Positions 1-64,000 of a DNA stretch of 64,000 bases are shown piece by piece. The DNA is from Halosolutus amylolyticus. GTDB taxonomy: Archaea; Halobacteriota; Halobacteria; Halobacteriales; Natrialbaceae. Below the pieces are notes generated by a model. That model was not told where the DNA came from. It was given only the letters and a program-made list of their open reading frames with translations, and did not search any database. A program made the position numbers and the translations under genes. The DNA is taken from positions 1 to 64,000 of the forward strand of contig NZ_JALIQP010000001.1 of the NCBI RefSeq assembly GCF_023566055.1, given 5' to 3'. Numbering within the stretch: position 1 is the stretch's first letter; each line of letters starts with the position of its first letter.

Positions 1-252
1 CGCCGATGAGCGGCGCTCCTTCGCTCTCTCAACTGCACCTCCACTCACTGGATCAATTACTCCGTCACTTTCGGTGACGAAGCAATCTGTTTCAGCTTGT
101 TCTACATCTTGGTTCGGCAACGACTGTAAACGGCGAGGTTTTGCGCCTGTTCATCCCATAACCCGATCGGTCCCGTTCGACGCCGGTGAACTCCGCCGTC
201 GGGTCGGGACGACAACCGCACGCTTTTGGGCGGTCCCTGTGAACTGACAGAC
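1..252. other. intergenic region upstream of the first gene
   Basis: No convincing gene is seen here. A GC hairpin (cgccg/cggcg) sits at 1-15 and a small inverted repeat (gtcac/gtgac) near 64-78. These may be 3' ends or terminators of a gene outside the window. The open frame on the minus strand over 102-707 is a shadow of the gene above. Confidence 0.3.
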
Positions 253-1059
253 ATGGATTCCGCGGCGTGGCTCGCGGACGACGACCCGATCGTCGGCGTC
301 GTCGATCCCGATCCGGACGCGATCGACCCCGAAGCCGACCGAGACGCGGTCACAGCGATCGACGCGGCGCTCGTCGATCGAGACGCCTCGATCGCGACGG
401 GGACAGTCGAGGAAGTGCTCGCCGCAGCGCCGTCGATGCTGGTCGCGATCCGAGAGGCCGGACTGACGGCCGTCGCCCGAGCGGAACCCGACGCCCCCGT
501 CCTCCCGATCGGCCCCGTTCCAGGAGTCGAGACGGTCCCCGTCGACGCGATCGAGGCCGGCCTCGGGGCGGTTCTCGACGGCGACGCAGTCGAACGGGAT
601 CGGCCCCTGCTCGGCGTCGAACGCGAACCGGGATCGACGACGAGCGGGAGCGACCGCAAGCGCGCGCTGTTCGACGTGACGCTGGTCACGGAAGAACCGG
701 CCCGCATCTCGGAGTACAGCGTCCGGAGCCGCGGCGAATCGATCGCGCAGTTTCGCGCCGATGGGGTCGTCGTCGCGACGCCGGCCGGGAGTTACGGCTA
801 CGCCAGCGCGGTCGACGTGCCGCGTCTCTCCGCGGCCGTCGACGCCGTCGGCGTCGCACCGATCGCACCCTTCGTCACCGCGACGCGCCGATGGGTGCTC
901 CCCGCGGACGACCTCGCGCTCGCCGTCGAACGCGACGAGGGCGACGTCTCCTTGCTCGCCGACGATCGGATCGTCGAGACGATCTCGCCCGGCGAACGCG
1001 TCACCGTCGGCGTCGACGGGACGCTCGCGACGCTCGTCGTTCCCGAATCGAGTCTGTAA
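253..1059 (+). CDS. NAD kinase-like protein (ATP-NAD kinase fold, possibly degenerate)
   Basis: The 268-residue protein resembles ATP-NAD kinases in its second half. The stretch DGVVVATPAGSYGYAS around residues 168-183 matches the NAD-binding 'DG..V.TPTGS.AY' motif, followed by a beta-rich C-terminal domain. The N-terminal half has no recognisable GGDG nucleotide-binding motif where the family has it, so kinase activity is uncertain. The ATG at 253 is preferred over an in-frame TTG at 226. It may be a haloarchaeal paralogue of the main NAD kinase that has lost or changed catalysis. Confidence 0.7.
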   Translation: MDSAAWLADDDPIVGVVDPDPDAIDPEADRDAVTAIDAALVDRDASIATGTVEEVLAAAPSMLVAIREAGLTAVARAEPDAPVLPIGPVPGVETVPVDAIEAGLGAVLDGDAVERDRPLLGVEREPGSTTSGSDRKRALFDVTLVTEEPARISEYSVRSRGESIAQFRADGVVVATPAGSYGYASAVDVPRLSAAVDAVGVAPIAPFVTATRRWVLPADDLALAVERDEGDVSLLADDRIVETISPGERVTVGVDGTLATLVVPESSL

Positions 1060-1085
1060 CCGACAGCGTCCGCGTTGGCGCCGTT

Positions 1086-1340
1086 CTAGCTGTTGTACGG
1101 CTCCTCGTCCCGGTGGTTGTCCGGGTTCACGTTCTCGAGCGCGTCGTCCTCTCGATCGTCGGACTTGTGTTCGATGTCCTGTCGGCGCTGCTCCTCGTCG
1201 TGCCGTTCGCGTGCCTCTTTTTCCTCCTCGGTGAGTTCCTCTTTCTCGTCCTCGGCGTCGGCGTCCTCGTGTGCGAGTTCGACGTCCCGTCCGTGCTCGT
1301 CCTTGCCGGTCTCGTCGCGGTCGTCACTGTCGTTGGACAT
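1086..1340 (-). CDS. small, highly charged acidic hypothetical protein
   Basis: An 84-residue protein made almost entirely of Asp, Glu, Lys, Arg and Asn with no hydrophobic core, so probably disordered or a single charged helix (EEEKEARERHDEEQRR region). The start MSNDSDD at 1340 is chosen because the upstream in-frame extension has a different, Pro/Arg-rich composition. It lies convergent to the NAD-kinase-like gene and behind endonuclease III. I recognise no family. Confidence 0.6.
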   Translation of the reverse strand: MSNDSDDRDETGKDEHGRDVELAHEDADAEDEKEELTEEEKEARERHDEEQRRQDIEHKSDDREDDALENVNPDNHRDEEPYNS

Positions 1341-1436
1341 AGTGATCCCGATCGGGGCTACCGTCGGTCTCCGAAAAGGCATTGGGCTTGCGACGGTCGG
1401 CAAAGCGGACGGCCGATGCGATCGCCGTCGTCTCGA

Positions 1437-2120
1437 CTACCAGGGCTCGCCGGACGCGAGATCGATCTCGCTGTCGCCCTTCTCCGAGGGGCAGACGTCC
1501 GCGAGTACGCAGTCGCTACAGTCCGGGTTGCGGGCCGTACAGACCGCCCGCCCGTGGTCGATACAGAGGTGGGTGAACTGCTGCCAGTAGCCCTCGGGGA
1601 CGATCTCCATCAGCTCCTGCTCGATCGCCTCGGGACGCTCCTCCTCGGTGAGACCGAGTCGGCGGGAAAGCCGCTGGACGTGCGTGTCGACGACGATCCC
1701 CTCGACGACGTCGTGGCCGTGCTGGAGGACGACGTTCGCGGTCTTCCGGCCGACCCCCGAGAGGTCGGTCAGTTCGTCCATCGTGTCCGGGACCTCGCCG
1801 TCGTGGTCCTCGACGATCGCCTGGCAGGCGCTGCGGATGTACTCGGCCTTGTTGTTGTAGTAGGTGATCGAGTTCAGGTCCGCCGCGAGTTCCTCCTGGG
1901 GCGCGTTCGCGTAGTCTTCCGGGCCGTCGTACTTCTCGAAGAGTGCCTCGGTCTCCTGGTTGACCCGCTCGTCCGTACACTGGGCCGAGAGGATCACGGC
2001 GATCAGGAGCTCCAGCCGGTTCGAGTACCGGAGCGAGATCGTCGAGTCGGGGTAGGCCTCCTCGAGTCGATCGACGATCTCCGCCGCCTGCTCGCTCCGC
2101 GTCGCCAGTGGGGTTCCCAT
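1437..2120 (-). CDS. nth: endonuclease III (DNA glycosylase/AP lyase)
   Basis: Base-excision repair enzyme that removes oxidised pyrimidines and cleaves the abasic site. The 227 residues are normal length. The helix-hairpin-helix LSGVGRKTANVV carries the catalytic lysine, VDTHVQRLSRRLGL supplies the catalytic aspartate, and the C-terminal 4Fe-4S loop has the canonical spacing C-x6-C-x2-C-x5-C (CTARNPDCSDCVLADVC). It is transcribed divergently from the coiled-coil gene at 2481. Confidence 0.95.
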   Translation of the reverse strand: MGTPLATRSEQAAEIVDRLEEAYPDSTISLRYSNRLELLIAVILSAQCTDERVNQETEALFEKYDGPEDYANAPQEELAADLNSITYYNNKAEYIRSACQAIVEDHDGEVPDTMDELTDLSGVGRKTANVVLQHGHDVVEGIVVDTHVQRLSRRLGLTEEERPEAIEQELMEIVPEGYWQQFTHLCIDHGRAVCTARNPDCSDCVLADVCPSEKGDSEIDLASGEPW

Positions 2121-2480
2121 GCGCGACCGATGGACTGTCCGTACTAACTATCTGTTGGATTCGTCGGCGTGGGGCCGATCCGCTCCGGGTCGGTGAACCG
2201 CCGTCGCGTCACCGGGGAGCGGCCGTCACTCCGGCCTCGAAGATCGGCCGTCGCGGGGCGGGCGTGCCTGTCTCTCCCATGTCACTTCGTGGGACACTAT
2301 TATTACGATGACTGTCGTACGTATCGAAACGACTCACGGAGGGATACGGATCGTTGTAACGGTTTACCGGTGATCGCCGCCTCAGTCGGGCGATCTCCGG
2401 TGACGAATTACAACAGACCGTACGAGTCGCGCGTCGATCACACGGTGGGGACCGAAGGGATCGACGGTGGGGGGAGAACC
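2121..2480. other. divergent intergenic region between nth and the coiled-coil gene
   Basis: About 360 bp with no convincing gene. An AT-rich patch (actattattacga, about 2297-2309) is a plausible promoter element. A small hairpin (tccca/tggga) lies at about 2275-2294. A purine-rich stretch (ggtggggggaga) at 2466-2477 sits just before the ATG at 2481 and may act as a ribosome-binding site. Confidence 0.35.
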
Positions 2481-3524
2481 ATGACGGTACAGGACGACAC
2501 ACTCACGCTCGACACCGAATCGCCAGCATACCACCGCGACAGCGTCGTCGACGCACTGCTGACCGAACTGAAAGACGACCAGGGGGGAATCAGGCGCGCG
2601 GCGCTCAAGCGCGCGCTCGAAATCGATGCCGGCGTCGACGGCGACGCCGAGACGGCGGGGACACCGCACGACCCGACGACGGCCGCGGCCCCGACCAGCA
2701 CGAGCGACGCGGTCCGCATCGAACGACTGCAATCGACCGTCGAATCGCTCGCCGCCTACACCGACGCGCTGGAGGCGTTCCTCGACGAGAACGGGACCGC
2801 CGAGACCGTCCTCGCGGAGGTTCAGGAGGGACTCGATCGGGCTCACGACGAGATCGACACGCTACACGCGGACCTCGACCGTCTCGACGACGCCGGCACC
2901 GAGCGGACGGACCGCATCGACACGCTCGAAACCGAGGTCGAACGCGTCGACGACGCCGTCGATCGCCTCGACGATCGAACCGCAGCTCTCGAGACTGCCA
3001 CCGAGGAACTCCAGGCGGACGTGGCCGAAACCCACGACTCGATCGACGACCTCGAGTCGACCATCGAGACGGTCGCCGACGAGATGGCGGCCCGCACCGA
3101 CGCGCTCGAGGACCGGATCGCGTCGCTCGAGGATCGCGTCGACGACGCCGAGTCGACCATCGAGTCCCGAACGGGGACGCTCGAGTCGGCGATCGTGGAC
3201 CTCGAATCGACGCTCGACGATCGGCTCACCGAACTCAGGACGGCCCTCGAGGGCGACGTTCGGAACCTCGAGGCGGACCTGGCCGACACCGACGACGAGT
3301 TGCGATCGGAACTGGGCCGCATCGAAACCCGCCTCGACGATCGGCTCGGGGAGTTCAAAACCGACGTGGACGAGGACCTCGAAACCCTGGCGGAGACGAT
3401 CGACGCGTCGGTCGCGGATCTCGAGGGCGAGTTCGACGACCTCGAGTCGGACCTCGAGTCGCTCGCGGCCGACCTCGACGACGTCGAGACGTGGCGGGAG
3501 TCGCTCGAGACGGCGCTCAAGTAG
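2481..3524 (+). CDS. long coiled-coil protein, haloarchaeal
   Basis: A 347-residue soluble protein. The first ~50 residues (DSVVDALLTELKDDQGGIRRAALKRALEI) look like a compact helical domain. After a short Ala/Thr linker, residues ~75-345 form an almost unbroken coiled coil of repeats such as DLESTIETVADEM and LEDRIASLEDRVDD. The ATG at 2481 follows a G-rich patch; longer in-frame starts read through Arg-rich, unlikely sequence. No transmembrane helix is visible. A structural or scaffold role, or a regulator dimerised through the coil, is possible, but the function is unknown. Confidence 0.7.
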   Translation: MTVQDDTLTLDTESPAYHRDSVVDALLTELKDDQGGIRRAALKRALEIDAGVDGDAETAGTPHDPTTAAAPTSTSDAVRIERLQSTVESLAAYTDALEAFLDENGTAETVLAEVQEGLDRAHDEIDTLHADLDRLDDAGTERTDRIDTLETEVERVDDAVDRLDDRTAALETATEELQADVAETHDSIDDLESTIETVADEMAARTDALEDRIASLEDRVDDAESTIESRTGTLESAIVDLESTLDDRLTELRTALEGDVRNLEADLADTDDELRSELGRIETRLDDRLGEFKTDVDEDLETLAETIDASVADLEGEFDDLESDLESLAADLDDVETWRESLETALK

Positions 3525-3606
3525 CGGGTCGCCGTGATGACGGGCGATCGCCGCGCCAGCGCGGCATGCCGTGACCTTTAAGCGGCCGTCTTGCGCGTAT
3601 GCGGGT

Positions 3607-4590
3607 ATGAAAGCAACGGCCATGGCCCACCCGATCCAGGGGCTGGTCAAGTATCACGGGATGCGCGACGACATCGAACGGCTCCCATATCACGACAGTA
3701 TCAGCGTCTGTACGGCCCCGAGCCACACGCGAACGACCGTCGAGTTCTCGATGGACCACGACGAGGACACGTTCGTCGTCGACGGCGAGGAACTCGACGG
3801 GCGCGCGTACGAACGCGTCGAGGCCGTCGTCGAGAAGGCCCGGAACATGTCGGACGCGGCACACACCGTCTACCCCGTCCGGCTGGAGAGCGAGAACAGT
3901 TTCCCATCGAACGTCGGGCTCGGCTCTTCTTCCTCCGGGTTCGCCGCCGCCGCGATGGCACTCGCAGAGGCGGCCGAACTCGACGCCTCGAAGCAGGAGA
4001 TTTCGACGATCGCGCGCGTCGGCTCCGCGTCGGCGGCCCGCGCCGTCACCGGCGCGTTCTCTCAGCTTCACACCGGGCTCAACGACGAGGACTGTCGCTC
4101 CCGTCGGATCCCCTCGAACCTCCACGAGGACCTGAAGATCGTCGTCGGGCTCGTCCCCTACCACAAAGAGACCGAGGACGCCCACGACGAGGCGGCCGAC
4201 AGCCACATGTTCCAGGCGCGCAACGCCCACATTCACGGCCAGATCGCCGAGATGCGCGACGCCCTCCGCAACGACGACTTCGATCGGGCGTTCGAACTCG
4301 CCGAACACGACTCGCTCTCGCTCGCCGCGACCACGATGACCGGACCCTCGGGCTGGGTCTACTGGCAACCCGCGACGCTCGCCATTTTCAACCGCGTCCG
4401 CGAACTCCGCGAGGAGGATGACATCCCGGTTTACTTCTCGACCGACACCGGCGCCAGCGTCTACGTCAATACGACCGAGGAACACGTCGATCGCGTCGAG
4501 GAGGAAATCGCGGACTGCGGCGTCTCCACCACCGTCTGGGACGTCGGCGGCCCCGCGAAGCTGTTGGACGAGGAGAAGCACCTTTTCTGA
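3607..4590 (+). CDS. mvaD: phosphomevalonate / diphosphomevalonate decarboxylase (GHMP superfamily)
   Basis: Isoprenoid enzyme of the archaeal mevalonate route; in haloarchaea the studied homologue (Haloferax volcanii) acts on mevalonate 5-phosphate, feeding isopentenyl phosphate kinase. The 327 residues contain the decarboxylase signature: an N-terminal HPIQGLVKYHG segment, the GHMP ATP loop NVGLGSSSSGFAAAA, and the C-terminal DTGASVYV and DVGGPAKLL blocks. The start at 3607 matches the family's short N-terminus. Isoprenoids made here feed the ether-lipid synthesis represented by the prenyltransferase at 48421. Confidence 0.92.
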   Translation: MKATAMAHPIQGLVKYHGMRDDIERLPYHDSISVCTAPSHTRTTVEFSMDHDEDTFVVDGEELDGRAYERVEAVVEKARNMSDAAHTVYPVRLESENSFPSNVGLGSSSSGFAAAAMALAEAAELDASKQEISTIARVGSASAARAVTGAFSQLHTGLNDEDCRSRRIPSNLHEDLKIVVGLVPYHKETEDAHDEAADSHMFQARNAHIHGQIAEMRDALRNDDFDRAFELAEHDSLSLAATTMTGPSGWVYWQPATLAIFNRVRELREEDDIPVYFSTDTGASVYVNTTEEHVDRVEEEIADCGVSTTVWDVGGPAKLLDEEKHLF

Positions 4591-4692
4591 GCCGACCTTT
4601 TGCTCTGCGTGCGGTCGCTTCGCGACCGTACTCGGCAAAACGTCGGTGAAAAGCCTCTTCCCTCTATTCCGGGCCGCTTCACGGCCCGTTGC

Positions 4693-4738
4693 ATCGGTCG
4701 TCGGCCCGCGCTCCCATCGGTCGTCGGCCCGCGCTCCC
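4693..4738. repeat. 23-bp perfect tandem duplication
   Basis: The unit starting atcggtcgtcggcccg occurs at 4693-4715 and again, identically, at 4716-4738. A truncated third copy (gtcggtcgctcgcggtcgg) follows. This is a short tandem duplication in non-coding DNA. Confidence 0.85.
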
Positions 4739-4793
4739 GTCGGTCGCTCGCGGTCGGCATCGATGTGGCCGGCCTGCCCTCCCCCGGATCGCA

Positions 4794-4820
4794 CGATCAG
4801 CCACGGGCCGTGGCTGATCG
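4794..4820. terminator. perfect 27-bp palindrome between convergent genes
   Basis: Arms cgatcagccacgg and ccgtggctgatcg are perfect reverse complements around a single G. Lying between two convergent genes, it could form a cruciform or RNA hairpin and may mark transcript ends. No T-tract follows, so a terminator role is inference; it could also be a protein-binding site. Confidence 0.5.
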
Positions 4821-4943
4821 AGACTCTCGGCCGTCGGGTTCGAGTTCGTACTCCTCGAGCGATCCGAGCGCTCGAACGCACTGTCTCGACCGACCGAGAA
4901 ACCGCGGCCGATCGGTCGGCTCCTCGAGTCCGTTGACTCCGAC

Positions 4944-6065
4944 CTACTTCTCCAGCGGTCGCCACGTCCGCGGCGAGTCGTTCAGTCGCTCGCAGCCGTC
5001 CTCGGTGACGACCACCAGATCCTCGATGCGGACGCCGAACTCGCCCTCGAGATAGACGCCCGGCTCGACGCTACAGACCATTCCCGGCTCGAGTTCGCGG
5101 TCGTTCTCGCTCGTGACGTACGGCGGCTCGTGGACGTCGAGTCCGACCCCGTGGCCCGTCCGGTGGACGAACGCGTCGCCGTAGCCCCGATTTTCGAGGA
5201 CCTCGCGGGCGGCGCGGTCGACCTCGCGGGCCTCCACGCCCGGTTCGACGGCTTCGACGCCGGCGTTGTGGGCCTCGAGGACGGCCTCGTGGACGTCGCG
5301 GAACTCGTCGGACGGCTCTCCGTCGAAGACGACGGTGCGGGTCTGGTCGCCGGGGTAGCCCTCGACGCAGGTGCCGAAGTCGAGGACGACGGGGTCGCCC
5401 GACTCGATCGTGCGCTCTCCGTGACGGTGGTGGGGCCGGGCCCCGTTCGGGCCGGAGCCGACGACGGTCTCGAAGGAGACGCCATCACCGCCGGCCGCGG
5501 CGAGTCGATCCTCGATTTCGGCCGCGAGCTCCCGTTCGGTCATTCCGATCGCGTCCGCGCCGAGCGCGCGAATCGCTTCGCTGACCCCGTCCGATATTCG
5601 TGCCGCCTCGCGGAGCCGGTCGAGTTCGGCCTCGTCTTTCCGGACCCGGAGGTCCTCGAGAACCTCGCTCGCGAGGCCGAACGTGGCCTCGGGGAACGTC
5701 GCCCTGAGGTCCTGGGTGAACAGGGCCCACATGCGATCGTCGACCAGCAGGCGGCCGCCCTCGAGCCCGAGTTCGTCGCCGATCGTCTCGAGGGACTCCG
5801 TCGGATCCTCGTCGTCGCCCCACGTGCGGACGTCCGTAATCGGAGACCCGTCTCTGATCTGCGCGTCGTACATCTCGGGCGCGACGAACAACTCCGTCTC
5901 GGGCGTGACGAACAGGAACAGGTGGCGTTCCATCGGCTCGTCGTCGAACCCCGAGAGGTAGTACATGTTCGAACTCGGGAAGCAGACGACGGCGTCGGCT
6001 CCCGCGTCGATCAGCGCCTCGCGGACTCGCTCGAGTCGGGTTTCGATGGCGGTGTTCTCGATCAT
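4944..6065 (-). CDS. Xaa-Pro peptidase family protein (M24B metallopeptidase)
   Basis: A 373-residue cytosolic aminopeptidase-fold protein. Residues 1-130 form the creatinase/prolidase N-terminal domain. The C-terminal pita-bread domain has all five metal ligands in order: Asp in VVLDFGT, Asp in GDQTRT, His in RTGHGVGL, Glu in SVEPGVY and Glu in VRIEDLVVV. It should cleave X-Pro bonds in peptides. It is a single gene, convergent to mvaD. Confidence 0.93.
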   Translation of the reverse strand: MIENTAIETRLERVREALIDAGADAVVCFPSSNMYYLSGFDDEPMERHLFLFVTPETELFVAPEMYDAQIRDGSPITDVRTWGDDEDPTESLETIGDELGLEGGRLLVDDRMWALFTQDLRATFPEATFGLASEVLEDLRVRKDEAELDRLREAARISDGVSEAIRALGADAIGMTERELAAEIEDRLAAAGGDGVSFETVVGSGPNGARPHHRHGERTIESGDPVVLDFGTCVEGYPGDQTRTVVFDGEPSDEFRDVHEAVLEAHNAGVEAVEPGVEAREVDRAAREVLENRGYGDAFVHRTGHGVGLDVHEPPYVTSENDRELEPGMVCSVEPGVYLEGEFGVRIEDLVVVTEDGCERLNDSPRTWRPLEK

Positions 6066-6205
6066 GTGCCGTTTGTTTCTATCACTCCGACTAGTGCGTG
6101 TATACCCTACATTTCTCCCTGACTATAGTTTCGAGGTACCGTCGCTCTCCGACCCGCGTCGAGCGCTGGGAGAGTCGGCGTCGCTGGATCGCCGTCGCCG
6201 CCCAG

Positions 6206-6210
6206 TATAT
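6206..6210 (+). promoter_or_regulatory. TATA-like box for the NDH-2-like gene
   Basis: The sequence agtatatgtaac lies about 28 bp upstream of the ATG at 6236. That spacing would place the transcription start at or just before the start codon, giving a leaderless mRNA. Confidence 0.55.
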
Positions 6211-6235
6211 GTAACTCGAGCCACTCTGTGAACCT

Positions 6236-7381
6236 ATGCACGTCGTCGTGCTCGGCGCGGGCTACGCCGGCCTGACGCTGACGCGCCTGCTCGAGCGAGA
6301 CCTCCCTTCGGACGTCGACATCACGATCGTCGACGAGTCTCCCGACCACCTCGTCCAGCACGAACTCCACCGCGTGATCCGCCGCCCGGAACTGGCCGCC
6401 GAGATTACGGTGTCGCTGCCCGCGGCGCTCGATCGGGCGACCGTTCGCGTCGCGCGCGTCGAGGCGATCGATCGGGACGCGCGCGTGATTTCGCTGTCGG
6501 ACGGCGATCTCTCGTACGACCTGGCGGCGATCTGTCTCGGCGCGCAGACCGCGTTCTACGGGCTCGAGGGCGTCCCCGAGTACGGGACGCCGCTCAAGCG
6601 ACTGTCACACGCGTCCCGGATTCGCCGGCGCGCGCTCGCGGTGTGCCGGCGCGACGACGCCCGGATCGTCGTCGGCGGGGCTGGCCTGTCCGGGGTACAG
6701 GTCGCTGGCGAACTCGCGGCCCTCGCACGCGAGGAGGGCAGTACGGCGTCGGTGACGGTCCTCGAACAACTCGATCGGGTCGCGCCGGGGTTTCCGGCGA
6801 ACTTCGGGCGAGCGGTGCGGCGGGCGCTCGAGGACTGTGGCGTCGAGGTTCGAACAGACGCGACCGTCATCGAAGCCGACGCGGAGCGAGTGACTCTCGA
6901 ATCGGACGACGCCGTCCCCTACGACCAGTTCGTCTGGACCGGCGGGATCCGCGGACCCGACGCGCTCGCGGGCGATCGACCGACCGTGGACGGCGACCTG
7001 CGCCTCGACGAGCACATGTTCGCGCTCGGCGACGCCGCACGGGTCGTCGATGCGGACGGCGACGCCGTGCCGGCGAGCGCACAGTCGGCCGTCCGCGAGG
7101 CCCGGACCGCGGCCGAGAACATCGCTCGTCTCGTCGACGCCAGATCGTCCGAGAGCGCCCCGCTCGACCCGCACCTCGAGACGTTTTCGTTCGACTCGCC
7201 GGGCTGGCTGGTCAGCGTCGGCGACGACGCGGTCGCACAGGTCGGCCCGGCCGTCTTCACCGGCCGTCCGGCGAAGACGCTGAAGACGAGCGTCGGCGTC
7301 GGCTACCTGTCGTCGATCGGCGCCGCCCGCAACGCGGTCGACCTCGTCTCCCGGGAGTTCTCGTCGGAGTCGTCCGACTGA
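6236..7381 (+). CDS. NAD(P)/FAD-dependent oxidoreductase, NDH-2-like
   Basis: A 381-residue two-dinucleotide-fold flavoprotein. The FAD-binding GAGYAGLTLTRLL motif is at residues 6-18, a second Rossmann motif GGAGLSGVQVAGELA around residues 143-157 binds NAD(P)H, and a C-terminal FALGDAARV block contacts FAD. It resembles type II NADH dehydrogenases, which pass electrons from NADH to quinone. There is no obvious transmembrane helix, so any membrane association would be peripheral. A sulfide:quinone reductase-type role cannot be excluded. Confidence 0.85.
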   Translation: MHVVVLGAGYAGLTLTRLLERDLPSDVDITIVDESPDHLVQHELHRVIRRPELAAEITVSLPAALDRATVRVARVEAIDRDARVISLSDGDLSYDLAAICLGAQTAFYGLEGVPEYGTPLKRLSHASRIRRRALAVCRRDDARIVVGGAGLSGVQVAGELAALAREEGSTASVTVLEQLDRVAPGFPANFGRAVRRALEDCGVEVRTDATVIEADAERVTLESDDAVPYDQFVWTGGIRGPDALAGDRPTVDGDLRLDEHMFALGDAARVVDADGDAVPASAQSAVREARTAAENIARLVDARSSESAPLDPHLETFSFDSPGWLVSVGDDAVAQVGPAVFTGRPAKTLKTSVGVGYLSSIGAARNAVDLVSREFSSESSD

Positions 7382-7417
7382 TTCGTCCCGATCGACGGTC
7401 CGGGTGAGGACGAGACA

Positions 7418-7446
7418 CAATAAATTAGGGATGAGACGGTCGAGCA
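7418..7446 (+). promoter_or_regulatory. TATA-like box and possible RBS for the 29-residue peptide gene
   Basis: An AT-rich box (acaataaatta, about 7418-7428) lies roughly 24 bp before the ATG at 7447, the spacing of a leaderless haloarchaeal transcript. A purine stretch gggatgaga overlaps the leader. Confidence 0.45.
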
Positions 7447-7536
7447 ATGATTGTGAGCGAGACGGTGGAGATTCTCCTCGGACTGCTCGTCGGCGCGGCA
7501 GTACTGGCCGTCGTCATCGGTCTCTGGTTCCTGTGA
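7447..7536 (+). CDS. 29-residue single-span membrane peptide
   Basis: The frame encodes MIVSETVEILLGLLVGAAV followed by LAVVIGLWFL: a short polar N-terminus and one hydrophobic helix of ~22 residues. A TATA-like box at proper spacing supports expression. It lies between the NDH-2-like gene and convergent FEN-1 and could be a small membrane subunit or regulator. With no family recognition, it remains a candidate. Confidence 0.45.
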   Translation: MIVSETVEILLGLLVGAAVLAVVIGLWFL

Positions 7537-7722
7537 CGGCCAGTTCGTTCCCGCCGATCGAGAGCGGGACCGATCGAAACGGGGACTCAATCGGGACAGG
7601 ATGCAGTCGCGCCGCGTCGATCGGCCCGGACCAGACCGTTAGCCGACGTACCGCAGTCGCGATACTGCGACCGGAGAGAAGGCGTTCGAACGTGCCGATG
7701 GGATCGTCGACTGCGGACGCCG

Positions 7723-8700
7723 TCAGGTCCAGCGGTCGAGCCCCGTCTGGGTGACGCTCTCCTCGATCCGCTCGAATCCGCGTTCGACCTCGTCGGCGTG
7801 GACCTCCCACTCGTCGGTGACGTACTCCCGCGCCGCCGCGAGGTCGGGGTCGAGCGTCGTGTCGAACTCGTAGTCGTCGGTCACGTTCGGGTCCCGGAAC
7901 AGCTGGCGGACCCGATCGCCGTACTCGATGCTCTCGCCGCGGGCCTCGAGAACGCTCCAGAGGTCGCCGTGGTCGGTGATCTCCGCGATCGCCGTCTTCG
8001 GGCCGATCCCCCTGACCCCCTCGTTGAAGTCCGTCCCGATCAGGATCGCCGCGTCGATCAACTGTTCGAGGGTGAGGTCGTGGCGATCGAGCGTCGCCTG
8101 GAGGTCCATCAGTTCGGGATCGCCCTTGCTCGTCAGCTGGCGGAGCGTCCGAGGCGCGCCGAACAGCAGGGCGTCGTAGTCCTCCGACCCGACGTAGTCG
8201 GCGTCGCCCCGCCGGGCCATGTGCGCGGCCTGGGCCTCGCCCTCGGCCGGCGCCTCGACGATCGGGACGTCGAGCAGGTCGAAGAGTTCCCGGCTGGTCT
8301 CCTGGATCGTCGACGTCAGGCGCTGGGTGCGCGATTCCAGTTGCGCGATGGCGACCTCGTCGCCCTCCTCGCGGGCAGTCTCTAGTTGCGCCTCGTAGCT
8401 CCGTCGCTGTTCGCGCCGGGACTCGATCTCGTCGTCCTTGAGTTCGGAGGGGCCGCCGTCGAAGACCATCACCGGGACGACGTCGTTCTCGAAGAACTTG
8501 GGGAGCCCCTGGACGATCCCTACGAGGTTCGCCACCTCGGTTCCGTCGGCGGTCGTGTACACGTCGCCGTTCGTCCACTTGACCGTCGTCGTCAGGTACC
8601 GGTAGAGCCAGTTGTGCGCGTCGACGGCCACGACGCCCTCGATTTCGTCGAACGGGATCTCCTCGATGACCGCGATGTCCCGGAGTGCAGCGTTGCCCAT
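7723..8700 (-). CDS. fen: flap endonuclease-1 (FEN-1)
   Basis: Structure-specific nuclease that removes 5' flaps in Okazaki-fragment maturation and repair. The 325-residue frame starts at [11 protein letters not shown] (8700), the family's usual N-terminus; an upstream in-frame start adds 15 atypical residues. Metal-binding acidic blocks are visible: [28 protein letters not shown], and [13 protein letters not shown] with the later [10 protein letters not shown], plus the helix-hairpin-helix GIGPKTAI. The C-terminus TQTGLDRWT fits a PCNA-interacting (PIP) box, so the end is intact. Confidence 0.95.
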
Positions 8701-8869
8701 TACCGGGGAATTGTCGGGGCTGGGATTTGAAACGTTGGCTTCCACCGTTGACCCGTCGTCTTCGAAATTATTACCGCAACTCGTGAGCCGCCGGCTGATT
8801 CGGATAATACTGTCCAGTAGCTCACCGCTTTAGCCCGTCTGGGACGTTTCTCCAACTGTGAGTCAGCCA

Positions 8870-9070
8870 ATGACGCAGCGACACGACCGCAAGCCGTTTG
8901 CCAGTTCCCTGTTCGTGACCGGCGTTACGATGGTCCTCGCGAGCGTCGCCACGGCCGTCTGGATGTTCAGACTCGGCGACATCGTCACCGCGCTGGGGCT
9001 CGGACTGCTCGTCGTCGCCGGACTGCTACTGGCGGGGATCGGGCTTCCCCCCGAGGCGGCCGCCAACTGA
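8870..9070 (+). CDS. small two-span membrane protein
   Basis: A 66-residue protein (70 if the in-frame GTG at 8858 is used). After a short basic N-terminus come two hydrophobic segments, SLFVTGVTMVLASVATAVWMF and ALGLGLLVVAGLLLAGIGL. It is divergent from FEN-1. It looks like the small haloarchaeal membrane proteins of unknown function. Confidence 0.6.
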   Translation: MTQRHDRKPFASSLFVTGVTMVLASVATAVWMFRLGDIVTALGLGLLVVAGLLLAGIGLPPEAAAN

Positions 9071-9247
9071 ACCTCGCGTGGTACTGTCTCCGTTCCTGCG
9101 AGACACGCACGCCACTCGATCAGGCGACCCGAAGCACCCTTCCAGGAGCGATCGCAGTCGTCTCTCCTCGCCACTGTCGGGGTGTGAGCCCCTGAGAGTG
9201 GATCCGACGGACGCAACCGACACTTGGGTCGCCGGGTCCGGACGACG

Positions 9248-9823
9248 TCAGACCGGACACCGCTCGCGGAGTCGTTCGACGGCACGGCCGATGCGCGACG
9301 CCGCGTCCTGCAGACCCCGCCGTCCCGCTTTCGCGCGCCGGGCGAGCGCGAACCGGACCCCGTCGTAGGTGTTGCCGAGCAGGTTTCCGAAGTAGATCGC
9401 GCGGACGAACGCGAGGACGTCGGCCGCCGTCTCGCGGCCGTAGGCGTCTCGCAACGCCATCACTGCCTCCCGGCCCGGCTTCTCGTCCGTTTCCGCGTAC
9501 TGCTGTGCGAACAGGAGCGCGGGCAGTTCGGTGTCGTCGACGGCCGCGTCGACGTCGTTCTCAAGGATCCGGGCGATCGTCTCCCCGTCGACGCCGGTCT
9601 CCCGTGCGAGATCGGTGTGATACCGGGTACAGTACTGGCAGTCGTTGACCGCCGTGACCGCGAGCATGATCTTCTCCGCGAACTGATCGCTGACTCTGTC
9701 GGCACGCTTTGCCCGCACGAGTCGTGGGACGTTATGCACGAATCGAACAATACCGGTGGCCAACGATCGGATCGTGAAGGTTTTCTTCTGGAAGTCGCCT
9801 GGAGATCTCCCTGTAGCGCTCAT
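9248..9823 (-). CDS. carboxymuconolactone decarboxylase / AhpD-like protein
   Basis: A 191-residue all-helical protein of the AhpD superfamily. The redox pair CQYCTRYH (residues ~62-69) is the CxxC-x3-H signature of alkylhydroperoxidase-like proteins, which reduce peroxides through a cysteine pair. The basic C-terminus (RRAKAGRRGL) is longer than usual. It stands alone, and its substrate cannot be told from sequence. Confidence 0.85.
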   Translation of the reverse strand: MSATGRSPGDFQKKTFTIRSLATGIVRFVHNVPRLVRAKRADRVSDQFAEKIMLAVTAVNDCQYCTRYHTDLARETGVDGETIARILENDVDAAVDDTELPALLFAQQYAETDEKPGREAVMALRDAYGRETAADVLAFVRAIYFGNLLGNTYDGVRFALARRAKAGRRGLQDAASRIGRAVERLRERCPV

Positions 9824-9972
9824 CTAGATATCGGCTTTTCGGGACACCCAGTAAGTCGATTTCGATCCCCTGCTCTGGCTGGCCACGTTCCTTCCTGGAC
9901 GCCAGCCGGCTCGTTCCCAGTTCCTTATCTTGCTCTTTGTGGGCAATTCTGGTCGGTAGGTAAGCGCCCGAG

Positions 9973-10521
9973 TCATCCGTCGTGTGACTCGATCGCCGGT
10001 GGCTCACTGTGACGTCGCGAGTCGAGAAACGTCTCCTCCTCGGCGGAGAGATCCCGATCGCGGAACTCGTCGAGGCCGGCCTGGTAGCGCCCGCGGCTCG
10101 GCGGTCCCTGGCCCGGTTCGTACGCGAGAACGAGTTCGGCGATCCCCGTCTGCTCCCCGGTGTACTCGAATCCCGTTCGATACAGGGCCTCGTAGGCGAA
10201 CGGGTTGTTGACGGCGATCCGGAGCCGATCGTAGCCCCGCTCGAGGGCCCGATCGCGAACCCTGCCGAGTAGCTCTGGCCCGATTCCCTCGCCTCGGCGA
10301 TCGTGCGCGACCGTGACGTATCGGAGCCACAGGGTGTCGGGGTCGGTACGGTCCTCGTTGAACGCGACGGCGGCGACGACCGGCTCGTCGGCCTGGTCGT
10401 CGTCCCGCGCGACGGCCTTCCCCGTGTTCGTCATCACGAACTTGCCGGCGTAGCTGAACCGCTCGTGATCGAGTCGCAGTTTCGGCCCGTCCGGCGGCCA
10501 CCCCAGTAGCTCGTACTCCAC
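9973..10521 (-). CDS. GNAT family N-acetyltransferase
   Basis: A 182-residue acetyl-CoA-dependent acetyltransferase. The fold is seen in WLRYVTVAHDRRGEGIGPELL, the motif A acetyl-CoA pyrophosphate loop, followed by LRIAVNNPFAYEALYRTGF. The frame opens further upstream, but that part is Arg-rich shadow sequence. The GTG at 10521 (reading MEYELLGWPPDGP) is the natural start. The tail SRGRYQAGLDEFRDRDLSAEE is probably a separate helix. The substrate is unknown. Confidence 0.85.
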   Translation of the reverse strand: MEYELLGWPPDGPKLRLDHERFSYAGKFVMTNTGKAVARDDDQADEPVVAAVAFNEDRTDPDTLWLRYVTVAHDRRGEGIGPELLGRVRDRALERGYDRLRIAVNNPFAYEALYRTGFEYTGEQTGIAELVLAYEPGQGPPSRGRYQAGLDEFRDRDLSAEEETFLDSRRHSEPPAIESHDG

Positions 10522-10722
10522 GGTCGGCGTTCGAGCCCCAGCCACTACAATTCTCCTGCCGAGCGTCCTGTCGGGTTCCGGAACTACCGCCACGCTCCGA
10601 TCCGCGTTCGGCGGGCCCTCGCAGTCGCGACCCCCGATCGAGCGTTCGAGACGCCGCTCTCGCGCTTTCGATGGCGAATGCAGGGACAGTAGTGATCCAT
10701 CCCAGTCGCGTAAATCGTGCCA

Positions 10723-11088
10723 ATGAGTGGCAAAGATGGGGCCGGGGAGGCGGACCCCGACCGGGCGACGATCGACCACGGGTTCGTCGCCCTCCGGAAC
10801 CAGGAGCGGCGGTACGCGCTCTACTTCCTGCTGGAACAGGAGACCGCCTCGGTCGCGGAACTCGCCGACGTCGTCGTCGGCTGGATGGGGGCGTCGACCA
10901 ACGGCATGGCGACGCGCCGGGAGCGCGATCGGGCGTACCGGACGCTGGTCCACCAGCACGTACCGGTCCTGGTCGAGTTCGGAATCGTCGACTACGACGG
11001 CGGAACGAAGACAGTCTCGATGACGCCCTGCCCTGACGCGATCCGCGAGTTCGTTCACCTGGCCTGTCTCGCCGAAACCGGAGCGTAA
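10723..11088 (+). CDS. winged-helix-like haloarchaeal protein (DUF7344-type)
   Basis: A 121-residue protein. Its core NQERRYALYFLLEQETASVAELADVV followed by VLVEFGIVDYDGGTKTVSMT looks like a winged-helix domain: helix, recognition helix and beta-hairpin. Similar short proteins are common in haloarchaea, often beside sensory genes. It is followed 17 bp later by the DICT-domain gene, so the two are probably cotranscribed and this may be a DNA-binding partner of the sensor. Confidence 0.65.
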   Translation: MSGKDGAGEADPDRATIDHGFVALRNQERRYALYFLLEQETASVAELADVVVGWMGASTNGMATRRERDRAYRTLVHQHVPVLVEFGIVDYDGGTKTVSMTPCPDAIREFVHLACLAETGA

Positions 11089-11105
11089 TCGTCACGAGCC
11101 CTATA

Positions 11106-11819
11106 ATGACTCTCTCCGACGTGTTCGACCGACTGGAACACCCTCGCCGGACGATCACCGTGTACGCGAGCACGCCGCAACCGGACGTCACGGCACAGTT
11201 CGAACCGAGAGGGGTCACGGTCCGCCACTGCTCGCTCCCCGAGGAGACGACCCAGGGATTTCTCGTTATCAGGGACGCGGACGGGTTCGCCGGTGCGATC
11301 GGCCTCGAGGAAGCCCGCGACTTCCTCGAACCCCCAGTCTACCGGCCCTGGGACGAGGCGTTCGTCGACGCCCAGTACCGGACGCTACTCGAGGTCCTCG
11401 ACGCGACGCTGTGGCACTCGCTCGATCGCCGACAGCTGCTGGCGACGACCCGGGAAATCGAGGACCGGGCGTGGCGAGTCGGCCGCGGGACCTTGCGGGT
11501 CGGGTTCCAGCGCCTCTCCGCGATGCGGGCACAGCTTCCGGTGTACGCACGGATGGCCGACGAAACGGCGCTCGGGATCCACGTCTACGGCAGCGACGAC
11601 TGGAACCCGCCGACACTGCCCGGCGTGACGATCCACACCGACCCGAGCGACGAACTCGCGCAGTTCTGGTTCCTCGCGTTCGACGGCGGTCCGGACGATC
11701 GGCAGGCCTGCGGGTTGCTCGCCGAGGAGCGCGATTCCGGTTCGTTCGCCGGGTTCTGGACCTACGACGCCGATCTCGTCGACGAGATCGCAACCCGGGC
11801 TCGCGAGACCGCCGACTGA
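11106..11819 (+). CDS. DICT sensory domain protein
   Basis: A 237-residue soluble protein. The N-terminal TLSDVFDRLEHPRRTITVYA and the later DAQYRTLLEVLDATLWHSLDRRQLL...IEDRAWRVGRGTLRVGFQ resemble DICT domains, which occur with two-component and diguanylate cyclase proteins and are thought to sense light or small ligands. There is no attached output domain. It follows the winged-helix-like gene by 17 bp, suggesting a two-gene signalling unit. Confidence 0.7.
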   Translation: MTLSDVFDRLEHPRRTITVYASTPQPDVTAQFEPRGVTVRHCSLPEETTQGFLVIRDADGFAGAIGLEEARDFLEPPVYRPWDEAFVDAQYRTLLEVLDATLWHSLDRRQLLATTREIEDRAWRVGRGTLRVGFQRLSAMRAQLPVYARMADETALGIHVYGSDDWNPPTLPGVTIHTDPSDELAQFWFLAFDGGPDDRQACGLLAEERDSGSFAGFWTYDADLVDEIATRARETAD

Positions 11820-11885
11820 CGTCCGCCGGTTCGAACGGTGACGACCGCGGGGAGCTTTTTTTCGGCCCGGTGGTAGCCCCGATCA

Positions 11886-12105
11886 ATGACCGACGACGAA
11901 CTCCTCGAGATCGAACGGGAACAGACGCTGGCCGAGGTCGCGGACTGGCTTCGGGCCTTTGCCGACGACCTCGACCGGAACCGGCGACTTCACCGTCGCG
12001 GGCGACGACAACTCGGTCACGATCGATCGGCCAGACGAAACCCTCGAGTTCGAACTCGAGGTCGAACGCGAACCGGGCGAAGACGCCGACGAATCGGACG
12101 ACTAA
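11886..12105 (+). pseudogene. amphi-Trp domain protein, frameshifted
   Basis: The first frame gives MTDDELLEIEREQTLAEVAD and on to DDLDRN, a typical amphi-Trp N-terminus. It then runs into Arg-rich nonsense. The typical C-terminus (GDFTVAGDDNSVTIDRPDE, then a run of Glu-rich residues to TAA at 12103-12105) is present in the next frame from 11983. Removing one C in the aaccggcgac stretch near 11981-11984 would restore a ~73-residue protein. This is either a recent inactivation or a one-base sequence error. The protein family is small, acidic and of unknown function. Confidence 0.75.
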
Positions 12106-12180
12106 CGTCCTGCTCCTCGAACGCAGAATCGGCACCCACGTTCCGGTTGCTGCGGCTCACGGAGTTGTTCGCCGCAGAAA

Positions 12181-12272
12181 TGTGCGGACCGGGATTTGAA
12201 CCACGCGAAGACGGTCGCGTTCGCTTCGCTCACGCGCTGCGACTTCTCTAATTCAAATCCCTCTATCGCGCA
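12181..12272. repeat. partial tRNA-Gly 3'-end copies in inverted arrangement
   Basis: Bases 12181-12202 copy the last ~22 nt of the adjacent tRNA-Gly (12302-12323) with one mismatch. A degenerate copy of the same 3' end lies in the opposite orientation at 12251-12272 (attcaaatccctctatcg then cgca). The perfect inverted 10-mers gggatttgaa and ttcaaatccc bracket about 50 bp. Partial tRNA ends beside an intact tRNA are what integrase-mediated insertion and loss leaves behind. No integrase remains in the window. Confidence 0.6.
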
Positions 12273-12301
12273 TTTTCTCCTCACGTCCGTTCGTCGAAAA
12301 G

Positions 12302-12372
12302 TGCGCGGACCGGGATTTGAACCCGGGCCATGAGCTTGGAAGGCTCAGGTCCTACCACTAGACCATCCGCGC
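12302..12372 (-). tRNA. tRNA-Gly (anticodon TCC)
   Basis: Read on the minus strand, a full cloverleaf is visible. The acceptor stem GCGCGGA/TCCGCGC is followed by discriminator A at 12302. The D-arm contains TCTAGTGGTAGGA, the anticodon stem is TGAGC/GCTCA with loop CTTCCAA (anticodon TCC), and the T-arm is CCGGG with GTTCAAATC. No intron and no encoded CCA. It is 71 nt long. Confidence 0.95.
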
Positions 12373-12508
12373 GCATCTCCCGCTTTTCGCTCTACCATTA
12401 AGGCTCTTGCTTTTCGGATCGAGTTCCGGCGGGCGATTACGTCGATCGCGATCGCTCGAAACCGAAACGAACGGCCGCTCGAAACCCGATCGTGACGGGT
12501 GGTCCGGA

Positions 12509-13159
12509 TTAGCGCTCGGCGGGAGTGACTTCGGCGTAGCAGTTCCCGCTCGAAAGCTCCCACTCGAGCACGTCGAGGTCGCTCGCCGCGAGATCGCGCT
12601 CGAACTCGTCGGGGGCGTAGATGTGGTAGAACCGATCGACCGTCTCGCCGCCGGGGAGGGTCCACTCGATCGTGGTGTCGAACCCCTCGGTCTCGTCGAA
12701 CCGATCGTGGGCGGTCGACCACGCGCTGACGAGAGCGCGCCCCTCCGGAGCGAGCACGCGGGCGAGTTCGTCGAGGCTCGCCCGGCGCGCGTCGGCCGTC
12801 GGCAGGTGGTGAAGCGTCGCGACGTAGACGGCTACGTCGACGCAGCCGTCGGCGATCGGGAGCGTCGCGGCGTCGCCCTGGCAGAGTGCGACGTCGAACT
12901 CGCGATCGGCGGCCCGCTCGCGGCCCGTCTCCAGCAGGCCGCGGCTGACGTCGAGGCCGACGACGGGCTCGAGGCCGGCCCCGGCGAGCAACTCCGCGTG
13001 CCGGCAGTTTCCGCAGCCGAGATCGAGTCCGACGCCGTCGCTCTCGTCGACCGACTCTCCCACGAAGGTCTCGACCTCGGGCCAGGCGTACTCTCGCGTC
13101 GAGGCGAAGTGGCTCGCGATCCGATCGTACGTGTCGCGGACGGCCGCCCGACGTTCCAT
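12509..13159 (-). CDS. Trm9-like class I SAM-dependent methyltransferase
   Basis: A 216-residue methyltransferase. The N-terminal block VRDTYDRIASHFASTREYAW and motif I VGLDLGCGNCRHAELL follow the Trm9/ALKBH8 tRNA wobble-uridine methyltransferase pattern closely; GNC replaces the usual GNG. Motifs ALCQGDAATLPI and VYVATLHHLPT complete the SAM fold. The start MERRAAVRDTYD at 13159 fits the family; longer frames are unlikely. Trm9-type enzymes need the small activator Trm112, encoded at 25012. It may act on another substrate such as a small molecule. Confidence 0.8.
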   Translation of the reverse strand: MERRAAVRDTYDRIASHFASTREYAWPEVETFVGESVDESDGVGLDLGCGNCRHAELLAGAGLEPVVGLDVSRGLLETGRERAADREFDVALCQGDAATLPIADGCVDVAVYVATLHHLPTADARRASLDELARVLAPEGRALVSAWSTAHDRFDETEGFDTTIEWTLPGGETVDRFYHIYAPDEFERDLAASDLDVLEWELSSGNCYAEVTPAER

Positions 13160-13212
13160 CGGTTCGCACTCCGGGTGGCGGGTGCAAAAAGCGTTCGCGA
13201 TCGATCGCGCAG

Positions 13213-13291
13213 ACGGATTGCTGTACTGATGTCCCGGCGCAACCGCAACCGAGTCGTGATTGGGCCGGGCTGACGCACAGCAAGTCCGCAT
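13213..13291. repeat. palindromic repeat element, copy 1
   Basis: An imperfect inverted repeat of ~79 bp. The left arm begins cggattgctgtactgatg and the right arm, read from the other strand, begins cggacttgctgtgcgtca. It shares both arm types with copies at 25821-25902 and 44563-44644. The right end abuts the TGA of the pilC gene (13291-13293), and the element lies between pilC and the next minus-strand gene. It is probably a REP/MITE-like element or a structured 3' end. Confidence 0.8.
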
Positions 13292-15369
13292 CACACGACG
13301 ACGGCGAACAGGAGGACCGAGAGGCCGACGAGCACGACCGCGTGTTTCGCGCCGGCCCGGACGTCGCCGGTACTCAACTGGCCGGCGATCAGCCCGGAGA
13401 GCAGCCCCTGAATGAGCGTGGCGTGGTAGAACAGCGTGCTGTAGGCGGCGGTTTCGCCCTCGGAGAGGCCGCCCAGTCCATCAATATCGCCGCCGGCACC
13501 GCTCGCCGTCTCGACCGTTTCCGCCGGAAGGTTCGGCAGGAGATAGGCGCCCAGTACGGTGATGATAAACAGGAAGACCAGAAACGAGACGTAGACGACG
13601 ATCGTGTACTCGACCATCGCCTGCCGGCGCTCGCGTTTGAGTCGCCGATCGGCCGCCGCCTGGCGGGCCGCGATCCGGAGCACCGTCGCGAGGTTCCCGC
13701 TCGCGTTCATCGCCTCGGTGAGCAGCGTGACAACGCGGGACGTCGAGCGCGTGCGGACGCGTCGTCCGAAGCGGCGGAGCGCCGTCTGGATGTCGGCACC
13801 CCACTGGACGTCGGCCCAGACCCGATCGAGTTCGCGCCCGAGCGGCCCCAGGTCGGAGTCCCGGATGTGGTCGACCGCCGAGATCATCGGCATCCCGGCC
13901 TCGTTGACGCTGGCGAGTCGATCGAGCAGGTCGGGAATCGCGGCTTCGATGGCGTCGATCCGACGACGGTGGCGTTCGTAGAAGCCGGCGAACACCGCGA
14001 GGACGAACAGGAGGCAGAGCGCGACGACGTCGTCGATGGCCGTCACGTCGAACCCGGCCCCGGCGACCGCGGCGGGAAGCCGGGAGAGAACCGCCGCGAG
14101 CGCGATCGGCACGGTGACGACGAGCGTCAGGCCGGGTCGATCGAGAAACGTTCGGAGCGGGTCCCCGATCCGATCGCGAACCCCGTCGAGCAACCGGTAG
14201 TAGCGGAGGCGATCGACGTTCTCTCGCTGGCGGGCGTGTGAGACGCCGCCGTCGGTCGCGGCCGCCGTCGGGACGGCGCTCGTCGGGGTCTGAGGGGTCG
14301 ACTCGTCGTCGGTCGCCTGCCCCGGATCGATCGAGTCGGTGATCATACTCAGGTAGATTACGAACGCGAGGTTCCCGAAGGGGAGGATCAGGTAGATCAG
14401 GACCTGGAGCGGATCGAGCGTGTCACCGACCGCGATTCCGATGATCACCAGGATGGTGATCAGGAAGAGCGGACCCGCGACGAGTACCGTCACGTAGGCC
14501 TCGGCGAGCGTGGCGAGCAACTCGAGCATCTGCTCTTGCTGGGACTCGGACTCCTCCTGGTAGTCGTGGTACTGGCGCTCGAGAAAGTCAGAGAGGCTGT
14601 GACCGCTCTGGAGGACGCTGACGAGGTTCTCGGAGAACTCGCGAAACTGGGGGCTCGGACTGCGCCGCCCCATCTCCTGGACGGCGGAGATGACGTCCAT
14701 GCCGAAGGTGTCCATGTTCCGGACCGCGACCTCGAACTCCGCGGCCGTCGCCCCGTAGGTGCCACGCTGTGCGGCGACGATCCGGATCACCTTCGGGAAC
14801 TCCATCCCGCTTCGCGAGAGGGCGTAGATGAACGCGACCGTCGACGGGAGTCCCGATTCGATCCGTCTGGCACGGGCGTCGGCGGCGTAGGTCGGGTACC
14901 ACCACCGGAGCCAGTACGTGCCGCCGCCGGCGATCGCGCCGAGCGTGAGACAGGACCCAAGCAACAGGACGAACAGTTCGGCGAGCGACAGCGCCGGCAC
15001 GCCCCCGAGGTTCGCGAGGACGGAGAGCGCGCTCGGCAGCGCTTCGCGCATGGTCTCGGGATCGATCGCGAGCACGAGCAGGCCGGCCCAGATGACGTAG
15101 ATGCCGAAGATCGCGCCGGCGACGCCGAGTAGCCCGGCGTACAGCAACGTCCGGGCGCCGTACTCCCGGTAGGTCGTCGGGAAGTGGGCAGCCCGGAGGG
15201 CGGACTGGCGGTGGGGGTGTTCGCTCCGGAACTCGTCGACGTAGCCCCCGAACACCTGCACTGCCGCCCGCGTGAGGACGCGATCGACCCGGTCGCTGAC
15301 CCTCGCGACGACGAGCGGGGAACAGCACAGAAGTGCGATCACCAGCGGGACGAAGTTCGAGAGCGCCAC
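13291..15369 (-). CDS. pilC: type IV pilus / type II secretion inner-membrane protein PilC (GspF/TadC family, duplicated)
   Basis: A 692-residue multi-span membrane platform protein of an archaeal type IV pilus system. Two GspF-type halves are visible: the first cytosolic domain ESGLPSTVAFIYALSRSGMEFPKV with SGHSLSDFLERQYHDYQ, and a second IPDLLDRLASVNEAGMPM with RIAARQAAADRRLKRE. Each is followed by paired hydrophobic helices. The GTG start at 15369 lies 6 bp after the pilB stop, so the pair is an operon. No prepilin gene is seen nearby. The gene ends directly in a palindromic repeat. Confidence 0.9.
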   Translation of the reverse strand: MALSNFVPLVIALLCCSPLVVARVSDRVDRVLTRAAVQVFGGYVDEFRSEHPHRQSALRAAHFPTTYREYGARTLLYAGLLGVAGAIFGIYVIWAGLLVLAIDPETMREALPSALSVLANLGGVPALSLAELFVLLLGSCLTLGAIAGGGTYWLRWWYPTYAADARARRIESGLPSTVAFIYALSRSGMEFPKVIRIVAAQRGTYGATAAEFEVAVRNMDTFGMDVISAVQEMGRRSPSPQFREFSENLVSVLQSGHSLSDFLERQYHDYQEESESQQEQMLELLATLAEAYVTVLVAGPLFLITILVIIGIAVGDTLDPLQVLIYLILPFGNLAFVIYLSMITDSIDPGQATDDESTPQTPTSAVPTAAATDGGVSHARQRENVDRLRYYRLLDGVRDRIGDPLRTFLDRPGLTLVVTVPIALAAVLSRLPAAVAGAGFDVTAIDDVVALCLLFVLAVFAGFYERHRRRIDAIEAAIPDLLDRLASVNEAGMPMISAVDHIRDSDLGPLGRELDRVWADVQWGADIQTALRRFGRRVRTRSTSRVVTLLTEAMNASGNLATVLRIAARQAAADRRLKRERRQAMVEYTIVVYVSFLVFLFIITVLGAYLLPNLPAETVETASGAGGDIDGLGGLSEGETAAYSTLFYHATLIQGLLSGLIAGQLSTGDVRAGAKHAVVLVGLSVLLFAVVV

Positions 15370-15375
15370 CGGTGG

Positions 15376-17244
15376 TCACCCCGTCTCGAGCGTGCCGTCG
15401 CCGTTCCCGCCGGTCGCCGCGCCGTCGCTGCTCCTTTCGGTCGCCGCGCCGTCGCCGTCCCGGATATGCCCCGCGTTCCGGTTCGACGGCGCATCGTCGG
15501 TTCGAGCGCGCCGACCGCTCGCGACGCGACGGTCGCCGTCCCGGTCGTCCGACTCGTCCGCGTCGATCGCCTCCAGCACGCTGTCCCTGTCGGTGTAGTA
15601 CTCGTTGACGAGCGCGGTGAACCGTCGGTAGTCGGCGATGTCGTTCTCCCGGAGGTACTCGAGGAACCGCTCTCGGTGCTCGAGTTCGGTGAGCAACTCC
15701 CGCTGGGACCAGCCGCGTTCGTCGCGGATCGCTTCGAGGACGTGACTGCCGCTGCCCCGGAAGCTGTCGGTCTCGCCGTCCCACGTGTACGCGGTGGAGT
15801 AGTCGAGTTCGCCGGTCCGCTGGTCGATCCCTTCGATTTCGGCCAGTACCTTGTTCCGACGGACGCGACCGTCCTCGAGCCGGGTGAGCGTCTGGACGGA
15901 GAGGATGTCGAGGCTCTGGACCATCGATCGGGGGACGTTTATCGGCTCGTTCTCCAGCCGATTGATGACCGTCTGGACCGAGTCGGCGTGCATCGTCGAG
16001 TAGGTCGTGTGGCCGGTGTTCATCGCCTGGAAGAGGGTCATCGCCTCCTCGCCGCGGACCTCGCCGACGACGATGTACTCGGGGCGGTGCCTGAGCGCGG
16101 ATCGGAGCAGGTCGTACATCGTGACGTCTTTTCCCTCGTGGATGCGCTCCCGGGTGACCGAGGAGAGCCAGTTGTCGTGGTAGAGTTCGAGTTCGCGAGT
16201 GTCCTCGATCGTCAGCACCTTCGATCGGGGCGGGATGAACATGGAAATGGCGTTCATGCTCGTGGTCTTGCCCGACGCCGTGCCGCCGGCGAAGATGAGG
16301 CTCTTGTTGTGTTCGATCGCGAGCCAGAGGTAGGCCATCTGTTCGACGCTGAAGGTGCCGTACTCCAGCAGATCGACGGGCGTGAACGGCTCGTCCGCGT
16401 ACTTGCGGACCGTAAAGGCCGATCCCCGCGGGGTCACCTCCTCCCCGAGCGCGAGTTCGGCACGGGAGCCGTCGGGCAGGGTCGTCTCGACCATGGGATC
16501 GCCGATCGAGATGTGCCGCCCCGAGTGCTGGGCAAGCCGGACGACGAACCGATCGAGGTCCTCCTTCGCGAAGGAGACGTTCGTCTCGACGTCGGTGTAC
16601 TCGTCGTGGTAGACGAAGATCGGGAGGTCGTAGCCGTCACAGGAGACGTCCTCGACGTGGGGATCGTGCATGATCGGCTCGAGTCGACCGTACCCCCGGA
16701 AGTCCCGATGCACGTAGTAGAACAGCCGGTAGAACGTCGACATATCGATCTCCGCACCGTACCGCTCGAGGTACTCGTGGATCGTCTCCAGCAACAGCGT
16801 CTCGACGTCGTCGGTCCCGTCCTCGCGGTACAGCAGGGGGTCCCGGACGTCGTCCAGCAGGGTCTCGAGCAGGGCCCCCTCGTCCTCGCGCAACGTCGGT
16901 TCGACGGTGTAGTACCGGTACTGGTTCGTCTCGGGATCGTCCCGGATCGAGACGAACGAAAACGGCGCGTCGACCCAGTAGCGATCGATCTCGTCGAACT
17001 CCGAGGGGCCGTCGAACTCGAGCAGGGGGCCGTGGGTGGCCGGATCGTAACTCGTGACCTCGATGGTCGACCCCTGGAGGACCTCGACGACGCGTCGGAT
17101 CGTCCGGCGACCCCGCTCGATCGTCGACGAGAACCGTCCTCCGCTGTCGCCCCTCGCGGTCCCGGTGGACGAGGAACCGTCCGCGTCGGGATCGTCGGCC
17201 GATCGAGCGGGGTCGCTCGCGTCTGACGGGTGTGGGTCTACCAT
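15376..17244 (-). CDS. pilB: type IV pilus assembly ATPase PilB (type II/IV secretion ATPase)
   Basis: A 622-residue hexameric motor ATPase that drives pilin assembly. The C-terminal domain has Walker A FAGGTASGKTTSMNAI, an Asp box (LTIEDTRELEL), Walker B YIVVGEVRGEEAMTL and the His box TGHTTYSTMHADS. The N-terminal ~60 residues are acidic, Ser/Asp-rich and probably disordered. A long C-terminal acidic/Arg tail follows the domain. The ATG at 17244 (MVDPHPSDASD) is preferred over an upstream in-frame start. It is the first gene of the pilB-pilC operon. Confidence 0.93.
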   Translation of the reverse strand: MVDPHPSDASDPARSADDPDADGSSSTGTARGDSGGRFSSTIERGRRTIRRVVEVLQGSTIEVTSYDPATHGPLLEFDGPSEFDEIDRYWVDAPFSFVSIRDDPETNQYRYYTVEPTLREDEGALLETLLDDVRDPLLYREDGTDDVETLLLETIHEYLERYGAEIDMSTFYRLFYYVHRDFRGYGRLEPIMHDPHVEDVSCDGYDLPIFVYHDEYTDVETNVSFAKEDLDRFVVRLAQHSGRHISIGDPMVETTLPDGSRAELALGEEVTPRGSAFTVRKYADEPFTPVDLLEYGTFSVEQMAYLWLAIEHNKSLIFAGGTASGKTTSMNAISMFIPPRSKVLTIEDTRELELYHDNWLSSVTRERIHEGKDVTMYDLLRSALRHRPEYIVVGEVRGEEAMTLFQAMNTGHTTYSTMHADSVQTVINRLENEPINVPRSMVQSLDILSVQTLTRLEDGRVRRNKVLAEIEGIDQRTGELDYSTAYTWDGETDSFRGSGSHVLEAIRDERGWSQRELLTELEHRERFLEYLRENDIADYRRFTALVNEYYTDRDSVLEAIDADESDDRDGDRRVASGRRARTDDAPSNRNAGHIRDGDGAATERSSDGAATGGNGDGTLETG

Positions 17245-17426
17245 CTGGGTCTCCGTCGGTGCGCCGAACCCGACCGTTCTCGTGCTACCTCGCGACCCCA
17301 CCCCAATAAATCAGATGGCCGATTGGCGGGCACCGCTACCCCGTCAGCGATCGGATCCGTTCCGATCGGCTCCGGTTCGTCGTGCGTTACGTTCATACGG
17401 CGGGAGTGCGAACCAACTGATACGGA

Positions 17427-17897
17427 ATGAGGCGCGAGCACTTCACGTTAGACGTCAGCAATGTCGACTGGGTCGAAACCGACGGCCAACCGAAAAAGCC
17501 CGCGGTATCGATCGATTTCACCGGCCCAGCGACGGAACTTCGCGAGCGCCTTACTGGTCCCGACGGAGACGTTCTCGACGCTGCCGAAACCGATGCGGCC
17601 CTTCGCCTGCAGGAACCGCTCGGGAACGACACTGCGGGAGTAGTGAGCGTGACCAACCGGATCACCGGCGAGTACGTCCTCGAACTGAACGAGGAGGCGG
17701 AAGACGTGCTCCGGTTCATCCGTGCGGCCCGCGGCTACGGCGAAGAGGCGACGGACGAGGAGGGACGGTACGAGGTCGAGATCACGCTGGACGGCGAACC
17801 GTTCGTCACCTTCGACAAGAAGATGTTTCTCGTCTACGACGACGACGGCAATCTCCTGCGCCAGCACAGTCTCATCCCTGGCGGCGTCGAACTGTAG
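17427..17897 (+). CDS. DUF5793-type haloarchaeal hypothetical protein
   Basis: A 156-residue soluble acidic protein. It begins MRREHFTLDVSNVDWVE and has blocks KPAVSIDFTGPATELRERL and VVSVTNRITGEYVLELNEEA, a beta-rich pattern that I associate with the haloarchaeal DUF5793 family. There are no signal, membrane or metal motifs. It is divergent from pilB and followed by the ABC ATPase. Function unknown. Confidence 0.7.
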   Translation: MRREHFTLDVSNVDWVETDGQPKKPAVSIDFTGPATELRERLTGPDGDVLDAAETDAALRLQEPLGNDTAGVVSVTNRITGEYVLELNEEAEDVLRFIRAARGYGEEATDEEGRYEVEITLDGEPFVTFDKKMFLVYDDDGNLLRQHSLIPGGVEL

Positions 17898-17936
17898 CCG
17901 CACCATCAGCTCCCGACCCGCTGGAACCAACCGGCA

Positions 17937-17963
17937 ATTATAAGTGTTTTAGGGCCGCCTAAA
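17937..17963 (+). promoter_or_regulatory. promoter with palindromic operator, candidate iron box (DtxR/SirR-like)
   Basis: A TATA-like attataag at 17937-17944 is followed at once by a perfect inverted repeat tttagg-gccg-cctaaa (17948-17963), lying between TATA and the expected transcription start of the ABC ATPase gene (ATG 17999). TTAGG/CCTAA palindromes are the core of DtxR-family iron-regulator sites, which haloarchaea also use. Because the downstream ATPase is of the Fe(III) type, iron-dependent repression is a good inference. Confidence 0.6.
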
Positions 17964-17998
17964 TCGAATGTGCGCCGGCTGACGCCGGGGAGTCGAGA

Positions 17999-19174
17999 AT
18001 GGCAAACGGACAACTGCTCACGACGGCGACCGACGAAACGTCTCCAGAACCCACGAAAGCGGCGTCCACGGCGGACGACGTAGTTCTCGAACTGGACGAC
18101 GTCGCCAAACAGTACGGGAGCGAAGCCGTCATCTCGGACCTCTCGCTGACCGTCCGGGACGGCGAGATTCTCACGCTGCTCGGTCCCTCCGGGTGCGGCA
18201 AGACCACGACGCTCCGACTCATCGCCGGCCTCGAGGAACCTAACGCCGGCCGAATTCGACTCCAGAACGATTCCGTCGCGGGGAACGGGCGGTTCGTCCC
18301 GCCCGAGGACCGCGGTGTCGGCGTCGTCTTTCAGGAGTTCGCGCTCTTCCCTCACCTCACCGCCCGCGAGAACGTCGCGTTCGGCCTTCAGGACTGGGAC
18401 GAGTCCGCCCGCGACGCCCGGGTCGACGACCTCCTCGACCTCGTCGGCCTCGCGGACCACGGCGAGAACTACCCCGACGAACTCTCCGGCGGCCAGCAAC
18501 AGCGGATCGCCCTCGCCCGATCGCTCGCGCCGGAACCGGAGATGCTCCTGCTCGACGAACCGTTCTCGAACTTAGACGTCGACCTGCGCGTCGAGATGCG
18601 CGAGGAAGTCCGCCGGATCATCAAGGAGGCGGGCGTCACCGCCATCTCCGTCACGCACGACCAGGAGGAGGCGCTGTCGATCTCCGATCGGGTCGCCGTA
18701 ATGAACGAGGGGCGGATCGAACAGGTCGACACGCCGGAACAGGTGTTCCAGCAGCCGGAGTCGCGGTTCGTCGCGGGCTTTCTCGGCCACGCGAGTTTCC
18801 TCTCCGGCGCGGTCCAGGGCGACCACGTCGACACCGCGCTCGGGCGGGTCCTCCGCGACAACGTCAACGGCCTCGCCCAGGAGTACGACGGCACCGACAT
18901 CGATCTCCTGGTTCGGCCGGACGACGTGACGGCCTTCCCCGCCGACGAGACGGGCGAGGAGGCGGACGGAACCGTCGTCTACCGCCGATACCTGGGTCCG
19001 ACCGTCCTCTACCGGGTCGAACTCGACACCGGCGAGACGATCGAGTGCATGCACAACCACTCCGATCGGATCGACCTCGACGAGCGGGTCCGCGTTCGCG
19101 TCACCGCGGATCACGAACTCGCGTGGTTCCCCGCTGGCCAGCGCAACAGGGCCCCCTCGGTCGCGGCGGACTGA
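17999..19174 (+). CDS. ABC transporter ATP-binding protein, Fe(III)/FbpC type
   Basis: A 391-residue cytosolic ATPase of the CUT1/FbpC/PotA group. Walker A GPSGCGKTT is at ~residues 62-70, then the Q-loop segment VPPEDRGVGVVFQEFALFPH, signature LSGGQQQR, Walker B MLLLDEPFSNLD and switch VTHDQEEA. A C-terminal TOBE-type domain follows (LLVRPDDVTAFPAD...VVYRRYLGPTVLYRVEL). The Q-loop wording fits Fe(3+) importers. No permease or binding protein is adjacent, so it serves genes elsewhere. An iron-box-like operator precedes it. Confidence 0.85.
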   Translation: MANGQLLTTATDETSPEPTKAASTADDVVLELDDVAKQYGSEAVISDLSLTVRDGEILTLLGPSGCGKTTTLRLIAGLEEPNAGRIRLQNDSVAGNGRFVPPEDRGVGVVFQEFALFPHLTARENVAFGLQDWDESARDARVDDLLDLVGLADHGENYPDELSGGQQQRIALARSLAPEPEMLLLDEPFSNLDVDLRVEMREEVRRIIKEAGVTAISVTHDQEEALSISDRVAVMNEGRIEQVDTPEQVFQQPESRFVAGFLGHASFLSGAVQGDHVDTALGRVLRDNVNGLAQEYDGTDIDLLVRPDDVTAFPADETGEEADGTVVYRRYLGPTVLYRVELDTGETIECMHNHSDRIDLDERVRVRVTADHELAWFPAGQRNRAPSVAAD

Positions 19175-19276
19175 ACGCGGATTCGTTCGGCAGTTCTGTA
19201 CCGGCAGTATCGAGTCCCCGACCGGTTGTCGTTCCTGAACGATCAGATACTTGTTTTTCCCCGACGATTTCGTCCC

Positions 19277-19924
19277 ATGAGCGACAGGGACTGGAACCGG
19301 ATCGCGACGCGGTGCGGGATCGCGGCACCGATCGTCGCCCTCGGGGCGGTCGTCCTCGCGACGATCGTTGCCTCGCCGGAGACGTTCACGTGGCGCGGCC
19401 GGGCGCTCTCGGACATGGGCCGGTACGGTGCGGAGACGTTCGCGCTGTTCAACGGCGGGTTGATCGTCGGCGGACTGCTCGGCCTGCCGTTCGCGTGGCG
19501 CCTCTGGCAGACCAGCCGCGGCGTCGTCGAGCGCGTCGGCGTCGCCCTGCTCGTCGTCGCGGTCGCCGGACTGATCGGCGTCGGCGTCTTCTTTCTCGAT
19601 CACACGGCGGTCTACCTCGAGACCGAACGCCACTTCCTGGCGGCGCTGACGTTCTTCGGCGTGGCCCCGATCGCCCAGTGGGTCTACGGGACGGGGCAGG
19701 TCCTCGCGGACGATCGGCGGGGCGGGCTCGTCTCGATCTGGCTCGGGATCGCCCACCCGATCGCGTGGCTCGGGTGGTTACTCTATCGCGCCGGTTCGGC
19801 CGATCCGTGGGCGTGGTTCGCCGTCCCCGAGTTCGTCGCCGCGCTCGCGTTCGGCGGCTGGATCCTCGTGGTCGCGGTCGATCGGCCGTCGGCGGTCCCG
19901 GGCGGCCCGATACCGTCCCGTTGA
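19277..19924 (+). CDS. DUF998 family membrane protein
   Basis: A 215-residue integral membrane protein with six hydrophobic spans, starting GIAAPIVALGAVVLATIVA, LIVGGLLGLPFAW and ALLVVAVAGLIGVGVFFLD. Short polar loops include WRGRALSDMGRYG, the conserved DUF998 block. The start at 19277 gives a normal N-terminus. Function unknown; it is a single gene. Confidence 0.8.
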   Translation: MSDRDWNRIATRCGIAAPIVALGAVVLATIVASPETFTWRGRALSDMGRYGAETFALFNGGLIVGGLLGLPFAWRLWQTSRGVVERVGVALLVVAVAGLIGVGVFFLDHTAVYLETERHFLAALTFFGVAPIAQWVYGTGQVLADDRRGGLVSIWLGIAHPIAWLGWLLYRAGSADPWAWFAVPEFVAALAFGGWILVVAVDRPSAVPGGPIPSR

Positions 19925-19993
19925 GCACGTGACGCCGGCTTTGCGATCGATCGGCACACAACGCTTAAACCGAAACCCTCCCTATACGCGTCC

Positions 19994-20272
19994 ATGCATA
20001 AAGACGAACTCCTCGAGCTCCACGAAGAACTCGTCGTGATCATGGAGTACTTCTCTGAGCGCGAGGAGGTCGACGAAGAGCTGTTCGACCCCTACCGGGA
20101 GCTCGACGTCGATCCCTCGCACGTTCACAAGTCGAAGAGTGAACACAAACACGCCGTCTTCGTGCTCGGCAACGCGCTGGCGAAGGCGATGAGCGAGGAC
20201 GAGTTCTCGAGCGCGGGTCGGATCGGCAAGCGGATGAAAGAACTCGCCGAGGACGCCGAATCGAAAATCTAG
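19994..20272 (+). CDS. UPF0058 family protein
   Basis: A 92-residue helical protein starting MHKDELLELHEELVVIMEYF, with HVHKSKSEHKHAVFVLG and IGKRMKELAEDAE. This is the conserved archaeal UPF0058 family of unknown function. Length and start match the family. It is located just upstream of the 880-residue protein, separated by about 70 bp. Confidence 0.9.
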   Translation: MHKDELLELHEELVVIMEYFSEREEVDEELFDPYRELDVDPSHVHKSKSEHKHAVFVLGNALAKAMSEDEFSSAGRIGKRMKELAEDAESKI

Positions 20273-20343
20273 GCGTCCCGGAGTGTTAGGCAAACGGGAT
20301 ATCTAGGCGAAACGTATTTGGTGCGGTTCCCGCTTGTTGGCGT

Positions 20344-22986
20344 ATGGACTCGCGCACGCAAGAGCGCGTCGAACGATGGGACTCTCGTCCGTTCAGTGGC
20401 GGTTACGACGGTCTCTCTGATCTCGCTGCGGCGGACTTCTCGGGTGCCGTGACCGCGGCCGGCACGTGGCTGTTCATGCTCAACGGCCGAATCGTCGGCG
20501 TCGTCGACGGCGACATCGAGGACTTCGAGAGCGCGTCGGGAACCCGCTACGATGCACCGCACCCGTCACTCCCCCTGCTCTGTGCGATGGAGGAACGCGG
20601 CGGCGAGACGAGAGCGAAGTACTACACCAACGAGACGCCGCTCCAGGAGGTCGATCGCACCCTCCAGGACGGGTCGTTCACCGGCTACGTCGAACTGAGC
20701 GAGAACGTGCTCAGCGGCGACTACTACGCCGTCTACTACGGCGGTCGCCGGATGGCCGCCGCCTACATCGGCAACGCCGAACGGCTGATCACCGGGGACG
20801 AGGCCTTCGAACGGGCCGACGACGAGGTCGGCATCTACGAAGTGCTCACCGTCGACGTCGAGGTCACCGACGTCCCGGGAACCGGCGGCACCGACCCGAG
20901 CGACGCTGCGACGGACGCCGATGGAGCCGCGACCGACGCCGGCGGAACCACCTCGACCACCGCAACCGAGACCGGCGGGACCGCCGACACCGGCGGAGCG
21001 ACCGACGACTCGTCCGCGATCGACGACGCGACGTCGACGATCGAGTCGATCGACGTCGGCGGGCTCGACGGGTCGACGGCGGACGCGCCCGAAGACGACG
21101 CCGCTACGGATTCGTCGTCGCTGATGTCGGACATCGATCTGACGGAGGATCCGACCGGGATCACCACGACTGAGGAGACGGAACCGGAACCGACCTCGAC
21201 GGGGATCACCGACGCCGATCCGGAGTCGACGCAGACGTCCGCTCCCGGTCCCGACACCGCGGACGACCACGGCCTCGACTCGACCGTCGACATCCCGGGC
21301 GTCGACGATGCGGCCGACGACGAAGCCGACGAGACGGCGTCCGGGTTGCCGATCGACGAAGCCGAAGCCGATATCGACGACGCGGACCCCGAACCCGGGA
21401 TCGCGGACGACGGACGGGATCGCCACGGGGACGTCCGGGACCGGAACGCCGTCGAGAACGCGACGTCGACGGCCCCGGAGGTCGAGTCGGAGCAGGCGGA
21501 GACGACGGAGTCGGCGACCGCGACAGGGTCGGAAGCCGACGCATCGGCGGGGATCGAGTCGGCCTCGACCGAGACGGACGACTCGGCGTCCAGTCCCGAT
21601 CTGGCCGAGGTCGAGGCCGCCGCCGAGGAACTCGATCGAAACGACATCTCCTGGGTCGCAGACGAGTCCGACGAGTCGCCGGCCGACGACGACGCGGCAG
21701 GCGCCACGTCGGAGCCGGCGACCGAGGAGGCCGATCTCGAGGAGCGATTCCAGGAGGAAGAGCAGTGGCGCGAGGCCCGGAGCATTCCGTCGATCGATCC
21801 GGACAACAGCGAAACGCCCGCCTCGCCGAGGTCCGAAGCGCAATCGGCCGGCGGTCCCGACGGGTCCCAGCAGGCCAGCGCCGGGGGATCCGGTCCCGAT
21901 CGAAGGGCCGGCAGCGAGCAGACGGCGACGGCCGAGTCGCGGGGTCGGTCCGAGCAGCCGTCGGCCGGCGGGGACGCCACGGGCCGCACGCAGGAGGCCG
22001 ATCGGACCCGATCGGAGGCTCAGGAACGGATCGCGGCGTTGACGGAGCGCCTCGAGCAGTACGAGGAGCAACGCGACGCGCTCCGGGCGAAAGCCGAGGA
22101 ACTCCAGACCGAGCGCGACCGGCTCCGGTCGAAGAACCAGGAACTGGTCTCGACGGTCGAGCGACTGCAGTCGCGGATCGACGAACTCGAGACCGAACTC
22201 GATCGGGCACGGGACGCGGCCGCGACGGCCGAGACGGCCGGGACCGGCGTCGACGCCCGGACCGAACTGCAGCCCCAGCGAGCGCTCTCGGAGACGAACC
22301 TCTTCGTCAGGTACGCCTCGAAGAGCCAGCCGACGCTCGAGCGGGCCCACGGCGGCGAGGCGAATCGCGACGAGGTAGCCGGGAACCTGCGGCTCGAACA
22401 CCACACCGGGTTCGACGCGGCCGACGTCGCCGTCGCCGGACAGCCCTACGAAGAGTTTCTCGCCTCGACGATGGAGTACCGGTTCGTCGACTGGCTCACG
22501 GAGATGGTGCTCTTCGAGATCAGGGACACCGGCCACGCCGACGGGCTGGGTGACCTGTACGACGCCATCCCCCGGATCGATCGGGCCGAACTCCACGCGT
22601 CGATCTCGCTCGAAGACGACGACACCGAGGAGGTTCCCGACCAGGTGACGTTCGACGTCGTCGCCTACGACAAGATGGGGAACCCGCTGGTGGTCGCGAA
22701 CCTCAACGATTCGCGGAGTCCGGCGACCGAGGGAATGCTCGCGGAGATGGAGGAGGCCGCCTCCGCGGTGAAGGCGAACTATCCTGATCTCGCGGCGGCG
22801 ATCGTGGTCACGTCCAGTTACTTCGAACCCGGGGCGCTCGAGGTCACGGAGCAGGCAACGAGTAGCGGATTCCTCACTCGCGGCTCGAAACTGAGCTACG
22901 TCAACCTCTCACGGAAAGCGGGCTATCACCTCTGTCTGGTGGAGTCCCGGTCCGAGGGATTCCACATGAACGTTCCGGAACTGTAG
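20344..22986 (+). CDS. 880-residue multidomain protein: N-terminal domain, acidic linker, coiled coil, C-terminal domain
   Basis: Residues 1-~180 form a folded domain (SGAVTAAGTWLFMLNGRIVGVVDGD; GDYYAVYYGGRRMAAAYIG). Residues ~185-540 are a long Thr/Ser/Asp/Ala-rich acidic, disordered linker. Residues ~560-640 are a coiled coil (RIAALTERLEQYEEQRDALR). Residues ~650-880 form a second domain with FLASTMEYRFVDWLTEMV, VTFDVVAYDKMGNPLVVANL and SYVNLSRKAGYHLCLVE. The last has the beta-hairpin look of a restriction-endonuclease-like fold, but no clear catalytic set. Similar large proteins occur in haloarchaea; the function is unknown. There is no membrane span. Confidence 0.7.
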   Translation: MDSRTQERVERWDSRPFSGGYDGLSDLAAADFSGAVTAAGTWLFMLNGRIVGVVDGDIEDFESASGTRYDAPHPSLPLLCAMEERGGETRAKYYTNETPLQEVDRTLQDGSFTGYVELSENVLSGDYYAVYYGGRRMAAAYIGNAERLITGDEAFERADDEVGIYEVLTVDVEVTDVPGTGGTDPSDAATDADGAATDAGGTTSTTATETGGTADTGGATDDSSAIDDATSTIESIDVGGLDGSTADAPEDDAATDSSSLMSDIDLTEDPTGITTTEETEPEPTSTGITDADPESTQTSAPGPDTADDHGLDSTVDIPGVDDAADDEADETASGLPIDEAEADIDDADPEPGIADDGRDRHGDVRDRNAVENATSTAPEVESEQAETTESATATGSEADASAGIESASTETDDSASSPDLAEVEAAAEELDRNDISWVADESDESPADDDAAGATSEPATEEADLEERFQEEEQWREARSIPSIDPDNSETPASPRSEAQSAGGPDGSQQASAGGSGPDRRAGSEQTATAESRGRSEQPSAGGDATGRTQEADRTRSEAQERIAALTERLEQYEEQRDALRAKAEELQTERDRLRSKNQELVSTVERLQSRIDELETELDRARDAAATAETAGTGVDARTELQPQRALSETNLFVRYASKSQPTLERAHGGEANRDEVAGNLRLEHHTGFDAADVAVAGQPYEEFLASTMEYRFVDWLTEMVLFEIRDTGHADGLGDLYDAIPRIDRAELHASISLEDDDTEEVPDQVTFDVVAYDKMGNPLVVANLNDSRSPATEGMLAEMEEAASAVKANYPDLAAAIVVTSSYFEPGALEVTEQATSSGFLTRGSKLSYVNLSRKAGYHLCLVESRSEGFHMNVPEL

Positions 22987-22998
22987 AGGAACGACCCG

Positions 22999-23304
22999 TT
23001 AGCCTTCGATCTCTGCGACGTCTTCGATCTTCATGCCCTCGAGCTTGTCGACGATATCGTCGAGTTTGCCGTCGAGTTCGTCGACGAACTCAGCGGTGCG
23101 CTCGGTCTTGATCGCACCCTGGCTGGAGGGCTCGATGAGGTTTTCCTCTTCGAGGACGCGGAGGGAGTAGCGAACTTTGTGGTGCGGGTAGCCCGTCTCG
23201 TTCGACATCTTCACGATCCCGATCGGCTCGTTCTCGATGACCATCTTCAGGACCTGCAGATGTCGTTCCAACATATCGACTTCCTTCTCAAGTCGGTCTA
23301 TCAT
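22999..23304 (-). CDS. winged-helix transcriptional regulator, haloarchaeal
   Basis: A 101-residue protein. A short coil (MIDRLEKEVDMLERHLQVL) precedes a winged helix (GIVKMSNETGYPHHKVRYSL then EEENLIEPSSQGAI) and a C-terminal helix. The start at 23304 is chosen over the in-frame ATG at 23352 because a TATA-like tttaaaag (about 23331-23338, minus) lies between them, about 27-34 bp upstream of 23304, which fits a near-leaderless transcript. It is convergent to the 880-residue gene. The target is unknown. Confidence 0.75.
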   Translation of the reverse strand: MIDRLEKEVDMLERHLQVLKMVIENEPIGIVKMSNETGYPHHKVRYSLRVLEEENLIEPSSQGAIKTERTAEFVDELDGKLDDIVDKLEGMKIEDVAEIEG

Positions 23305-23330
23305 GGCATTTGTTAACTTGTCTTTGGACC

Positions 23331-23338
23331 CTTTAAAA
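23331..23338 (-). promoter_or_regulatory. TATA-like box for the winged-helix gene
   Basis: The minus strand reads cttttaaaggg here, about 30 bp upstream of the ATG at 23304. It lies downstream of the longer ORF start at 23352, arguing against that start. Confidence 0.55.
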
Positions 23339-23551
23339 GTTACTCTCGACAACTGAAAGGACCACTCTCAACTCGATGGTCGTTCCTGTCAGTAGTTAAC
23401 GCTTCCGTTCCCGGTAACCGATTTCCGGGGGCGATCGACGGAACGCGGTCCCGGCGCGCGCCGGAGTACCACACGTCCGTGTATATCCGAGATCGAGCCA
23501 CCCGGCAATACCGTAATCTGTTTATCGACCCGGCAAGAATCCGCCGCTGTT

Positions 23552-24931
23552 ATGACCGTCACAATCGTCGGGTCGCAACTCGGCGACGAAGGCAAGGGCG
23601 GAGTCGTCGACCTCTACGGCGACGCCGCCGACGTCGTCGCCCGGTACCAGGGCGGCGACAACGCTGGCCATACCGTCGTTCACGACGGTGAGAAGTACGA
23701 ACTGTCGCTCGTTCCGTCGGGAGCCGTCCGGGGGAAGATCGGCGTGCTCGGCAACGGCTGTGTCGTCAATCCACGAACGCTGTTCGACGAGATCACCACG
23801 CTCCAGGAGCAGGGGCTCGATCCGGACGTCCGGGTCGCAGAGCGTGCCCACGTCATCCTGCCGTTCCACCGCGTTCTCGACGGCATCGAGGAGGACGTCA
23901 AGAGCGATTCGGACCAGGAGGTCGGGACGACGGGACGCGGTATCGGCCCGACCTACGAGGATAAGGCCGGCCGCCGGGGCGTCCGGGTCGGCGACCTGCT
24001 CGACACCGACGTCCTGCGCGAGCGACTGGAGTACGTCGTCCCCCAGAAACGAGCGCTCGTCGAGGACGTCTACGGCGTCGACGTCGACGAACTCGAAGAT
24101 CCCGACGCGTTCGACGTGGACGCGCTCTTCGAGGAGTTCAGCGAGTTCGGCCGACGGCTCGAAGCGGAGAACATGACCGTCAACGCCAGCGCGTTCCTCA
24201 CCGACGCGATGGCCGACGGGAAGACCGTCATGCTGGAGGGCGCACAGGGGACCATCATCGACATCGACCACGGCAACTACCCCTACGTCACGTCGTCGAA
24301 CCCGACCGCGGGCGGTGCCGCGGCCGGGACGGGCCTCAGCCCCGGCGTCGTCGGCCGGGGAGAGGTCATCGGCATCGTCAAGGCCTACCTCACACGCGTC
24401 GGGAGCGGGCCGCTCCCGACCGAACTCGGCGGCGTCGTCGGTGACACGCCGGGGTACGACGAGGAGACGGACGGTCCCGACGAGGAACTCGCGACGTACA
24501 TTCGCGAAGAGGGCGGCGAGTACGGCACCGTCACGGGTCGGCCCCGCCGCGTCGGCTGGCTCGACATGCCGATGCTCCGTCACTCCGCCCGCGTGAACGG
24601 CTTCACCGGCCTCGCGGTCAACCACGTCGACGTCCTGGCCGGACTCGACGAGGTCAAGGTCGGACACAGCTACGAGGTCGACGGCGAGGAAATCGAGACG
24701 ATGCCGGCGACCACCGAACGGTGGGCCCGCTGTGAGGCCACGTTCCGGACGTTCGACGGCTGGCCCGACGTCGACTGGGGTGCGGTCGCCGAGGACGGCT
24801 ACGAGGCCATCCCCGAGAACGCCCGGACCTACCTCGAGTACATCGCCGACGAACTCGAGACGCCGATCTACGCCGTCGGCGTCGGCCCCGGCCGCGACGA
24901 GACGGTCGTCGTCGAGAACCCCCACGAGTAG
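23552..24931 (+). CDS. purA: adenylosuccinate synthetase
   Basis: Purine biosynthesis enzyme joining IMP and aspartate with GTP to give adenylosuccinate. The 459-residue protein opens MTVTIVGSQLGDEGKGGVVD, containing the GDEGKG phosphate loop with catalytic Asp. It continues with GGDNAGHTVVHDG, the IMP-binding TGRGIGPTYEDKAGRRG, the Arg/Thr region PTAGGAAAGTGLSP, and the C-terminal NHVDVLAGLDEVKVG. Full length for the family. Confidence 0.96.
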   Translation: MTVTIVGSQLGDEGKGGVVDLYGDAADVVARYQGGDNAGHTVVHDGEKYELSLVPSGAVRGKIGVLGNGCVVNPRTLFDEITTLQEQGLDPDVRVAERAHVILPFHRVLDGIEEDVKSDSDQEVGTTGRGIGPTYEDKAGRRGVRVGDLLDTDVLRERLEYVVPQKRALVEDVYGVDVDELEDPDAFDVDALFEEFSEFGRRLEAENMTVNASAFLTDAMADGKTVMLEGAQGTIIDIDHGNYPYVTSSNPTAGGAAAGTGLSPGVVGRGEVIGIVKAYLTRVGSGPLPTELGGVVGDTPGYDEETDGPDEELATYIREEGGEYGTVTGRPRRVGWLDMPMLRHSARVNGFTGLAVNHVDVLAGLDEVKVGHSYEVDGEEIETMPATTERWARCEATFRTFDGWPDVDWGAVAEDGYEAIPENARTYLEYIADELETPIYAVGVGPGRDETVVVENPHE

Positions 24932-25011
24932 CGACGCGAGGGGCCCTATCTCGGATCGATCGGTTCGAACGATCCCGAAACCTTTTGCTGACGGCGGAAA
25001 TGCTGTATACC

Positions 25012-25206
25012 ATGAACGAGTCGTTGCTGGAGATCCTCTGCTGTCCGCTGGACAAACACGACCTGGAACTCGAAGACGCCGAATACGACGACGACGAAGT
25101 CGTCGCGGGCGACCTCGTCTGCACCGAGTGCGGCGAGCGATACCCGATCGACGACGGTATCCCGAACCTGCTGCCGCCGGACATGCGCGAAGAAACGCCG
25201 GCCTGA
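25012..25206 (+). CDS. Trm112 family methyltransferase activator
   Basis: A 64-residue zinc-ribbon-like protein: MNESLLEILCCPLDKHDLEL, then LVCTECGERYPIDDGIPNLLP, the Trm112 signature with two Cys pairs. Trm112 binds and stabilises class I methyltransferases acting on tRNA, rRNA and release factor; in haloarchaea it has been shown to have several partners. The Trm9-like enzyme at 12509 is a likely partner. The start at 25012 is favoured over longer frames. It is 7 bp upstream of the next gene. Confidence 0.88.
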   Translation: MNESLLEILCCPLDKHDLELEDAEYDDDEVVAGDLVCTECGERYPIDDGIPNLLPPDMREETPA

Positions 25207-25212
25207 ACGACC

Positions 25213-25806
25213 GTGTCTCCCCTCGACGTCACCGTCCACGTCAATCGCGGGTCCGCCGACGCCGTCCTGGAGACTGACGTGGATACCGTCGAGACCTGTG
25301 AACCGATCCAGCTGGTGTTGCGGGGCCACGAGACGCCCGCCCACGTCCACTGCCGGCTGGACGAGCGCCTCGATCGCGTCGCGTCGATCGACGGGTCGAA
25401 CTACTACGTCGAACCCGACGACGTCACGCCCGTCCCGATCCGCGTCGACGCCGAGGCCATCGAGAGTCCGGTCGAGGGAACGCTCGAGATCGTCGGCGGC
25501 TACGGGGCCGAATCGGTTTCGATCGACGTCACCGTCACGCCGGGCCCGCCACAGGTCGACGTCGACGACTCGCTGGCCGAGCCGACCCGCTCGGAGCCCG
25601 AACCGACGCCGATCGAGCGAGCAGTGACCGGCTTCTCGGCGCTCACCGGCATCGAAATGGGGACGATCGCAGTCGTCGCGCTCGGCCTCGTCGCGATCGG
25701 GATCGCGACCGCGACGGCGGCGACGATCGGCGGTCCCGTCGCGATCGGCGGGCTCGCGATCGTCGTCGTCGGCGTCGCCGTCGGTCTCGGCCTCTTGATC
25801 CGGTAG
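25213..25806 (+). CDS. membrane-anchored hypothetical protein (DUF7524-type)
   Basis: A 197-residue protein with a GTG start. Residues 1-~110 form an Ig-like beta domain (CEPIQLVLRGHETPAHVHCRL...VEGTLEIVGGYGAESVSIDV). A Pro/Glu linker leads to two C-terminal hydrophobic helices (MGTIAVVALGLVAIGIATA and GPVAIGGLAIVVVGVAVGLG). There is no signal peptide, so the beta domain is probably cytosolic with a C-terminal anchor, or tail-inserted. It follows Trm112 closely, probably in one transcript. Function unknown. Confidence 0.7.
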   Translation: MSPLDVTVHVNRGSADAVLETDVDTVETCEPIQLVLRGHETPAHVHCRLDERLDRVASIDGSNYYVEPDDVTPVPIRVDAEAIESPVEGTLEIVGGYGAESVSIDVTVTPGPPQVDVDDSLAEPTRSEPEPTPIERAVTGFSALTGIEMGTIAVVALGLVAIGIATATAATIGGPVAIGGLAIVVVGVAVGLGLLIR

Positions 25807-25820
25807 CCGCTCGCGTTCTG

Positions 25821-25902
25821 TACGGATCGCTGTACGTCAGTTCCGGCACAACAGCGACCCGCTCGCGGTTGCGCCGGGACATCGGTACAGCAATCCGCAT
25901 TA
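25821..25902. repeat. palindromic repeat element, copy 2 (arms in opposite order)
   Basis: An inverted repeat of ~82 bp between convergent genes. The left arm begins tacggatcgctgtacgtca (B type) and the right arm, from the minus strand, begins gcggattgctgtaccgatg (A type). Relative to copies 1 and 3 the two arm types are swapped, so the whole element is inverted. The right end overlaps the TAA of the minus-strand lipoprotein gene (25900-25902). Confidence 0.85.
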
Positions 25903-26325
25903 CCCGTCGACCGCGACGATCGCACGATACCGCTCCCCGTCGAACGCGGCCGGCGTCTCGAACCGCGTCTCGAAGTCGATCGCAGTCTCGTGGTCGACGT
26001 GCCGGGCGATCGTCTGGAGAACCATCCGGAACTCCATGGTGATCGGTTCCCGTCCCGGGATCGATCCCCAGCTCACGTCGTCTTCGGCGTAGGCCCCCGT
26101 CCGAACCGCCTCGTCCACGAGCTCCCGCTGGCCGAACGACAGCCCCTCGTGGTCGAAGTCGAGGATGGCGCTTCCGTCGGGATCCGGCCTCGGATCGGCC
26201 ATCGACAGCGTGTACGAGCGGACCGCGTCGTCGTTCGACTCGCCGAGTCCGGCGGCGGTACAGCCGGCACCCAGCGCGGGCAGCGACGCGACGGAGAGAC
26301 GACACAGGAACGCGCGCCGGTTCAC
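25900..26325 (-). CDS. predicted Tat-type lipoprotein
   Basis: A 141-residue exported protein. The GTG start at 26325 gives NRRAFLCRLSVASLPALGAGC, a twin-arginine-like signal ending in a lipobox (LGAGC) with Cys at ~residue 22. The mature part is acidic with no recognised domain. Upstream in-frame starts would bury the signal and are rejected. Probably anchored outside the membrane; function unknown. Its stop codon overlaps palindromic element copy 2. Confidence 0.7.
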   Translation of the reverse strand: MNRRAFLCRLSVASLPALGAGCTAAGLGESNDDAVRSYTLSMADPRPDPDGSAILDFDHEGLSFGQRELVDEAVRTGAYAEDDVSWGSIPGREPITMEFRMVLQTIARHVDHETAIDFETRFETPAAFDGERYRAIVAVDG

Positions 26326-26412
26326 ACTCCCGTCTGTTCGGCGCGAGAATACCAAGATTGTGGCCGTTCCGGTGGCGGCCACTGGTCTCCGTAGACGGGC
26401 GTTCGCGATCGT

Positions 26413-27588
26413 CTACTCGTCGACCTCGCGGGCCGCGAGGGAGTCGTCCTCGTCGAACCGCTTCGCGCGGAGGTAGCGCGCGCGATACCGGTTGGCCCCG
26501 TCGTAGACGTCCGCCTCGCGGATCTCGTCGGTCCGCCCCTCCGCGACGGCGTCGATCAGTTCGGTGAGCTGATTCAGTTCGCTCGTGGTCAACTCGAGTT
26601 CGTAGGTCCGCTCTTCTTCGGACTCGAGGACGGTCCACTTGCGGGCGGCGGCGACCACGAGCGAGCAGGGTTCACGGCAGGGGAACGGGCCGTCGCCGCC
26701 GTCGGGATCCAGTTCGCCGCCCTCCTCGTACTGCCACTCCCGGCGGCGGAGACACTGTGAATCGACGCAACAGGCCTCGGCCATCCAGTCGACGGCTTCC
26801 CGGGGGAGTTCGTCGATGACGTCGTAGATGCCGCTCTGGCGCTCGGCGGTCTCGAGCCAGTGGTCGACGTCGAGTTCGCCCCGCAGTTCGCGGTGCCAGT
26901 TGGCGATCGTGGCCGGGTAGAAGAACTCGATCGTCTCCACCAGTTCTCCGCCCGAGAGGCCGGTAAACGCCCACCCCGAGACCAGCGTCGGGGCGGTCTT
27001 CAGCGGTCGGTACCGATCGTCCGCGTCGTAGGTCGCGATCTCGCGGGCGTCCCGCGGATCGTCGTACACCTCGAGGGCCGCGAGATCGGTGTCGGCGTCG
27101 TCGACGTGCCAGAGGTCGTAGACGCGTTCGCCAGCGGGTTCCTCGCCCGCGTCGCTCTCGACGAGTCGAGCCGTCACGCAGATTTCACCCCACTCGCGAT
27201 CGAGGCCGTCCCGGAGCAACTCGTACCGCGCCGGGACGGACAGCGTCTCGCCGTCGTCGGGCACGTGGGGGTGATCGCCGCTCCCCGCCGCGTCCTCGAG
27301 TTCCCCGTCCGCGATCGGGGCCCGCTCGCACCACCGGAGGAACGCCCGGCGGGCAGTCCCCTCGCCGCCGACCGTCTCCTGCCAGTATCGCCAGTTCGTC
27401 ACGTACTCCCCGATCGTTTCGAGAGCGTCGCGGAGAGCCGCTTCGTCGAGTCCGCACCAGTCGCCGTCGGGAGTCTCGAGGACGTACCCCTCGTCGCCGC
27501 GTTCGAGGTGGAGGCCGTCGAACGCGATCGCGCCGTCGGCCTCGACGGCCGCACGCAGGTCCTCGACGTCGGCTGTCGCCACCGTCAC
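26413..27588 (-). CDS. DR2241 family protein, probable 4Fe-4S protein
   Basis: A 391-residue soluble protein with a GTG start. The C-terminal third has a cysteine set: ACCVDSQCLRRREWQ and, ~30 residues on, PCREPCSL. This fits the DR2241 iron-sulfur domain known from Deinococcus and haloarchaea. The N-terminal region (VTNWRYWQETVGGEGTARR) is the partner stabilising domain. It starts 2 bp after the CbiX stop, so the genes form an operon and the cluster probably supports tetrapyrrole metallation or precorrin chemistry. Confidence 0.8.
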   Translation of the reverse strand: MTVATADVEDLRAAVEADGAIAFDGLHLERGDEGYVLETPDGDWCGLDEAALRDALETIGEYVTNWRYWQETVGGEGTARRAFLRWCERAPIADGELEDAAGSGDHPHVPDDGETLSVPARYELLRDGLDREWGEICVTARLVESDAGEEPAGERVYDLWHVDDADTDLAALEVYDDPRDAREIATYDADDRYRPLKTAPTLVSGWAFTGLSGGELVETIEFFYPATIANWHRELRGELDVDHWLETAERQSGIYDVIDELPREAVDWMAEACCVDSQCLRRREWQYEEGGELDPDGGDGPFPCREPCSLVVAAARKWTVLESEEERTYELELTTSELNQLTELIDAVAEGRTDEIREADVYDGANRYRARYLRAKRFDEDDSLAAREVDE

Positions 27589-27590
27589 TG

Positions 27591-28499
27591 TCAGTCCCCC
27601 GCCTCTGCGCCGGGGTTCGGACCCCGATCGCCGTCCGGGCCGGCGGTCGTCGCTGCGTCCTGGATCACGTCACGGGCGTCGCCGACGTCGGCACCGGCGT
27701 CCGCGGCCCGCTCGAGGATGACCTCGGCCATCAGTTCCTCCGTACCGACGGCACCGGCGTACCAGATCCGGTGGCCGTCGACCTCGGCGGGAACGTCCCA
27801 CCCGAGGCGGTAATTCTCCGTGAGGTCCATGTCCTCGGGGATGTCCTCCTGCGTGTGGTAGCCGTCCGCGACGAACAGCGGGACGACCACCACGTCGTCG
27901 CTCTCGAAGTAGTCGGTAACGTCGTCGACCTCCGGCTCCTCGTCCATGAACAGGGCCTTCGCCTCGTCGAACCGATCGCGCTCGCGGATCCGTTCGGTGT
28001 GGTACTCGATCGCCTTCGCGGAGTTCTCGTTCCGCTCGGTACCGTGGCCGACGACGGCGAGTCCGACCCCCTCGCCGACGTCGGGATCGTCCGTCACGCT
28101 CTCGGCCCGCTGGACGATGACGTCCGTCATCGCGTCGTGAGTTCCGGTCGGGCCGCAGTAGTGGATCGTCTTGTCCACGTCCGTCGCCTCGAGCGTCACC
28201 TGCGAGGCGTCGGTGCCGTCCGAGTCCCACAGGTCCGGGTCCCACTCCTCGAGTCGGAGTTCGCGGGGAATGACCTGCTCGGTGAAGTACCCCTCGCTGA
28301 TAAACAGCGGGACGACGAACACCTCGTCGGACTCGAGCGTCCGGATCACCTCCCGAAAGTGGGGTTCTTCTTTCCAGAACGCCTCGCGGACCTCGTCGAA
28401 CGCGCCCGTCTCGCGGACCGCGTCCGCGTGGGCGTACGTCGGGTCCGAGGCGTCCGGGTTCAGGTGCGAGCCGTGCGCCGCGATGACCAGCGCTTGCAT
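27591..28499 (-). CDS. cbiX: sirohydrochlorin (cobalto)chelatase, two CbiX domains
   Basis: A 302-residue protein with two chelatase halves. The first starts MQALVIAAHGSHLNPDASD (metal-binding His) and has VFVVPLFISEGYFTEQVIP. The second has LAVVGHGTERNENSAK and VVVVPLFVADGYHTQEDIP. This is the long, duplicated CbiX type that inserts Co2+ (or Fe2+) into sirohydrochlorin for cobalamin or siroheme. It is first in an operon with the DR2241 protein. The metal is not decided by sequence. Confidence 0.92.
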   Translation of the reverse strand: MQALVIAAHGSHLNPDASDPTYAHADAVRETGAFDEVREAFWKEEPHFREVIRTLESDEVFVVPLFISEGYFTEQVIPRELRLEEWDPDLWDSDGTDASQVTLEATDVDKTIHYCGPTGTHDAMTDVIVQRAESVTDDPDVGEGVGLAVVGHGTERNENSAKAIEYHTERIRERDRFDEAKALFMDEEPEVDDVTDYFESDDVVVVPLFVADGYHTQEDIPEDMDLTENYRLGWDVPAEVDGHRIWYAGAVGTEELMAEVILERAADAGADVGDARDVIQDAATTAGPDGDRGPNPGAEAGD

Positions 28500-28621
28500 A
28501 GCCGGGCGTTAGGATGGGGACGGTTTAGTGACTTCGCTGGCGGCCCGCGTCGCCGCTATAGTCGCCGCCGAAACTGGTCCGCACCGATCGAACTCGAGTG
28601 GGGACGGACTGTCAGTGGCTC

Positions 28622-29380
28622 CTACAGGTCGACCCCGCCGTTGATGTCGATCACTTCGCCCGTGATGTACGACGACTCCCGACTCGCGAGATACCGGACG
28701 AGACCCGCAATCTCCTCGGGTTCGGCGAACCGTTCCAGCGGGACGTCCGATCGGATCCGCTCTTTGATCTCCCCGGGGATCCCCTCGACCATCGAGGTCC
28801 GGGTAAAGCCCGGCGCGACGCAGTTGGCGGTCGATCCCCACTCCGCGAGTTCCAGCGCGAGCGATCGCGTGAAGCCGAACAGGCCGCTCTTGGCGGCCGC
28901 GTAGTTGGCCTGCCCGACGTTGCCCTGTTTGCCGATCACGCTCGAGACGGTGATCAAGCGGCCCTCGTCGGCCGATCGGATATCGTCGTAGAAGACCTTC
29001 GTGGTGTTGAACGCGCCGTGGAGCGAGACGTCGATGACGCGGTTCCAGTCCGCGACGGTCATGTCGTCGAACGTCCGATCGACGTTGATCCCCGCGTTGG
29101 TGACGACGACGTCCAGGTCGCCGACCGCCTCGTGGACTCCGGTCCGCATCTCCTCGACCGCATCGAAGTCGGCGACGTCGGCCTGTGCGGGGAAGCCCCG
29201 TCCGTCGCCGTCGGCCTCGTCGATCCGGTCGGCGACCTCGTGGGCGGCCGCCTCCGACGACCGGTAGTTGACGACGACGGTCGCCCCTCGTCGGCCCAGT
29301 TCGATCGCGATCGCGCGGCCGATGCCCCGCGACCCGCCGGTCACGAGACAGGTTCGATCGGAGAGCGTCGGATCAGTCAT
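28622..29380 (-). CDS. 3-oxoacyl-[ACP]/acetoacetyl-CoA reductase (SDR, FabG/PhaB-like)
   Basis: A 252-residue short-chain dehydrogenase. The NADPH loop [12 protein letters not shown] is at ~12-23, NAG is in [13 protein letters not shown], and the catalytic Ser/Tyr/Lys sit in [21 protein letters not shown]. The start [10 protein letters not shown] at 29380 gives standard length. In haloarchaea these reductases make 3-hydroxybutyryl-CoA for polyhydroxyalkanoate; the MaoC hydratase at 60370 would be a companion activity. Fatty-acid reductase is the alternative name. Confidence 0.9.
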
Positions 29381-29626
29381 CGCCGATCGCGCCTCCGGGA
29401 CCCCGATCGATGGTCCGGTTCGCCCGCCGGAGTCCCGTCCCGGGATCACGTTCGTGCATAGCCGCCCTCCGTTCGTGCCACGAGGTCCGCACCGCGAGTG
29501 CCGACGACTGGGGTTTCGATCGTTGCATCCTGTAGAACGGCCAACGAATCTACGTATATAATTTAGGAATAGAACAACATGATTCAAAACTGGCCAACAG
29601 TTTTACTCGGTCGGTCCCGCGTCCGG

Positions 29627-29971
29627 TCACACCGTGAACTCGGTCCGCGCTTCGCAGGTCGCGTTCTGTGCTTCGAGTTCGGCGACGGCGGTGTAAGAAC
29701 CGGGCTGGGGATCGCTCCACTCGCCGTCGTAGGTCGCCGTCTCGTCCGGTGCGAGCCGGTCCGATCCGAGGACCTGTGCGAACATGCGACCGTCGGTGAA
29801 TCGCCAGACCTCCTGCCCGTCGGCCCGGACCACGAACTCCGCCTTGCAGGCGTCGGAAAACTGCAACTCGATCGGGTCCGCGCCGGCGTTGGTGACCGAA
29901 AACGTGAACGCGACCGTCCCGTCTCCCGCGTCCGTCGGTACCTGCACGTCGAGATCGCCCTCCAGTTCCAT
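29627..29971 (-). CDS. BsuPI-related intracellular proteinase-inhibitor domain protein
   Basis: A 114-residue beta-sandwich protein: VAFTFSVTNAGADPIELQFSD, then EVWRFTDGRMFAQVLGSDRL and LAPDETATYDGEW match the BsuPI family core. Two Cys occur, in DACKAEF and NATCEAR. No signal peptide, so cytosolic. Bacterial relatives inhibit an intracellular serine protease; the role in archaea is unknown. Confidence 0.75.
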   Translation of the reverse strand: MELEGDLDVQVPTDAGDGTVAFTFSVTNAGADPIELQFSDACKAEFVVRADGQEVWRFTDGRMFAQVLGSDRLAPDETATYDGEWSDPQPGSYTAVAELEAQNATCEARTEFTV

Positions 29972-30154
29972 GCGCGGGCATTGTCGCCGTCGATTATAAT
30001 TCTTTTCTCGCCGTCCGGAAAAATCGGCCCGGTACGGGACCGTGATCGGCGAGGCGAACAGTTCGATCGGACTCGTTGGGTCTCGGATCGTACTCGTCGG
30101 GCCGTGACCCCGGAGAACGCACAGTATTTCAGGTGGGGAACCCTACCCGCAGTC

Positions 30155-30907
30155 GTGCAACTGGTCGGCTACGAACCGAGCGCCAGGGGGTCCGCGGTGC
30201 TCGTGAGCGACGGCGACGCCGTCGACCGCCGTCCGCTCGACCCGGGGACGACCCTCTCGTACACGCTGGGGTCGCGCCACTGTGCCGGCGTCGTCGACGG
30301 CGACGAACACGTCTCCTGTGACCGCCCCGCCGCGCCCTACTGCGACTACCACACCAGCACGTGGGTGTGTGCCCGCTGTACGGGCACCTGCCTGAAAGAC
30401 GAGATGGACTGCTACGAGGAGCACGCGGTCTACGTCGCGGCGTTCGCGCCGGACACGTTCAAGGTCGGCGTCACCAAGCACCGGCGACTCGAGACCCGCC
30501 TGCGCGAGCAGGGGGCCGACCGGGCGGCCCACGTTCACACCGTCTCGAACGGTCGCATCGCCCGAGAGATCGAGGCCGAAATCGCCACCCGGCTCGTCGA
30601 TCGGGTCCGGACCGACGCGAAAATCGCGTCCCTCGCGAGCGCGGTCGACGATGGCGCCTGGCGCGACGCCCTCGCGGAGTTCGACGTCATCGACGAGTAC
30701 GCGTTCGACTACGGGATCGACTGCGACGCCCGGCCGGTCCGGGAGACGATGGCGGCGGGAACGGTCGTCGGCGTGAAGGGGCGCCTCCTCGTGCTCGAGC
30801 GGACCGGCACGACCTACGCAGTGGACATGCGGGATCTCGTGGGGTACGAACTCGAGGACGGCGCGACGGACCGACGGCTCCAGTCGTCGCTGGGGTCGTT
30901 CGGCTAG
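30155..30907 (+). CDS. DUF2797 family zinc-binding protein
   Basis: A 250-residue protein with a GTG start at 30155. Cysteine/histidine clusters (GSRHCAGVV, VSCDRPAAPYCDYH, WVCARCTGTCLKDEMDC) suggest zinc binding. The following VYVAAFAPDTFKVGVTKHRR resembles a GIY-YIG-type segment, as in DUF2797 proteins. The C-terminal region has beta-rich VVGVKGRLLVLER. It could be a nucleic-acid-binding protein; function unproven. Confidence 0.8.
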   Translation: MQLVGYEPSARGSAVLVSDGDAVDRRPLDPGTTLSYTLGSRHCAGVVDGDEHVSCDRPAAPYCDYHTSTWVCARCTGTCLKDEMDCYEEHAVYVAAFAPDTFKVGVTKHRRLETRLREQGADRAAHVHTVSNGRIAREIEAEIATRLVDRVRTDAKIASLASAVDDGAWRDALAEFDVIDEYAFDYGIDCDARPVRETMAAGTVVGVKGRLLVLERTGTTYAVDMRDLVGYELEDGATDRRLQSSLGSFG

Positions 30908-30982
30908 CCCGGCGCTCTCCCCGTCGCGGGATCGATTCGAAACATGGCAACCCTTTTCCCCGGCCGAGATGAATCCGGTTAT

Positions 30983-31354
30983 ATGACGGACGACAGCGAA
31001 GCCAACGGCGAAGCGGACGAGGGTGAGAGCGAGGAGAAATCCTTCCGGGAACGCGTCGAAGAGATCCGCGAGAAGCGTGCGGAGGAAGGCGAAGGCGAGG
31101 GCGAGCCACCGGAAAGCCCGTTCGGCGGCGGCGGTGGCGGCCCCGGGATGGGCGGCGGCGGCAACCCGTTCGCCCAGATGATGGGCGGCATGATGGGCGG
31201 CGGCCCTGGCGGCATGGGCGGCGGCCCCGGCGGCCGCGGCCAGGAAGAGAGCGGCAACGAGGAACTCGTCCGCGAGGTCCGTCAGCTGCGCGACGAGATG
31301 CGCGACCAGACCCGCGCCCTCAAGCGCATCGCTGACGCGCTCGAGGACCAGTAA
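30983..31354 (+). CDS. acidic, Gly/Met-rich protein with coiled-coil end
   Basis: A 123-residue protein. The N-terminal ~45 residues are Glu-rich, the middle is a low-complexity GGGGGGPGMGGGGNP/MMGGMMGGGPGG stretch, and the C-terminus is a helix (VREVRQLRDEMRDQTRALKR). The ATG at 30983 is preferred over an in-frame ATG at 30944. Composition matches its neighbours, so it is native. No known function; the Gly/Met region may mediate self-assembly. Confidence 0.65.
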   Translation: MTDDSEANGEADEGESEEKSFRERVEEIREKRAEEGEGEGEPPESPFGGGGGGPGMGGGGNPFAQMMGGMMGGGPGGMGGGPGGRGQEESGNEELVREVRQLRDEMRDQTRALKRIADALEDQ

Positions 31355-31432
31355 GGCCGTCCCGTTTTCCAGTTCTCCCCGGTTTCCAGCGACGCGTTCG
31401 CCGATCGTGGCCGATCGCCACCCTGGGCCGGT

Positions 31433-32275
31433 TCAGCCCCGGCGAAGCGCCGTGGCCCAGTTCTCGAAATCGAGGCGCTCGGACAGCGACCAGCGGCCCA
31501 CGAGGAGGGACGCGAAGTCGACGCTGAGGTAGGCCAGTCCGATCCCCGCGACGACGTCGATCGCCCAGTGGATGCCGAGGTACATCGTCGAGATGGCGAC
31601 GCAGATCGCGAGCGCGATCGCGACGACGGCCCACTTCGGGTAGACTGCTCGCGTCCGGTACGCGAGGAACGCGACCGTCGCCGACAGCGACGTGTGGAGC
31701 GACGGGAAGACGTTCGTGTTGCGGTTGACCTGTCGCGTGAGGTGCTGGTACTCGGGGTAGGTGTCGTACAGCAACGCCTGGACGAGTTCGGGCATCATGT
31801 TTCGCGGCCCATATGCAATGACGAACGTGTACAGCAGGAGGCCGATCGCGTAGTTGAGCGTGTACGCCGTCAGCAGTTCCCGGAGCGGCCTGGTGTTCGA
31901 GAGCGCGAAGTACGCGACCAGCGGGAAGACGAGCAGGAAGACGTAGCCGTAGATGTAGACGAACGAGAAAAACGCGGTCAGTGCCGGCGTCGCGAACGTC
32001 TGGAGCCAGGGGATGAACTCCCCCTCGATATCGAAGATGGCCCCGGTCAGGTTCCACTCGATGATCCACGAGAGGTCGGGGACGACCTGCCTGGCGACGC
32101 TGTTGAAAAGCAGGACGATCGCGAGCACGACCGTGATCGGGACGGCCGCACGGACGCGGGCTCGCCACTCCGCGCGGGTATCCCGGAGTCGATACCGGCC
32201 GACGAAGACCGCGATTCCGACGAGGATCATCGCCGTCACCGCCACGACGAGCTGTGTGAGGACCTGGACGAGCAT
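31433..32275 (-). CDS. PAP2-superfamily membrane protein (Aur1-like PAP2_3), cassette copy 1
   Basis: A 280-residue integral membrane enzyme with about six spans. Motifs AYGPRN, FPSLHTSLSAT and YLGIHWAIDVV carry the conserved His/Asp of PAP2_3 phosphatases and inositol-phosphoceramide-synthase-like transferases. The active site should face outside. Its ATG overlaps the stop of the upstream binding-protein gene by one base (TGATG), so translation is coupled. It is paralogous to the protein at 34123-34998. It may dephosphorylate or transfer a lipid head group. Confidence 0.85.
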   Translation of the reverse strand: MLVQVLTQLVVAVTAMILVGIAVFVGRYRLRDTRAEWRARVRAAVPITVVLAIVLLFNSVARQVVPDLSWIIEWNLTGAIFDIEGEFIPWLQTFATPALTAFFSFVYIYGYVFLLVFPLVAYFALSNTRPLRELLTAYTLNYAIGLLLYTFVIAYGPRNMMPELVQALLYDTYPEYQHLTRQVNRNTNVFPSLHTSLSATVAFLAYRTRAVYPKWAVVAIALAICVAISTMYLGIHWAIDVVAGIGLAYLSVDFASLLVGRWSLSERLDFENWATALRRG

Positions 32276-34029
32276 CAGTGTCTCACCCGGAGGCGGCCCT
32301 CCTCGCCGTACCTGAAGCCGGCCTCCTCGAACGCCGATCGGGCCGTCGCGACGTCGACTTCCCCGTCGGATCCGAGAAACGGCGTCTCGGGATCCGATCC
32401 GTTCCACGCGAGGGAATCGGGCGTCCACTCGTCGGTCACCGGGGTCGCGGTCGGCGTCGCGTAGCCGTCGAACACCTCGTCGACGAGCCACGCCTTGTCG
32501 ATCAGCGACGCGACGACGCGCCGGAACCGCGGGTTGGAGAACGGTGCTTTCCGCGCGTTGAACCCGAGGTGGTAGACGGTCCACGACGGCGACTCGAGCA
32601 GGCGCGTTTCGGGCGACTCCTCGACGGCGTCGAGGACGTACGTTTCGATCGTATCGCTCGTGACGTCCGCCGCGTCGGTCTGGACGAGTTCAATCGCCGA
32701 CGTGCTCCGGGGATCGATCTGGATGCGCATCGTCTCGACGGTCGGGGCAGGGAGATCGACACCCGCTCGCCGCGTGAAGTGGTCGTCGAACCGTGCCAGG
32801 GTCACGTAGTCGCGCTCGGCGCGGGTGTCGAACTGGAACGGCCCGCTCCCGATCGGCGGCCAGTTGTCCGTGACCACGGCCTCGGTCGTCCCCTGTGCGA
32901 CCCGGACGCCGGGAACGTTCGCGGCGTCCGATCGGGGTTTCCAGACGTGTTTCGGCAGGATCGGGACCGTAAGCGCACGCTCCGCCACCGGCTGGTTCGT
33001 CCCGACGGTGAACTCGAGTCGGGTTCGATCCACGGCCTCGACGTCGTCGATCGCGCTGACGAGGCCCCGGTACCGCGGCGACGGCGACGACAGCTCGCTC
33101 GCGCCGAGGGAGGTGTCGTCGAGGAATCGGTAGGTAAAGGCCACGTCGTCGGCGGTCAGTGACTCGCCGTCGTGGAACCGACAGTCATCCCGGAGCGTTA
33201 CCGCGAGCGTTTCGTCGTCCCACTCCCAGGCGTCGGCCAGCCACGGCACGAGGTCGGCGTCGACCTCGGCCGCCAGCGAATCGTACAGCAGGTCGACGAA
33301 CGTCCCCCGCTCGCGGTACTCGGCCATCAGCGGGTTCGCGTTCTCGGAGGGACGGGCGTCGGTGTGGACGGCCCGGAGCCGATCGACGTCCGCTGCCGGA
33401 TCGAGACCGAGATAGCCACGCCCCGTCGCGGGGTGGCCCTCGCCCCAGCCGTCGAACCGATCGGTCCGGACGAGACGGTGTTCCTCGGGGACGCAGATCG
33501 GGACGAACGGCTGTTCGCGGACGAACGCCTCGAGCAGGTCCGTCACCGCGTCCGTCCGCTCGTCCGGGTCGACCGTCCGCTGGGCCTCGAGGAGGTCGTC
33601 GACGACGAGGTTCGTGTACCCGAACGGGTTCTGCCAGCCGGACTCGTCGGCGTACACCGAGTGAAGCGCCTCGTAGAGAAAGTCGGGATCGGTGCCGCCG
33701 GGGTGGTTGCCGACGTAGACGTCGAAGTCGTGGTTGAGCAGGACCGCCCGGAGGAACTCCTCGTTCGAGCGCATCTCGATCGAGACGTCGATGCCGACGG
33801 CCTCGAACACGGCGGCGAGTTCCCGTGCGAGCCGGATGCTCTCCCGGTCCCCGTCGGCGGGGAGGGTCGTGATCGTGAGCGACAGCGGGTCGAGATCGTC
33901 CCGGTTGACGATGCTACGGACCTGGCGGACACAGCCGCTGGTCGCGACCGTCACTCCACCCGTCGTCGCCAGCAGCGCTCGTCGGCTGAGTTGCCCGCCG
34001 TCGTTCCGGGCGGGCCGTCCCTCGGTCAT
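32275..34029 (-). CDS. ABC-type solute-binding lipoprotein, family 5 (peptide/nickel type), cassette copy 1
   Basis: A 584-residue exported binding protein. The N-terminus has a twin-arginine signal and lipobox (SRRALLATTGGVTVATSGC). The mature protein is a family-5 binding domain (PLSLTITTLPADGDRESIRL...DDCRFHDGESLTADDVAFTY). The ATG at 34029 is chosen because a TATA box at 34061-34066 lies at the right distance; the GTG at 34047 would leave almost no space. No permease or ATPase is nearby. It is coupled to the PAP2 gene downstream, and a paralogue follows at 34998. Confidence 0.85.
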   Translation of the reverse strand: MTEGRPARNDGGQLSRRALLATTGGVTVATSGCVRQVRSIVNRDDLDPLSLTITTLPADGDRESIRLARELAAVFEAVGIDVSIEMRSNEEFLRAVLLNHDFDVYVGNHPGGTDPDFLYEALHSVYADESGWQNPFGYTNLVVDDLLEAQRTVDPDERTDAVTDLLEAFVREQPFVPICVPEEHRLVRTDRFDGWGEGHPATGRGYLGLDPAADVDRLRAVHTDARPSENANPLMAEYRERGTFVDLLYDSLAAEVDADLVPWLADAWEWDDETLAVTLRDDCRFHDGESLTADDVAFTYRFLDDTSLGASELSSPSPRYRGLVSAIDDVEAVDRTRLEFTVGTNQPVAERALTVPILPKHVWKPRSDAANVPGVRVAQGTTEAVVTDNWPPIGSGPFQFDTRAERDYVTLARFDDHFTRRAGVDLPAPTVETMRIQIDPRSTSAIELVQTDAADVTSDTIETYVLDAVEESPETRLLESPSWTVYHLGFNARKAPFSNPRFRRVVASLIDKAWLVDEVFDGYATPTATPVTDEWTPDSLAWNGSDPETPFLGSDGEVDVATARSAFEEAGFRYGEEGRLRVRH

Positions 34030-34060
34030 TTCGGTCAGTAGTTGCACTTCGAAGGTGGTG

Positions 34061-34077
34061 ATATAACAGTATTGTGT
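34061..34077 (-). promoter_or_regulatory. promoter of SBP-PAP2 cassette copy 1
   Basis: The minus strand reads acacaatactgttatat. Fifteen of its 17 bases are shared with the promoter of the second cassette (36870-36886), and the distance from the TATA box to the ATG is the same to within a base or so. The conserved block probably includes BRE, TATA and possibly a regulator site. Confidence 0.65.
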
Positions 34078-34122
34078 TGCCTTGTGGCGGGATCGATCGG
34101 CCGATCCGCCTCCGCGGCGGTT

Positions 34123-34998
34123 TCAGGTCCGATCGGTCAGCCGGGCGGTCGCCGCCGTCCAGATGGCGGCGAGCCTGGCCCGAAGCCGCGCCAGCAACCC
34201 CCGATCGACGAGCCGATCGGCCAGGACGACCGAGAGGGTCGCGAGCACGAGTCCGCCGACGACGTCGATCGCCCAGTGGATGCCGAGGTACATCGTCGAG
34301 ATGACGACGCTGACCGCGAGGAGGAGCGCGACGGGGAACCACCGCCCGTACTCGTCCCGGGTCCGGTAGGCGAAGATGGCGACCGTCGTGGCGAGCGAGG
34401 TGTGCAACGAGGGGAAGACGTTGACGTTCCGATTGACCTCCGTGGTGAGATAGATGTACTGCGGGCTGTTGTCGTACAGCATCGTCTCGGAGACCAGTGC
34501 GGGGATGTAATTGCGGGGGCCGTACGCGAAGATCAGGATGTAGAGCGTGACGCCGATCGCGTAGTTGAACGAGTAGGCCGCCAGCAGCTGACGGAACGGC
34601 CGCGTATCCGACAGCGCGAAGTACGCGACGATGGGAAAGATCAGCAAGAACGTGTAGCCGTAGACGTACACGAGCGAGAAGTACGTCGTCAGCTCCGGGA
34701 AGGCGATGTCTTGGAAGATCAGGACGAACTCTCCCTCGACTTTCCAGTACAGCCAGGACACGTGAATCCCGATCTCCCTGGAGATCGACGGCCCTACCTG
34801 TCGCATCACGCGATTCAGCCCCAGCACGACGAGTAACACGGCGATGATCGGGGCGCTCGTCCGTAGCCGGGACCACCACTCACGGCGGGTCGTTACGAGC
34901 CGATCGCGTCCGATGAAGACGACGATCGAGAGCACCAGCATGACCGCGACGGCGGCGAGGACCCGCATCAACACCTCGGCGAGTTCTTCGGCGACCAT
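34123..34998 (-). CDS. PAP2-superfamily membrane protein (Aur1-like PAP2_3), cassette copy 2
   Basis: A 291-residue membrane enzyme, paralogous to 31433-32275. The same motifs are present: AYGPRN, FPSLHTSLATT and YLGIHWAIDVV, with about six spans. The ATG at 34998 overlaps the upstream stop as TGATG, exactly as in copy 1. The extra C-terminal Arg/Ala-rich tail (LLARLRARLAAIWTA) is specific to this copy. Confidence 0.85.
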   Translation of the reverse strand: MVAEELAEVLMRVLAAVAVMLVLSIVVFIGRDRLVTTRREWWSRLRTSAPIIAVLLVVLGLNRVMRQVGPSISREIGIHVSWLYWKVEGEFVLIFQDIAFPELTTYFSLVYVYGYTFLLIFPIVAYFALSDTRPFRQLLAAYSFNYAIGVTLYILIFAYGPRNYIPALVSETMLYDNSPQYIYLTTEVNRNVNVFPSLHTSLATTVAIFAYRTRDEYGRWFPVALLLAVSVVISTMYLGIHWAIDVVGGLVLATLSVVLADRLVDRGLLARLRARLAAIWTAATARLTDRT

Positions 34999-36839
34999 CA
35001 GTACTGTTTCAGTAACCGACCCGCGTCGTCGTACCGGTAGCCGGTCACCTCGAGGAACCGATCTCGCGCCGCCTCGACGTCGAGTTCGCCCTCGGAGCCG
35101 ACGAACGGGACCACGGGATCGACGTCGTCTTCGTCGGTCCACGCGAGGCTGTGGTCGTCCGGAACCCACTCGCCAGTCACCGGCGTGGCGAGCGGCGAGG
35201 CGTAGCCGTCGAACACGGTGTCGACCAGGTACTGCTTGTCGATCAGGCGAGCGATCGCGCGACGGACGTTGGGGTTGCCGAACGGGGACCGTTGCGCGTT
35301 GAATCCGACGTGGTAGAACATCCGCGAGGGGGACTCGATCCGAGTCACGCCGGGCTCGTCGGGGATGTTCGCGATCGAACTGGCACCGAGCATCGTGGCC
35401 GTGACGTCGGCGCCGCCACTCAGGACGCGTTCGACGGAGGACTTGCTGCCGGGATCGACGGTGAACCGGATCTCCTCGACGGTCGGTTCAGGGAGGTCGA
35501 CGTCGGCCCGACGCGTGAAGTGGTCGTCGAACCGTTCGAGCGTGAGGTGCTCGCGATTCTCGTGGTCCGCGTACCGGTACGGTCCGCTTCCGGTCGGCGG
35601 GATGTTGTTCATCGTGACGAGCCCCCACTCGGCCTGGGGCGCCTCGAAGTCGTCACCATCGGCACGATCGATGACCTGATCGCGCCAGCGGTGTTCCGGC
35701 AGGATCGGGGCGGTGAGCGCCCGTTCCCCGACCTCCGTTCCGGTCGATGTCGTGATCGTCAGCTGGTGGGGGCCGTCGATCTCGACCCTGTCGATCGCCG
35801 AGGCGTGGCTCCGGTACCGCGGTGCCGGCGACGGGACGTCGGCCAGCCCCAGCGACGTGTCCGCGAGGAACTCGTAGGTGAACTTGACGTCCGTGGCGGT
35901 GACCTCCTCGCGTTCGTCCTCCCAGGCGGGGTCGTCCGCGTCCTCGGAGTCACCGTTCGGGTCGTGGAAGAAACAGTCCTCTCGAAGCGTGACCGACGCT
36001 GTCGCGGACCCGTCCTCGACCTCGATCCACTCGACGTCTTCGGCCAGCCACGGAATCAGTTCGCCCTCGCGTTCGGTCAACAGCGAGTCGTACAGCAGGT
36101 CGATCGTCGTCCCGCGCTCGCGAAGCGTCGCCGAGAGCGGGTTGACGTTCCGGGACATGCGCGAGTCGGTAACCAGGGCGTGGAGTTGCTCGGCGTCCTC
36201 CTGCGGGTCGAGCCCCAGGTAGCCCGAGCGCGTCGCGAGGTGGCCGTCCTCCCAGCCATCGAATCGATCGGATCTGGCGACCCGGATCTCGTCCGGGACG
36301 CAGATCGGGACGAACGGCTGTCGGCGTGCGATCGCCTCGAGCAGGTCCGTCACTACCTGTTTCCGCTCTTTACCGTCGATCCGCCGCTGGTTCTCGAGGA
36401 GGTCGTCGACGCGGGGGTCCGAGAATCTGAACGGGTTCTGCCAGCCGTCCTCGTTCGCGTTCGCGTACGCGGAGTGGAGGGCCTCGTAGAGGAAGTCGGG
36501 ATCGTAGTCGGCGGGGTGGCGGCCGACGTAGACGTCGAAATCGTGCTCGATCAGCACGGTTTCCAGAAACTCCGATCGGGACCGCATCTCGACGGAGACG
36601 TCGATTCCGACCGCCTCGAGGTTCTCCTGGAGGTGGGTGGCGATCTGGACGTTCTCCCTGTCGCCGTCCGCGGGGACCGTCAGGATGGAGAGCGAGAATT
36701 GTTTCGCTCCACCGTCGTCGACGACGCTTCGAACGCGGTCGATACAGCCGCTGGTGGAGAGGGCGAGGCCGGCTGCGCCGGCGGCCAGGACCGATCGTCG
36801 ACTGACGCCGTCAACGGGGGTGCTTGGATTTCGATTCAT
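34998..36839 (-). CDS. ABC-type solute-binding lipoprotein, family 5, cassette copy 2
   Basis: A 613-residue exported binding protein and paralogue of 32275-34029. The signal SRRSVLAAGAAGLALSTSGC ends in a lipobox. Shared blocks include EAVGIDVSVEMRS, DPDFLYEALHSAYA and PFVPICVPDE. An acidic insertion (~DPNGDSEDADDPAWEDE) distinguishes it. The ATG at 36839 is supported by a TATA box ~33 bp upstream; the longer start lies on that box. It is coupled to the PAP2 gene downstream. No transporter subunits are nearby. Confidence 0.85.
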   Translation of the reverse strand: MNRNPSTPVDGVSRRSVLAAGAAGLALSTSGCIDRVRSVVDDGGAKQFSLSILTVPADGDRENVQIATHLQENLEAVGIDVSVEMRSRSEFLETVLIEHDFDVYVGRHPADYDPDFLYEALHSAYANANEDGWQNPFRFSDPRVDDLLENQRRIDGKERKQVVTDLLEAIARRQPFVPICVPDEIRVARSDRFDGWEDGHLATRSGYLGLDPQEDAEQLHALVTDSRMSRNVNPLSATLRERGTTIDLLYDSLLTEREGELIPWLAEDVEWIEVEDGSATASVTLREDCFFHDPNGDSEDADDPAWEDEREEVTATDVKFTYEFLADTSLGLADVPSPAPRYRSHASAIDRVEIDGPHQLTITTSTGTEVGERALTAPILPEHRWRDQVIDRADGDDFEAPQAEWGLVTMNNIPPTGSGPYRYADHENREHLTLERFDDHFTRRADVDLPEPTVEEIRFTVDPGSKSSVERVLSGGADVTATMLGASSIANIPDEPGVTRIESPSRMFYHVGFNAQRSPFGNPNVRRAIARLIDKQYLVDTVFDGYASPLATPVTGEWVPDDHSLAWTDEDDVDPVVPFVGSEGELDVEAARDRFLEVTGYRYDDAGRLLKQY

Positions 36840-36869
36840 TCCAGTGTACCTCACTGATTCGGATTTGAT

Positions 36870-36886
36870 ATATAACAATTTTGTGT
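36870..36886 (-). promoter_or_regulatory. promoter of SBP-PAP2 cassette copy 2
   Basis: The minus strand reads acacaaaattgttatat, almost identical to the promoter of copy 1, with the same spacing to its ATG. The conserved promoter implies common regulation. Confidence 0.65.
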
Positions 36887-37341
36887 CCTACGGACGAACA
36901 TGGGGCAGGGGGTGTATTTCCGGAGACCTATCTATGTGGGACATTGACGCACGTCTGGAGTCGATTTCATATGCTGACTGTCTCCGCGATACTACTTAAT
37001 TACCGGCTCCAAACGGTGACCGGATCGAGTGTGGCAACCGCGACACGAACTCCACGTCACCGGAACGATAGTAGTAACTGAAAGTCAAGGCGCGGCTGAT
37101 CACAGGACTGCTGTGCGATCAGTGTGTAACTCGTTTCAGTTGCTACGATAATCGGATCGTGGTCCGTCGGCCCGGGAGATTCGAGTTGCGGATCGATTAG
37201 GATCTCTGACGTGGGCGACGGTGTGGACTCAGGTTCGAGGACGCTGAAAGCGGTACCCTGGGGTCTGGTAACGGCCCCATACCGGCAGCAGGACGCCGGC
37301 GGAGCGCAACACCAATAGGGAAACCGACGAAACGATTCCCC
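36887..37341. other. AT-richer intergenic region upstream of the SBP-PAP2 cassette
   Basis: About 455 bp with lower GC than the surroundings and no convincing gene. An imperfect hairpin (ctgatcacag/ctgtgcgatcag) lies at 37096-37122. The region may hold the promoter of rnp4 and remnants of an earlier gene. Confidence 0.4.
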
Positions 37342-37620
37342 ATGACGATCGCCGCCGAACGGATCGAGCGGTTGCACGACCTCGCTCAAGCGGCGGCTGC
37401 CGACGGCGACCACGATCGGGCGCGATACTACGTGCGACTGGCCCGCCGCGTCGCGGAGCGAAACCGGCTCACCCTCCCAAAGCAGTTCCGGCGATTCACC
37501 TGCGACGAGTGCGACGCGTACCTCCGTCCGGGAGAAAACGCCCGTGTCAGGCTTCGAGACGGTCACGTCGTGATAACCTGTGACTGTGGTGCACAGGCGC
37601 GGTATCCGTACGAGGACTGA
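37342..37620 (+). CDS. rnp4: ribonuclease P protein component 4
   Basis: A 92-residue Rpr2/Rpp21-family subunit of archaeal RNase P, which matures tRNA 5' ends. The N-terminal helices (AAERIERLHDLAQAAAADGDHDRARYYV, quoted in part) precede a zinc ribbon with Cys pairs in FTCDECDAY and VITCDCGAQ. Normal length. It lies upstream of the RNA-binding YhbY protein, an arrangement typical of archaea. Confidence 0.92.
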   Translation: MTIAAERIERLHDLAQAAAADGDHDRARYYVRLARRVAERNRLTLPKQFRRFTCDECDAYLRPGENARVRLRDGHVVITCDCGAQARYPYED

Positions 37621-37654
37621 CCGGAGCGCGAGGGTCGTACGAGGACTGGCCGGA
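37607..37654. repeat. 19-bp direct repeat at the end of rnp4
   Basis: The stretch cgtacgaggactgaccgga (37607-37625) spans the rnp4 stop and recurs with one mismatch at 37636-37654, 29 bp on. It looks like a local duplication of the gene end. Confidence 0.6.
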
Positions 37655-37747
37655 ACGGCGTGTGCCAGTCGAGGGGGACGACTGTTCGCCGATCGAGGAC
37701 ATTCCGTTTCGCGAAGATTGAAACGGTTCGCACCGTTATCCGGGTCC

Positions 37748-37996
37748 ATGGACGAAACAGAGCGAAAGCGGCAGGCACACGACCTCGACGTCACCGTCTG
37801 GGTCGGCAAGAGCGGCATCGAATCCGTCGTGGAGGAACTCGACGACCAGCTATCCGATCGCGACCTCGTGAAGGTCAAGTTCCTGCGGGCCGCCCGGGCG
37901 GGGAGTTCGACCGAGGAGAAGGCGGCCGACCTCGCCGACAGGGTCGGGGCGGACCTCGTCGACACACGGGGCCACACCGCAGTGATGTACCGATGA
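37748..37996 (+). CDS. YhbY-family (CRM domain) RNA-binding protein
   Basis: An 82-residue single-domain CRM protein: VTVWVGKSGIESVVEELDDQL and KVKFLRAARAGSSTEEKA, ending DTRGHTAVMYR, the canonical YhbY core that associates with pre-ribosomal RNA. The ATG at 37748 gives the standard length. Its stop overlaps the start of the next gene (ATGA), so it is translated with the MscS channel. Confidence 0.92.
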   Translation: MDETERKRQAHDLDVTVWVGKSGIESVVEELDDQLSDRDLVKVKFLRAARAGSSTEEKAADLADRVGADLVDTRGHTAVMYR

Positions 37997-38907
37997 GCGT
38001 CGGCCTCCTGCAAGCGGAGCCCCGGCTCGGCCCGATCGGCCGCGCGCTCGACGACGCGGGTCTCACCGCGGCGCAGGCGGCGAGCGCGGAGGGAGCGATC
38101 AGGTTCGTGGTCGCCTTCGTCGCCCTCTGGACGATCGGCCGCGTCGTCGTGCTCCCGCTCGTCAGCCGGGCGATGGACAGGCGCGAACTCGACGAACACG
38201 CCCAGAACCCGCTGTTGATGATCACCCGGTTCGGCGTCGTCTTCGTCGCGATCGCGATCGCCTTTGGCTTCGCCGGGTTCGGGAACTTCCTCGTGTCGAT
38301 GGCCGGCATCGCCGCGGCCGGGGCGCTGGCGATCGGTCTCGCGATGCAGAACGTGATCTCGAACTTCGTCGCCGGCGTCTTCATCTACACCGACAGGCCG
38401 TTCAAGATCGGCGACTGGATCGAGTGGGACGACGGGACCTACGGGGGCGTCGTCGAGGACATCAGTCTCCGGGTCACTCGCGTGCGAACGTTCGACAACG
38501 AACTGCTGACGGTGCCGAACTCCGAACTCACCGGTGGCGTCGTCAAGAACCCGGTCGACGCGGACAAACTCCGCCTGAAGTTCGTCTTCGGGATCGGCTA
38601 CGGCGACGACATCCAGCGGGCGACGGACGTCATCGTCGACGAGGCCGAACGCCACCCCGACATCATGGACGATCCCGCCCCGTCGGTTCGGCTGACGGAA
38701 CTCGGCGACTCCGACGTCGGCCTCCAGTCGCGGTTCTGGATCGCTGACCCCTCGCGGGCCGATTTCGTCCGCATCAGGGGCGAGTACGTGACCGCGGTCA
38801 AGCGCCGATTCGACGAGGAAGGGATCGACATTCCCTACCCCGTCCGGACGCTCGAGGGCGGACTGGCGTTCGAAAACAGCCAGTCGATTCCACAGCAAGC
38901 CGAGTGA
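37993..38907 (+). CDS. MscS-family small-conductance mechanosensitive channel
   Basis: A 304-residue membrane protein that releases solutes on osmotic downshock. Three transmembrane helices include the pore-lining Gly/Ala-rich AAAGALAIGLAMQNVISNF, then the beta domain (FIYTDRPFKIGDWIEWDD; ITV-type VPNSELTGGVVKN). The C-terminal vestibule ends VKRRFDEEGIDIPYPVR, the family signature. The gene overlaps YhbY by 4 bp. Confidence 0.93.
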   Translation: MSVGLLQAEPRLGPIGRALDDAGLTAAQAASAEGAIRFVVAFVALWTIGRVVVLPLVSRAMDRRELDEHAQNPLLMITRFGVVFVAIAIAFGFAGFGNFLVSMAGIAAAGALAIGLAMQNVISNFVAGVFIYTDRPFKIGDWIEWDDGTYGGVVEDISLRVTRVRTFDNELLTVPNSELTGGVVKNPVDADKLRLKFVFGIGYGDDIQRATDVIVDEAERHPDIMDDPAPSVRLTELGDSDVGLQSRFWIADPSRADFVRIRGEYVTAVKRRFDEEGIDIPYPVRTLEGGLAFENSQSIPQQAE

Positions 38908-39092
38908 CGATCGGGGTACTGATCCTCGATCGGGACACCCGATACGGCGGACGGTTTCTGCGTTGAGGGGGACGGCGACCCGATCGGATTCGCTCCCGGC
39001 AGTGGAGACGCCGCCGTACTCGAAAACGCGATCCCGCACGAGGGCGACCGACGGGCCGTTTGGCCGCCGAACGTGGGGTCCCGACCCCAGCG

Positions 39093-39932
39093 TCAGTTCG
39101 TCCGTCGAACCGTGACGACCGGCGCCGGAGACGTCGCCGCGACCCGCTGGGAGACGCTCCCGACGGCGAATCGCTCCATACTCGAGAGCGTCTCCGTTCC
39201 GACGACCGCGAGGTCGATTCCGCGATCGCCGACGTACTCGGTAATCTCCTCGTGTGGCCGGCCGCGCTCGATGGCCGTGACGACCTCGACGTCCTGCTCG
39301 GCCGCCCGCGAGGCGACCGCGTCCGTGGCGGCCTCGGCTTGCTTCTCGAACGACTCGACGACGACGGAGAGCGACGTGTCGGCGTCGTCGACGACGGAGA
39401 GCGCGTGTAGCGTCGCGTCGAACGCCGCCGCGAGTTCGATCGCGTGCCCGACGGCGGCCGCCGCACCGGGACGGCCGTTCGTGGCGACGAGCAGGCGATC
39501 GACAGTGCGCGGGACGTCGACCGCTCGGGGGCCGACGGTGAGCACGGGCCGGCGGGCACCGCGGACGACGCCCATCGCGACGTTGCCGAGCAACCACCGT
39601 CGGACGCCGGTCCGGCCGTGGGTCCCCAGGATCAGGAGATCGACGTCGTGTTCGTCGGCAACGGCCAGAATCTCGTGGTGGGGCCGCCCGTCGCGGACGG
39701 CCGTGGTGACAGACACGTCCCGCGCGGTGGCCTCGTCCGCGACCGCGTCGACGAACTCTCGGCAGTCCGCTCGTACCTGTTCGCGCGTCGAGTCCCTGGC
39801 GATCGCGGGAACGTCGGCGACGGACAGTGCGTGGACCCGCGCCCCGACGTCGTCGGCGATCGACAGTCCCTGCTGGGTCGCCCGCGACGCGGGGTCGCTG
39901 CCGTCCGTCGCGATCAGCACGTCGTCGTACAT
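39093..39932 (-). CDS. tandem universal stress protein (two Usp domains)
   Basis: A 279-residue cytosolic protein of two UspA domains. Domain 1 begins MYDDVLIATDGSDPASRATQ and has the ATP-binding GTHGRTGVRRWLLGNVAMGVV. Domain 2 begins VDRLLVATNGRPGAAAAVG and ends GTETLSSMERFAVGSVSQRV, a degenerate version of the loop, so it may not bind ATP. A monocistronic gene. Confidence 0.9.
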   Translation of the reverse strand: MYDDVLIATDGSDPASRATQQGLSIADDVGARVHALSVADVPAIARDSTREQVRADCREFVDAVADEATARDVSVTTAVRDGRPHHEILAVADEHDVDLLILGTHGRTGVRRWLLGNVAMGVVRGARRPVLTVGPRAVDVPRTVDRLLVATNGRPGAAAAVGHAIELAAAFDATLHALSVVDDADTSLSVVVESFEKQAEAATDAVASRAAEQDVEVVTAIERGRPHEEITEYVGDRGIDLAVVGTETLSSMERFAVGSVSQRVAATSPAPVVTVRRTN

Positions 39933-40111
39933 GATCGTCTACACGGGGTCGACGGTAATGAAAGGTGTATGAGACGGCATCGAAACCGGGAGTGCGAGAC
40001 GCCGTCCACGAGCGTTCCAAACGCGGCCGTTCGCGGACGGGAGCCGTCGGTTGCCGGCGACGATCGTCGACCGCGCCCGATCGCGAGTGTAGTCGCTCTC
40101 TCGAACCTAGA

Positions 40112-40437
40112 ACGGATGAAGTATGAGTGTGGAAGCCGCGATTGCCCGGCGTTCCGGCCGGGGGAATCCCGGTTGCCTCCTCCACCCCGCGACCCGTCGA
40201 GCGACAGGTGTCCGGCGGTCCACTGCTCGCTTCCGCGCCTGATGGGCTGTCGCCGGTTAACCACGATGGTGCGTCCCTGCGGACGGCCATCGTGGACCGC
40301 TGCCCCCGACGGACGAGGCTTCCACGTTGGCTCCCGGGGCCCCGGCCGGTCTGACCGGACGCCCGCGGTGTTTGGTCCCCGCTGAAGGCCATACTGCGGG
40401 TGACGAGCAGGGCCTAACTGCCCGACCTATCCATCCA
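40112..40437 (-). ncRNA. ffs: signal recognition particle 7S RNA
   Basis: On the minus strand the conserved helix 8 core AGGCGCGGAAGCGAGCAG lies at about 40225-40242, with a GGAA tetraloop and AGCAG asymmetric loop (SRP54 binding). Helix 6 forms from perfect arms at 40261-40269 and 40287-40295 (ccacgatgg/ccatcgtgg). Long-range pairing gtggaagcc/ggcttccac (40317-40325 with 40129-40137) makes helix 5. Terminal pairing GGATGGA/TTCATCC closes helix 1, setting the ends near 40437 and 40112. A TATA-like ccttaagtg lies upstream at about 40454-40462. The RNA is about 325 nt, the size expected. Confidence 0.88.
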
Positions 40438-40521
40438 CAGGTAGGCGATCGGCACTTAAGGACCTTTCGTCTCGATAACCGCACGACGGAACGGCGTCAT
40501 CGGTGGAACCGGTGGGCGTCG

Positions 40522-40752
40522 TCAGGCCTCGCCGCCGGTACCCTTGAGCACGTCGTCGAACCCGCCGCTCCCGGCCTCGAACGCCGCGGTCGCTTCAGGT
40601 GACACCTCCTCCATCGCGTCCTCGAAGTGCTCGGCCGTGAGTTCGTCGGACGAGCGATCGACGGCCCGAGCGGGAGTCGGAGAGCGGTTCCGAAGACGGT
40701 CGTCCCCTCCTGGGTTCCGTGCCGATCGGCCCGTCCCGAGGAAAAGGCCCAT
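40522..40752 (-). CDS. small hypothetical protein
   Basis: Up to 76 residues. The C-terminal part DELTAEHFEDAMEEVSPEATAAFEAGSGGFDDVLKG looks like genuine helical protein, while the first ~30 residues are Arg/Pro-rich. It is divergent from the DUF5798-type gene at 40778. No family recognised; the start is uncertain. Confidence 0.4.
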   Translation of the reverse strand: MGLFLGTGRSARNPGGDDRLRNRSPTPARAVDRSSDELTAEHFEDAMEEVSPEATAAFEAGSGGFDDVLKGTGGEA

Positions 40753-40777
40753 TAGTCAGTCGATACATCTCCCGGGT

Positions 40778-41116
40778 ATGGGACTCGGCAGTACGGCAAA
40801 GAAGATCCAGGCGCTCTCGGACCGCGCCGAGGCGATGTACAGGCAGGTACAGGAACTCCAGCAGCGGATCACGAACTTAGAAGAGGAGGTCGACGACACC
40901 CACGACACGGTCTCCCGAATGGACCACCAGTTGACCGAACAGCGAGCGCTCCTGCTCGCGATCGCCGACGAACACGGTCTCGACGGCGAGGAGATCCTCG
41001 CCCAGGCGGCGATCGACGAGGCCGACGAACTCGCGGCCGAGGACGAGGGCGAGGCCGACGCCGCGGACGCGACGACCGACGAGTCGGACGAGGCCAGCGA
41101 GGCCAGCGTGGAGTAG
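40778..41116 (+). CDS. DUF5798-type haloarchaeal coiled-coil protein
   Basis: A 112-residue protein. Residues 1-~65 form a coiled coil (MGLGSTAKKIQALSDRAEAM; then RQVQELQQRITNLEEEVDDT), followed by LLAIADEHGLDGEEILAQAAID and a very acidic Asp/Glu/Ala tail. It matches what I know of the DUF5798 haloarchaeal family. The start at 40778 is the family start; the longer frame is a shadow. Function unknown. Confidence 0.8.
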   Translation: MGLGSTAKKIQALSDRAEAMYRQVQELQQRITNLEEEVDDTHDTVSRMDHQLTEQRALLLAIADEHGLDGEEILAQAAIDEADELAAEDEGEADAADATTDESDEASEASVE

Positions 41117-41222
41117 CGCGCCGTAGCGACCGCTGCTGGCCGGTTCCGGGCGTCGATCGATCGCCGTCCGGGCCCGGACGCATCAGTAACAGCTAACAAC
41201 CGGGGCAACATTTGCCAGGACG

Positions 41223-42203
41223 ATGGCGACCCACGAGCGACCGCTGGACTCGGTGCTGGAGACGATCGGTCGGACGCCGCTCGTTCGACTCCACGACGCG
41301 CCGGGCGACGTCAGGATCTACGCGAAACTCGAATCGTTCAATCCGGGCGCGAGCGTCAAGGACCGCATCGGCCGGTACATGCTCGAGCGCATGCTGGAAC
41401 GGGGCGACGTCCCGGCCGGCGGAACGATCGTCGAGCCGACCGCCGGAAACACGGGGATCGGGCTCGCGATCGCGGCCGAACAGCTCGGCCTCGACGCGAT
41501 CTTCGTCGTCCCGGAGCGGTTCAGCGTCGAGAAACAGCAGCTGATGGCCGCCCTCGGCGCCGAGATCATCAACACGCCCACCGAGGACGGGATGGGCGGC
41601 GCGATCGAGCGCGCCCACGAACTCGCAGCGGAACTCGAGGACGCAGTCGTCCCCCAGCAGTTCTCGAACCCGCTGAACACCGAGGCCCACTACGCGACGA
41701 CCGGGCCGGAGATCTACGAGGCGCTCGACGGCGACGTCGGCGCGGTCGTCGCGGGCTGTGGGACGGCGGGGACGCTCATGGGGATCGCCCGCTACGCCCG
41801 CGAACAGGACCCGGAGACGTACGTCGCGGCCGTCGAACCCGAGGGATCGCTCTACGGCGAGTCGGTCGGCGAGGACCGCGAGGAAGGCGAGTACAAGATC
41901 GAGGGGATCGGCACGCACAACCTCGAGACGAACGAACTCTTCGACCCGGCACTCGTCGACGACGTCTACGCGATCCCCGATCGGCTCGCCCACGAGGAAC
42001 TGAAACGGCTCGCGAGCGAGGAGGGCCACCTCGTCGGGTCGAGCGCGAGCGCGGCGAGCGTCGCCGCGAAACGCGTCGCCAGGAAGATCGACGCGGGGAC
42101 GATCGAGGCCCCGTCCGACACTGTCGTCACGGTCTTCCCCGATTCGAGCGAGCGCTACCTCTCGAAGGGGATCTACCGCTCGTTCGAGGAGTGGACGTCG
42201 TAG
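41223..42203 (+). CDS. cysteine synthase (PLP-dependent, CysK/CysM family)
   Basis: A 326-residue O-acetylserine sulfhydrylase-fold enzyme. It begins with IGRTPLVRLHDAPGD, carries the PLP-binding Lys in ESFNPGASVKDRIGRYML, the Asn loop PTAGNTGIGLAIA, the phosphate loop GCGTAGTLMGIARY, and ends SKGIYRSFEEW. Of normal length. The exact donor (O-acetylserine or O-phosphoserine) cannot be fixed from sequence, nor can cystathionine-synthase-like activity be excluded. Confidence 0.88.
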   Translation: MATHERPLDSVLETIGRTPLVRLHDAPGDVRIYAKLESFNPGASVKDRIGRYMLERMLERGDVPAGGTIVEPTAGNTGIGLAIAAEQLGLDAIFVVPERFSVEKQQLMAALGAEIINTPTEDGMGGAIERAHELAAELEDAVVPQQFSNPLNTEAHYATTGPEIYEALDGDVGAVVAGCGTAGTLMGIARYAREQDPETYVAAVEPEGSLYGESVGEDREEGEYKIEGIGTHNLETNELFDPALVDDVYAIPDRLAHEELKRLASEEGHLVGSSASAASVAAKRVARKIDAGTIEAPSDTVVTVFPDSSERYLSKGIYRSFEEWTS

Positions 42204-42227
42204 CCGGGAGTCACCGGAGAAACGGGC

Positions 42228-42569
42228 CTACGTCGGCGGTTCCAGTTCGCCGATCGCACGGAGCGTCGCTTCCAGTTCGGTTCCGCGACTCGTCAACGCG
42301 ACGTGGCCGCGCTCGTGATCGTAGTCGACGACCTTCGCCGCGCTCAGCTTCGGCAGGTGAACGTGGTACAGCATCGTGTGGATCTCGGTGACGATCTCAC
42401 CGGGAACCTCGGTGATCGGTCCGTCGCGTTCCCGAACGGCGAGGTCTTTCGCGAGGTCCTGCACAGTTACCTGCCGGTCACGGTCGGCGAGAAGAGTGAG
42501 AAGCGCCCGGCGACGACGATTCCGGCAGAGATCGAACGCGGTATCGAGCGCCAGTGACTCCCGTCTCAT
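42228..42569 (-). CDS. DUF7344-type winged-helix protein
   Basis: A 113-residue regulator. LDTAFDLCRNRRRRALLTLL, VTVQDLAKDLAVRE and HVHLPKLSAAKVVDYDHERGHV form a winged helix typical of DUF7344 proteins next to haloarchaeal signalling genes. The ATG at 42569 fits a TATA-like aaatatac at 42600-42607 on the opposite reading. It precedes a cluster of Bat-type and HalOD1 genes. Confidence 0.75.
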   Translation of the reverse strand: MRRESLALDTAFDLCRNRRRRALLTLLADRDRQVTVQDLAKDLAVRERDGPITEVPGEIVTEIHTMLYHVHLPKLSAAKVVDYDHERGHVALTSRGTELEATLRAIGELEPPT

Positions 42570-42651
42570 AGGGCTCGTACGCTGGGGCAACGGATGAGGA
42601 AATATACTGTTATCACAGTCCTTTTTGTGCAGACGGGCCCGGTCGGTATTC

Positions 42652-43314
42652 CTACGTGCCCTCCTCGGCTGGCGGCGAGACGATCAGCGTCTCCTCGATC
42701 AGCGACTGGTAGCCCCGGTGGAGTCGCTGGGAGAGCGACTGCTGGCTGATACCGAGTTCGGCCGCGACGTCGGTGAGCGAGACGTCCGTCGACGTGAAGT
42801 AGTTCAGTTGCCACGCGGTCACCAGGGCGTCGTGTTGTTTCCGGGTGAGCCCGTACTGCCTGCCCGTTCGCGGCTGGGTGAGTTCGTGCAGCTGGATCAA
42901 CTGGAACGGGATGGTCTCGTCGTTGCAGTAGGTCTGGAACTGGTCGAGACGGTCGCGATCGTCGAACCGCATCTGCAACTCCCACCGGTCGCCTGCCCCG
43001 GTCGCCTCGAGGATCGTCGCGCCGACCTGCGTGTACGCGTAGACGATCGTCTCGACGTTCTCCGTCCAGTTCGCTCGGTAGAGGGTGGCTCGATCGAACT
43101 CGTCCAGCTGCTGGAGGTTCTCGACGGTCGGGTCGTCCTCGATGGCCGTCTCGAACCTGGCGAGGTCGCCGCCGGAGACCCAGAAGTAGGGCGTCAGGAT
43201 CTCCTCGGCCGCGACCACCCGTTCGATCTCGACGGTCGTCTCCGGTGCCGCCTGTAACGTCCGGTAGAGGGCGAAGACGTCCGATGGAACGTGAAATTCG
43301 GCGAAGAGACTCAT
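42652..43314 (-). CDS. bacterio-opsin activator-type regulator (HTH_10)
   Basis: A 220-residue transcription factor. The N-terminal ~150 residues form the Bat-type beta sensor domain (MSLFAEFHVPSDVFALYRTL). The C-terminal HTH_10 is GLTRKQHDALVTAWQLNYF then VSLTDVAAELGISQQSLSQRL. No PAS or GAF domain, unlike Bat itself. It is divergent from the related gene at 43443; shared regulation is possible. Confidence 0.88.
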   Translation of the reverse strand: MSLFAEFHVPSDVFALYRTLQAAPETTVEIERVVAAEEILTPYFWVSGGDLARFETAIEDDPTVENLQQLDEFDRATLYRANWTENVETIVYAYTQVGATILEATGAGDRWELQMRFDDRDRLDQFQTYCNDETIPFQLIQLHELTQPRTGRQYGLTRKQHDALVTAWQLNYFTSTDVSLTDVAAELGISQQSLSQRLHRGYQSLIEETLIVSPPAEEGT

Positions 43315-43442
43315 GAGTTCCGCAGGCAGGCAGCGGTAATAAGGAGTCGAGGTCGACGGAGGGGAGTTCGACTTGCCGTCCGGGCGGCGGCCGATCCGAA
43401 GAGACCGACAACGGTAACTGGCGTCCCGTTGCGAGTGGGCCT

Positions 43443-44090
43443 ATGACCCTGATCGTCGAGTTCGTATTGGGGTCGCCGATCCTCCGGGAGGCGTCGACGG
43501 AGATCGAGCGGCGCAAGATCGAAGATATCACCCAGCCAGCGACCGGACCGGCGAAGGTGATCTTCTGGGCGTTCGGGGACGCGTTCGACGCGTTCGAATC
43601 CGGACTCGACGCGGACGAAACCGTAGACACGTACTCGATGATCGAGGCCACGGGCGATCGGCGACTGTACCGGGTGACGCTGTCCGATCGTGGGATGGAG
43701 TCGCTGACCTATCCGCTCGCGGCGGAACACGATATCACGTTTCTCGACGTCACGGGCTTCGAAGAGACCGAGATTCGGGCCAGGGTCCCATCGAGGGAGG
43801 CGCTCGTCGCATACCGTAGCGTCTGCCAGGAGAAAGAGATCCCTTTTCGTCTCCAGCGAATTTACCAGGAAGAACCCGTAGAGGCCGATCGGTACGGCGT
43901 CACCGACCGGCAGCGAGCGGCGCTGCGGGCCGCGCTCGAGGCGGGCTACTTCGACGTCCCCCGCGACGCGACGCTCTCGACGGTCGCCGCGACCCTCGAC
44001 ATCTCGGACCAGGCGCTGTCGGCCCGGCTTCGTCGAGGGCAAGCCAATCTCCTCCGGAACACGATCGCGACGGATCACGACCCGACTTAA
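43443..44090 (+). CDS. bacterio-opsin activator-type regulator (HTH_10)
   Basis: A 215-residue paralogue of the divergent gene. The sensor part opens MTLIVEFVLGSPILREASTE. The DNA-binding part is GVTDRQRAALRAALEAGYF with ATLSTVAATLDISDQALSARL. About 45 bp separate it from the HalOD1 gene downstream, with which it may be cotranscribed. The ligand is unknown. Confidence 0.88.
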   Translation: MTLIVEFVLGSPILREASTEIERRKIEDITQPATGPAKVIFWAFGDAFDAFESGLDADETVDTYSMIEATGDRRLYRVTLSDRGMESLTYPLAAEHDITFLDVTGFEETEIRARVPSREALVAYRSVCQEKEIPFRLQRIYQEEPVEADRYGVTDRQRAALRAALEAGYFDVPRDATLSTVAATLDISDQALSARLRRGQANLLRNTIATDHDPT

Positions 44091-44134
44091 AGGATTTACC
44101 ATCCAACCCGGTTCGTTTCCCCGGTCGCCCCGGT

Positions 44135-44437
44135 ATGAGTGATATCCGAATGTCTCCCTTCAACCCACAACTGACGAGCGGATCGGCCGACGCTACCCCG
44201 GACCGGACCCCCAGTGAGGCAGTGATCGACGCCGTCGCGACGGCGTCTGAAACGGACGCGATCGAACTCGCGGACGAGTTCGGACCGCTCTACGACGCGA
44301 TCGATCCCTCCGCGCTCGATGCCCTGTTCGATCGTGAGGACGCGATCGGTACCGTACGCTTTCGCTACGCCGGCTACCAGATCGTGGTCGACCACGACGG
44401 CCGGATCGAACTCGCAGACGCCGCTCCGGACGCGTAA
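44135..44437 (+). CDS. HalOD1 output-domain protein
   Basis: A 100-residue protein. VIDAVATASETDAIELADEFGPLYDAIDP then VRFRYAGYQIVVDHDG is the HalOD1 domain, a haloarchaeal output module found with two-component systems. It follows the Bat-type regulator at 45 bp. A possible alternative start is the ATG at 44150. Confidence 0.85.
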   Translation: MSDIRMSPFNPQLTSGSADATPDRTPSEAVIDAVATASETDAIELADEFGPLYDAIDPSALDALFDREDAIGTVRFRYAGYQIVVDHDGRIELADAAPDA

Positions 44438-44562
44438 CCCCCGTTCTCTCTCGTCCCCGCGTTCGCCATCTCGTCATCCGCTGCCCGCCGCGTTCGCGGT
44501 CACGGCGTCACCGTTCCTCGCCGTGGGCGACCCCGCAGTCACACCCGCTCGTGGAGCCTCTC

Positions 44563-44644
44563 ATACGGATTGCTGTACCGATTTACCGGCGTAACCGCCG
44601 CCCGGATCGCGGTTGCGCCGGAACTGACGTACAGTAAACCGTAT
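44563..44644. repeat. palindromic repeat element, copy 3
   Basis: An inverted repeat of ~82 bp. The left arm begins atacggattgctgtaccgat (A type) and the right arm, from the minus strand, begins atacggtttactgtacgtca (B type). Arm order agrees with copy 1 and is opposite to copy 2. Its right end overlaps the first base of the TGA of the membrane protein gene at 44644-44646. Confidence 0.85.
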
Positions 44645-45171
44645 CACTCGTGGGGGACCGTCCGATCGGCGAACCGCGCCGGAACGGCACCGACGATCGT
44701 GGCGAGGACGGCCCCGACGATCGTGCCGTAGACGAGGTGGCCGACGGCGAAGGTCGCCGCGCCGAGGAGTTCCGCGGCCAGCCCCGGCAACGGCAGGTAC
44801 GGAAGCGGGAGCACCGCCACGCCGGCCTGACTGACCGCGAGGGGGAGGATCAGCCCGCCCGCGAGGATCCCGAGCACCGCGCCGAAGGCGATCCCGGCCC
44901 CGACGTAACTCTCGAACGTTCCGACGAACTCCGCGAGTGCGGGCCGCGAGACGATCGTCGCGAACGCGATCCCGAACAGGATGCTCAACGCGAGGTGGAC
45001 GAGCCACCCGGCGACGATCGTCGACGAACCGATGAGCGCACCCAGGATCTCGAAGACGTTCGGCCCGACCTGGAGGACGAGACCCATCCCGATGCCGCCC
45101 GCGAGCCCCGCGGTGAGGCCGCCGGTGAGAACTTCGACCCCCTCGAGCGATTGATTGTTATTCACACCCAT
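44644..45171 (-). CDS. Gly-rich multi-span membrane protein
   Basis: A 175-residue integral membrane protein with about four or five spans: GGLTAGLAGGIGMGLVLQVG, IVAGWLVHLALSILFGIAF, GAGIAFGAVLGILAGGLI and LVYGTIVGAVLATIVG. The start MGVNNNQSLEG at 45171 is the only credible one. No catalytic motif; similar haloarchaeal proteins are sometimes called 'histidine kinase', for which nothing is seen here. Function unknown. Confidence 0.7.
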   Translation of the reverse strand: MGVNNNQSLEGVEVLTGGLTAGLAGGIGMGLVLQVGPNVFEILGALIGSSTIVAGWLVHLALSILFGIAFATIVSRPALAEFVGTFESYVGAGIAFGAVLGILAGGLILPLAVSQAGVAVLPLPYLPLPGLAAELLGAATFAVGHLVYGTIVGAVLATIVGAVPARFADRTVPHE

Positions 45172-45303
45172 GAATGTCGGTTCCCGATTGAGCCGAATAA
45201 CGCTAATTTCGCGAAAGAGAACGGTTAACTGGCATCGATTGCGGGTGAAGGTAGTCCGATCGAGTAGCCGCCGGGATTTAACTGTCCGAATCGATCCGTC
45301 TGA

Positions 45304-46278
45304 ACCCTTACGGGGCTGGCCGCGAGCCCGAGTTTCGCGGGCGGACTCGACTACGCCGACGCGCTTTCGGTCTTCCTGATCGGGGAAGATCCACACGACG
45401 TCCGGGGGATCCGTCGCAAACTCGACAGCGTCAACCTCGTCGGCCCGCGGCCCTGGCACGTAGAGATCTCGCTGTGGGACATCATCGGAAAGGACGCCGG
45501 CAAACCGGTGTCCGAACTGCTCGGCGGAACCGGCGACCCGATCCCGGTCTACGCGAGCACCGGCGAGGTCCAGCCCCCCGAAGCGCGGATCGAGTACGTC
45601 CGCGATCGGGTCGCGGAGGGGTTCGACGCGGTAAAGCTCCGGGTGGCAAGCGTCGACGACGTGGCGATCGTCCGCGAGGTCAGGGAGGCGTTCCCGGACC
45701 TGACGCTCATGGTCGACGCCAACAAGGGCTGGTCGGTGCGCGTGATGGAGCACGAAGAGCAGTGGAGCTACAGCGACGCGCTCGCCGTCGCCCGCGAACT
45801 CGAGTCGATCGGCGGGATCGCGTGGCTCGAGGAACCGCTCCCGCGTCACGACTACGACGGCTACGCCCGTCTCCGGGCGGCGACCGACGTCCCGATCGCG
45901 GGCGGCGAGTTCAACGACGGGATCTTCCAGTTCCGGGAGTTCGCCGACCGTGACGCGCTCGATATCTACCAGCCCGACGCGGCGCTCGCGACGGGCGTCC
46001 TCGGCGCGACCGAGGTCGCGAGCATGGCACGCGAGGCCGGGGTGCAGTTCGTTCCCCACACGTGGACCAACGGGATCGGCTTCGTCGCGAACCTCCACGT
46101 GATCGCCGCGGTCGACGCGCCGTGGTGCGAGTACCCGATGGAACCGCCGTGGACCCCCGACGTCCGGGACTTCCCCCTGGCCGAGCCGATCGAGCAGGAC
46201 GGTGGGACCATCACGCCGCCGTCGGGGCCGGGGCTCGGCGTCGAACTCGATCGCGACGTTCTGGATCAGACGGAGTGA
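45304..46278 (+). pseudogene. enolase-superfamily (mandelate racemase/muconate lactonizing type) gene, 5'-truncated
   Basis: The frame is open from after a stop at 45301-45303 with no ATG or GTG until 45508. Its translation YADALSVFLIGEDPHDVRGI and PWHVEISLWDIIGKDAGKPV belongs to the capping/hinge region. The first ~90-100 residues of the family are absent. The barrel is complete: lysine block FDAVKLRVAS, metal ligands in MVDANKGWS, WLEEPLPRHD and AGGEFNDG, and PHTWTNGIG. The truncation makes it a probable pseudogene; a fragment could start at GTG 45508. Confidence 0.75.
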
Positions 46279-46350
46279 CGACCGAGATGGTACGGGACTG
46301 GTCCCTCGGCGACGACAGGCTTATCAGATGTGTCAGTGAATACCACGAAA

Positions 46351-47007
46351 ATGAAGGCGGTTCGACTCCGCCTCCGGCCGCCCGAGGGATCGTTCCCGGG
46401 CGTCGACGCGGCGCTCGCGACGACCGAGGGCATCGACCGCGAGGCGCTCGTCCACTTCGAGTGGCTCGGGAACGGTTCGTACTCGATGCTGTACCGACTC
46501 GGCGTCGACCCGGGCACCGAACTCGACGCCGTGCTCGCGTCCACCGACGAGGTCATCGACTACGATTTCGTCGCGTCGGGCGATCGCGAGCAGTACTGCT
46601 ACGTCCACGTCGAGGAACGCGAACTGCTGTCGGACCTGCTTGCGATCGCGGACGCACACGCGCTCGTGCTCGAACGGCCGATCCGGTTCGTCGACGGCGA
46701 TGCCGTCCTGACGATCGTCGGCGACGCGAGCGCGATCCAGGAGGCCTACCGCGACGCCACCGGGACGATCGACGTCAGCGTCGAGTGGTCCGGCGGCTAC
46801 GAACCCGGGGAACCGGACGCGATCGGACGACTCACCGCTCGCCAGCGCGAGGCCGTCCGGACGGCCTACGACCTCGGCTTCTACGAGACGCCCCGCCGGA
46901 CCAGCTACGAGGAGATCGCCGATGAACTCGACTGTGCCCCGAGCACGGCCAACGAACTCCTGCGCCGGGCGGAGGCCGCGATCGTGGCGGCGACGCTCGA
47001 CGGCTAG
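46351..47007 (+). CDS. bacterio-opsin activator-type regulator (HTH_10)
   Basis: A 218-residue transcription factor. The sensor region (MKAVRLRLRPPEGSFPGVDA) is followed by the HTH_10: RLTARQREAVRTAYDLGFY then TSYEEIADELDCAPSTANELL. The start at 46351 is preferred over an upstream ATG at 46330. It lies 73 bp after the truncated enolase-family gene, whose regulator it might once have been. Confidence 0.87.
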   Translation: MKAVRLRLRPPEGSFPGVDAALATTEGIDREALVHFEWLGNGSYSMLYRLGVDPGTELDAVLASTDEVIDYDFVASGDREQYCYVHVEERELLSDLLAIADAHALVLERPIRFVDGDAVLTIVGDASAIQEAYRDATGTIDVSVEWSGGYEPGEPDAIGRLTARQREAVRTAYDLGFYETPRRTSYEEIADELDCAPSTANELLRRAEAAIVAATLDG

Positions 47008-47035
47008 ATCGGCACCCGCCGTCGAGACTCCGTTC

Positions 47036-47452
47036 TCAGACCGCCAGCCGTCGGTGCTCGACCCTCATACAGCGATCCTGCACGACGTCCCTGCCGTCGC
47101 GTTCCGCGCGGGCGGCCGCCTCATCGTCGCGGATCCCCCGCTGGGTCCAGATCACGTCGACGTCGTCGCGCGCCAGTACCTCGTCGACGATCCCGCTCAC
47201 CTCCTCGCTCGGCCGGAAGATGCAGACGAGATCGATCGTCTCGTCCACGTCCGACAGCGAATCCGCGACCGGGCGGCCGAAGATTTCGTCGGCGTACGGG
47301 TTGACCGGGATCACGTCGTAGCCCTGCTCGAAGAGGTACTTCGGGACGTCGTGGGCCGCGTTCCCCGGCGTGCTCGAACAGCCGACCACGGCGATCGTCT
47401 TCACCCGCGACTCGAGGATCTCTCGAACGACGGCGTCGGAGTCGACTGGCAT
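47036..47452 (-). CDS. CoA-binding domain protein
   Basis: A 138-residue Rossmann-fold protein: VKTIAVVGCSSTPGNAAHDV, then PVNPYADEIFGRPVADSLSD and FRPSEEVSGIVDEVL. This is the stand-alone CoA_binding_2 family related to succinyl-CoA synthetase alpha. Binding of CoA or a dinucleotide is likely; physiological role unknown. It is convergent to the HTH_10 gene. Confidence 0.88.
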   Translation of the reverse strand: MPVDSDAVVREILESRVKTIAVVGCSSTPGNAAHDVPKYLFEQGYDVIPVNPYADEIFGRPVADSLSDVDETIDLVCIFRPSEEVSGIVDEVLARDDVDVIWTQRGIRDDEAAARAERDGRDVVQDRCMRVEHRRLAV

Positions 47453-47610
47453 ACCTCCCCTTCGCTCTCGATCGGGAAACGTTCGGGGATCGGTCTCAGG
47501 ACTCGTGATAGTTCGATCTCCCTGCCCGCCGCTGGTGGCAGTCGTTTCGCGTTTCTGCCCCGGGAGAACCCGTTCCCGATCGATCGTCGCACTGTGGTGT
47601 GAGACAGCGC

Positions 47611-48240
47611 TCAGGTGGAGAGGCCAGCGGTCCGGATCTCGGGGTCGCTCTCGTCATCGCTCTCTTCGACCTCGATGACGGCGTCGAACAGCTGTTTGAG
47701 CGTGTTCATCGTCTGGTCGTCGTGTGCCGTCGAGTCGATGACGTAGACGCCGAGCGCGTCCGCACTCTGGATGCGCCCCGTGAAGACGTGGAGGAACCGG
47801 AAGACGGTCTGGAGGTTCGAGTACATAAGCAGCGTCGAAACCGAGTGCAAGAGGACGCGATTCTCGGTGAGCCCTCGCGTCTCGTAGAACTCCTGGAGGA
47901 ACTCGGAGAGTTTGATCCCGATCCCGGTCATGTCGACCGGAGAAGAGGCGTACTTGATCCGCGGATCGTCGTCCACCGTGCCGATGCCGCGCTGTTTCGT
48001 GACGCAGTCGACGACGCCGACGTCGAACGAATCCGCCGTGACGTGTCCGGCAAACTCCTCGAGCACCTTGTCGGCACTGTCTTTCGTCGTGACGACGATC
48101 GACCCGTCACCCCGGTCCGCACCGCCTGCGAGAACGTCGAGCGCGATTCGCCGTTTACCCGTCAGTGGAGGACCCGCGATGAGCACGTTCGTCCCGGGAT
48201 CGAGTTCGGCGTCAGGGAGGACGTCTGCGAGGTCATACAT
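47611..48240 (-). CDS. RecA/KaiC/RAD55-like ATPase, haloarchaeal
   Basis: A 209-residue protein. NVLIAGPPLTGKRRIALDVL is the Walker A (GPPLTGKR, with Lys), VVDCVTKQRGIG and NRVLLHSVSTLLMY correspond to core strands, and LGVYVIDSTAHDD sits near the Walker B/strand region. It resembles RecA-superfamily haloarchaeal ATPases of unknown task, possibly signalling. A TATA-like ttataata lies at about 48333-48340. Confidence 0.8.
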   Translation of the reverse strand: MYDLADVLPDAELDPGTNVLIAGPPLTGKRRIALDVLAGGADRGDGSIVVTTKDSADKVLEEFAGHVTADSFDVGVVDCVTKQRGIGTVDDDPRIKYASSPVDMTGIGIKLSEFLQEFYETRGLTENRVLLHSVSTLLMYSNLQTVFRFLHVFTGRIQSADALGVYVIDSTAHDDQTMNTLKQLFDAVIEVEESDDESDPEIRTAGLST

Positions 48241-48420
48241 GCCAGATACACACATCCATCGACAGCGTTGCGTCCACCGCTGCTGGTACCGCTATCCACA
48301 CCGTCGTATGGTATGTAGATGCAGTATCCAGCTTATAATACTTTTCATTAGGTATCTCTCGGCAGTCACGGGGCCATCGATTCCTGTCACGTCGCCGGTC
48401 GAGCGTTCCGACCGCGTCAC

Positions 48421-49284
48421 TCACCCGATCGTCGGAACCGCGAGTGCCGCCCGCCCGACGATGAACGCGAGCGCCGCGAAGAACATCCCGTACTTGAGGT
48501 GTGACTGGCCGGCGGTCGGATCGTCGAAGCTCTCGTAGGCCGCGTACAGCATGATCGCGTCGGCGGGAACCACGACCAGCAGGTAGGCGATACCGAAGTA
48601 CTCGAGGGCGTACGGGATCGGACTGGCGAGGACTGCGAGGATGAGCAACGCGATCGCGAGGACGAGCGCACGCCGCTCGCCGATCGCGATCGGGAGCGTG
48701 TTCAGTCCCTCCTCGCGATCGCCCTCGACGTCCTCGACGTCCTTGATGATCTCCCGCGTCAGCGTCGCCACCGCGGCCAGCAGGAAGAGCACGGCCGCCG
48801 CGCCGACGTCACCGACCGTCCCGACCGCGGCCGCGCCGAACAGGAACGTACTGCCGACCAGATAGGCGACGAGCGCGTTGCCCAGACCCGGCAGTCCCTT
48901 GAACACCTTCGTGTACGCCACCAGCGCCACGAGGTTGATCGTCGCGATCGCGATCGCCAGCGAGGGGAGTGTCAGCGCGAGCACGACGGCACCCAGGAAG
49001 AGCACGATACTGAACGCGAGCGCCCCGCGTGGGCTGACTGCCCCCCGTGGGATCGCCCGATCCGGCTGGTTGATCCGATCGATCTCCCGATCGAAGTAGT
49101 CGTTGATCGCGTTCCCGGCCCCGACCGCCAGGGCCGTCGCCCCGACCGCCGCCGCGACGGCGATCGGCTCGGCGGTCACGCCGCCAGCGACGAACGCCCC
49201 GATGAACGTCAGCACGCTCGCCGCGATCACGTTCACCGGCCGCGTCAACTCGAGCACCCCGCGAATCGTCTCCCCCGCTGTCAT
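48421..49284 (-). CDS. UbiA-family prenyltransferase, digeranylgeranylglyceryl phosphate synthase type
   Basis: A 287-residue eight-to-nine-span membrane enzyme that adds the second geranylgeranyl chain to geranylgeranylglyceryl phosphate, committing archaeal ether lipid synthesis. The first Asp-rich motif is NAINDYFDREIDRINQPDRA; the second is IIKDVEDVEGDREEG. Length and motifs match archaeal (S)-2,3-di-O-geranylgeranylglyceryl phosphate synthase. Other UbiA prenyltransferases (e.g. menaquinone) lack this context, so the call is good but not absolute. Confidence 0.88.
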   Translation of the reverse strand: MTAGETIRGVLELTRPVNVIAASVLTFIGAFVAGGVTAEPIAVAAAVGATALAVGAGNAINDYFDREIDRINQPDRAIPRGAVSPRGALAFSIVLFLGAVVLALTLPSLAIAIATINLVALVAYTKVFKGLPGLGNALVAYLVGSTFLFGAAAVGTVGDVGAAAVLFLLAAVATLTREIIKDVEDVEGDREEGLNTLPIAIGERRALVLAIALLILAVLASPIPYALEYFGIAYLLVVVPADAIMLYAAYESFDDPTAGQSHLKYGMFFAALAFIVGRAALAVPTIG

Positions 49285-49391
49285 ACCCGTGGGTGCTCAG
49301 TCGTCGTGGTTAAACGGTGCGATCCGCCGCTGTACGCGCCGTCCGCTGACGGAGGTTCGATACACCAGCGTGAGGACCGCGCAGCCGGGAG

Positions 49392-49577
49392 TTACCGCCA
49401 CTCCTCGAGATCACAGAGGGCGTCCGTCTCGACGGAGAGCCACTTCGTCACCCGTTCGTCGCCGCTCGCGTCGACGGGAACGGCCGTCCAGACCGTCTCG
49501 TCGTCGTCGGAAAGCAACTCGAGCGGTGCCGTTCTCTGCTGACCGTCCTCCGGCTTCGGGGCTTCGTTCACCGTCAT
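49392..49577 (-). CDS. DUF7511-type small protein
   Basis: A 61-residue acidic protein: LELLSDDDETVWTAVPVDAS and RVTKWLSVETDALCDLEEWR, which resembles the haloarchaeal DUF7511 domain. The start MTVNEAPKPEDG at 49577 is chosen; the longer frame is shadow. Function unknown. Confidence 0.75.
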   Translation of the reverse strand: MTVNEAPKPEDGQQRTAPLELLSDDDETVWTAVPVDASGDERVTKWLSVETDALCDLEEWR

Positions 49578-49695
49578 TGCACGTCCGCCACTCCTCCCGC
49601 CAGCACAAAGACCCCCGAAGGCAGTTTTCATCGCGTGAGAAGTGGCGCGGGTCGATCGGTGTGTCGACGGGTGGCGAAACCGATGCAAATCGAGT

Positions 49696-49703
49696 GACTT
49701 ATA
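49696..49703 (+). promoter_or_regulatory. TATA-like box of tRNA-Arg
   Basis: The sequence acttatacgg lies about 30 bp upstream of the tRNA 5' end (49730). Confidence 0.5.
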
Positions 49704-49729
49704 CGGAGTCGGCAGGAAAACACGGGTGC

Positions 49730-49804
49730 GGGCGCTTAGCTCAGCCTGGACAGAGTACTTGGCTTCGGACCAAGCTGCCGCGGGTTCAAATCCTGCAGCG
49801 CCCA
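49730..49804 (+). tRNA. tRNA-Arg (anticodon TCG)
   Basis: A 75-nt cloverleaf. Acceptor stem GGGCGCT/AGCGCCC with discriminator A, D-arm AGCTCAGCCTGGACAGAGT, anticodon stem CTTGG/CCAAG with loop CTTCGGA (anticodon TCG), T-arm CGGGTTCAAATCCTG. No intron or encoded CCA. Confidence 0.95.
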
Positions 49805-49850
49805 TCCGTTTTCCGATCGATCGACGTTCGACAAGACGTCAGCGATATCG

Positions 49851-51140
49851 TCAGTCGTCAGACATCGCTCGTGACCGATCCTCGGGAGCAGGAGCCGGTG
49901 GTTCGTGGGTGCCGAAGTCAGGGTGGGTTTCCTCCATCCACAGGTACACGATCGCGCCGGAGACGAACATCGAGATCGCAGTCAGGTAGAAGGCGGCTTC
50001 GGCGTTCACGAACTGCATGGAGAGGCCGATCACGATCGCGCCGACGCCGTAGCCGGCGTCGCGCCACATCCGGTAGACGCCCATGCCGGCCGATCGCCAC
50101 GTCGGGTGGGCGGCGTCGCCGGGGACGGTCATCAGGTTCGGGTAGAGCAGGGCCATCCCCAGGCCGGAGACGCCGGCCAGGAGCGCCCACTGGAGGTAAC
50201 CGTCGACGAATACCATGCCGAGGACGCCCGCCCCGGCGAGGAACATGCCCGCGACGACGGGCGGCCGGCGCCCGATGCGATCGGCGAGACCGCCGGTCCC
50301 GATCTGGAGGAAGTACATCGCGCTGTGGACGCCGACGACGACCCCGACGGCCTCGATCGCGAGCCCCTGACTCGTGAGATAGAGCGGGACGGCGATCCAG
50401 AACAGCGTGTCCACGAAGTTCTCGATGTGGCCGGCCTGGGCCGCCGCAAACAGCGTCCGGTCGCCGTAGGTGGCTCGCTTCAGAACCTCGTTGAACGGCA
50501 GGTTCGCATCGTGGTGGTCCTCGTCGCCCTCGAGTTGTGCGAGGTGGACCGTCTCCTTGATGAGGAAGATCGAGATGAGCGTCGCCAGCACCACCACGGC
50601 GGCGAGGAAGTAGAACGGCTCGGGCCGGAGACTCGTCCGGCCGGCGATGACGCCGGTGATCCACGCCCCCGCTGCGACGCCGGTGTAGCCGAACGCCTCG
50701 TCGATGCCGACGGCGAGCCCGCGCTGGTCGGGGCTCGCGAGGTCGATCTTGGCGTTGATCGCCATGCTCCAGGTCAGCGCCTGATTGATCCCTAACAGAA
50801 TGTTCCCGACGGTGATCCAGCTCCAGCTCGGGGCGTAGATGAGAACGATCGGGATCGGGACGGCGGTGAGCCAGCCGAGCACGAGCACCGGCTTGCGCCC
50901 GTACTCTTCGCCCCACTTGCCCGCGTAGAGGTTGAGCAGCGCCTTGACGAAGCCGAACGAGACGACGAACGAGCCGATGACGAGGAACGACTCGACGCCG
51001 AGGACGTCCTCGCCGAGGATGGGGACGACCGTGCGTTCCGACCCGATCGTCAACCCCGTCGCGAACACCAGCAGGACGTGCAGGGAGAACTGCCCGAGGT
51101 GTTCGCGAATGCCCTGGGTAAGGTTCGTTTGCTCAGTCAT
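49851..51140 (-). CDS. major facilitator superfamily transporter
   Basis: A 429-residue transporter with about twelve hydrophobic spans. The loop YAGKWGEEYGRKPVLVLGW between helices 2 and 3 is the MFS GxxxDRxGRR-like motif (with Glu in place of Asp), and the second half has GGLADRIGRRPPVVAG. An acidic cytosolic loop (QLEGDEDHHDANLPFNE) lies between the halves, a salt-adapted feature. Substrate unknown; efflux of drugs or metabolites is possible. Confidence 0.88.
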   Translation of the reverse strand: MTEQTNLTQGIREHLGQFSLHVLLVFATGLTIGSERTVVPILGEDVLGVESFLVIGSFVVSFGFVKALLNLYAGKWGEEYGRKPVLVLGWLTAVPIPIVLIYAPSWSWITVGNILLGINQALTWSMAINAKIDLASPDQRGLAVGIDEAFGYTGVAAGAWITGVIAGRTSLRPEPFYFLAAVVVLATLISIFLIKETVHLAQLEGDEDHHDANLPFNEVLKRATYGDRTLFAAAQAGHIENFVDTLFWIAVPLYLTSQGLAIEAVGVVVGVHSAMYFLQIGTGGLADRIGRRPPVVAGMFLAGAGVLGMVFVDGYLQWALLAGVSGLGMALLYPNLMTVPGDAAHPTWRSAGMGVYRMWRDAGYGVGAIVIGLSMQFVNAEAAFYLTAISMFVSGAIVYLWMEETHPDFGTHEPPAPAPEDRSRAMSDD

Positions 51141-51343
51141 CGATTACGCGGCGACACAGCGATCGATGGCCTGTTTCCGTTCGGATCGCTTTGCGCCAGC
51201 GCCGCCCGCGCCAGTTCGTGATCGTACGCCGTTGTCGTCAGCACTCGCAATTGTCATCGACTCGCTCTACGAAGCACACCCGAATATGGGTGGTGCCGGT
51301 CATGACCGGTACCGTTTCCCGGCCGGAACCCGAACGGTGGCGT

Positions 51344-52078
51344 ATGAGTCTGTACGAGGCTTCCTTCCGGGTGAAACACGAGTGCCCCTACCGGGAGATT
51401 TCGGAACGGCACCCGGACCTCACCATCCGCGAGTGGTACTTGAGCGACTGCCAGGTCCTCGAGATCACCTCCCCGGAAACCCCGACGGACGACCTGCTCT
51501 CCGAGATCGACGGGCTGGGAACGATCCTGCATCGATCGATCGACGAGTCCGGCCTCCACGTCGTCACGCAGTCGTGTCTCTGTTCGCTCGAGGGATCGAT
51601 CATCGATCGGTTCGAGGAGTACAACTGCCTCTACCAGCCGCCGACGATCCACCGCCAGGGGTGGGAACACTACACGGTGATCGCGTTCGACGAGGCCGAC
51701 GTTCGGGAACTGATCCGGAACCTGGAGGCCGATCGAAACATCGACGTCCTCTCGAAGACCGCCATCGCGGAACAGGCGATCCCCCACAGCATGCTGGCTC
51801 CGGTCGATCGACTCTTCGAGGGGCTGACCGATCGACAGCGAGCGGCGCTCCGACTGGCTCTCGAGAGCGGCTACTACGAACAGCCCCGGAAGACCTCGCT
51901 TCGCGACCTGGCCGATCGGACCGCCGTGGCCCGATCGACGTACGAAGAGCACCTCCGGAAGGCCGAGAACAAACTCCTCACGAACGCCGGGGAGTTCTTG
52001 CGACTGGTGACTGCGACCGGAACGGGAGATCCGCTGGACGTCGATCGGTCGGGAGCGCCCGAGCAGAGCGCCGACTGA
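51344..52078 (+). CDS. bacterio-opsin activator-type regulator (HTH_10)
   Basis: A 244-residue transcription factor, divergent from the MFS gene. The sensor region is MSLYEASFRVKHECPYREIS with a Cys in LSDCQVLEITS. The HTH_10 is LTDRQRAALRLALESGYYE then TSLRDLADRTAVARSTYEEHL. The start at 51344 is chosen; the ATG at 51302 adds 14 residues. It may control the MFS transporter. Confidence 0.85.
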   Translation: MSLYEASFRVKHECPYREISERHPDLTIREWYLSDCQVLEITSPETPTDDLLSEIDGLGTILHRSIDESGLHVVTQSCLCSLEGSIIDRFEEYNCLYQPPTIHRQGWEHYTVIAFDEADVRELIRNLEADRNIDVLSKTAIAEQAIPHSMLAPVDRLFEGLTDRQRAALRLALESGYYEQPRKTSLRDLADRTAVARSTYEEHLRKAENKLLTNAGEFLRLVTATGTGDPLDVDRSGAPEQSAD

Positions 52079-52269
52079 ACGCCAGTGGGTCGAACTGCGA
52101 CCGGACTCGCTGGTCGGCGCGTGAGCGGTCGGACCCGCCGATCGGTTCGTGCGCACTCGTACTCGATGATCGGTGCGTTTTTTTGATCGCTGTCGGTATA
52201 TACCACGGAGATGGGTGCTGGTGAGCGCCGACGCGACGACGGCCGTCCCCCGACGTGGAAGGTGAGCAC

Positions 52270-53103
52270 ATGGTCTCTATAGTCGAGTTGTTCGTACGCG
52301 TCGCCGGCGAAGACCCGGTAATCCAGGGTCTCGTCGGTGGGATATTTATCGCGACGTTGAATCTGATCGGCGCGTCGGTGGTGCTGGTCTGGCGGGATCC
52401 CTCGGAGCGGGCGCTCGATGGTGCGCTCGGATTCGCGGCCGGCGTGATGCTCGCTGCAGCGTTTACGAGTCTCATCATCCCGGGGATCGAGCAGTACTCC
52501 GGCGGCGATCCGATTCCCACGCTCGTCGGCATCGTGCTCGGTGCGCTCTTTCTCGATCGAGCCGACCTGCTCGTCCCGCACGCCCACTATCTCCTGACCG
52601 GACGCACGCGGCCGGATCAGGCCGACCCCAGTACGTCGCTCCCCCTCGACAACGAGCGGGTGGTGCCCGTCGTGCTGTTCATCCTGGCCATCACACTCCA
52701 CAACATGCCCGAGGGGTTGGCAGTCGGTGTCGGCTTTGGGTCCGGAAACGTCGAGAACGCGATCGCGCTCATGCTCGCGATCGGGATCCAGAACGTTCCG
52801 GAGGGGCTCGCGGTCTCGGTGGCCGCGATCAACGCCGGACTGGATCGACGCTTCTACGCGATCCTGGCCGGATTGCGATCGGGGATCGTCGAAATCCCGC
52901 TCGCCGTCCTCGGCGCCCTGGCAGTGAGTACCGTCGAACCGTTACTGCCGTACGCGATGGGCTTCGCCGCGGGGGCGATGCTCTTCGTGATCTCCGACGA
53001 GATCATCCCCGAAACCCACACCCGCGGTCACGAGCGAATCGCCACCCTCGGCGTGATGGCCGGCGTGGTCGTGATGCTCTACCTCGACATCAGTCTGGGA
53101 TGA
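52270..53103 (+). CDS. ZIP-family metal transporter
   Basis: A 277-residue eight-span transporter for divalent metals, probably zinc. The metal-site helix 4 is LHNMPEGLAVGVGFGSG, helix 5 is QNVPEGLAVSVAAIN, and DEIIPETHTRGHER follows helix 7. This is the ZupT/GufA type. A palindromic TATA-like ggtatatacc lies about 66 bp upstream. The ATG at 52270 fits. Confidence 0.92.
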   Translation: MVSIVELFVRVAGEDPVIQGLVGGIFIATLNLIGASVVLVWRDPSERALDGALGFAAGVMLAAAFTSLIIPGIEQYSGGDPIPTLVGIVLGALFLDRADLLVPHAHYLLTGRTRPDQADPSTSLPLDNERVVPVVLFILAITLHNMPEGLAVGVGFGSGNVENAIALMLAIGIQNVPEGLAVSVAAINAGLDRRFYAILAGLRSGIVEIPLAVLGALAVSTVEPLLPYAMGFAAGAMLFVISDEIIPETHTRGHERIATLGVMAGVVVMLYLDISLG

Positions 53104-53200
53104 CGCCCGCCCGCGTACACGCGTACGAAACACCAAGCATAACGGCGCCCGCCGATCGAGATAGCGGGACTCCGTCGATAACGCGATGGACGCGATCGGG

Positions 53201-53953
53201 TCAGTGAACGGGCTCCGGGCTTCCGGTTCGTGGCTCCTCGGACGCGGTCCAGTCGTCGGCCTCGGAGCGCGCCAGGCCGATGCCGAACCAGGCCGTCCAC
53301 AGACCCATCACGATCGTGGCTCCGATCCAGACGAGGCCCCCCAGAGCGATCCCGACTCCGAAGACGAGGACCATCCCTGCGAAGGCCGCGATCGCCGCGA
53401 CGGCACCGATCCACGACGCCCAGGTCGGCGTCGTTCGGGGGCCACTGCGGGCCTCGTTGCCGGCGATCACCGCGATCGCCAGGAGGAAGGCGAGGAACAC
53501 GGCGCTGTGTGCCTCGGCGAAGGCCGACCACGTTTCGAACGTTGTCGTCTCACCGGCGATAGCGGCGTCGGTGATCACGGTCGCCTCGACCACGGCAGCC
53601 GTCGTGACCAGGAGTGCACTCACGATCAGCACGGCCCACGCCGTCGTCACCCACCAGGTCCGAGTGAGCCGTGACCCGGTCGTCAGCACGATCAACCCTC
53701 CGATCGCGAACGCGGAGAGACCGATCGCCGTTACCGCGTGTGCCGTCACCCACCGGGTCGGCGCGTCGGCGATGGTCGCCACGAACTCGGCCGGATCGGG
53801 AGCGGGCGGTGGGTGGAGGGCGAAGCCGACCACGAGCAGCACGGATCCGATCGCGAGCCAGATACCGCCCGCCCGTATCCTCGCGCTCGTGTTCGGCGTC
53901 GATCGGGTGGCTGTGTCTGCAGTTGTTGGCATAGTGTCCTCCGGCGCGTTCAT
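53201..53953 (-). CDS. multi-span membrane protein
   Basis: A 250-residue membrane protein with six predicted spans: GGIWLAIGSVLLVVGFALHP, VTAIGLSAFAIGGLIVLTT, VTTAWAVLIVSALLVTTAAV, AVFLAFLLAIAVIAG and further. The ATG at 53953 is preferred for its preceding gagg; starts at 53932 and 54034 are possible. No family recognised. Confidence 0.65.
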   Translation of the reverse strand: MNAPEDTMPTTADTATRSTPNTSARIRAGGIWLAIGSVLLVVGFALHPPPAPDPAEFVATIADAPTRWVTAHAVTAIGLSAFAIGGLIVLTTGSRLTRTWWVTTAWAVLIVSALLVTTAAVVEATVITDAAIAGETTTFETWSAFAEAHSAVFLAFLLAIAVIAGNEARSGPRTTPTWASWIGAVAAIAAFAGMVLVFGVGIALGGLVWIGATIVMGLWTAWFGIGLARSEADDWTASEEPRTGSPEPVH

Positions 53954-54188
53954 CTCGACGCCCCTCGTCGCCGTCGATGTCTCGGCGAGAACGCTACGTG
54001 GCAGTTGGTTGTGGTGCATGTTAACATTTATCACTATATGGCTAGCGGTGTTCGCGTCCGCGGTATTTCGGCGCGAGTCGTCGGAAACAGTGACCTATCT
54101 GCGATGGGAACTGAACGCCTGTAACGACTATAGTGAACGCGTAACATGCTACGGTTATCCACCTGCACGGGGTATCTCCAGGATACCG

Positions 54189-55592
54189 ATGACCCTCGCA
54201 ACCGTTCCGCGATACGACGATCGGCTCTCCAGGGTGGGGAGGCGAGCGGTGGTCGTCGGAGCGGGGATGGCGGGTCTCGTCGCGGCCCGCGTCCTGTCGG
54301 ACGCGTTCGACACGGTCACGATCGTCGACAAAGACCCGCTCCCCGACGAACCAGTCGCCCGTCGTGGGGTTCCCCAGGGCCGCCAGCCCCATCTGCTCTG
54401 GGAGGCCGGGCGGGCGACGCTGGACGACCTCTTTCCGGGCTACAGCGAGGAGTTGCTCGCGGCCGGCGGGGTATCGATCGACGGGCAGCGGGACCTCCGC
54501 CAGTACAGTCAGGGCGGCTTCCTCGCCAGCGGGACGACCCCGTTCCGGCTCTACCTGGCGACGCGACCGCTGTACGAACAGGTAGTTCGGCGACGCGTCT
54601 CTCGACTCGAGGGCGTTCACGTGCGATCCCGGTGCCGGTGTCTCGGGTACGTCACCGACGACGCGGCGACCGCCGTCCAGGGTGTAACCATCCGAAACCG
54701 AGACGGCGAACGCGAGGACCTGGCCGCAGACCTGGTCGTCGACGCCACCGGACACACGAGTCGGACGCCCACCTGGCTGGAACGTCACGGCTACGCGCCG
54801 CCGCCCATCGACGAGGTGCGTATCGATCTGGTCTACAGTACCATCGCTATCGAGCGACCCCCCAACGATCGCCGAACGATCGGCGTGCTGGCCGAGGCGC
54901 CTCGAACCCGCGGCGGCGCGGCGATGCCGGTCGAGGGCGATCGCTGGCTGGTGAACCTCCATGGCTTGCACGGCGATCGCCCGCCGACGGATCCGGCGGC
55001 GTTCACGGCGTTCGCGGCGAGCCTTCCCACGCCCGAACTGACGGCCCTCATCGAGGAGTACCCGTGGCTCTCCGAGGACGTCGACCGGTATCCGTTTCCG
55101 GCCAGCCGCCGGTACCGCTACGAGGACCTCGATCGGCTCCCCGAGGGCCTGGTCGTCACCGGCGACGCGATCGCCAGCTACAACCCGATCTACGGCCAGG
55201 GGATGTCAGTCGCTATACTCGAGGGGCTGGCGCTTCACCACGCGCTCGCAGAGGGCGGCCGGGAGGATCTCGCGCGGCGTTTTTTCCGCCGTGCCGCGGC
55301 GATCGTCGACGTCGCGTGGGCGATGGCGATCGGAGCCGACTTCGGATTCCCGCAGACGCAGGGTCGAAAGCCGCGCGGAACGGCCGTCTTGAACTGGTAT
55401 CTGAAGCGGCTGTTCCGGACCGCTCAGACGGACGGCACGGTGACCGACGCGTTCGTACGGGTACTCATGATGGAAGAGCCGCCCAGTACGCTGTTGCGGC
55501 CGGGCGTGGCGTGGCGCGTCCTCGGTCCGTCCGGCAGCGTCGGGAAGCCGTTACGTGAGCGTATCACGGGTCGAAGCGACGTCGACGAGTAG
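54189..55592 (+). CDS. FAD-dependent monooxygenase/oxidoreductase
   Basis: A 467-residue flavoprotein of the phenol/p-hydroxybenzoate hydroxylase fold. AVVVGAGMAGLVAARVLSD is the FAD-binding GxGxxG motif near residue 22; the second flavin block is LPEGLVVTGDAIASYNPIYG (GD motif), followed by QGMSVAILEGLALHHAL. DLVVDATGHTSRTPTWLE is the DG-type segment. Substrate unknown; halogenase relatives should be kept in mind. Confidence 0.85.
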   Translation: MTLATVPRYDDRLSRVGRRAVVVGAGMAGLVAARVLSDAFDTVTIVDKDPLPDEPVARRGVPQGRQPHLLWEAGRATLDDLFPGYSEELLAAGGVSIDGQRDLRQYSQGGFLASGTTPFRLYLATRPLYEQVVRRRVSRLEGVHVRSRCRCLGYVTDDAATAVQGVTIRNRDGEREDLAADLVVDATGHTSRTPTWLERHGYAPPPIDEVRIDLVYSTIAIERPPNDRRTIGVLAEAPRTRGGAAMPVEGDRWLVNLHGLHGDRPPTDPAAFTAFAASLPTPELTALIEEYPWLSEDVDRYPFPASRRYRYEDLDRLPEGLVVTGDAIASYNPIYGQGMSVAILEGLALHHALAEGGREDLARRFFRRAAAIVDVAWAMAIGADFGFPQTQGRKPRGTAVLNWYLKRLFRTAQTDGTVTDAFVRVLMMEEPPSTLLRPGVAWRVLGPSGSVGKPLRERITGRSDVDE

Positions 55593-55696
55593 GACCCCGT
55601 CTCGGCTCCCTCGTCGATGACGGATCGACGGATCGATCGATAGCAAGGATCTCATTCACTGGCCGGACGAACGTTTTTCCACGGTATCGTGGAGGT

Positions 55697-57022
55697 ATGA
55701 GTATGCGCCTCGTGGAGATCCTGATCCCGAAACGAAAGCGCGACGCCGTCGAGGAGGTGCTGGAGGAGGAGGACATCGACTACACTCTCACCGAAGAGGA
55801 GAGTCGCAACGAGCCCTCGGTCGTCGTCACGTTTCCGCTTCCGGCGCCCGCAGTCGAATCCGTTCTCGACGACGTCCGAGAGACGGGGATCGACGAGGAT
55901 TCCTACACCGTGATCGTCGAGGCGGAAACCGTCATCTCCGAACGGTTCGACGAACTCGAACAGCGATACGCCCGGAATACCGCACGTATCTCTCGCGAGG
56001 AGATGCAGGCGCAGGCGAAGGAGCTCACCCCGCGATTCAGCACGTACCTCGTCATGACGATCATGAGCGTGGTCGTCGCGACGGCCGGCCTGCTGCTCGA
56101 TTCACCGGCGGTCGTCGTCGGGTCGATGGTGATCGCGCCGTTGATCGGACCCGCACTCGGTGCGAGCGTAGGTACGGTCATCAACGATCGCGCACTGTTT
56201 CGTCGGGGAATCAGGCTCCAGGCGATCGGACTCGGCGTCGGCGTCCTCACCGCCGCGGCCTTCGCCTTCGTCGTCAGGACGACGGGACTCGTCTCGCCGA
56301 TGATCGACCTCTTCGCGATCTCGGAGATACAGGGCCGGTTACGGCCCGACGTGCTCTCGCTCGTCATCGCGATCGGTGCCGGCGTGGCCGGTGCGTGGAC
56401 GCTCACTGCGGGGACGTCGGCCGCCCTCGTCGGCGTCATGATCGCCGCGGCGCTCGTGCCGCCCCTGGGCGTCGTCGGCATCGGTATCGCGTGGGGCCTC
56501 CCGAAGGTCACCCTCGCCGCGGGCGTCCTCGTCCTGGTCAACATCCTCACGATCAACGTCACCAGCCTCGGCGTCCTCTGGTACAAGGGGTATCGGCCGG
56601 AAAACTGGTTCCAGCAGGACGAAGCCGCCGTCGCCACGAAAAAACGCGCCGTCGTCCTCGCCGTCGCGATCGTCGTCCTCTCGGGATTTCTCGCCGGCGT
56701 GTCGTACGACACGTACCGCGCCGGGGCCTACGAGGAGGGCGTCACCGACGACGTCGCTGCCGTCCTCGATTCGCCAGCGTACGCCGACCTCACGCTCGTC
56801 GACGTCGCGATCGAATACACCGATCCGGTTCCGCCCCGCCAGCCCGAACGGGTCGTCGTCACGATCGGCCATCCGATCGGGACCGATCCGCCGCCGATCG
56901 GCGACGAGCTCCAGTCCCGAGAGAGCGTCCGCGCGGAGTCGGCGATTCACCTGCCGACCGGGCCGCTCGTCGAGTCCAACCGTGCTGAGGTGGTGGTCCA
57001 CTACACCGAGATAGAGCGGTGA
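55697..57022 (+). CDS. DUF389 / TIGR00341 membrane protein
   Basis: A 441-residue protein. An N-terminal cytosolic beta domain (MRLVEILIPKRKRDAVEEVL) precedes the DUF389 membrane core with the conserved DSPAVVVGSMVIAPLIGPAL and LTAGTSAALVGVMIAAALVPPLGVVG. A soluble C-terminal domain follows. An SD-like GGAGG at 55691-55695 is best spaced for ATG 55703, so the true start may be two codons later. Transport function suspected, not known. Confidence 0.9.
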   Translation: MSMRLVEILIPKRKRDAVEEVLEEEDIDYTLTEEESRNEPSVVVTFPLPAPAVESVLDDVRETGIDEDSYTVIVEAETVISERFDELEQRYARNTARISREEMQAQAKELTPRFSTYLVMTIMSVVVATAGLLLDSPAVVVGSMVIAPLIGPALGASVGTVINDRALFRRGIRLQAIGLGVGVLTAAAFAFVVRTTGLVSPMIDLFAISEIQGRLRPDVLSLVIAIGAGVAGAWTLTAGTSAALVGVMIAAALVPPLGVVGIGIAWGLPKVTLAAGVLVLVNILTINVTSLGVLWYKGYRPENWFQQDEAAVATKKRAVVLAVAIVVLSGFLAGVSYDTYRAGAYEEGVTDDVAAVLDSPAYADLTLVDVAIEYTDPVPPRQPERVVVTIGHPIGTDPPPIGDELQSRESVRAESAIHLPTGPLVESNRAEVVVHYTEIER

Positions 57023-57187
57023 TCAGAGTAGCCGGTACCAGCAGTATGGGTTCCTTTGGACCCGAATACCGGTGTTTGCTGGGTCAACGTTTCTGAAACA
57101 GTTTCCGGGTCGGGAGGCGTTCACTTGGACAGTGCCGGCGCCAACCTTAGATAGACCTGACTCGTACCAGGGGAGCGATTATAAATC

Positions 57188-57796
57188 ATGAGCAATGACG
57201 AGGGACGACGGCTGGTTTCTCGTACTATCGAGGGAGTGGAAACGCTGGTCAGCACCGAATCAGGTGAGATTTTCGTCGATATCCCCGCCGCGAATTCGCG
57301 TTATATACGCGTCGAAGAAGGCCAAACGGTTCAGGAAGGGGACATTCGGTCACAGACAGCAGAAGAACTCACATCCGAATCACTCAGGAAATGGACGGTA
57401 GAGACCATCGGACCGAAGACTGTCATCGGGACGGATCAGGAAACGGGCGAACGGCGCGAATGGGATCGCGAGTCGCTCGAGCAAAAACTCGCGATCGGGA
57501 GCCTCAGCACGGTCCTCGCCGATTTCGAGCGGGTGAACGTAAGCGGAGAGACGAAACCGTCGGATCGGGAGGACCGACGTTCGGACGAGAAAGCCGTAAT
57601 CGTGACCGTTTACGGAGACGATAGCCGAAAATTCACCCAAACGTACCGCCTCGTCGACGACGATGCCGTCAGCGACGAACGCCGCCTCGAATTGGTGGAA
57701 TCGGACGACCGTATCGGACGGTTCGAAACTGCTCTTCAAGAGCGGTTCGAACGAGCAGTCGAACTTGCGCTACGAAGCGAAGGCTATGCGATCTGA
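57188..57796 (+). CDS. orphan acidic hypothetical protein in a low-GC patch
   Basis: A 202-residue protein with no recognised domain. The N-terminal part is beta-rich (GVETLVSTESGEIFVDIPAA), the C-terminal half helical and charged. Codon use and GC are visibly lower than in the neighbours, suggesting acquisition. An attataaat box lies only ~10 bp before this ATG, which is too close for a normal leader; translation may start further in, for example at GTG 57236. Confidence 0.5.
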   Translation: MSNDEGRRLVSRTIEGVETLVSTESGEIFVDIPAANSRYIRVEEGQTVQEGDIRSQTAEELTSESLRKWTVETIGPKTVIGTDQETGERREWDRESLEQKLAIGSLSTVLADFERVNVSGETKPSDREDRRSDEKAVIVTVYGDDSRKFTQTYRLVDDDAVSDERRLELVESDDRIGRFETALQERFERAVELALRSEGYAI

Positions 57797-57973
57797 CCGC
57801 CGCTTCTTTCCACCTCGAAGTTCTCACAGTCGTTGGGACGTACTATTGCAGTATTGCACCCCTCAGTGGTTGATACGCGCGTTGTCCGAACGTAGCTGTT
57901 CGAATCGCGCGTGAAACGAGGGCGCCGACTGCTACGTACCGACGATAGTCGAACACGGTCCTGCCGTTTGCGC

Positions 57974-60073
57974 TCATTCGGGTCTGCCGACCCGATCCGA
58001 TGACGACGATCGATCGCCGATCGGATTCGAAACCGGACTGGTCGCGTACTCGTGGCGCTTCCCCTTGAGTCGCATCGTCGTGAGCGCCTTGTGGGTCGCT
58101 GGCTCAGCGAACAGGGCTGTTTCGTCTCGATCGACCCGCTCCATCGAAACGACTCTCGACCCGCGGAGCTCCTCGAAGGCCGATCGGCAGTGATCGCGAA
58201 CGATCGCCCAGCACTCGCGGGCGTCGACCGGTGTGGACTCGACAAGCGCGACGAACAGTTCAGTCAGATGATTCTGGAACAGCGCGTAGAACAGCTTCCA
58301 GTGGAGGTCCCGCTCGTCGTCGGCTTCGATATCGGAGTCGGGATAGATCTCTATCGAGAGGCCCCGTTCTGCGAGTCGCTCTTCGTGGACGCGGATCCCA
58401 CCGAAATCCCGGACGAGGGTCCCGGTCGGCCGACCGTCATCGAAGACCACGTAACTGTTCTGGAGGTGCGATTCGAGCGCGATCCCGTACGCGGAGAGCA
58501 GACGGAGCTGGCCGGTGACGACGGCCGAGACGTAGGCGTCGACGAAGGCCCGCGTTGCGTCCGCGAGATCGGTCGCGTCGATCGCGTCCGCGTACCGGTC
58601 GACGGCCTCACGAACGAGCGGGTCCCCCGTCGCGGGCGAGTCGGCGACGAGCACGGCCGCTGGGACGACCCGCCCGTCGGTACCGACGAGCCGATGGGAT
58701 CGGGGGTTCGATCGAACCAGTCCGGACAGGTGTCGCACGTCGTCGTAGGAGTCGCCGTCGACGTGGGGACCGCCGGGCGGATAGTAACAGGCGGCGGCGG
58801 GTTCCGAGAGGAAGCCGAGCCCGGAGAACGCCGCCGAATCGGCGATCTCGCGGAGCAGGCGCGTCACCCGCGGGCCGTTGTGGACCGCCTGCGGGGAGAC
58901 CGTCCGCTCGACGTTCGTCAACTGGACGCCGATCGCGAGTTTGCAGTGGAGCGGGGCGGTGTGAGCACTGTCTTCGGCTCCCGCGTACGGGGTGACCGTG
59001 CGGAGATTGAGCAGCGGCGTCGCCGACCGGACGAAATCCGGTATCGGGACGACTGTCCCGTCCGCACGCTGGCTCTCGTACCGGTCGGGGAGCACGTGCT
59101 GGAACTGCCACGGGTGGACCGGGATTACCGCGTACTCGCTGGCGTCGGTCGGCACCGTTCGCGAAACCGCGTCGGCGAGTCCGTCGAACGTCGTATAGAG
59201 CCGATCGGTCAGCGATCGGTCGTCTATCGACGTCTCCCGCACCCGTTCGGTGTGGACGGCGACGAAGCGAACGTCGATCGAGCCGGTGAACTCGGGTGCA
59301 TACGCCACTCCTGCAGTCTCGGTCATCCCGCGGCGGATCTTCGCGCTCGGGTGAAGCGGGTGGCCGTCGGTGACGAGGCGTTCGAGTGCGGCGGGAGCGT
59401 CGGCGGCGCGGAGCCGCCGGGTCACGTCCTCGGGGTCGGAGCCGGGGCCGAGAACAGTCCCGTCAGAGCCGAACGAACGGCGGTGATCGAATCGGGCCAC
59501 CCGGGCCAGCGCGAGGTTCGCAGTGCTCTCGGCCAGTTCCCGCTCGATCCGATCGGCCTGCTCGACGTCGCGAAACGCCCCCGATCGCCGCAGGAGCGCC
59601 GCGAGGTCGAGCGGGTGGTCGAGGTCGTCGATCCCGGCCACCGTCAGCCGCCGGATCGGCTCGGCGAGCCGTAGCCGACCGTAGCCGTACTTCCCCTCGA
59701 TTGAGGCGTACACGACCGTGGCAGCTTCCGGAAGGGACAACAGCGCGACCCGATCGCAGCCGTCGGGGACCGGGAGAGAGCCGTCCGTCCAGTTCGCATC
59801 GTCGAGCGTCGGCACCATGCGCCGCGCAATCGTCGTGGCGGCGGTCGGCCGGCACGTCTCGGGGTCGGGAAGCGCGTCGGGAGAACCACGCACTAGACCA
59901 CGGAACAGCCGTCGAATGCCGATCGATCGGGCTGTGGGGAGAACTGACAGGTACGCGGTTTCGGGCGGGTCCGCGAGGTCGTTCGCGTCGGCATACCGCG
60001 TCGCAACGGCGAACGCGTCCCGTTCGGCGGCGGTTCGTAACTGCACGTCGACCGGGCCTGTGACGTCCGTCAT
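57974..60073 (-). CDS. IucA/IucC family NRPS-independent siderophore synthetase
   Basis: A 699-residue cytosolic ATP-dependent synthetase that joins a carboxylate to an amine or alcohol to make hydroxamate-type siderophores. Family motifs are in order: DGHPLHPSAKIRRGM, VIPVHPWQFQ, KLAIGVQLTNVERTVS, ESHLQNSYVVFDD, LVRDFGGIRVHEE and WKLFYALFQNHL. Complete length. No decarboxylase, acetylase or monooxygenase partners are in the window, so it is isolated. No iron-box-like palindrome is seen upstream; it may be read through from the upstream genes. Confidence 0.9.
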   Translation of the reverse strand: MTDVTGPVDVQLRTAAERDAFAVATRYADANDLADPPETAYLSVLPTARSIGIRRLFRGLVRGSPDALPDPETCRPTAATTIARRMVPTLDDANWTDGSLPVPDGCDRVALLSLPEAATVVYASIEGKYGYGRLRLAEPIRRLTVAGIDDLDHPLDLAALLRRSGAFRDVEQADRIERELAESTANLALARVARFDHRRSFGSDGTVLGPGSDPEDVTRRLRAADAPAALERLVTDGHPLHPSAKIRRGMTETAGVAYAPEFTGSIDVRFVAVHTERVRETSIDDRSLTDRLYTTFDGLADAVSRTVPTDASEYAVIPVHPWQFQHVLPDRYESQRADGTVVPIPDFVRSATPLLNLRTVTPYAGAEDSAHTAPLHCKLAIGVQLTNVERTVSPQAVHNGPRVTRLLREIADSAAFSGLGFLSEPAAACYYPPGGPHVDGDSYDDVRHLSGLVRSNPRSHRLVGTDGRVVPAAVLVADSPATGDPLVREAVDRYADAIDATDLADATRAFVDAYVSAVVTGQLRLLSAYGIALESHLQNSYVVFDDGRPTGTLVRDFGGIRVHEERLAERGLSIEIYPDSDIEADDERDLHWKLFYALFQNHLTELFVALVESTPVDARECWAIVRDHCRSAFEELRGSRVVSMERVDRDETALFAEPATHKALTTMRLKGKRHEYATSPVSNPIGDRSSSSDRVGRPE

Positions 60074-60136
60074 CCGTCGGTTCCTACGGCAGGCAGGGCC
60101 AAGAACCTCGGTGACGGGGGCGGCGATCGGTTCCGC

Positions 60137-60373
60137 TCAGGGGTGCCACCGGAGTCCACTGTGCTCGACGGTGTATCCTCGATCGCCACACGACGGACAG
60201 CCCGTCCCGCCGCGGTCGCGATCGAGCGGGCGATCCGGAATCCGGTGCTCGAATCCGCAGGTCGAACAGACGATCGATGCGGGCACGGGCCGTGGATCGA
60301 TCGGGATCGGAGTAACGCTGGGGGTGGCAGGGGCAGGGACGGTCCCGGACGAGTCGCCCGCCGACCGTGTCAT
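60137..60373 (-). CDS. small zinc-ribbon protein
   Basis: A 78-residue protein whose last half is a zinc ribbon: IVCSTCGFEHRIPDRPLD and GCPSCGDRGYTVEHSG. The first ~32 residues are Pro/Thr-rich linker. Its ATG overlaps the MaoC stop (ATGA), so the two are translationally coupled. The role may be an accessory for the MaoC protein or unrelated. Confidence 0.65.
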   Translation of the reverse strand: MTRSAGDSSGTVPAPATPSVTPIPIDPRPVPASIVCSTCGFEHRIPDRPLDRDRGGTGCPSCGDRGYTVEHSGLRWHP

Positions 60374-61032
60374 TCAGCGTCGGGCGACTCGGTGATGACG
60401 ACGACGGCTTCCCCGTCGATCACCGTCTCGCCCTCGTCGGTCGAGACGGTCGTCTCGAGGCGGTACTGGTCGTTGCCGAGTGCCTCGACGATCCGACAGT
60501 CGGCGGTGACTGTGTCGCCGACGGCGACTGGCGCGCGGAACTCGAGGTCCTGGGAGAGGTAGATCGTATTGCCGGGGAACCGGGCCAGCGCGGCGCTGAT
60601 CGTGCCGGCGACCAGCGTGCCGTGGACGATTCGACCCTGGAACTGGGTCGCGTCGGCGTAGTCCTCGTCCAGGTGGAGGCGGTTCGTGTCGCCGCTCACT
60701 CCTGCGAACGCGGAGACGTCGGTCTCGGCGATCGGTTTGCTGAACTGGACGAAATCGCCAACTTCGAGGTCCGACACCGCAGAGACCGATCGGTCCGTCG
60801 TCCAGGTCTCGTCGCTGCAGGCGACCGACGGGACCGATACGGACTCCTCCGTGACGGGCGCGTCCGGTTCGTCGTCTTCGGCCCCGGACGTCGCTGGAGA
60901 GATCCCCATTGCCGCCAGGACGGCGTTGTTGGCCTCGACGTAGCTGTTTACGACGTGCCGTGAGATGTTCGCCCAGTGCTCGTTGATCGCCGTCGAATCG
61001 ACGTCGGTGGATTGCGGTGATTGACTACTCAT
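60370..61032 (-). CDS. MaoC-family (R)-enoyl-CoA hydratase
   Basis: A 220-residue hot-dog-fold enzyme. The catalytic block is FAGVSGDTNRLHLDEDYA with Asp/His, followed by RIVHGTLVAGTISAAL. The N-terminal ~85 residues have a helical segment (NEHWANISRHVVNSYVEANN) reminiscent of polyhydroxyalkanoate granule proteins, so the protein may be a PhaJ-type supplier of 3-hydroxyacyl-CoA for PHA. The start at 61032 is preferred over long upstream frames. It overlaps the zinc-ribbon gene downstream. Confidence 0.85.
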   Translation of the reverse strand: MSSQSPQSTDVDSTAINEHWANISRHVVNSYVEANNAVLAAMGISPATSGAEDDEPDAPVTEESVSVPSVACSDETWTTDRSVSAVSDLEVGDFVQFSKPIAETDVSAFAGVSGDTNRLHLDEDYADATQFQGRIVHGTLVAGTISAALARFPGNTIYLSQDLEFRAPVAVGDTVTADCRIVEALGNDQYRLETTVSTDEGETVIDGEAVVVITESPDAE

Positions 61033-61204
61033 TGGTTTCGTCTGCTGTGGCGGATCGGTCGTCCAGAGAGCGATCGCGTGGCTGCGACACCGACTCCGTA
61101 CGGGTGCCGTCAAATCGTTCCACGTCATCCTCCTTTTATTCGGCTCCAAAGCAGTTTGGACGTCTCTGCGGACGAAGACGGGGACTCTCGGCTCCGGTTC
61201 GACG

Positions 61205-62032
61205 CTACGCCAGGGCGAGACCCTCGAAGAACGTCGCACTCGCGGCGTTGAACGCCCGTGGCCGGTCCTGGTTGACGAGGTGTGCCGCCTCGTCGATCGT
61301 CAGCCAGGTGCCGTCGTCGATGGCCGTCGCGATCTCGCGTCCCTGTCGTTTCACCAGCGGTGCCTCGTGCTCCCCGTGGACGACGAGCGTCGGCGTCTCG
61401 ACGTGCGGTAGCGCTGGTGGTTCGTACCGGTAGAGCGCATCGAACACCTTCCGGAACTCCGATCGGGAGACGTCGTCGACGCAGTCGATCGCCGCCTCGC
61501 GGACCTCGGGGGAGTGGGCCAGCCACGGCTTCCCGGTCGTCGATCGAATCGACCCGAGCATGGAGCGAAACGTCGTCTTCGGGCCGGTCATCGCCAGCGA
61601 GGTCGAGAGCATCGGCATCGGTGACAGCCCCGCCTTGAGTCCCGACGGCAGATCGACCGGCGGCATCGACTGCACCGCTCCGGCCATGATCGCACCCGCC
61701 GCCCGATCGGGGTGTCGATCGAGGAACTCCTGGACGACCATCGACCCCAGCGAGATGCCACAGAGAATCGGCTCGTCGATCGCGAGGTGGTCGAGCAACG
61801 CCTCGAGGTCGTCGGTGAAGAGTTCGATCGAGTACCGGTCCGTCGCGGTCGCGCCAGTTCGTCCGTGGCCGCGGACGTCCAGCGTGACGACCCGATAGTC
61901 GTCTGCGAAGTGACTGACCTGGCTCGCCCACGCGTCGCCGTTCATCCAGCCGCCGTGGACGAACACGATCGAGTGACCGTCACCTGCAGTCTCGTACCAG
62001 AGGCGTGCGTCGTCGCGCGGGAGTTCTGCCAT
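61205..62032 (-). CDS. alpha/beta hydrolase
   Basis: A 275-residue hydrolase. The oxyanion region is IVFVHGGWMNGDAWASQ, the nucleophile elbow is LCGISLGSMVVQ (Ser), and a late His sits in TIDEAAHLVNQDRP, with Asp/Glu in LVVHGEHEAPL. Substrate unknown (esters, epoxides or haloalkanes in the superfamily). A single gene. Confidence 0.88.
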   Translation of the reverse strand: MAELPRDDARLWYETAGDGHSIVFVHGGWMNGDAWASQVSHFADDYRVVTLDVRGHGRTGATATDRYSIELFTDDLEALLDHLAIDEPILCGISLGSMVVQEFLDRHPDRAAGAIMAGAVQSMPPVDLPSGLKAGLSPMPMLSTSLAMTGPKTTFRSMLGSIRSTTGKPWLAHSPEVREAAIDCVDDVSRSEFRKVFDALYRYEPPALPHVETPTLVVHGEHEAPLVKRQGREIATAIDDGTWLTIDEAAHLVNQDRPRAFNAASATFFEGLALA

Positions 62033-62161
62033 TACCTCTTCTGGGGGCTGGACGGGTAAAGTACGACGGGTTGCGTACGACGCTGGTGAGAATCGCGGCG
62101 GGCAAAATCGGTGCCGAAACGCGTACGAATCGGCCGTATCGGAGCAGTTCCGGCGCCGGAA

Positions 62162-63769
62162 TCAGCGGTCGCGTGCCGCGTCGACTTCGGCGTCGGTGCC
62201 GACCTCGTCGGCGCCGACCCAGCGGTCCCAGAACGATTCGAACTCGGCGTCGTCCTCGGTGATGCGGTCCCACTCGGCGAGGCCGCGTTCTTCGCGGGTC
62301 CCCGGGATCGTGTTGTCGAGGACGAGCGCCGCGAGACCGCCGACGGCCATCCCGGTCGAGCCGATGATGAAGATCGTGTCGACGACAGCCTGGCCCGCGG
62401 CCTCGATCCAGCCGGCGAGCGCGGTTCCGGCGACCGCCTCGACGAGCGGCGCGATCGCCCCCTCGAGACCGACGGCGTCGCGGAACGCGAGCGTGCTCTC
62501 GAAGTTGCCCATGTACGCCGGGATCGCCAGTCCGACGAAGAGGGCGAAGCCGATGATGAAGGTGTTCCGGGAGGAGTCGAGGTCGACGTGACGCAGGTTC
62601 GAGATCCCGACGGCGACGATCTGGCCGAACATGGCGATGAAGAGGCCGCCGACGATCGGGTCCGGGATCGTCGCGATCAACTGGCCGAAGTAGCCGATGA
62701 AGCCGACGAACAGCATGATGACGGCACCGAACTGGACGACGTAGCGCGAGGCGACGCCGGTCAGCCCGATCGCGCCGATGTTCTCGGAGTAGGAAGTCGA
62801 GCCGGCGGTCCCCATCACGCCCGAGAAGACGTTCATCAGCCCCTCCATTCCGATGCCGTGGTTGATCCGCTTCTCGCTGGGCGCGCCCGATCCCGAGAGG
62901 TTCGCCACGGCGTAGTAGTCACCGATGCTCTCGACGATCGAGGCCAGCACGCCGGCGAACATCCCGACGACGAAGGCGGTCGTCACCTGGGGCATCCCCC
63001 ACTGGAGCGGGTAGATCGGGAGCAGCGGCCGGGTGTCCGCGACCTGTCCGAAGTCGACGTGGCCCGGATGCGTTCCGCCGATCACGCCCATGGCGGAGAC
63101 CGCTGCGGCGGCGAGCCAGGCGATGACGAGCGCAAGCACGACCGGATAGAGGCGGAACGCCTTGTGCTTGACGTCGAGGTACTGCGAGAACAGGAGGATC
63201 AGGCCGAGCGTGAGGGCCAGCAGGGGCCAGCTCTGGTTCGGCGTCGTGATCTGGGGCGCGTTGAACAGCGCCAGCCCGATCAGCGCGATCGTCGGCGCGA
63301 TGACGACCGGCGAGAGGAACCGACGGAGCTTTCCGACCAGTCCGAAGTACCCCATCGCGACCTCGACGAGTGCAGCGACGATAATCGCCCCCTGTAGCTG
63401 TACCAGTGCGGCCTCCCAGCCTGGTTGGCCAGAAACGCCGCCGGCGGTGACGACGCCGACGATGGCCAGCGCCGGCGCGAGCATCGAGAACGGCGCGCCC
63501 TGGACGATCGGGTACCGGTTCCCGAACGTCGTCTGGGCGAGCGTGGCGATCCCGGAGACGACGAAGAACGTCCCGACGAACCGGGCGGTCACTCCCGGCG
63601 GCATCTCCATCGCCCTGGCCAGTATCAGCGGTACCGCGATGTTGGCACCGACCATCGTCAGGTAGTGCTGGACTCCGAGGACCATCGATTCCCCCACCGG
63701 TGGCCTGTCGTCGATCCCGTACTCGATGTCGTCACCGGCCGCGTCCGTGCCGGCTGCGTCCTCTGTCAT
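62162..63769 (-). CDS. NCS2-family uracil/xanthine permease
   Basis: A 535-residue nucleobase:cation symporter with 12-14 spans. Family signatures include QHYLTMVGANIAVPLIL, the QTTFGNRYPIVQGAPFSML region and SIVESIGDYYAVANLSG. The C-terminal acidic tail is long. Upstream, an AT-rich aaattaaacg near 63846 could be its promoter. Whether it takes uracil, xanthine or another base cannot be told. Confidence 0.9.
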   Translation of the reverse strand: MTEDAAGTDAAGDDIEYGIDDRPPVGESMVLGVQHYLTMVGANIAVPLILARAMEMPPGVTARFVGTFFVVSGIATLAQTTFGNRYPIVQGAPFSMLAPALAIVGVVTAGGVSGQPGWEAALVQLQGAIIVAALVEVAMGYFGLVGKLRRFLSPVVIAPTIALIGLALFNAPQITTPNQSWPLLALTLGLILLFSQYLDVKHKAFRLYPVVLALVIAWLAAAAVSAMGVIGGTHPGHVDFGQVADTRPLLPIYPLQWGMPQVTTAFVVGMFAGVLASIVESIGDYYAVANLSGSGAPSEKRINHGIGMEGLMNVFSGVMGTAGSTSYSENIGAIGLTGVASRYVVQFGAVIMLFVGFIGYFGQLIATIPDPIVGGLFIAMFGQIVAVGISNLRHVDLDSSRNTFIIGFALFVGLAIPAYMGNFESTLAFRDAVGLEGAIAPLVEAVAGTALAGWIEAAGQAVVDTIFIIGSTGMAVGGLAALVLDNTIPGTREERGLAEWDRITEDDAEFESFWDRWVGADEVGTDAEVDAARDR

Positions 63770-63928
63770 GCTCGGTCGTCGGATAACGGCCCAGGCCGCT
63801 CATAGGGGTGTTGATCCACCGTCGACGGATCGCTCGCTGGGGAGTAAATTAAACGTCGCGCACAGGAGAACCATTCGATTCGTCGGACGCGGTGACGGTC
63901 CGCGGCGGAACGGTCCCGTCGGTGTGGG

Positions 63929-64000
63929 TCACGAGACGACGTGCCAGACGTAGTCACAGCGATCGCACTCGAACGTCCGCTTCAGGCCGCTGTCGATCGT
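63929..64000 (-). CDS. C-terminal end of a small zinc-finger-like protein, partial
   Basis: The minus strand codes TIDSGLKRTFECDRCDYVWH then VVS and a stop at 63929-63931. A CxxC pair suggests a zinc ribbon. The N-terminus lies outside the window, so only the end can be described. Confidence 0.6.
   Translation of the reverse strand, partial: TIDSGLKRTFECDRCDYVWHVVS

Follow-up and report, generated by a model that had tools for sequence, protein, structure and literature searches.

Two tandem SBP-PAP2_3 cassettes in Halosolutus amylolyticus

Two cassettes, each made up of a gene for a solute-binding protein (SBP) and a gene for a PAP2_3 membrane enzyme, lie on the minus strand between positions 31433 and 36839 of the window, by which we mean the whole 64,000-nt stretch of the Halosolutus amylolyticus contig NZ_JALIQP010000001.1 that was analysed. 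Their genes and features are as follows:

34998-36839, minus strand: SBP1, 613 aa; Tat lipoprotein, circularly permuted family-5 solute-binding protein
34123-34998, minus strand: PAP2-1, 291 aa; PAP2_3 (Aur1/IPC-synthase-like) membrane enzyme
32275-34029, minus strand: SBP2, 584 aa; second permuted Tat-lipoprotein SBP
31433-32275, minus strand: PAP2-2, 280 aa; second PAP2_3 enzyme
34996-35000, minus strand: TGATG stop/start overlap of SBP1 and PAP2-1, as read from the sequence
32273-32277, minus strand: TGATG stop/start overlap of SBP2 and PAP2-2, as read from the sequence
36871-36885, minus strand: promoter box of cassette 1, CACAAAATTGTTATA; TATA overlapping a near-palindromic ACAATAYTGT element
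34062-34076, minus strand: promoter box of cassette 2, CACAATACTGTTATA; near-palindrome overlapping a TATA box

The initial annotation had described the locus as a tandem duplication of a family-5 SBP and a PAP2_3 enzyme, which is borne out by the Pfam matches and by the identities between the cassettes (53% for the SBPs, 56% for the enzymes). SBP_bac_5 (PF00496) matches the window SBPs at 1e-44 and 4.5e-50, each in two stretches, and PAP2_3 (PF14378) matches the enzymes at 1.4e-18 and 2e-19 (70.6 and 67.9 bits against a gathering cut-off of 27). Both SBPs feature a twin-arginine motif and a lipobox cysteine at the N-terminus; the SBP1 residues R14, R15, G31, and C32 are invariant among 51 relatives. 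At both junctions the ATG of the enzyme gene overlaps the SBP stop codon as previously noted, with TGA and ATG having one A in common. A third SBP-PAP2_3 cassette is present on contig C6 of the same genome (L054, 7422-11631), where it adjoins a divergent CetZ tubulin-like gene; cassettes at two other loci (L162 and L165) likewise have a CetZ neighbour.

The promoter boxes of the two cassettes, ACACAATACTGTTATAT and ACACAAAATTGTTATAT, are identical in 15 of 17 bases, in line with the initial annotation, which had also reported identical TATA-ATG spacing; here the distances from box to ATG, 31 and 30 nt, are one base apart. The box is found upstream of most cassettes in the family with tandem cassettes as well as upstream of some cassettes of another family, and the whole genome contains just five sites at up to two mismatches, two of them being those of the window cassettes. 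Given this recurrence and the small number of genomic sites, the box does not reflect chance, and its near-palindromic element is a possible operator for some regulator. Its use as a regulon marker was dropped, as the three other genomic near-matches do not lie in any obviously related place.

Near the window cassettes, we saw no transporter of the Opp/Dpp type. Taken literally, the earlier statement that the window holds neither permease nor ATPase is incorrect, as it encodes MFS and xanthine/uracil permeases along with an ABC ATPase of the sugar/iron type (17999-19174). Elsewhere in the window, we noted a type IV pilus-like PilB3/T2SSF pair (13291-17244) and an IucA/IucC siderophore synthetase homologue (57974-60073).

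Circular permutation, distribution, and pairing of the SBPs

The window SBPs do not show the canonical lobe order of family 5, a point absent from the initial annotation. Judged by their alignments, SBP1 and SBP2 are circularly permuted family-5 SBPs, in which the C-terminal lobe comes first, immediately after the Tat/lipobox signal. In SBP1 the two parts are arranged as follows:

36207-36707, minus strand: SBP1 residues about 45-211; N-terminal here, equivalent by homology to the C-lobe in normal family-5 SBPs
35001-36206, minus strand: SBP1 residues 212-613; C-terminal here, equivalent to the N-lobe plus hinge in normal SBPs

The C-terminal end of SBP1 is formed by the motif GYRYDDAGRLLKQY, which is interior in normal SBPs. 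Once past the signal and lipobox, the permuted chain opens with the first C-lobe strand, and it ends at GY-[RK]Y-DDxGRLL; this cut site is common to all sampled relatives. In phmmer searches against the PDB, SBP1 residues 415-551 align with residues 198-326 of 5u4o, and residues 59-191 with 371-501. The same inversion is seen against a canonical SBP from the organism's own genome (L055), whose residues 2-325 correspond to SBP1 181-554 and residues 350-522 to SBP1 34-211. A profile built from the permuted proteins matches all eight canonical SBPs tested in reversed order, and along the relatives from two further genomes (G098 and G068), the C-terminal part of the Pfam SBP_bac_5 profile matches ahead of the rest (in G098, profile positions 287-363 precede 3-284). 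The AlphaFold2 model of SBP1 has a mean pLDDT of 88.8, with 448 of 613 residues at pLDDT >=90. Foldseek, whose alignments are sequential, matches this model to family-5 SBPs at a TM of about 0.4-0.5 across some 400 columns; values of this size are to be expected with one lobe out of order.

Relatives were counted in 391 sampled genomes of the class Halobacteria (86 genera) where they were full-length, collinear, and at E <= 1e-30; being collinear over their full length, they are therefore permuted alike. SBP relatives defined in this way occur in 263 genomes and 68 genera (264 and 69 with the second query), while the phylum sample outside the class yielded canonical-type partial matches only. 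Carriers include Natronorubrum bangense, with the same tandem arrangement as in the window, Haloferax gibbonsii, and Haloarcula sp. JP-L23. Paralogous cassettes number two to three per genome. A tandem arrangement is usual in the window genome's own family, and a single cassette is usual in other families.

The search of haloarchaeal genomes for SBP_bac_5-PAP2_3 pairs, as proposed in the initial annotation, revealed near-obligate pairing across Halobacteria: a PAP2_3 gene lies directly downstream on the same strand for 67 of the 68 SBPs sampled at 58 loci. The two genes overlap by 1 or 4 nt in 33 of these 67 pairs, and in 51 their spacing is within 10 nt. The pair is thus neither rare nor random; a rare and random pair would have counted against the proposed coupling. 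Nor do nearly all homologous SBPs sit beside ABC transporters, this placement being confined to a sister clade of permuted SBPs (see below). The single SBP without a PAP2_3 partner (L067) is encoded by a gene that overlaps an upstream gene for a YdjM-family membrane protein. This SBP is nested within the PAP2-linked clade, and its locus (9014-11292) also has arylsulfotransferase (ASST)-like and GT-C-like genes alongside, which may reflect a partner swap. YdjM was rejected as a general alternative partner, as a directly overlapping YdjM gene was found in this one case only.

The partners also appear to have stayed together. At eight of nine tandem loci, each SBP and its own PAP2_3 enzyme resemble one and the same window copy, and the SBP and PAP2_3 distance matrices of the 67 pairs correlate with r=0.81, to which shared species history contributes in part. 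With canonical bacterial SBPs as outgroups, the PAP2-linked SBPs form one clade (support 100) at the end of a long branch (1.23 changes per site), next to a clade of permuted SBPs from ABC operons that includes bacterial members. A single branch (SH-aLRT 99) separates the SBP-linked PAP2_3 enzymes from their solo paralogs. In these trees the SBP-PAP2_3 pairing has a single origin. Because the trees are quick ones with several weak forks and long branches, we infer, as the simplest history only, that the permutation arose once, that the permuted SBPs served ABC import before a single recruitment to PAP2_3, and that the partners were then inherited together vertically and stayed faithful to each other.

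The permuted family-5 SBPs of the sister type occur in Alphaproteobacteria (L184 5965-7563, L185 5932-7542, and the unannotated L186 at about 6001-7431) and in haloarchaea (L187, L188, L166, and L168), mostly within complete Opp/Dpp-type ABC operons. These bacterial and archaeal proteins apparently represent an unrecognised subclass. Solo PAP2_3 paralogs were noted beside a large helicase-like gene, without an SBP, in several genomes (L193-L198 and L207).

Within or directly beside the cassettes, we found no permease or ATPase genes other than those of an unrelated canonical operon at one locus (L060). With regard to transporter INDEPENDENCE, the OppB-type N-domain (PF19300) was present in 137 of 145 class genomes and absent from 8, of which three (G086, G098, and G068; completeness about 99%) carry the cassette in intact form. 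In these three genomes the cassette SBP is the sole SBP_bac_5 protein. An oligo_HPY ATPase was not found in G086 or G098, and G068 has a sub-threshold match with an internal stop; two other genomes (G058 and G002) scored positive. The absence test combined PF19300 with SBP_bac_5 and oligo_HPY because PF19300 alone is unsafe: G002 has Opp/Dpp operons yet gives no match. As the cassette SBP is the only family-5 SBP, and neither an OppB permease nor a functional oligo_HPY ATPase is encoded, it cannot serve an Opp/Dpp importer in these organisms; on this gene-content evidence, the SBP is independent of Opp/Dpp transporters in all three. Its use by a non-Opp transporter is still conceivable, since each of them has general BPD_transp_1 permeases that belong to other import families. 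Taken together, the near-obligate pairing, the single clades, and the Opp/Dpp-free genomes strongly support the central proposal of the initial annotation, namely an SBP coupled to a PAP2_3 enzyme and not to a transporter.

The PAP2_3 enzyme and its gene neighbourhood

PAP2-1 contains the motifs GPRN, NVFPSLHTS, and STMYLGIHWxxD. Across 41 enzymes, the GPR triplet, H199, H241, and D245 are invariant, and there is little or no variation in GPR, NVFPSLHxS, and TxxLxIHWxxDVxxG. Positively charged loops lie on the side opposite to the catalytic motifs, so that the His-His-Asp site formed by C2 and C3 is apparently extracellular. The classical KX6RP and SRX5HX3D motifs are not found; in their place the family has GPR(N) and (S/A)TMYLGIHWxxD, altered C1 and C3 motifs that fit an Aur1-like branch over the classical phosphatases. 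The model of PAP2-1 has a pLDDT of 92.5, and its best structural matches in Foldseek are IPC synthase (9vj4) and Aur1-Kei1 (9ivc), the match to Aur1 being moderate (TM 0.51, E 3e-3). The Haloarcula JP-L23 protein is named inositol phosphorylceramide synthase in GenBank; we know of no ceramide in Archaea. Solo PAP2_3 paralogs have GPR and PSLH motifs like those of the linked enzymes, so the fold can exist without an SBP.

At 13 of 62 loci (L133, L137, L142, L145, L149, L157, L158, L181, L183, and others), the cassette is flanked by an ASST-like gene together with one for a GT-C/PMT_2-like membrane protein, the ASST and PMT_2 assignments being weak-to-moderate profile matches. A further membrane protein, c5, is encoded at 14 of 62 loci, mostly directly upstream of the cassette (for example, L153 6005-7360, L136 2633-3970, L131 6097-7362, and L181 3453-4922). 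It features an invariant HEHWDWFRLRHTV motif in its N-terminal part and a predominantly hydrophobic C-terminal half, and has no match in Pfam or the PDB. The ASST/GT-C pair or c5 is present at 22 of 62 loci taken together, while the tandem cassettes in the family of the window's genome lack such neighbours; GT-C-like proteins are also encoded near two solo PAP2_3 genes. These neighbours suggest a chemistry of glycolipids or glycans outside the cytoplasm.

Proposed function and comparison with known systems

We give about even chances to the view that each cassette encodes a unit for phosphoryl transfer on surface lipids or lipid carriers, with the SBP as its dedicated ligand-binding subunit. 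The two proteins would work at the outer face of the haloarchaeal membrane, where the Tat-exported, lipid-anchored permuted SBP would capture a small solute or a lipid head group and, instead of feeding an ABC permease, would hand this ligand to the PAP2_3 enzyme or gate it. With a membrane lipid or a polyprenyl-phosphate carrier as its substrate, the enzyme would use its outward His-His-Asp site to transfer a phosphoryl or head group, or else to catalyse hydrolysis. We infer here a physical SBP-PAP2_3 complex, ligand presentation, the chemistry itself, and a role in surface glycolipids or glycans. More tentative is the full version, in which a binding-protein-dependent surface lipid or lipid-carrier phosphotransferase of the Aur1-like PAP2_3 type, its permuted SBP recruited once from an ABC background as the obligate supplier of ligand, edits or builds glycolipid or sulfolipid head groups of the outer leaflet.

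The SBP might instead act as a sensor whose lobes open and close with ligand and thereby switch PAP2_3, so that membrane lipids would be modified in response to a cue from outside the cell. It is an established principle that SBPs can act together with membrane proteins other than transporters, such as chemoreceptors, sensor kinases, and TRAP systems, the pairing data are identical to those for delivery of a ligand, and the paralogous cassettes within a genome would fit different ligands feeding one reaction. Neither the SBP nor the enzyme carries a signalling domain, however, and we regard a sensor as the less likely of the two roles, although it is the most serious competitor to delivery.

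Scavenging of phosphate or organophosphate is improbable. Here, the SBP would catch a phosphorylated solute, PAP2_3 would remove the phosphate, and another system would import it, a scheme consistent with the phosphatases among PAP2 enzymes and with the AccA-type family-5 SBPs, fold matches of the SBP whose ligands are phosphodiester opines. Yet neither phosphate transporters nor Pho-type genes are recurrent neighbours of the cassette, and the enzyme falls into the Aur1-like membrane branch, in which the known members have lipid substrates.

We attach slightly less weight still to an SBP that no longer binds a ligand and serves as a structural or chaperone subunit of PAP2_3, much as Kei1 does for yeast Aur1. 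The long branch leading to the PAP2-linked SBPs, the requirement of Aur1 for a non-enzymatic partner (as in the 9ivc complex), and the one SBP with a YdjM-family protein in place of PAP2_3 would agree with such a role. However, both lobes are retained and confidently modelled, the invariant SBP residues are more numerous than a scaffold would need, and Kei1 is unrelated to SBPs. Just as doubtful is an orphan receptor for an Opp/Dpp importer encoded elsewhere, with PAP2_3 merely co-transcribed: the sister SBPs do lie in complete ABC operons and most haloarchaea have Opp/Dpp permeases somewhere, but the three genomes without a functional Opp/Dpp system or another family-5 SBP, and the ancient, near-obligate pairing, speak against it.

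The SBP and PAP2_3 families are both known; our literature searches, which covered open-licence papers, returned no description of permuted family-5 SBPs, of SBP-PAP2 pairs in archaea, or of any SBP coupled to a PAP2 lipid enzyme, so that both the permuted class and the SBP-PAP2_3 unit are without description there. The permuted proteins show that circular permutation has occurred naturally in a binding-protein family of very large size, and since ABC-linked and enzyme-linked branches both exist, it can be asked which SBP surfaces dock the permease and which were reused. Automatic annotation of the cassette SBPs as 'ABC transporter substrate-binding protein' misleads counts of haloarchaeal transporters. 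If the proposed phosphoryl-transfer unit is real, the cassettes offer a defined, genetically simple system for the chemistry of haloarchaeal surface lipids and glycans.

Among known systems, the family-5 SBPs (Opp/Dpp/Nik, cluster C, PF00496) share with the cassette SBPs homology in both lobes, the Tat/lipobox anchor, and the predicted two-lobe fold, but the lobe order is permuted in the latter and the partner gene encodes PAP2_3 instead of a permease and an ATPase. The permuted SBPs of ABC operons (for example, in Halalkalicoccus jeotgali plasmid 2, Maritalea, and Nitratireductor) have the same breakpoint and signal-peptide position as the PAP2-linked SBPs, yet belong to complete transporter operons and a separate clade. 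With the Aur1/IPC synthase/sphingomyelin synthase branch (PF14378), the cassette enzyme shares the PAP2_3 domain and the PSLH and STMYxxxHxxxD motifs; it differs in being archaeal and in having an SBP in place of Kei1. As for inositol phosphorylceramide synthase itself, which moves a head group from a phospholipid onto ceramide, the resemblance is one of fold only. The PgpB/LpxE/undecaprenyl-diphosphate phosphatases (PF01569) belong to the same superfamily and likewise have an outward-facing active site (PgpB profile match 1e-6), whereas the cassette enzyme has GPR as its C1 motif and Thr for Arg in C3. To our knowledge, no non-transport SBP partnership involves a PAP2 lipid enzyme. Similar to the SBPs of chemoreceptors, sensor kinases, and TRAP systems, the cassette SBP would be a binding protein employed outside ABC import, and lipid-modifying membrane enzymes would, if this is true, join the known clients of solute-binding proteins.
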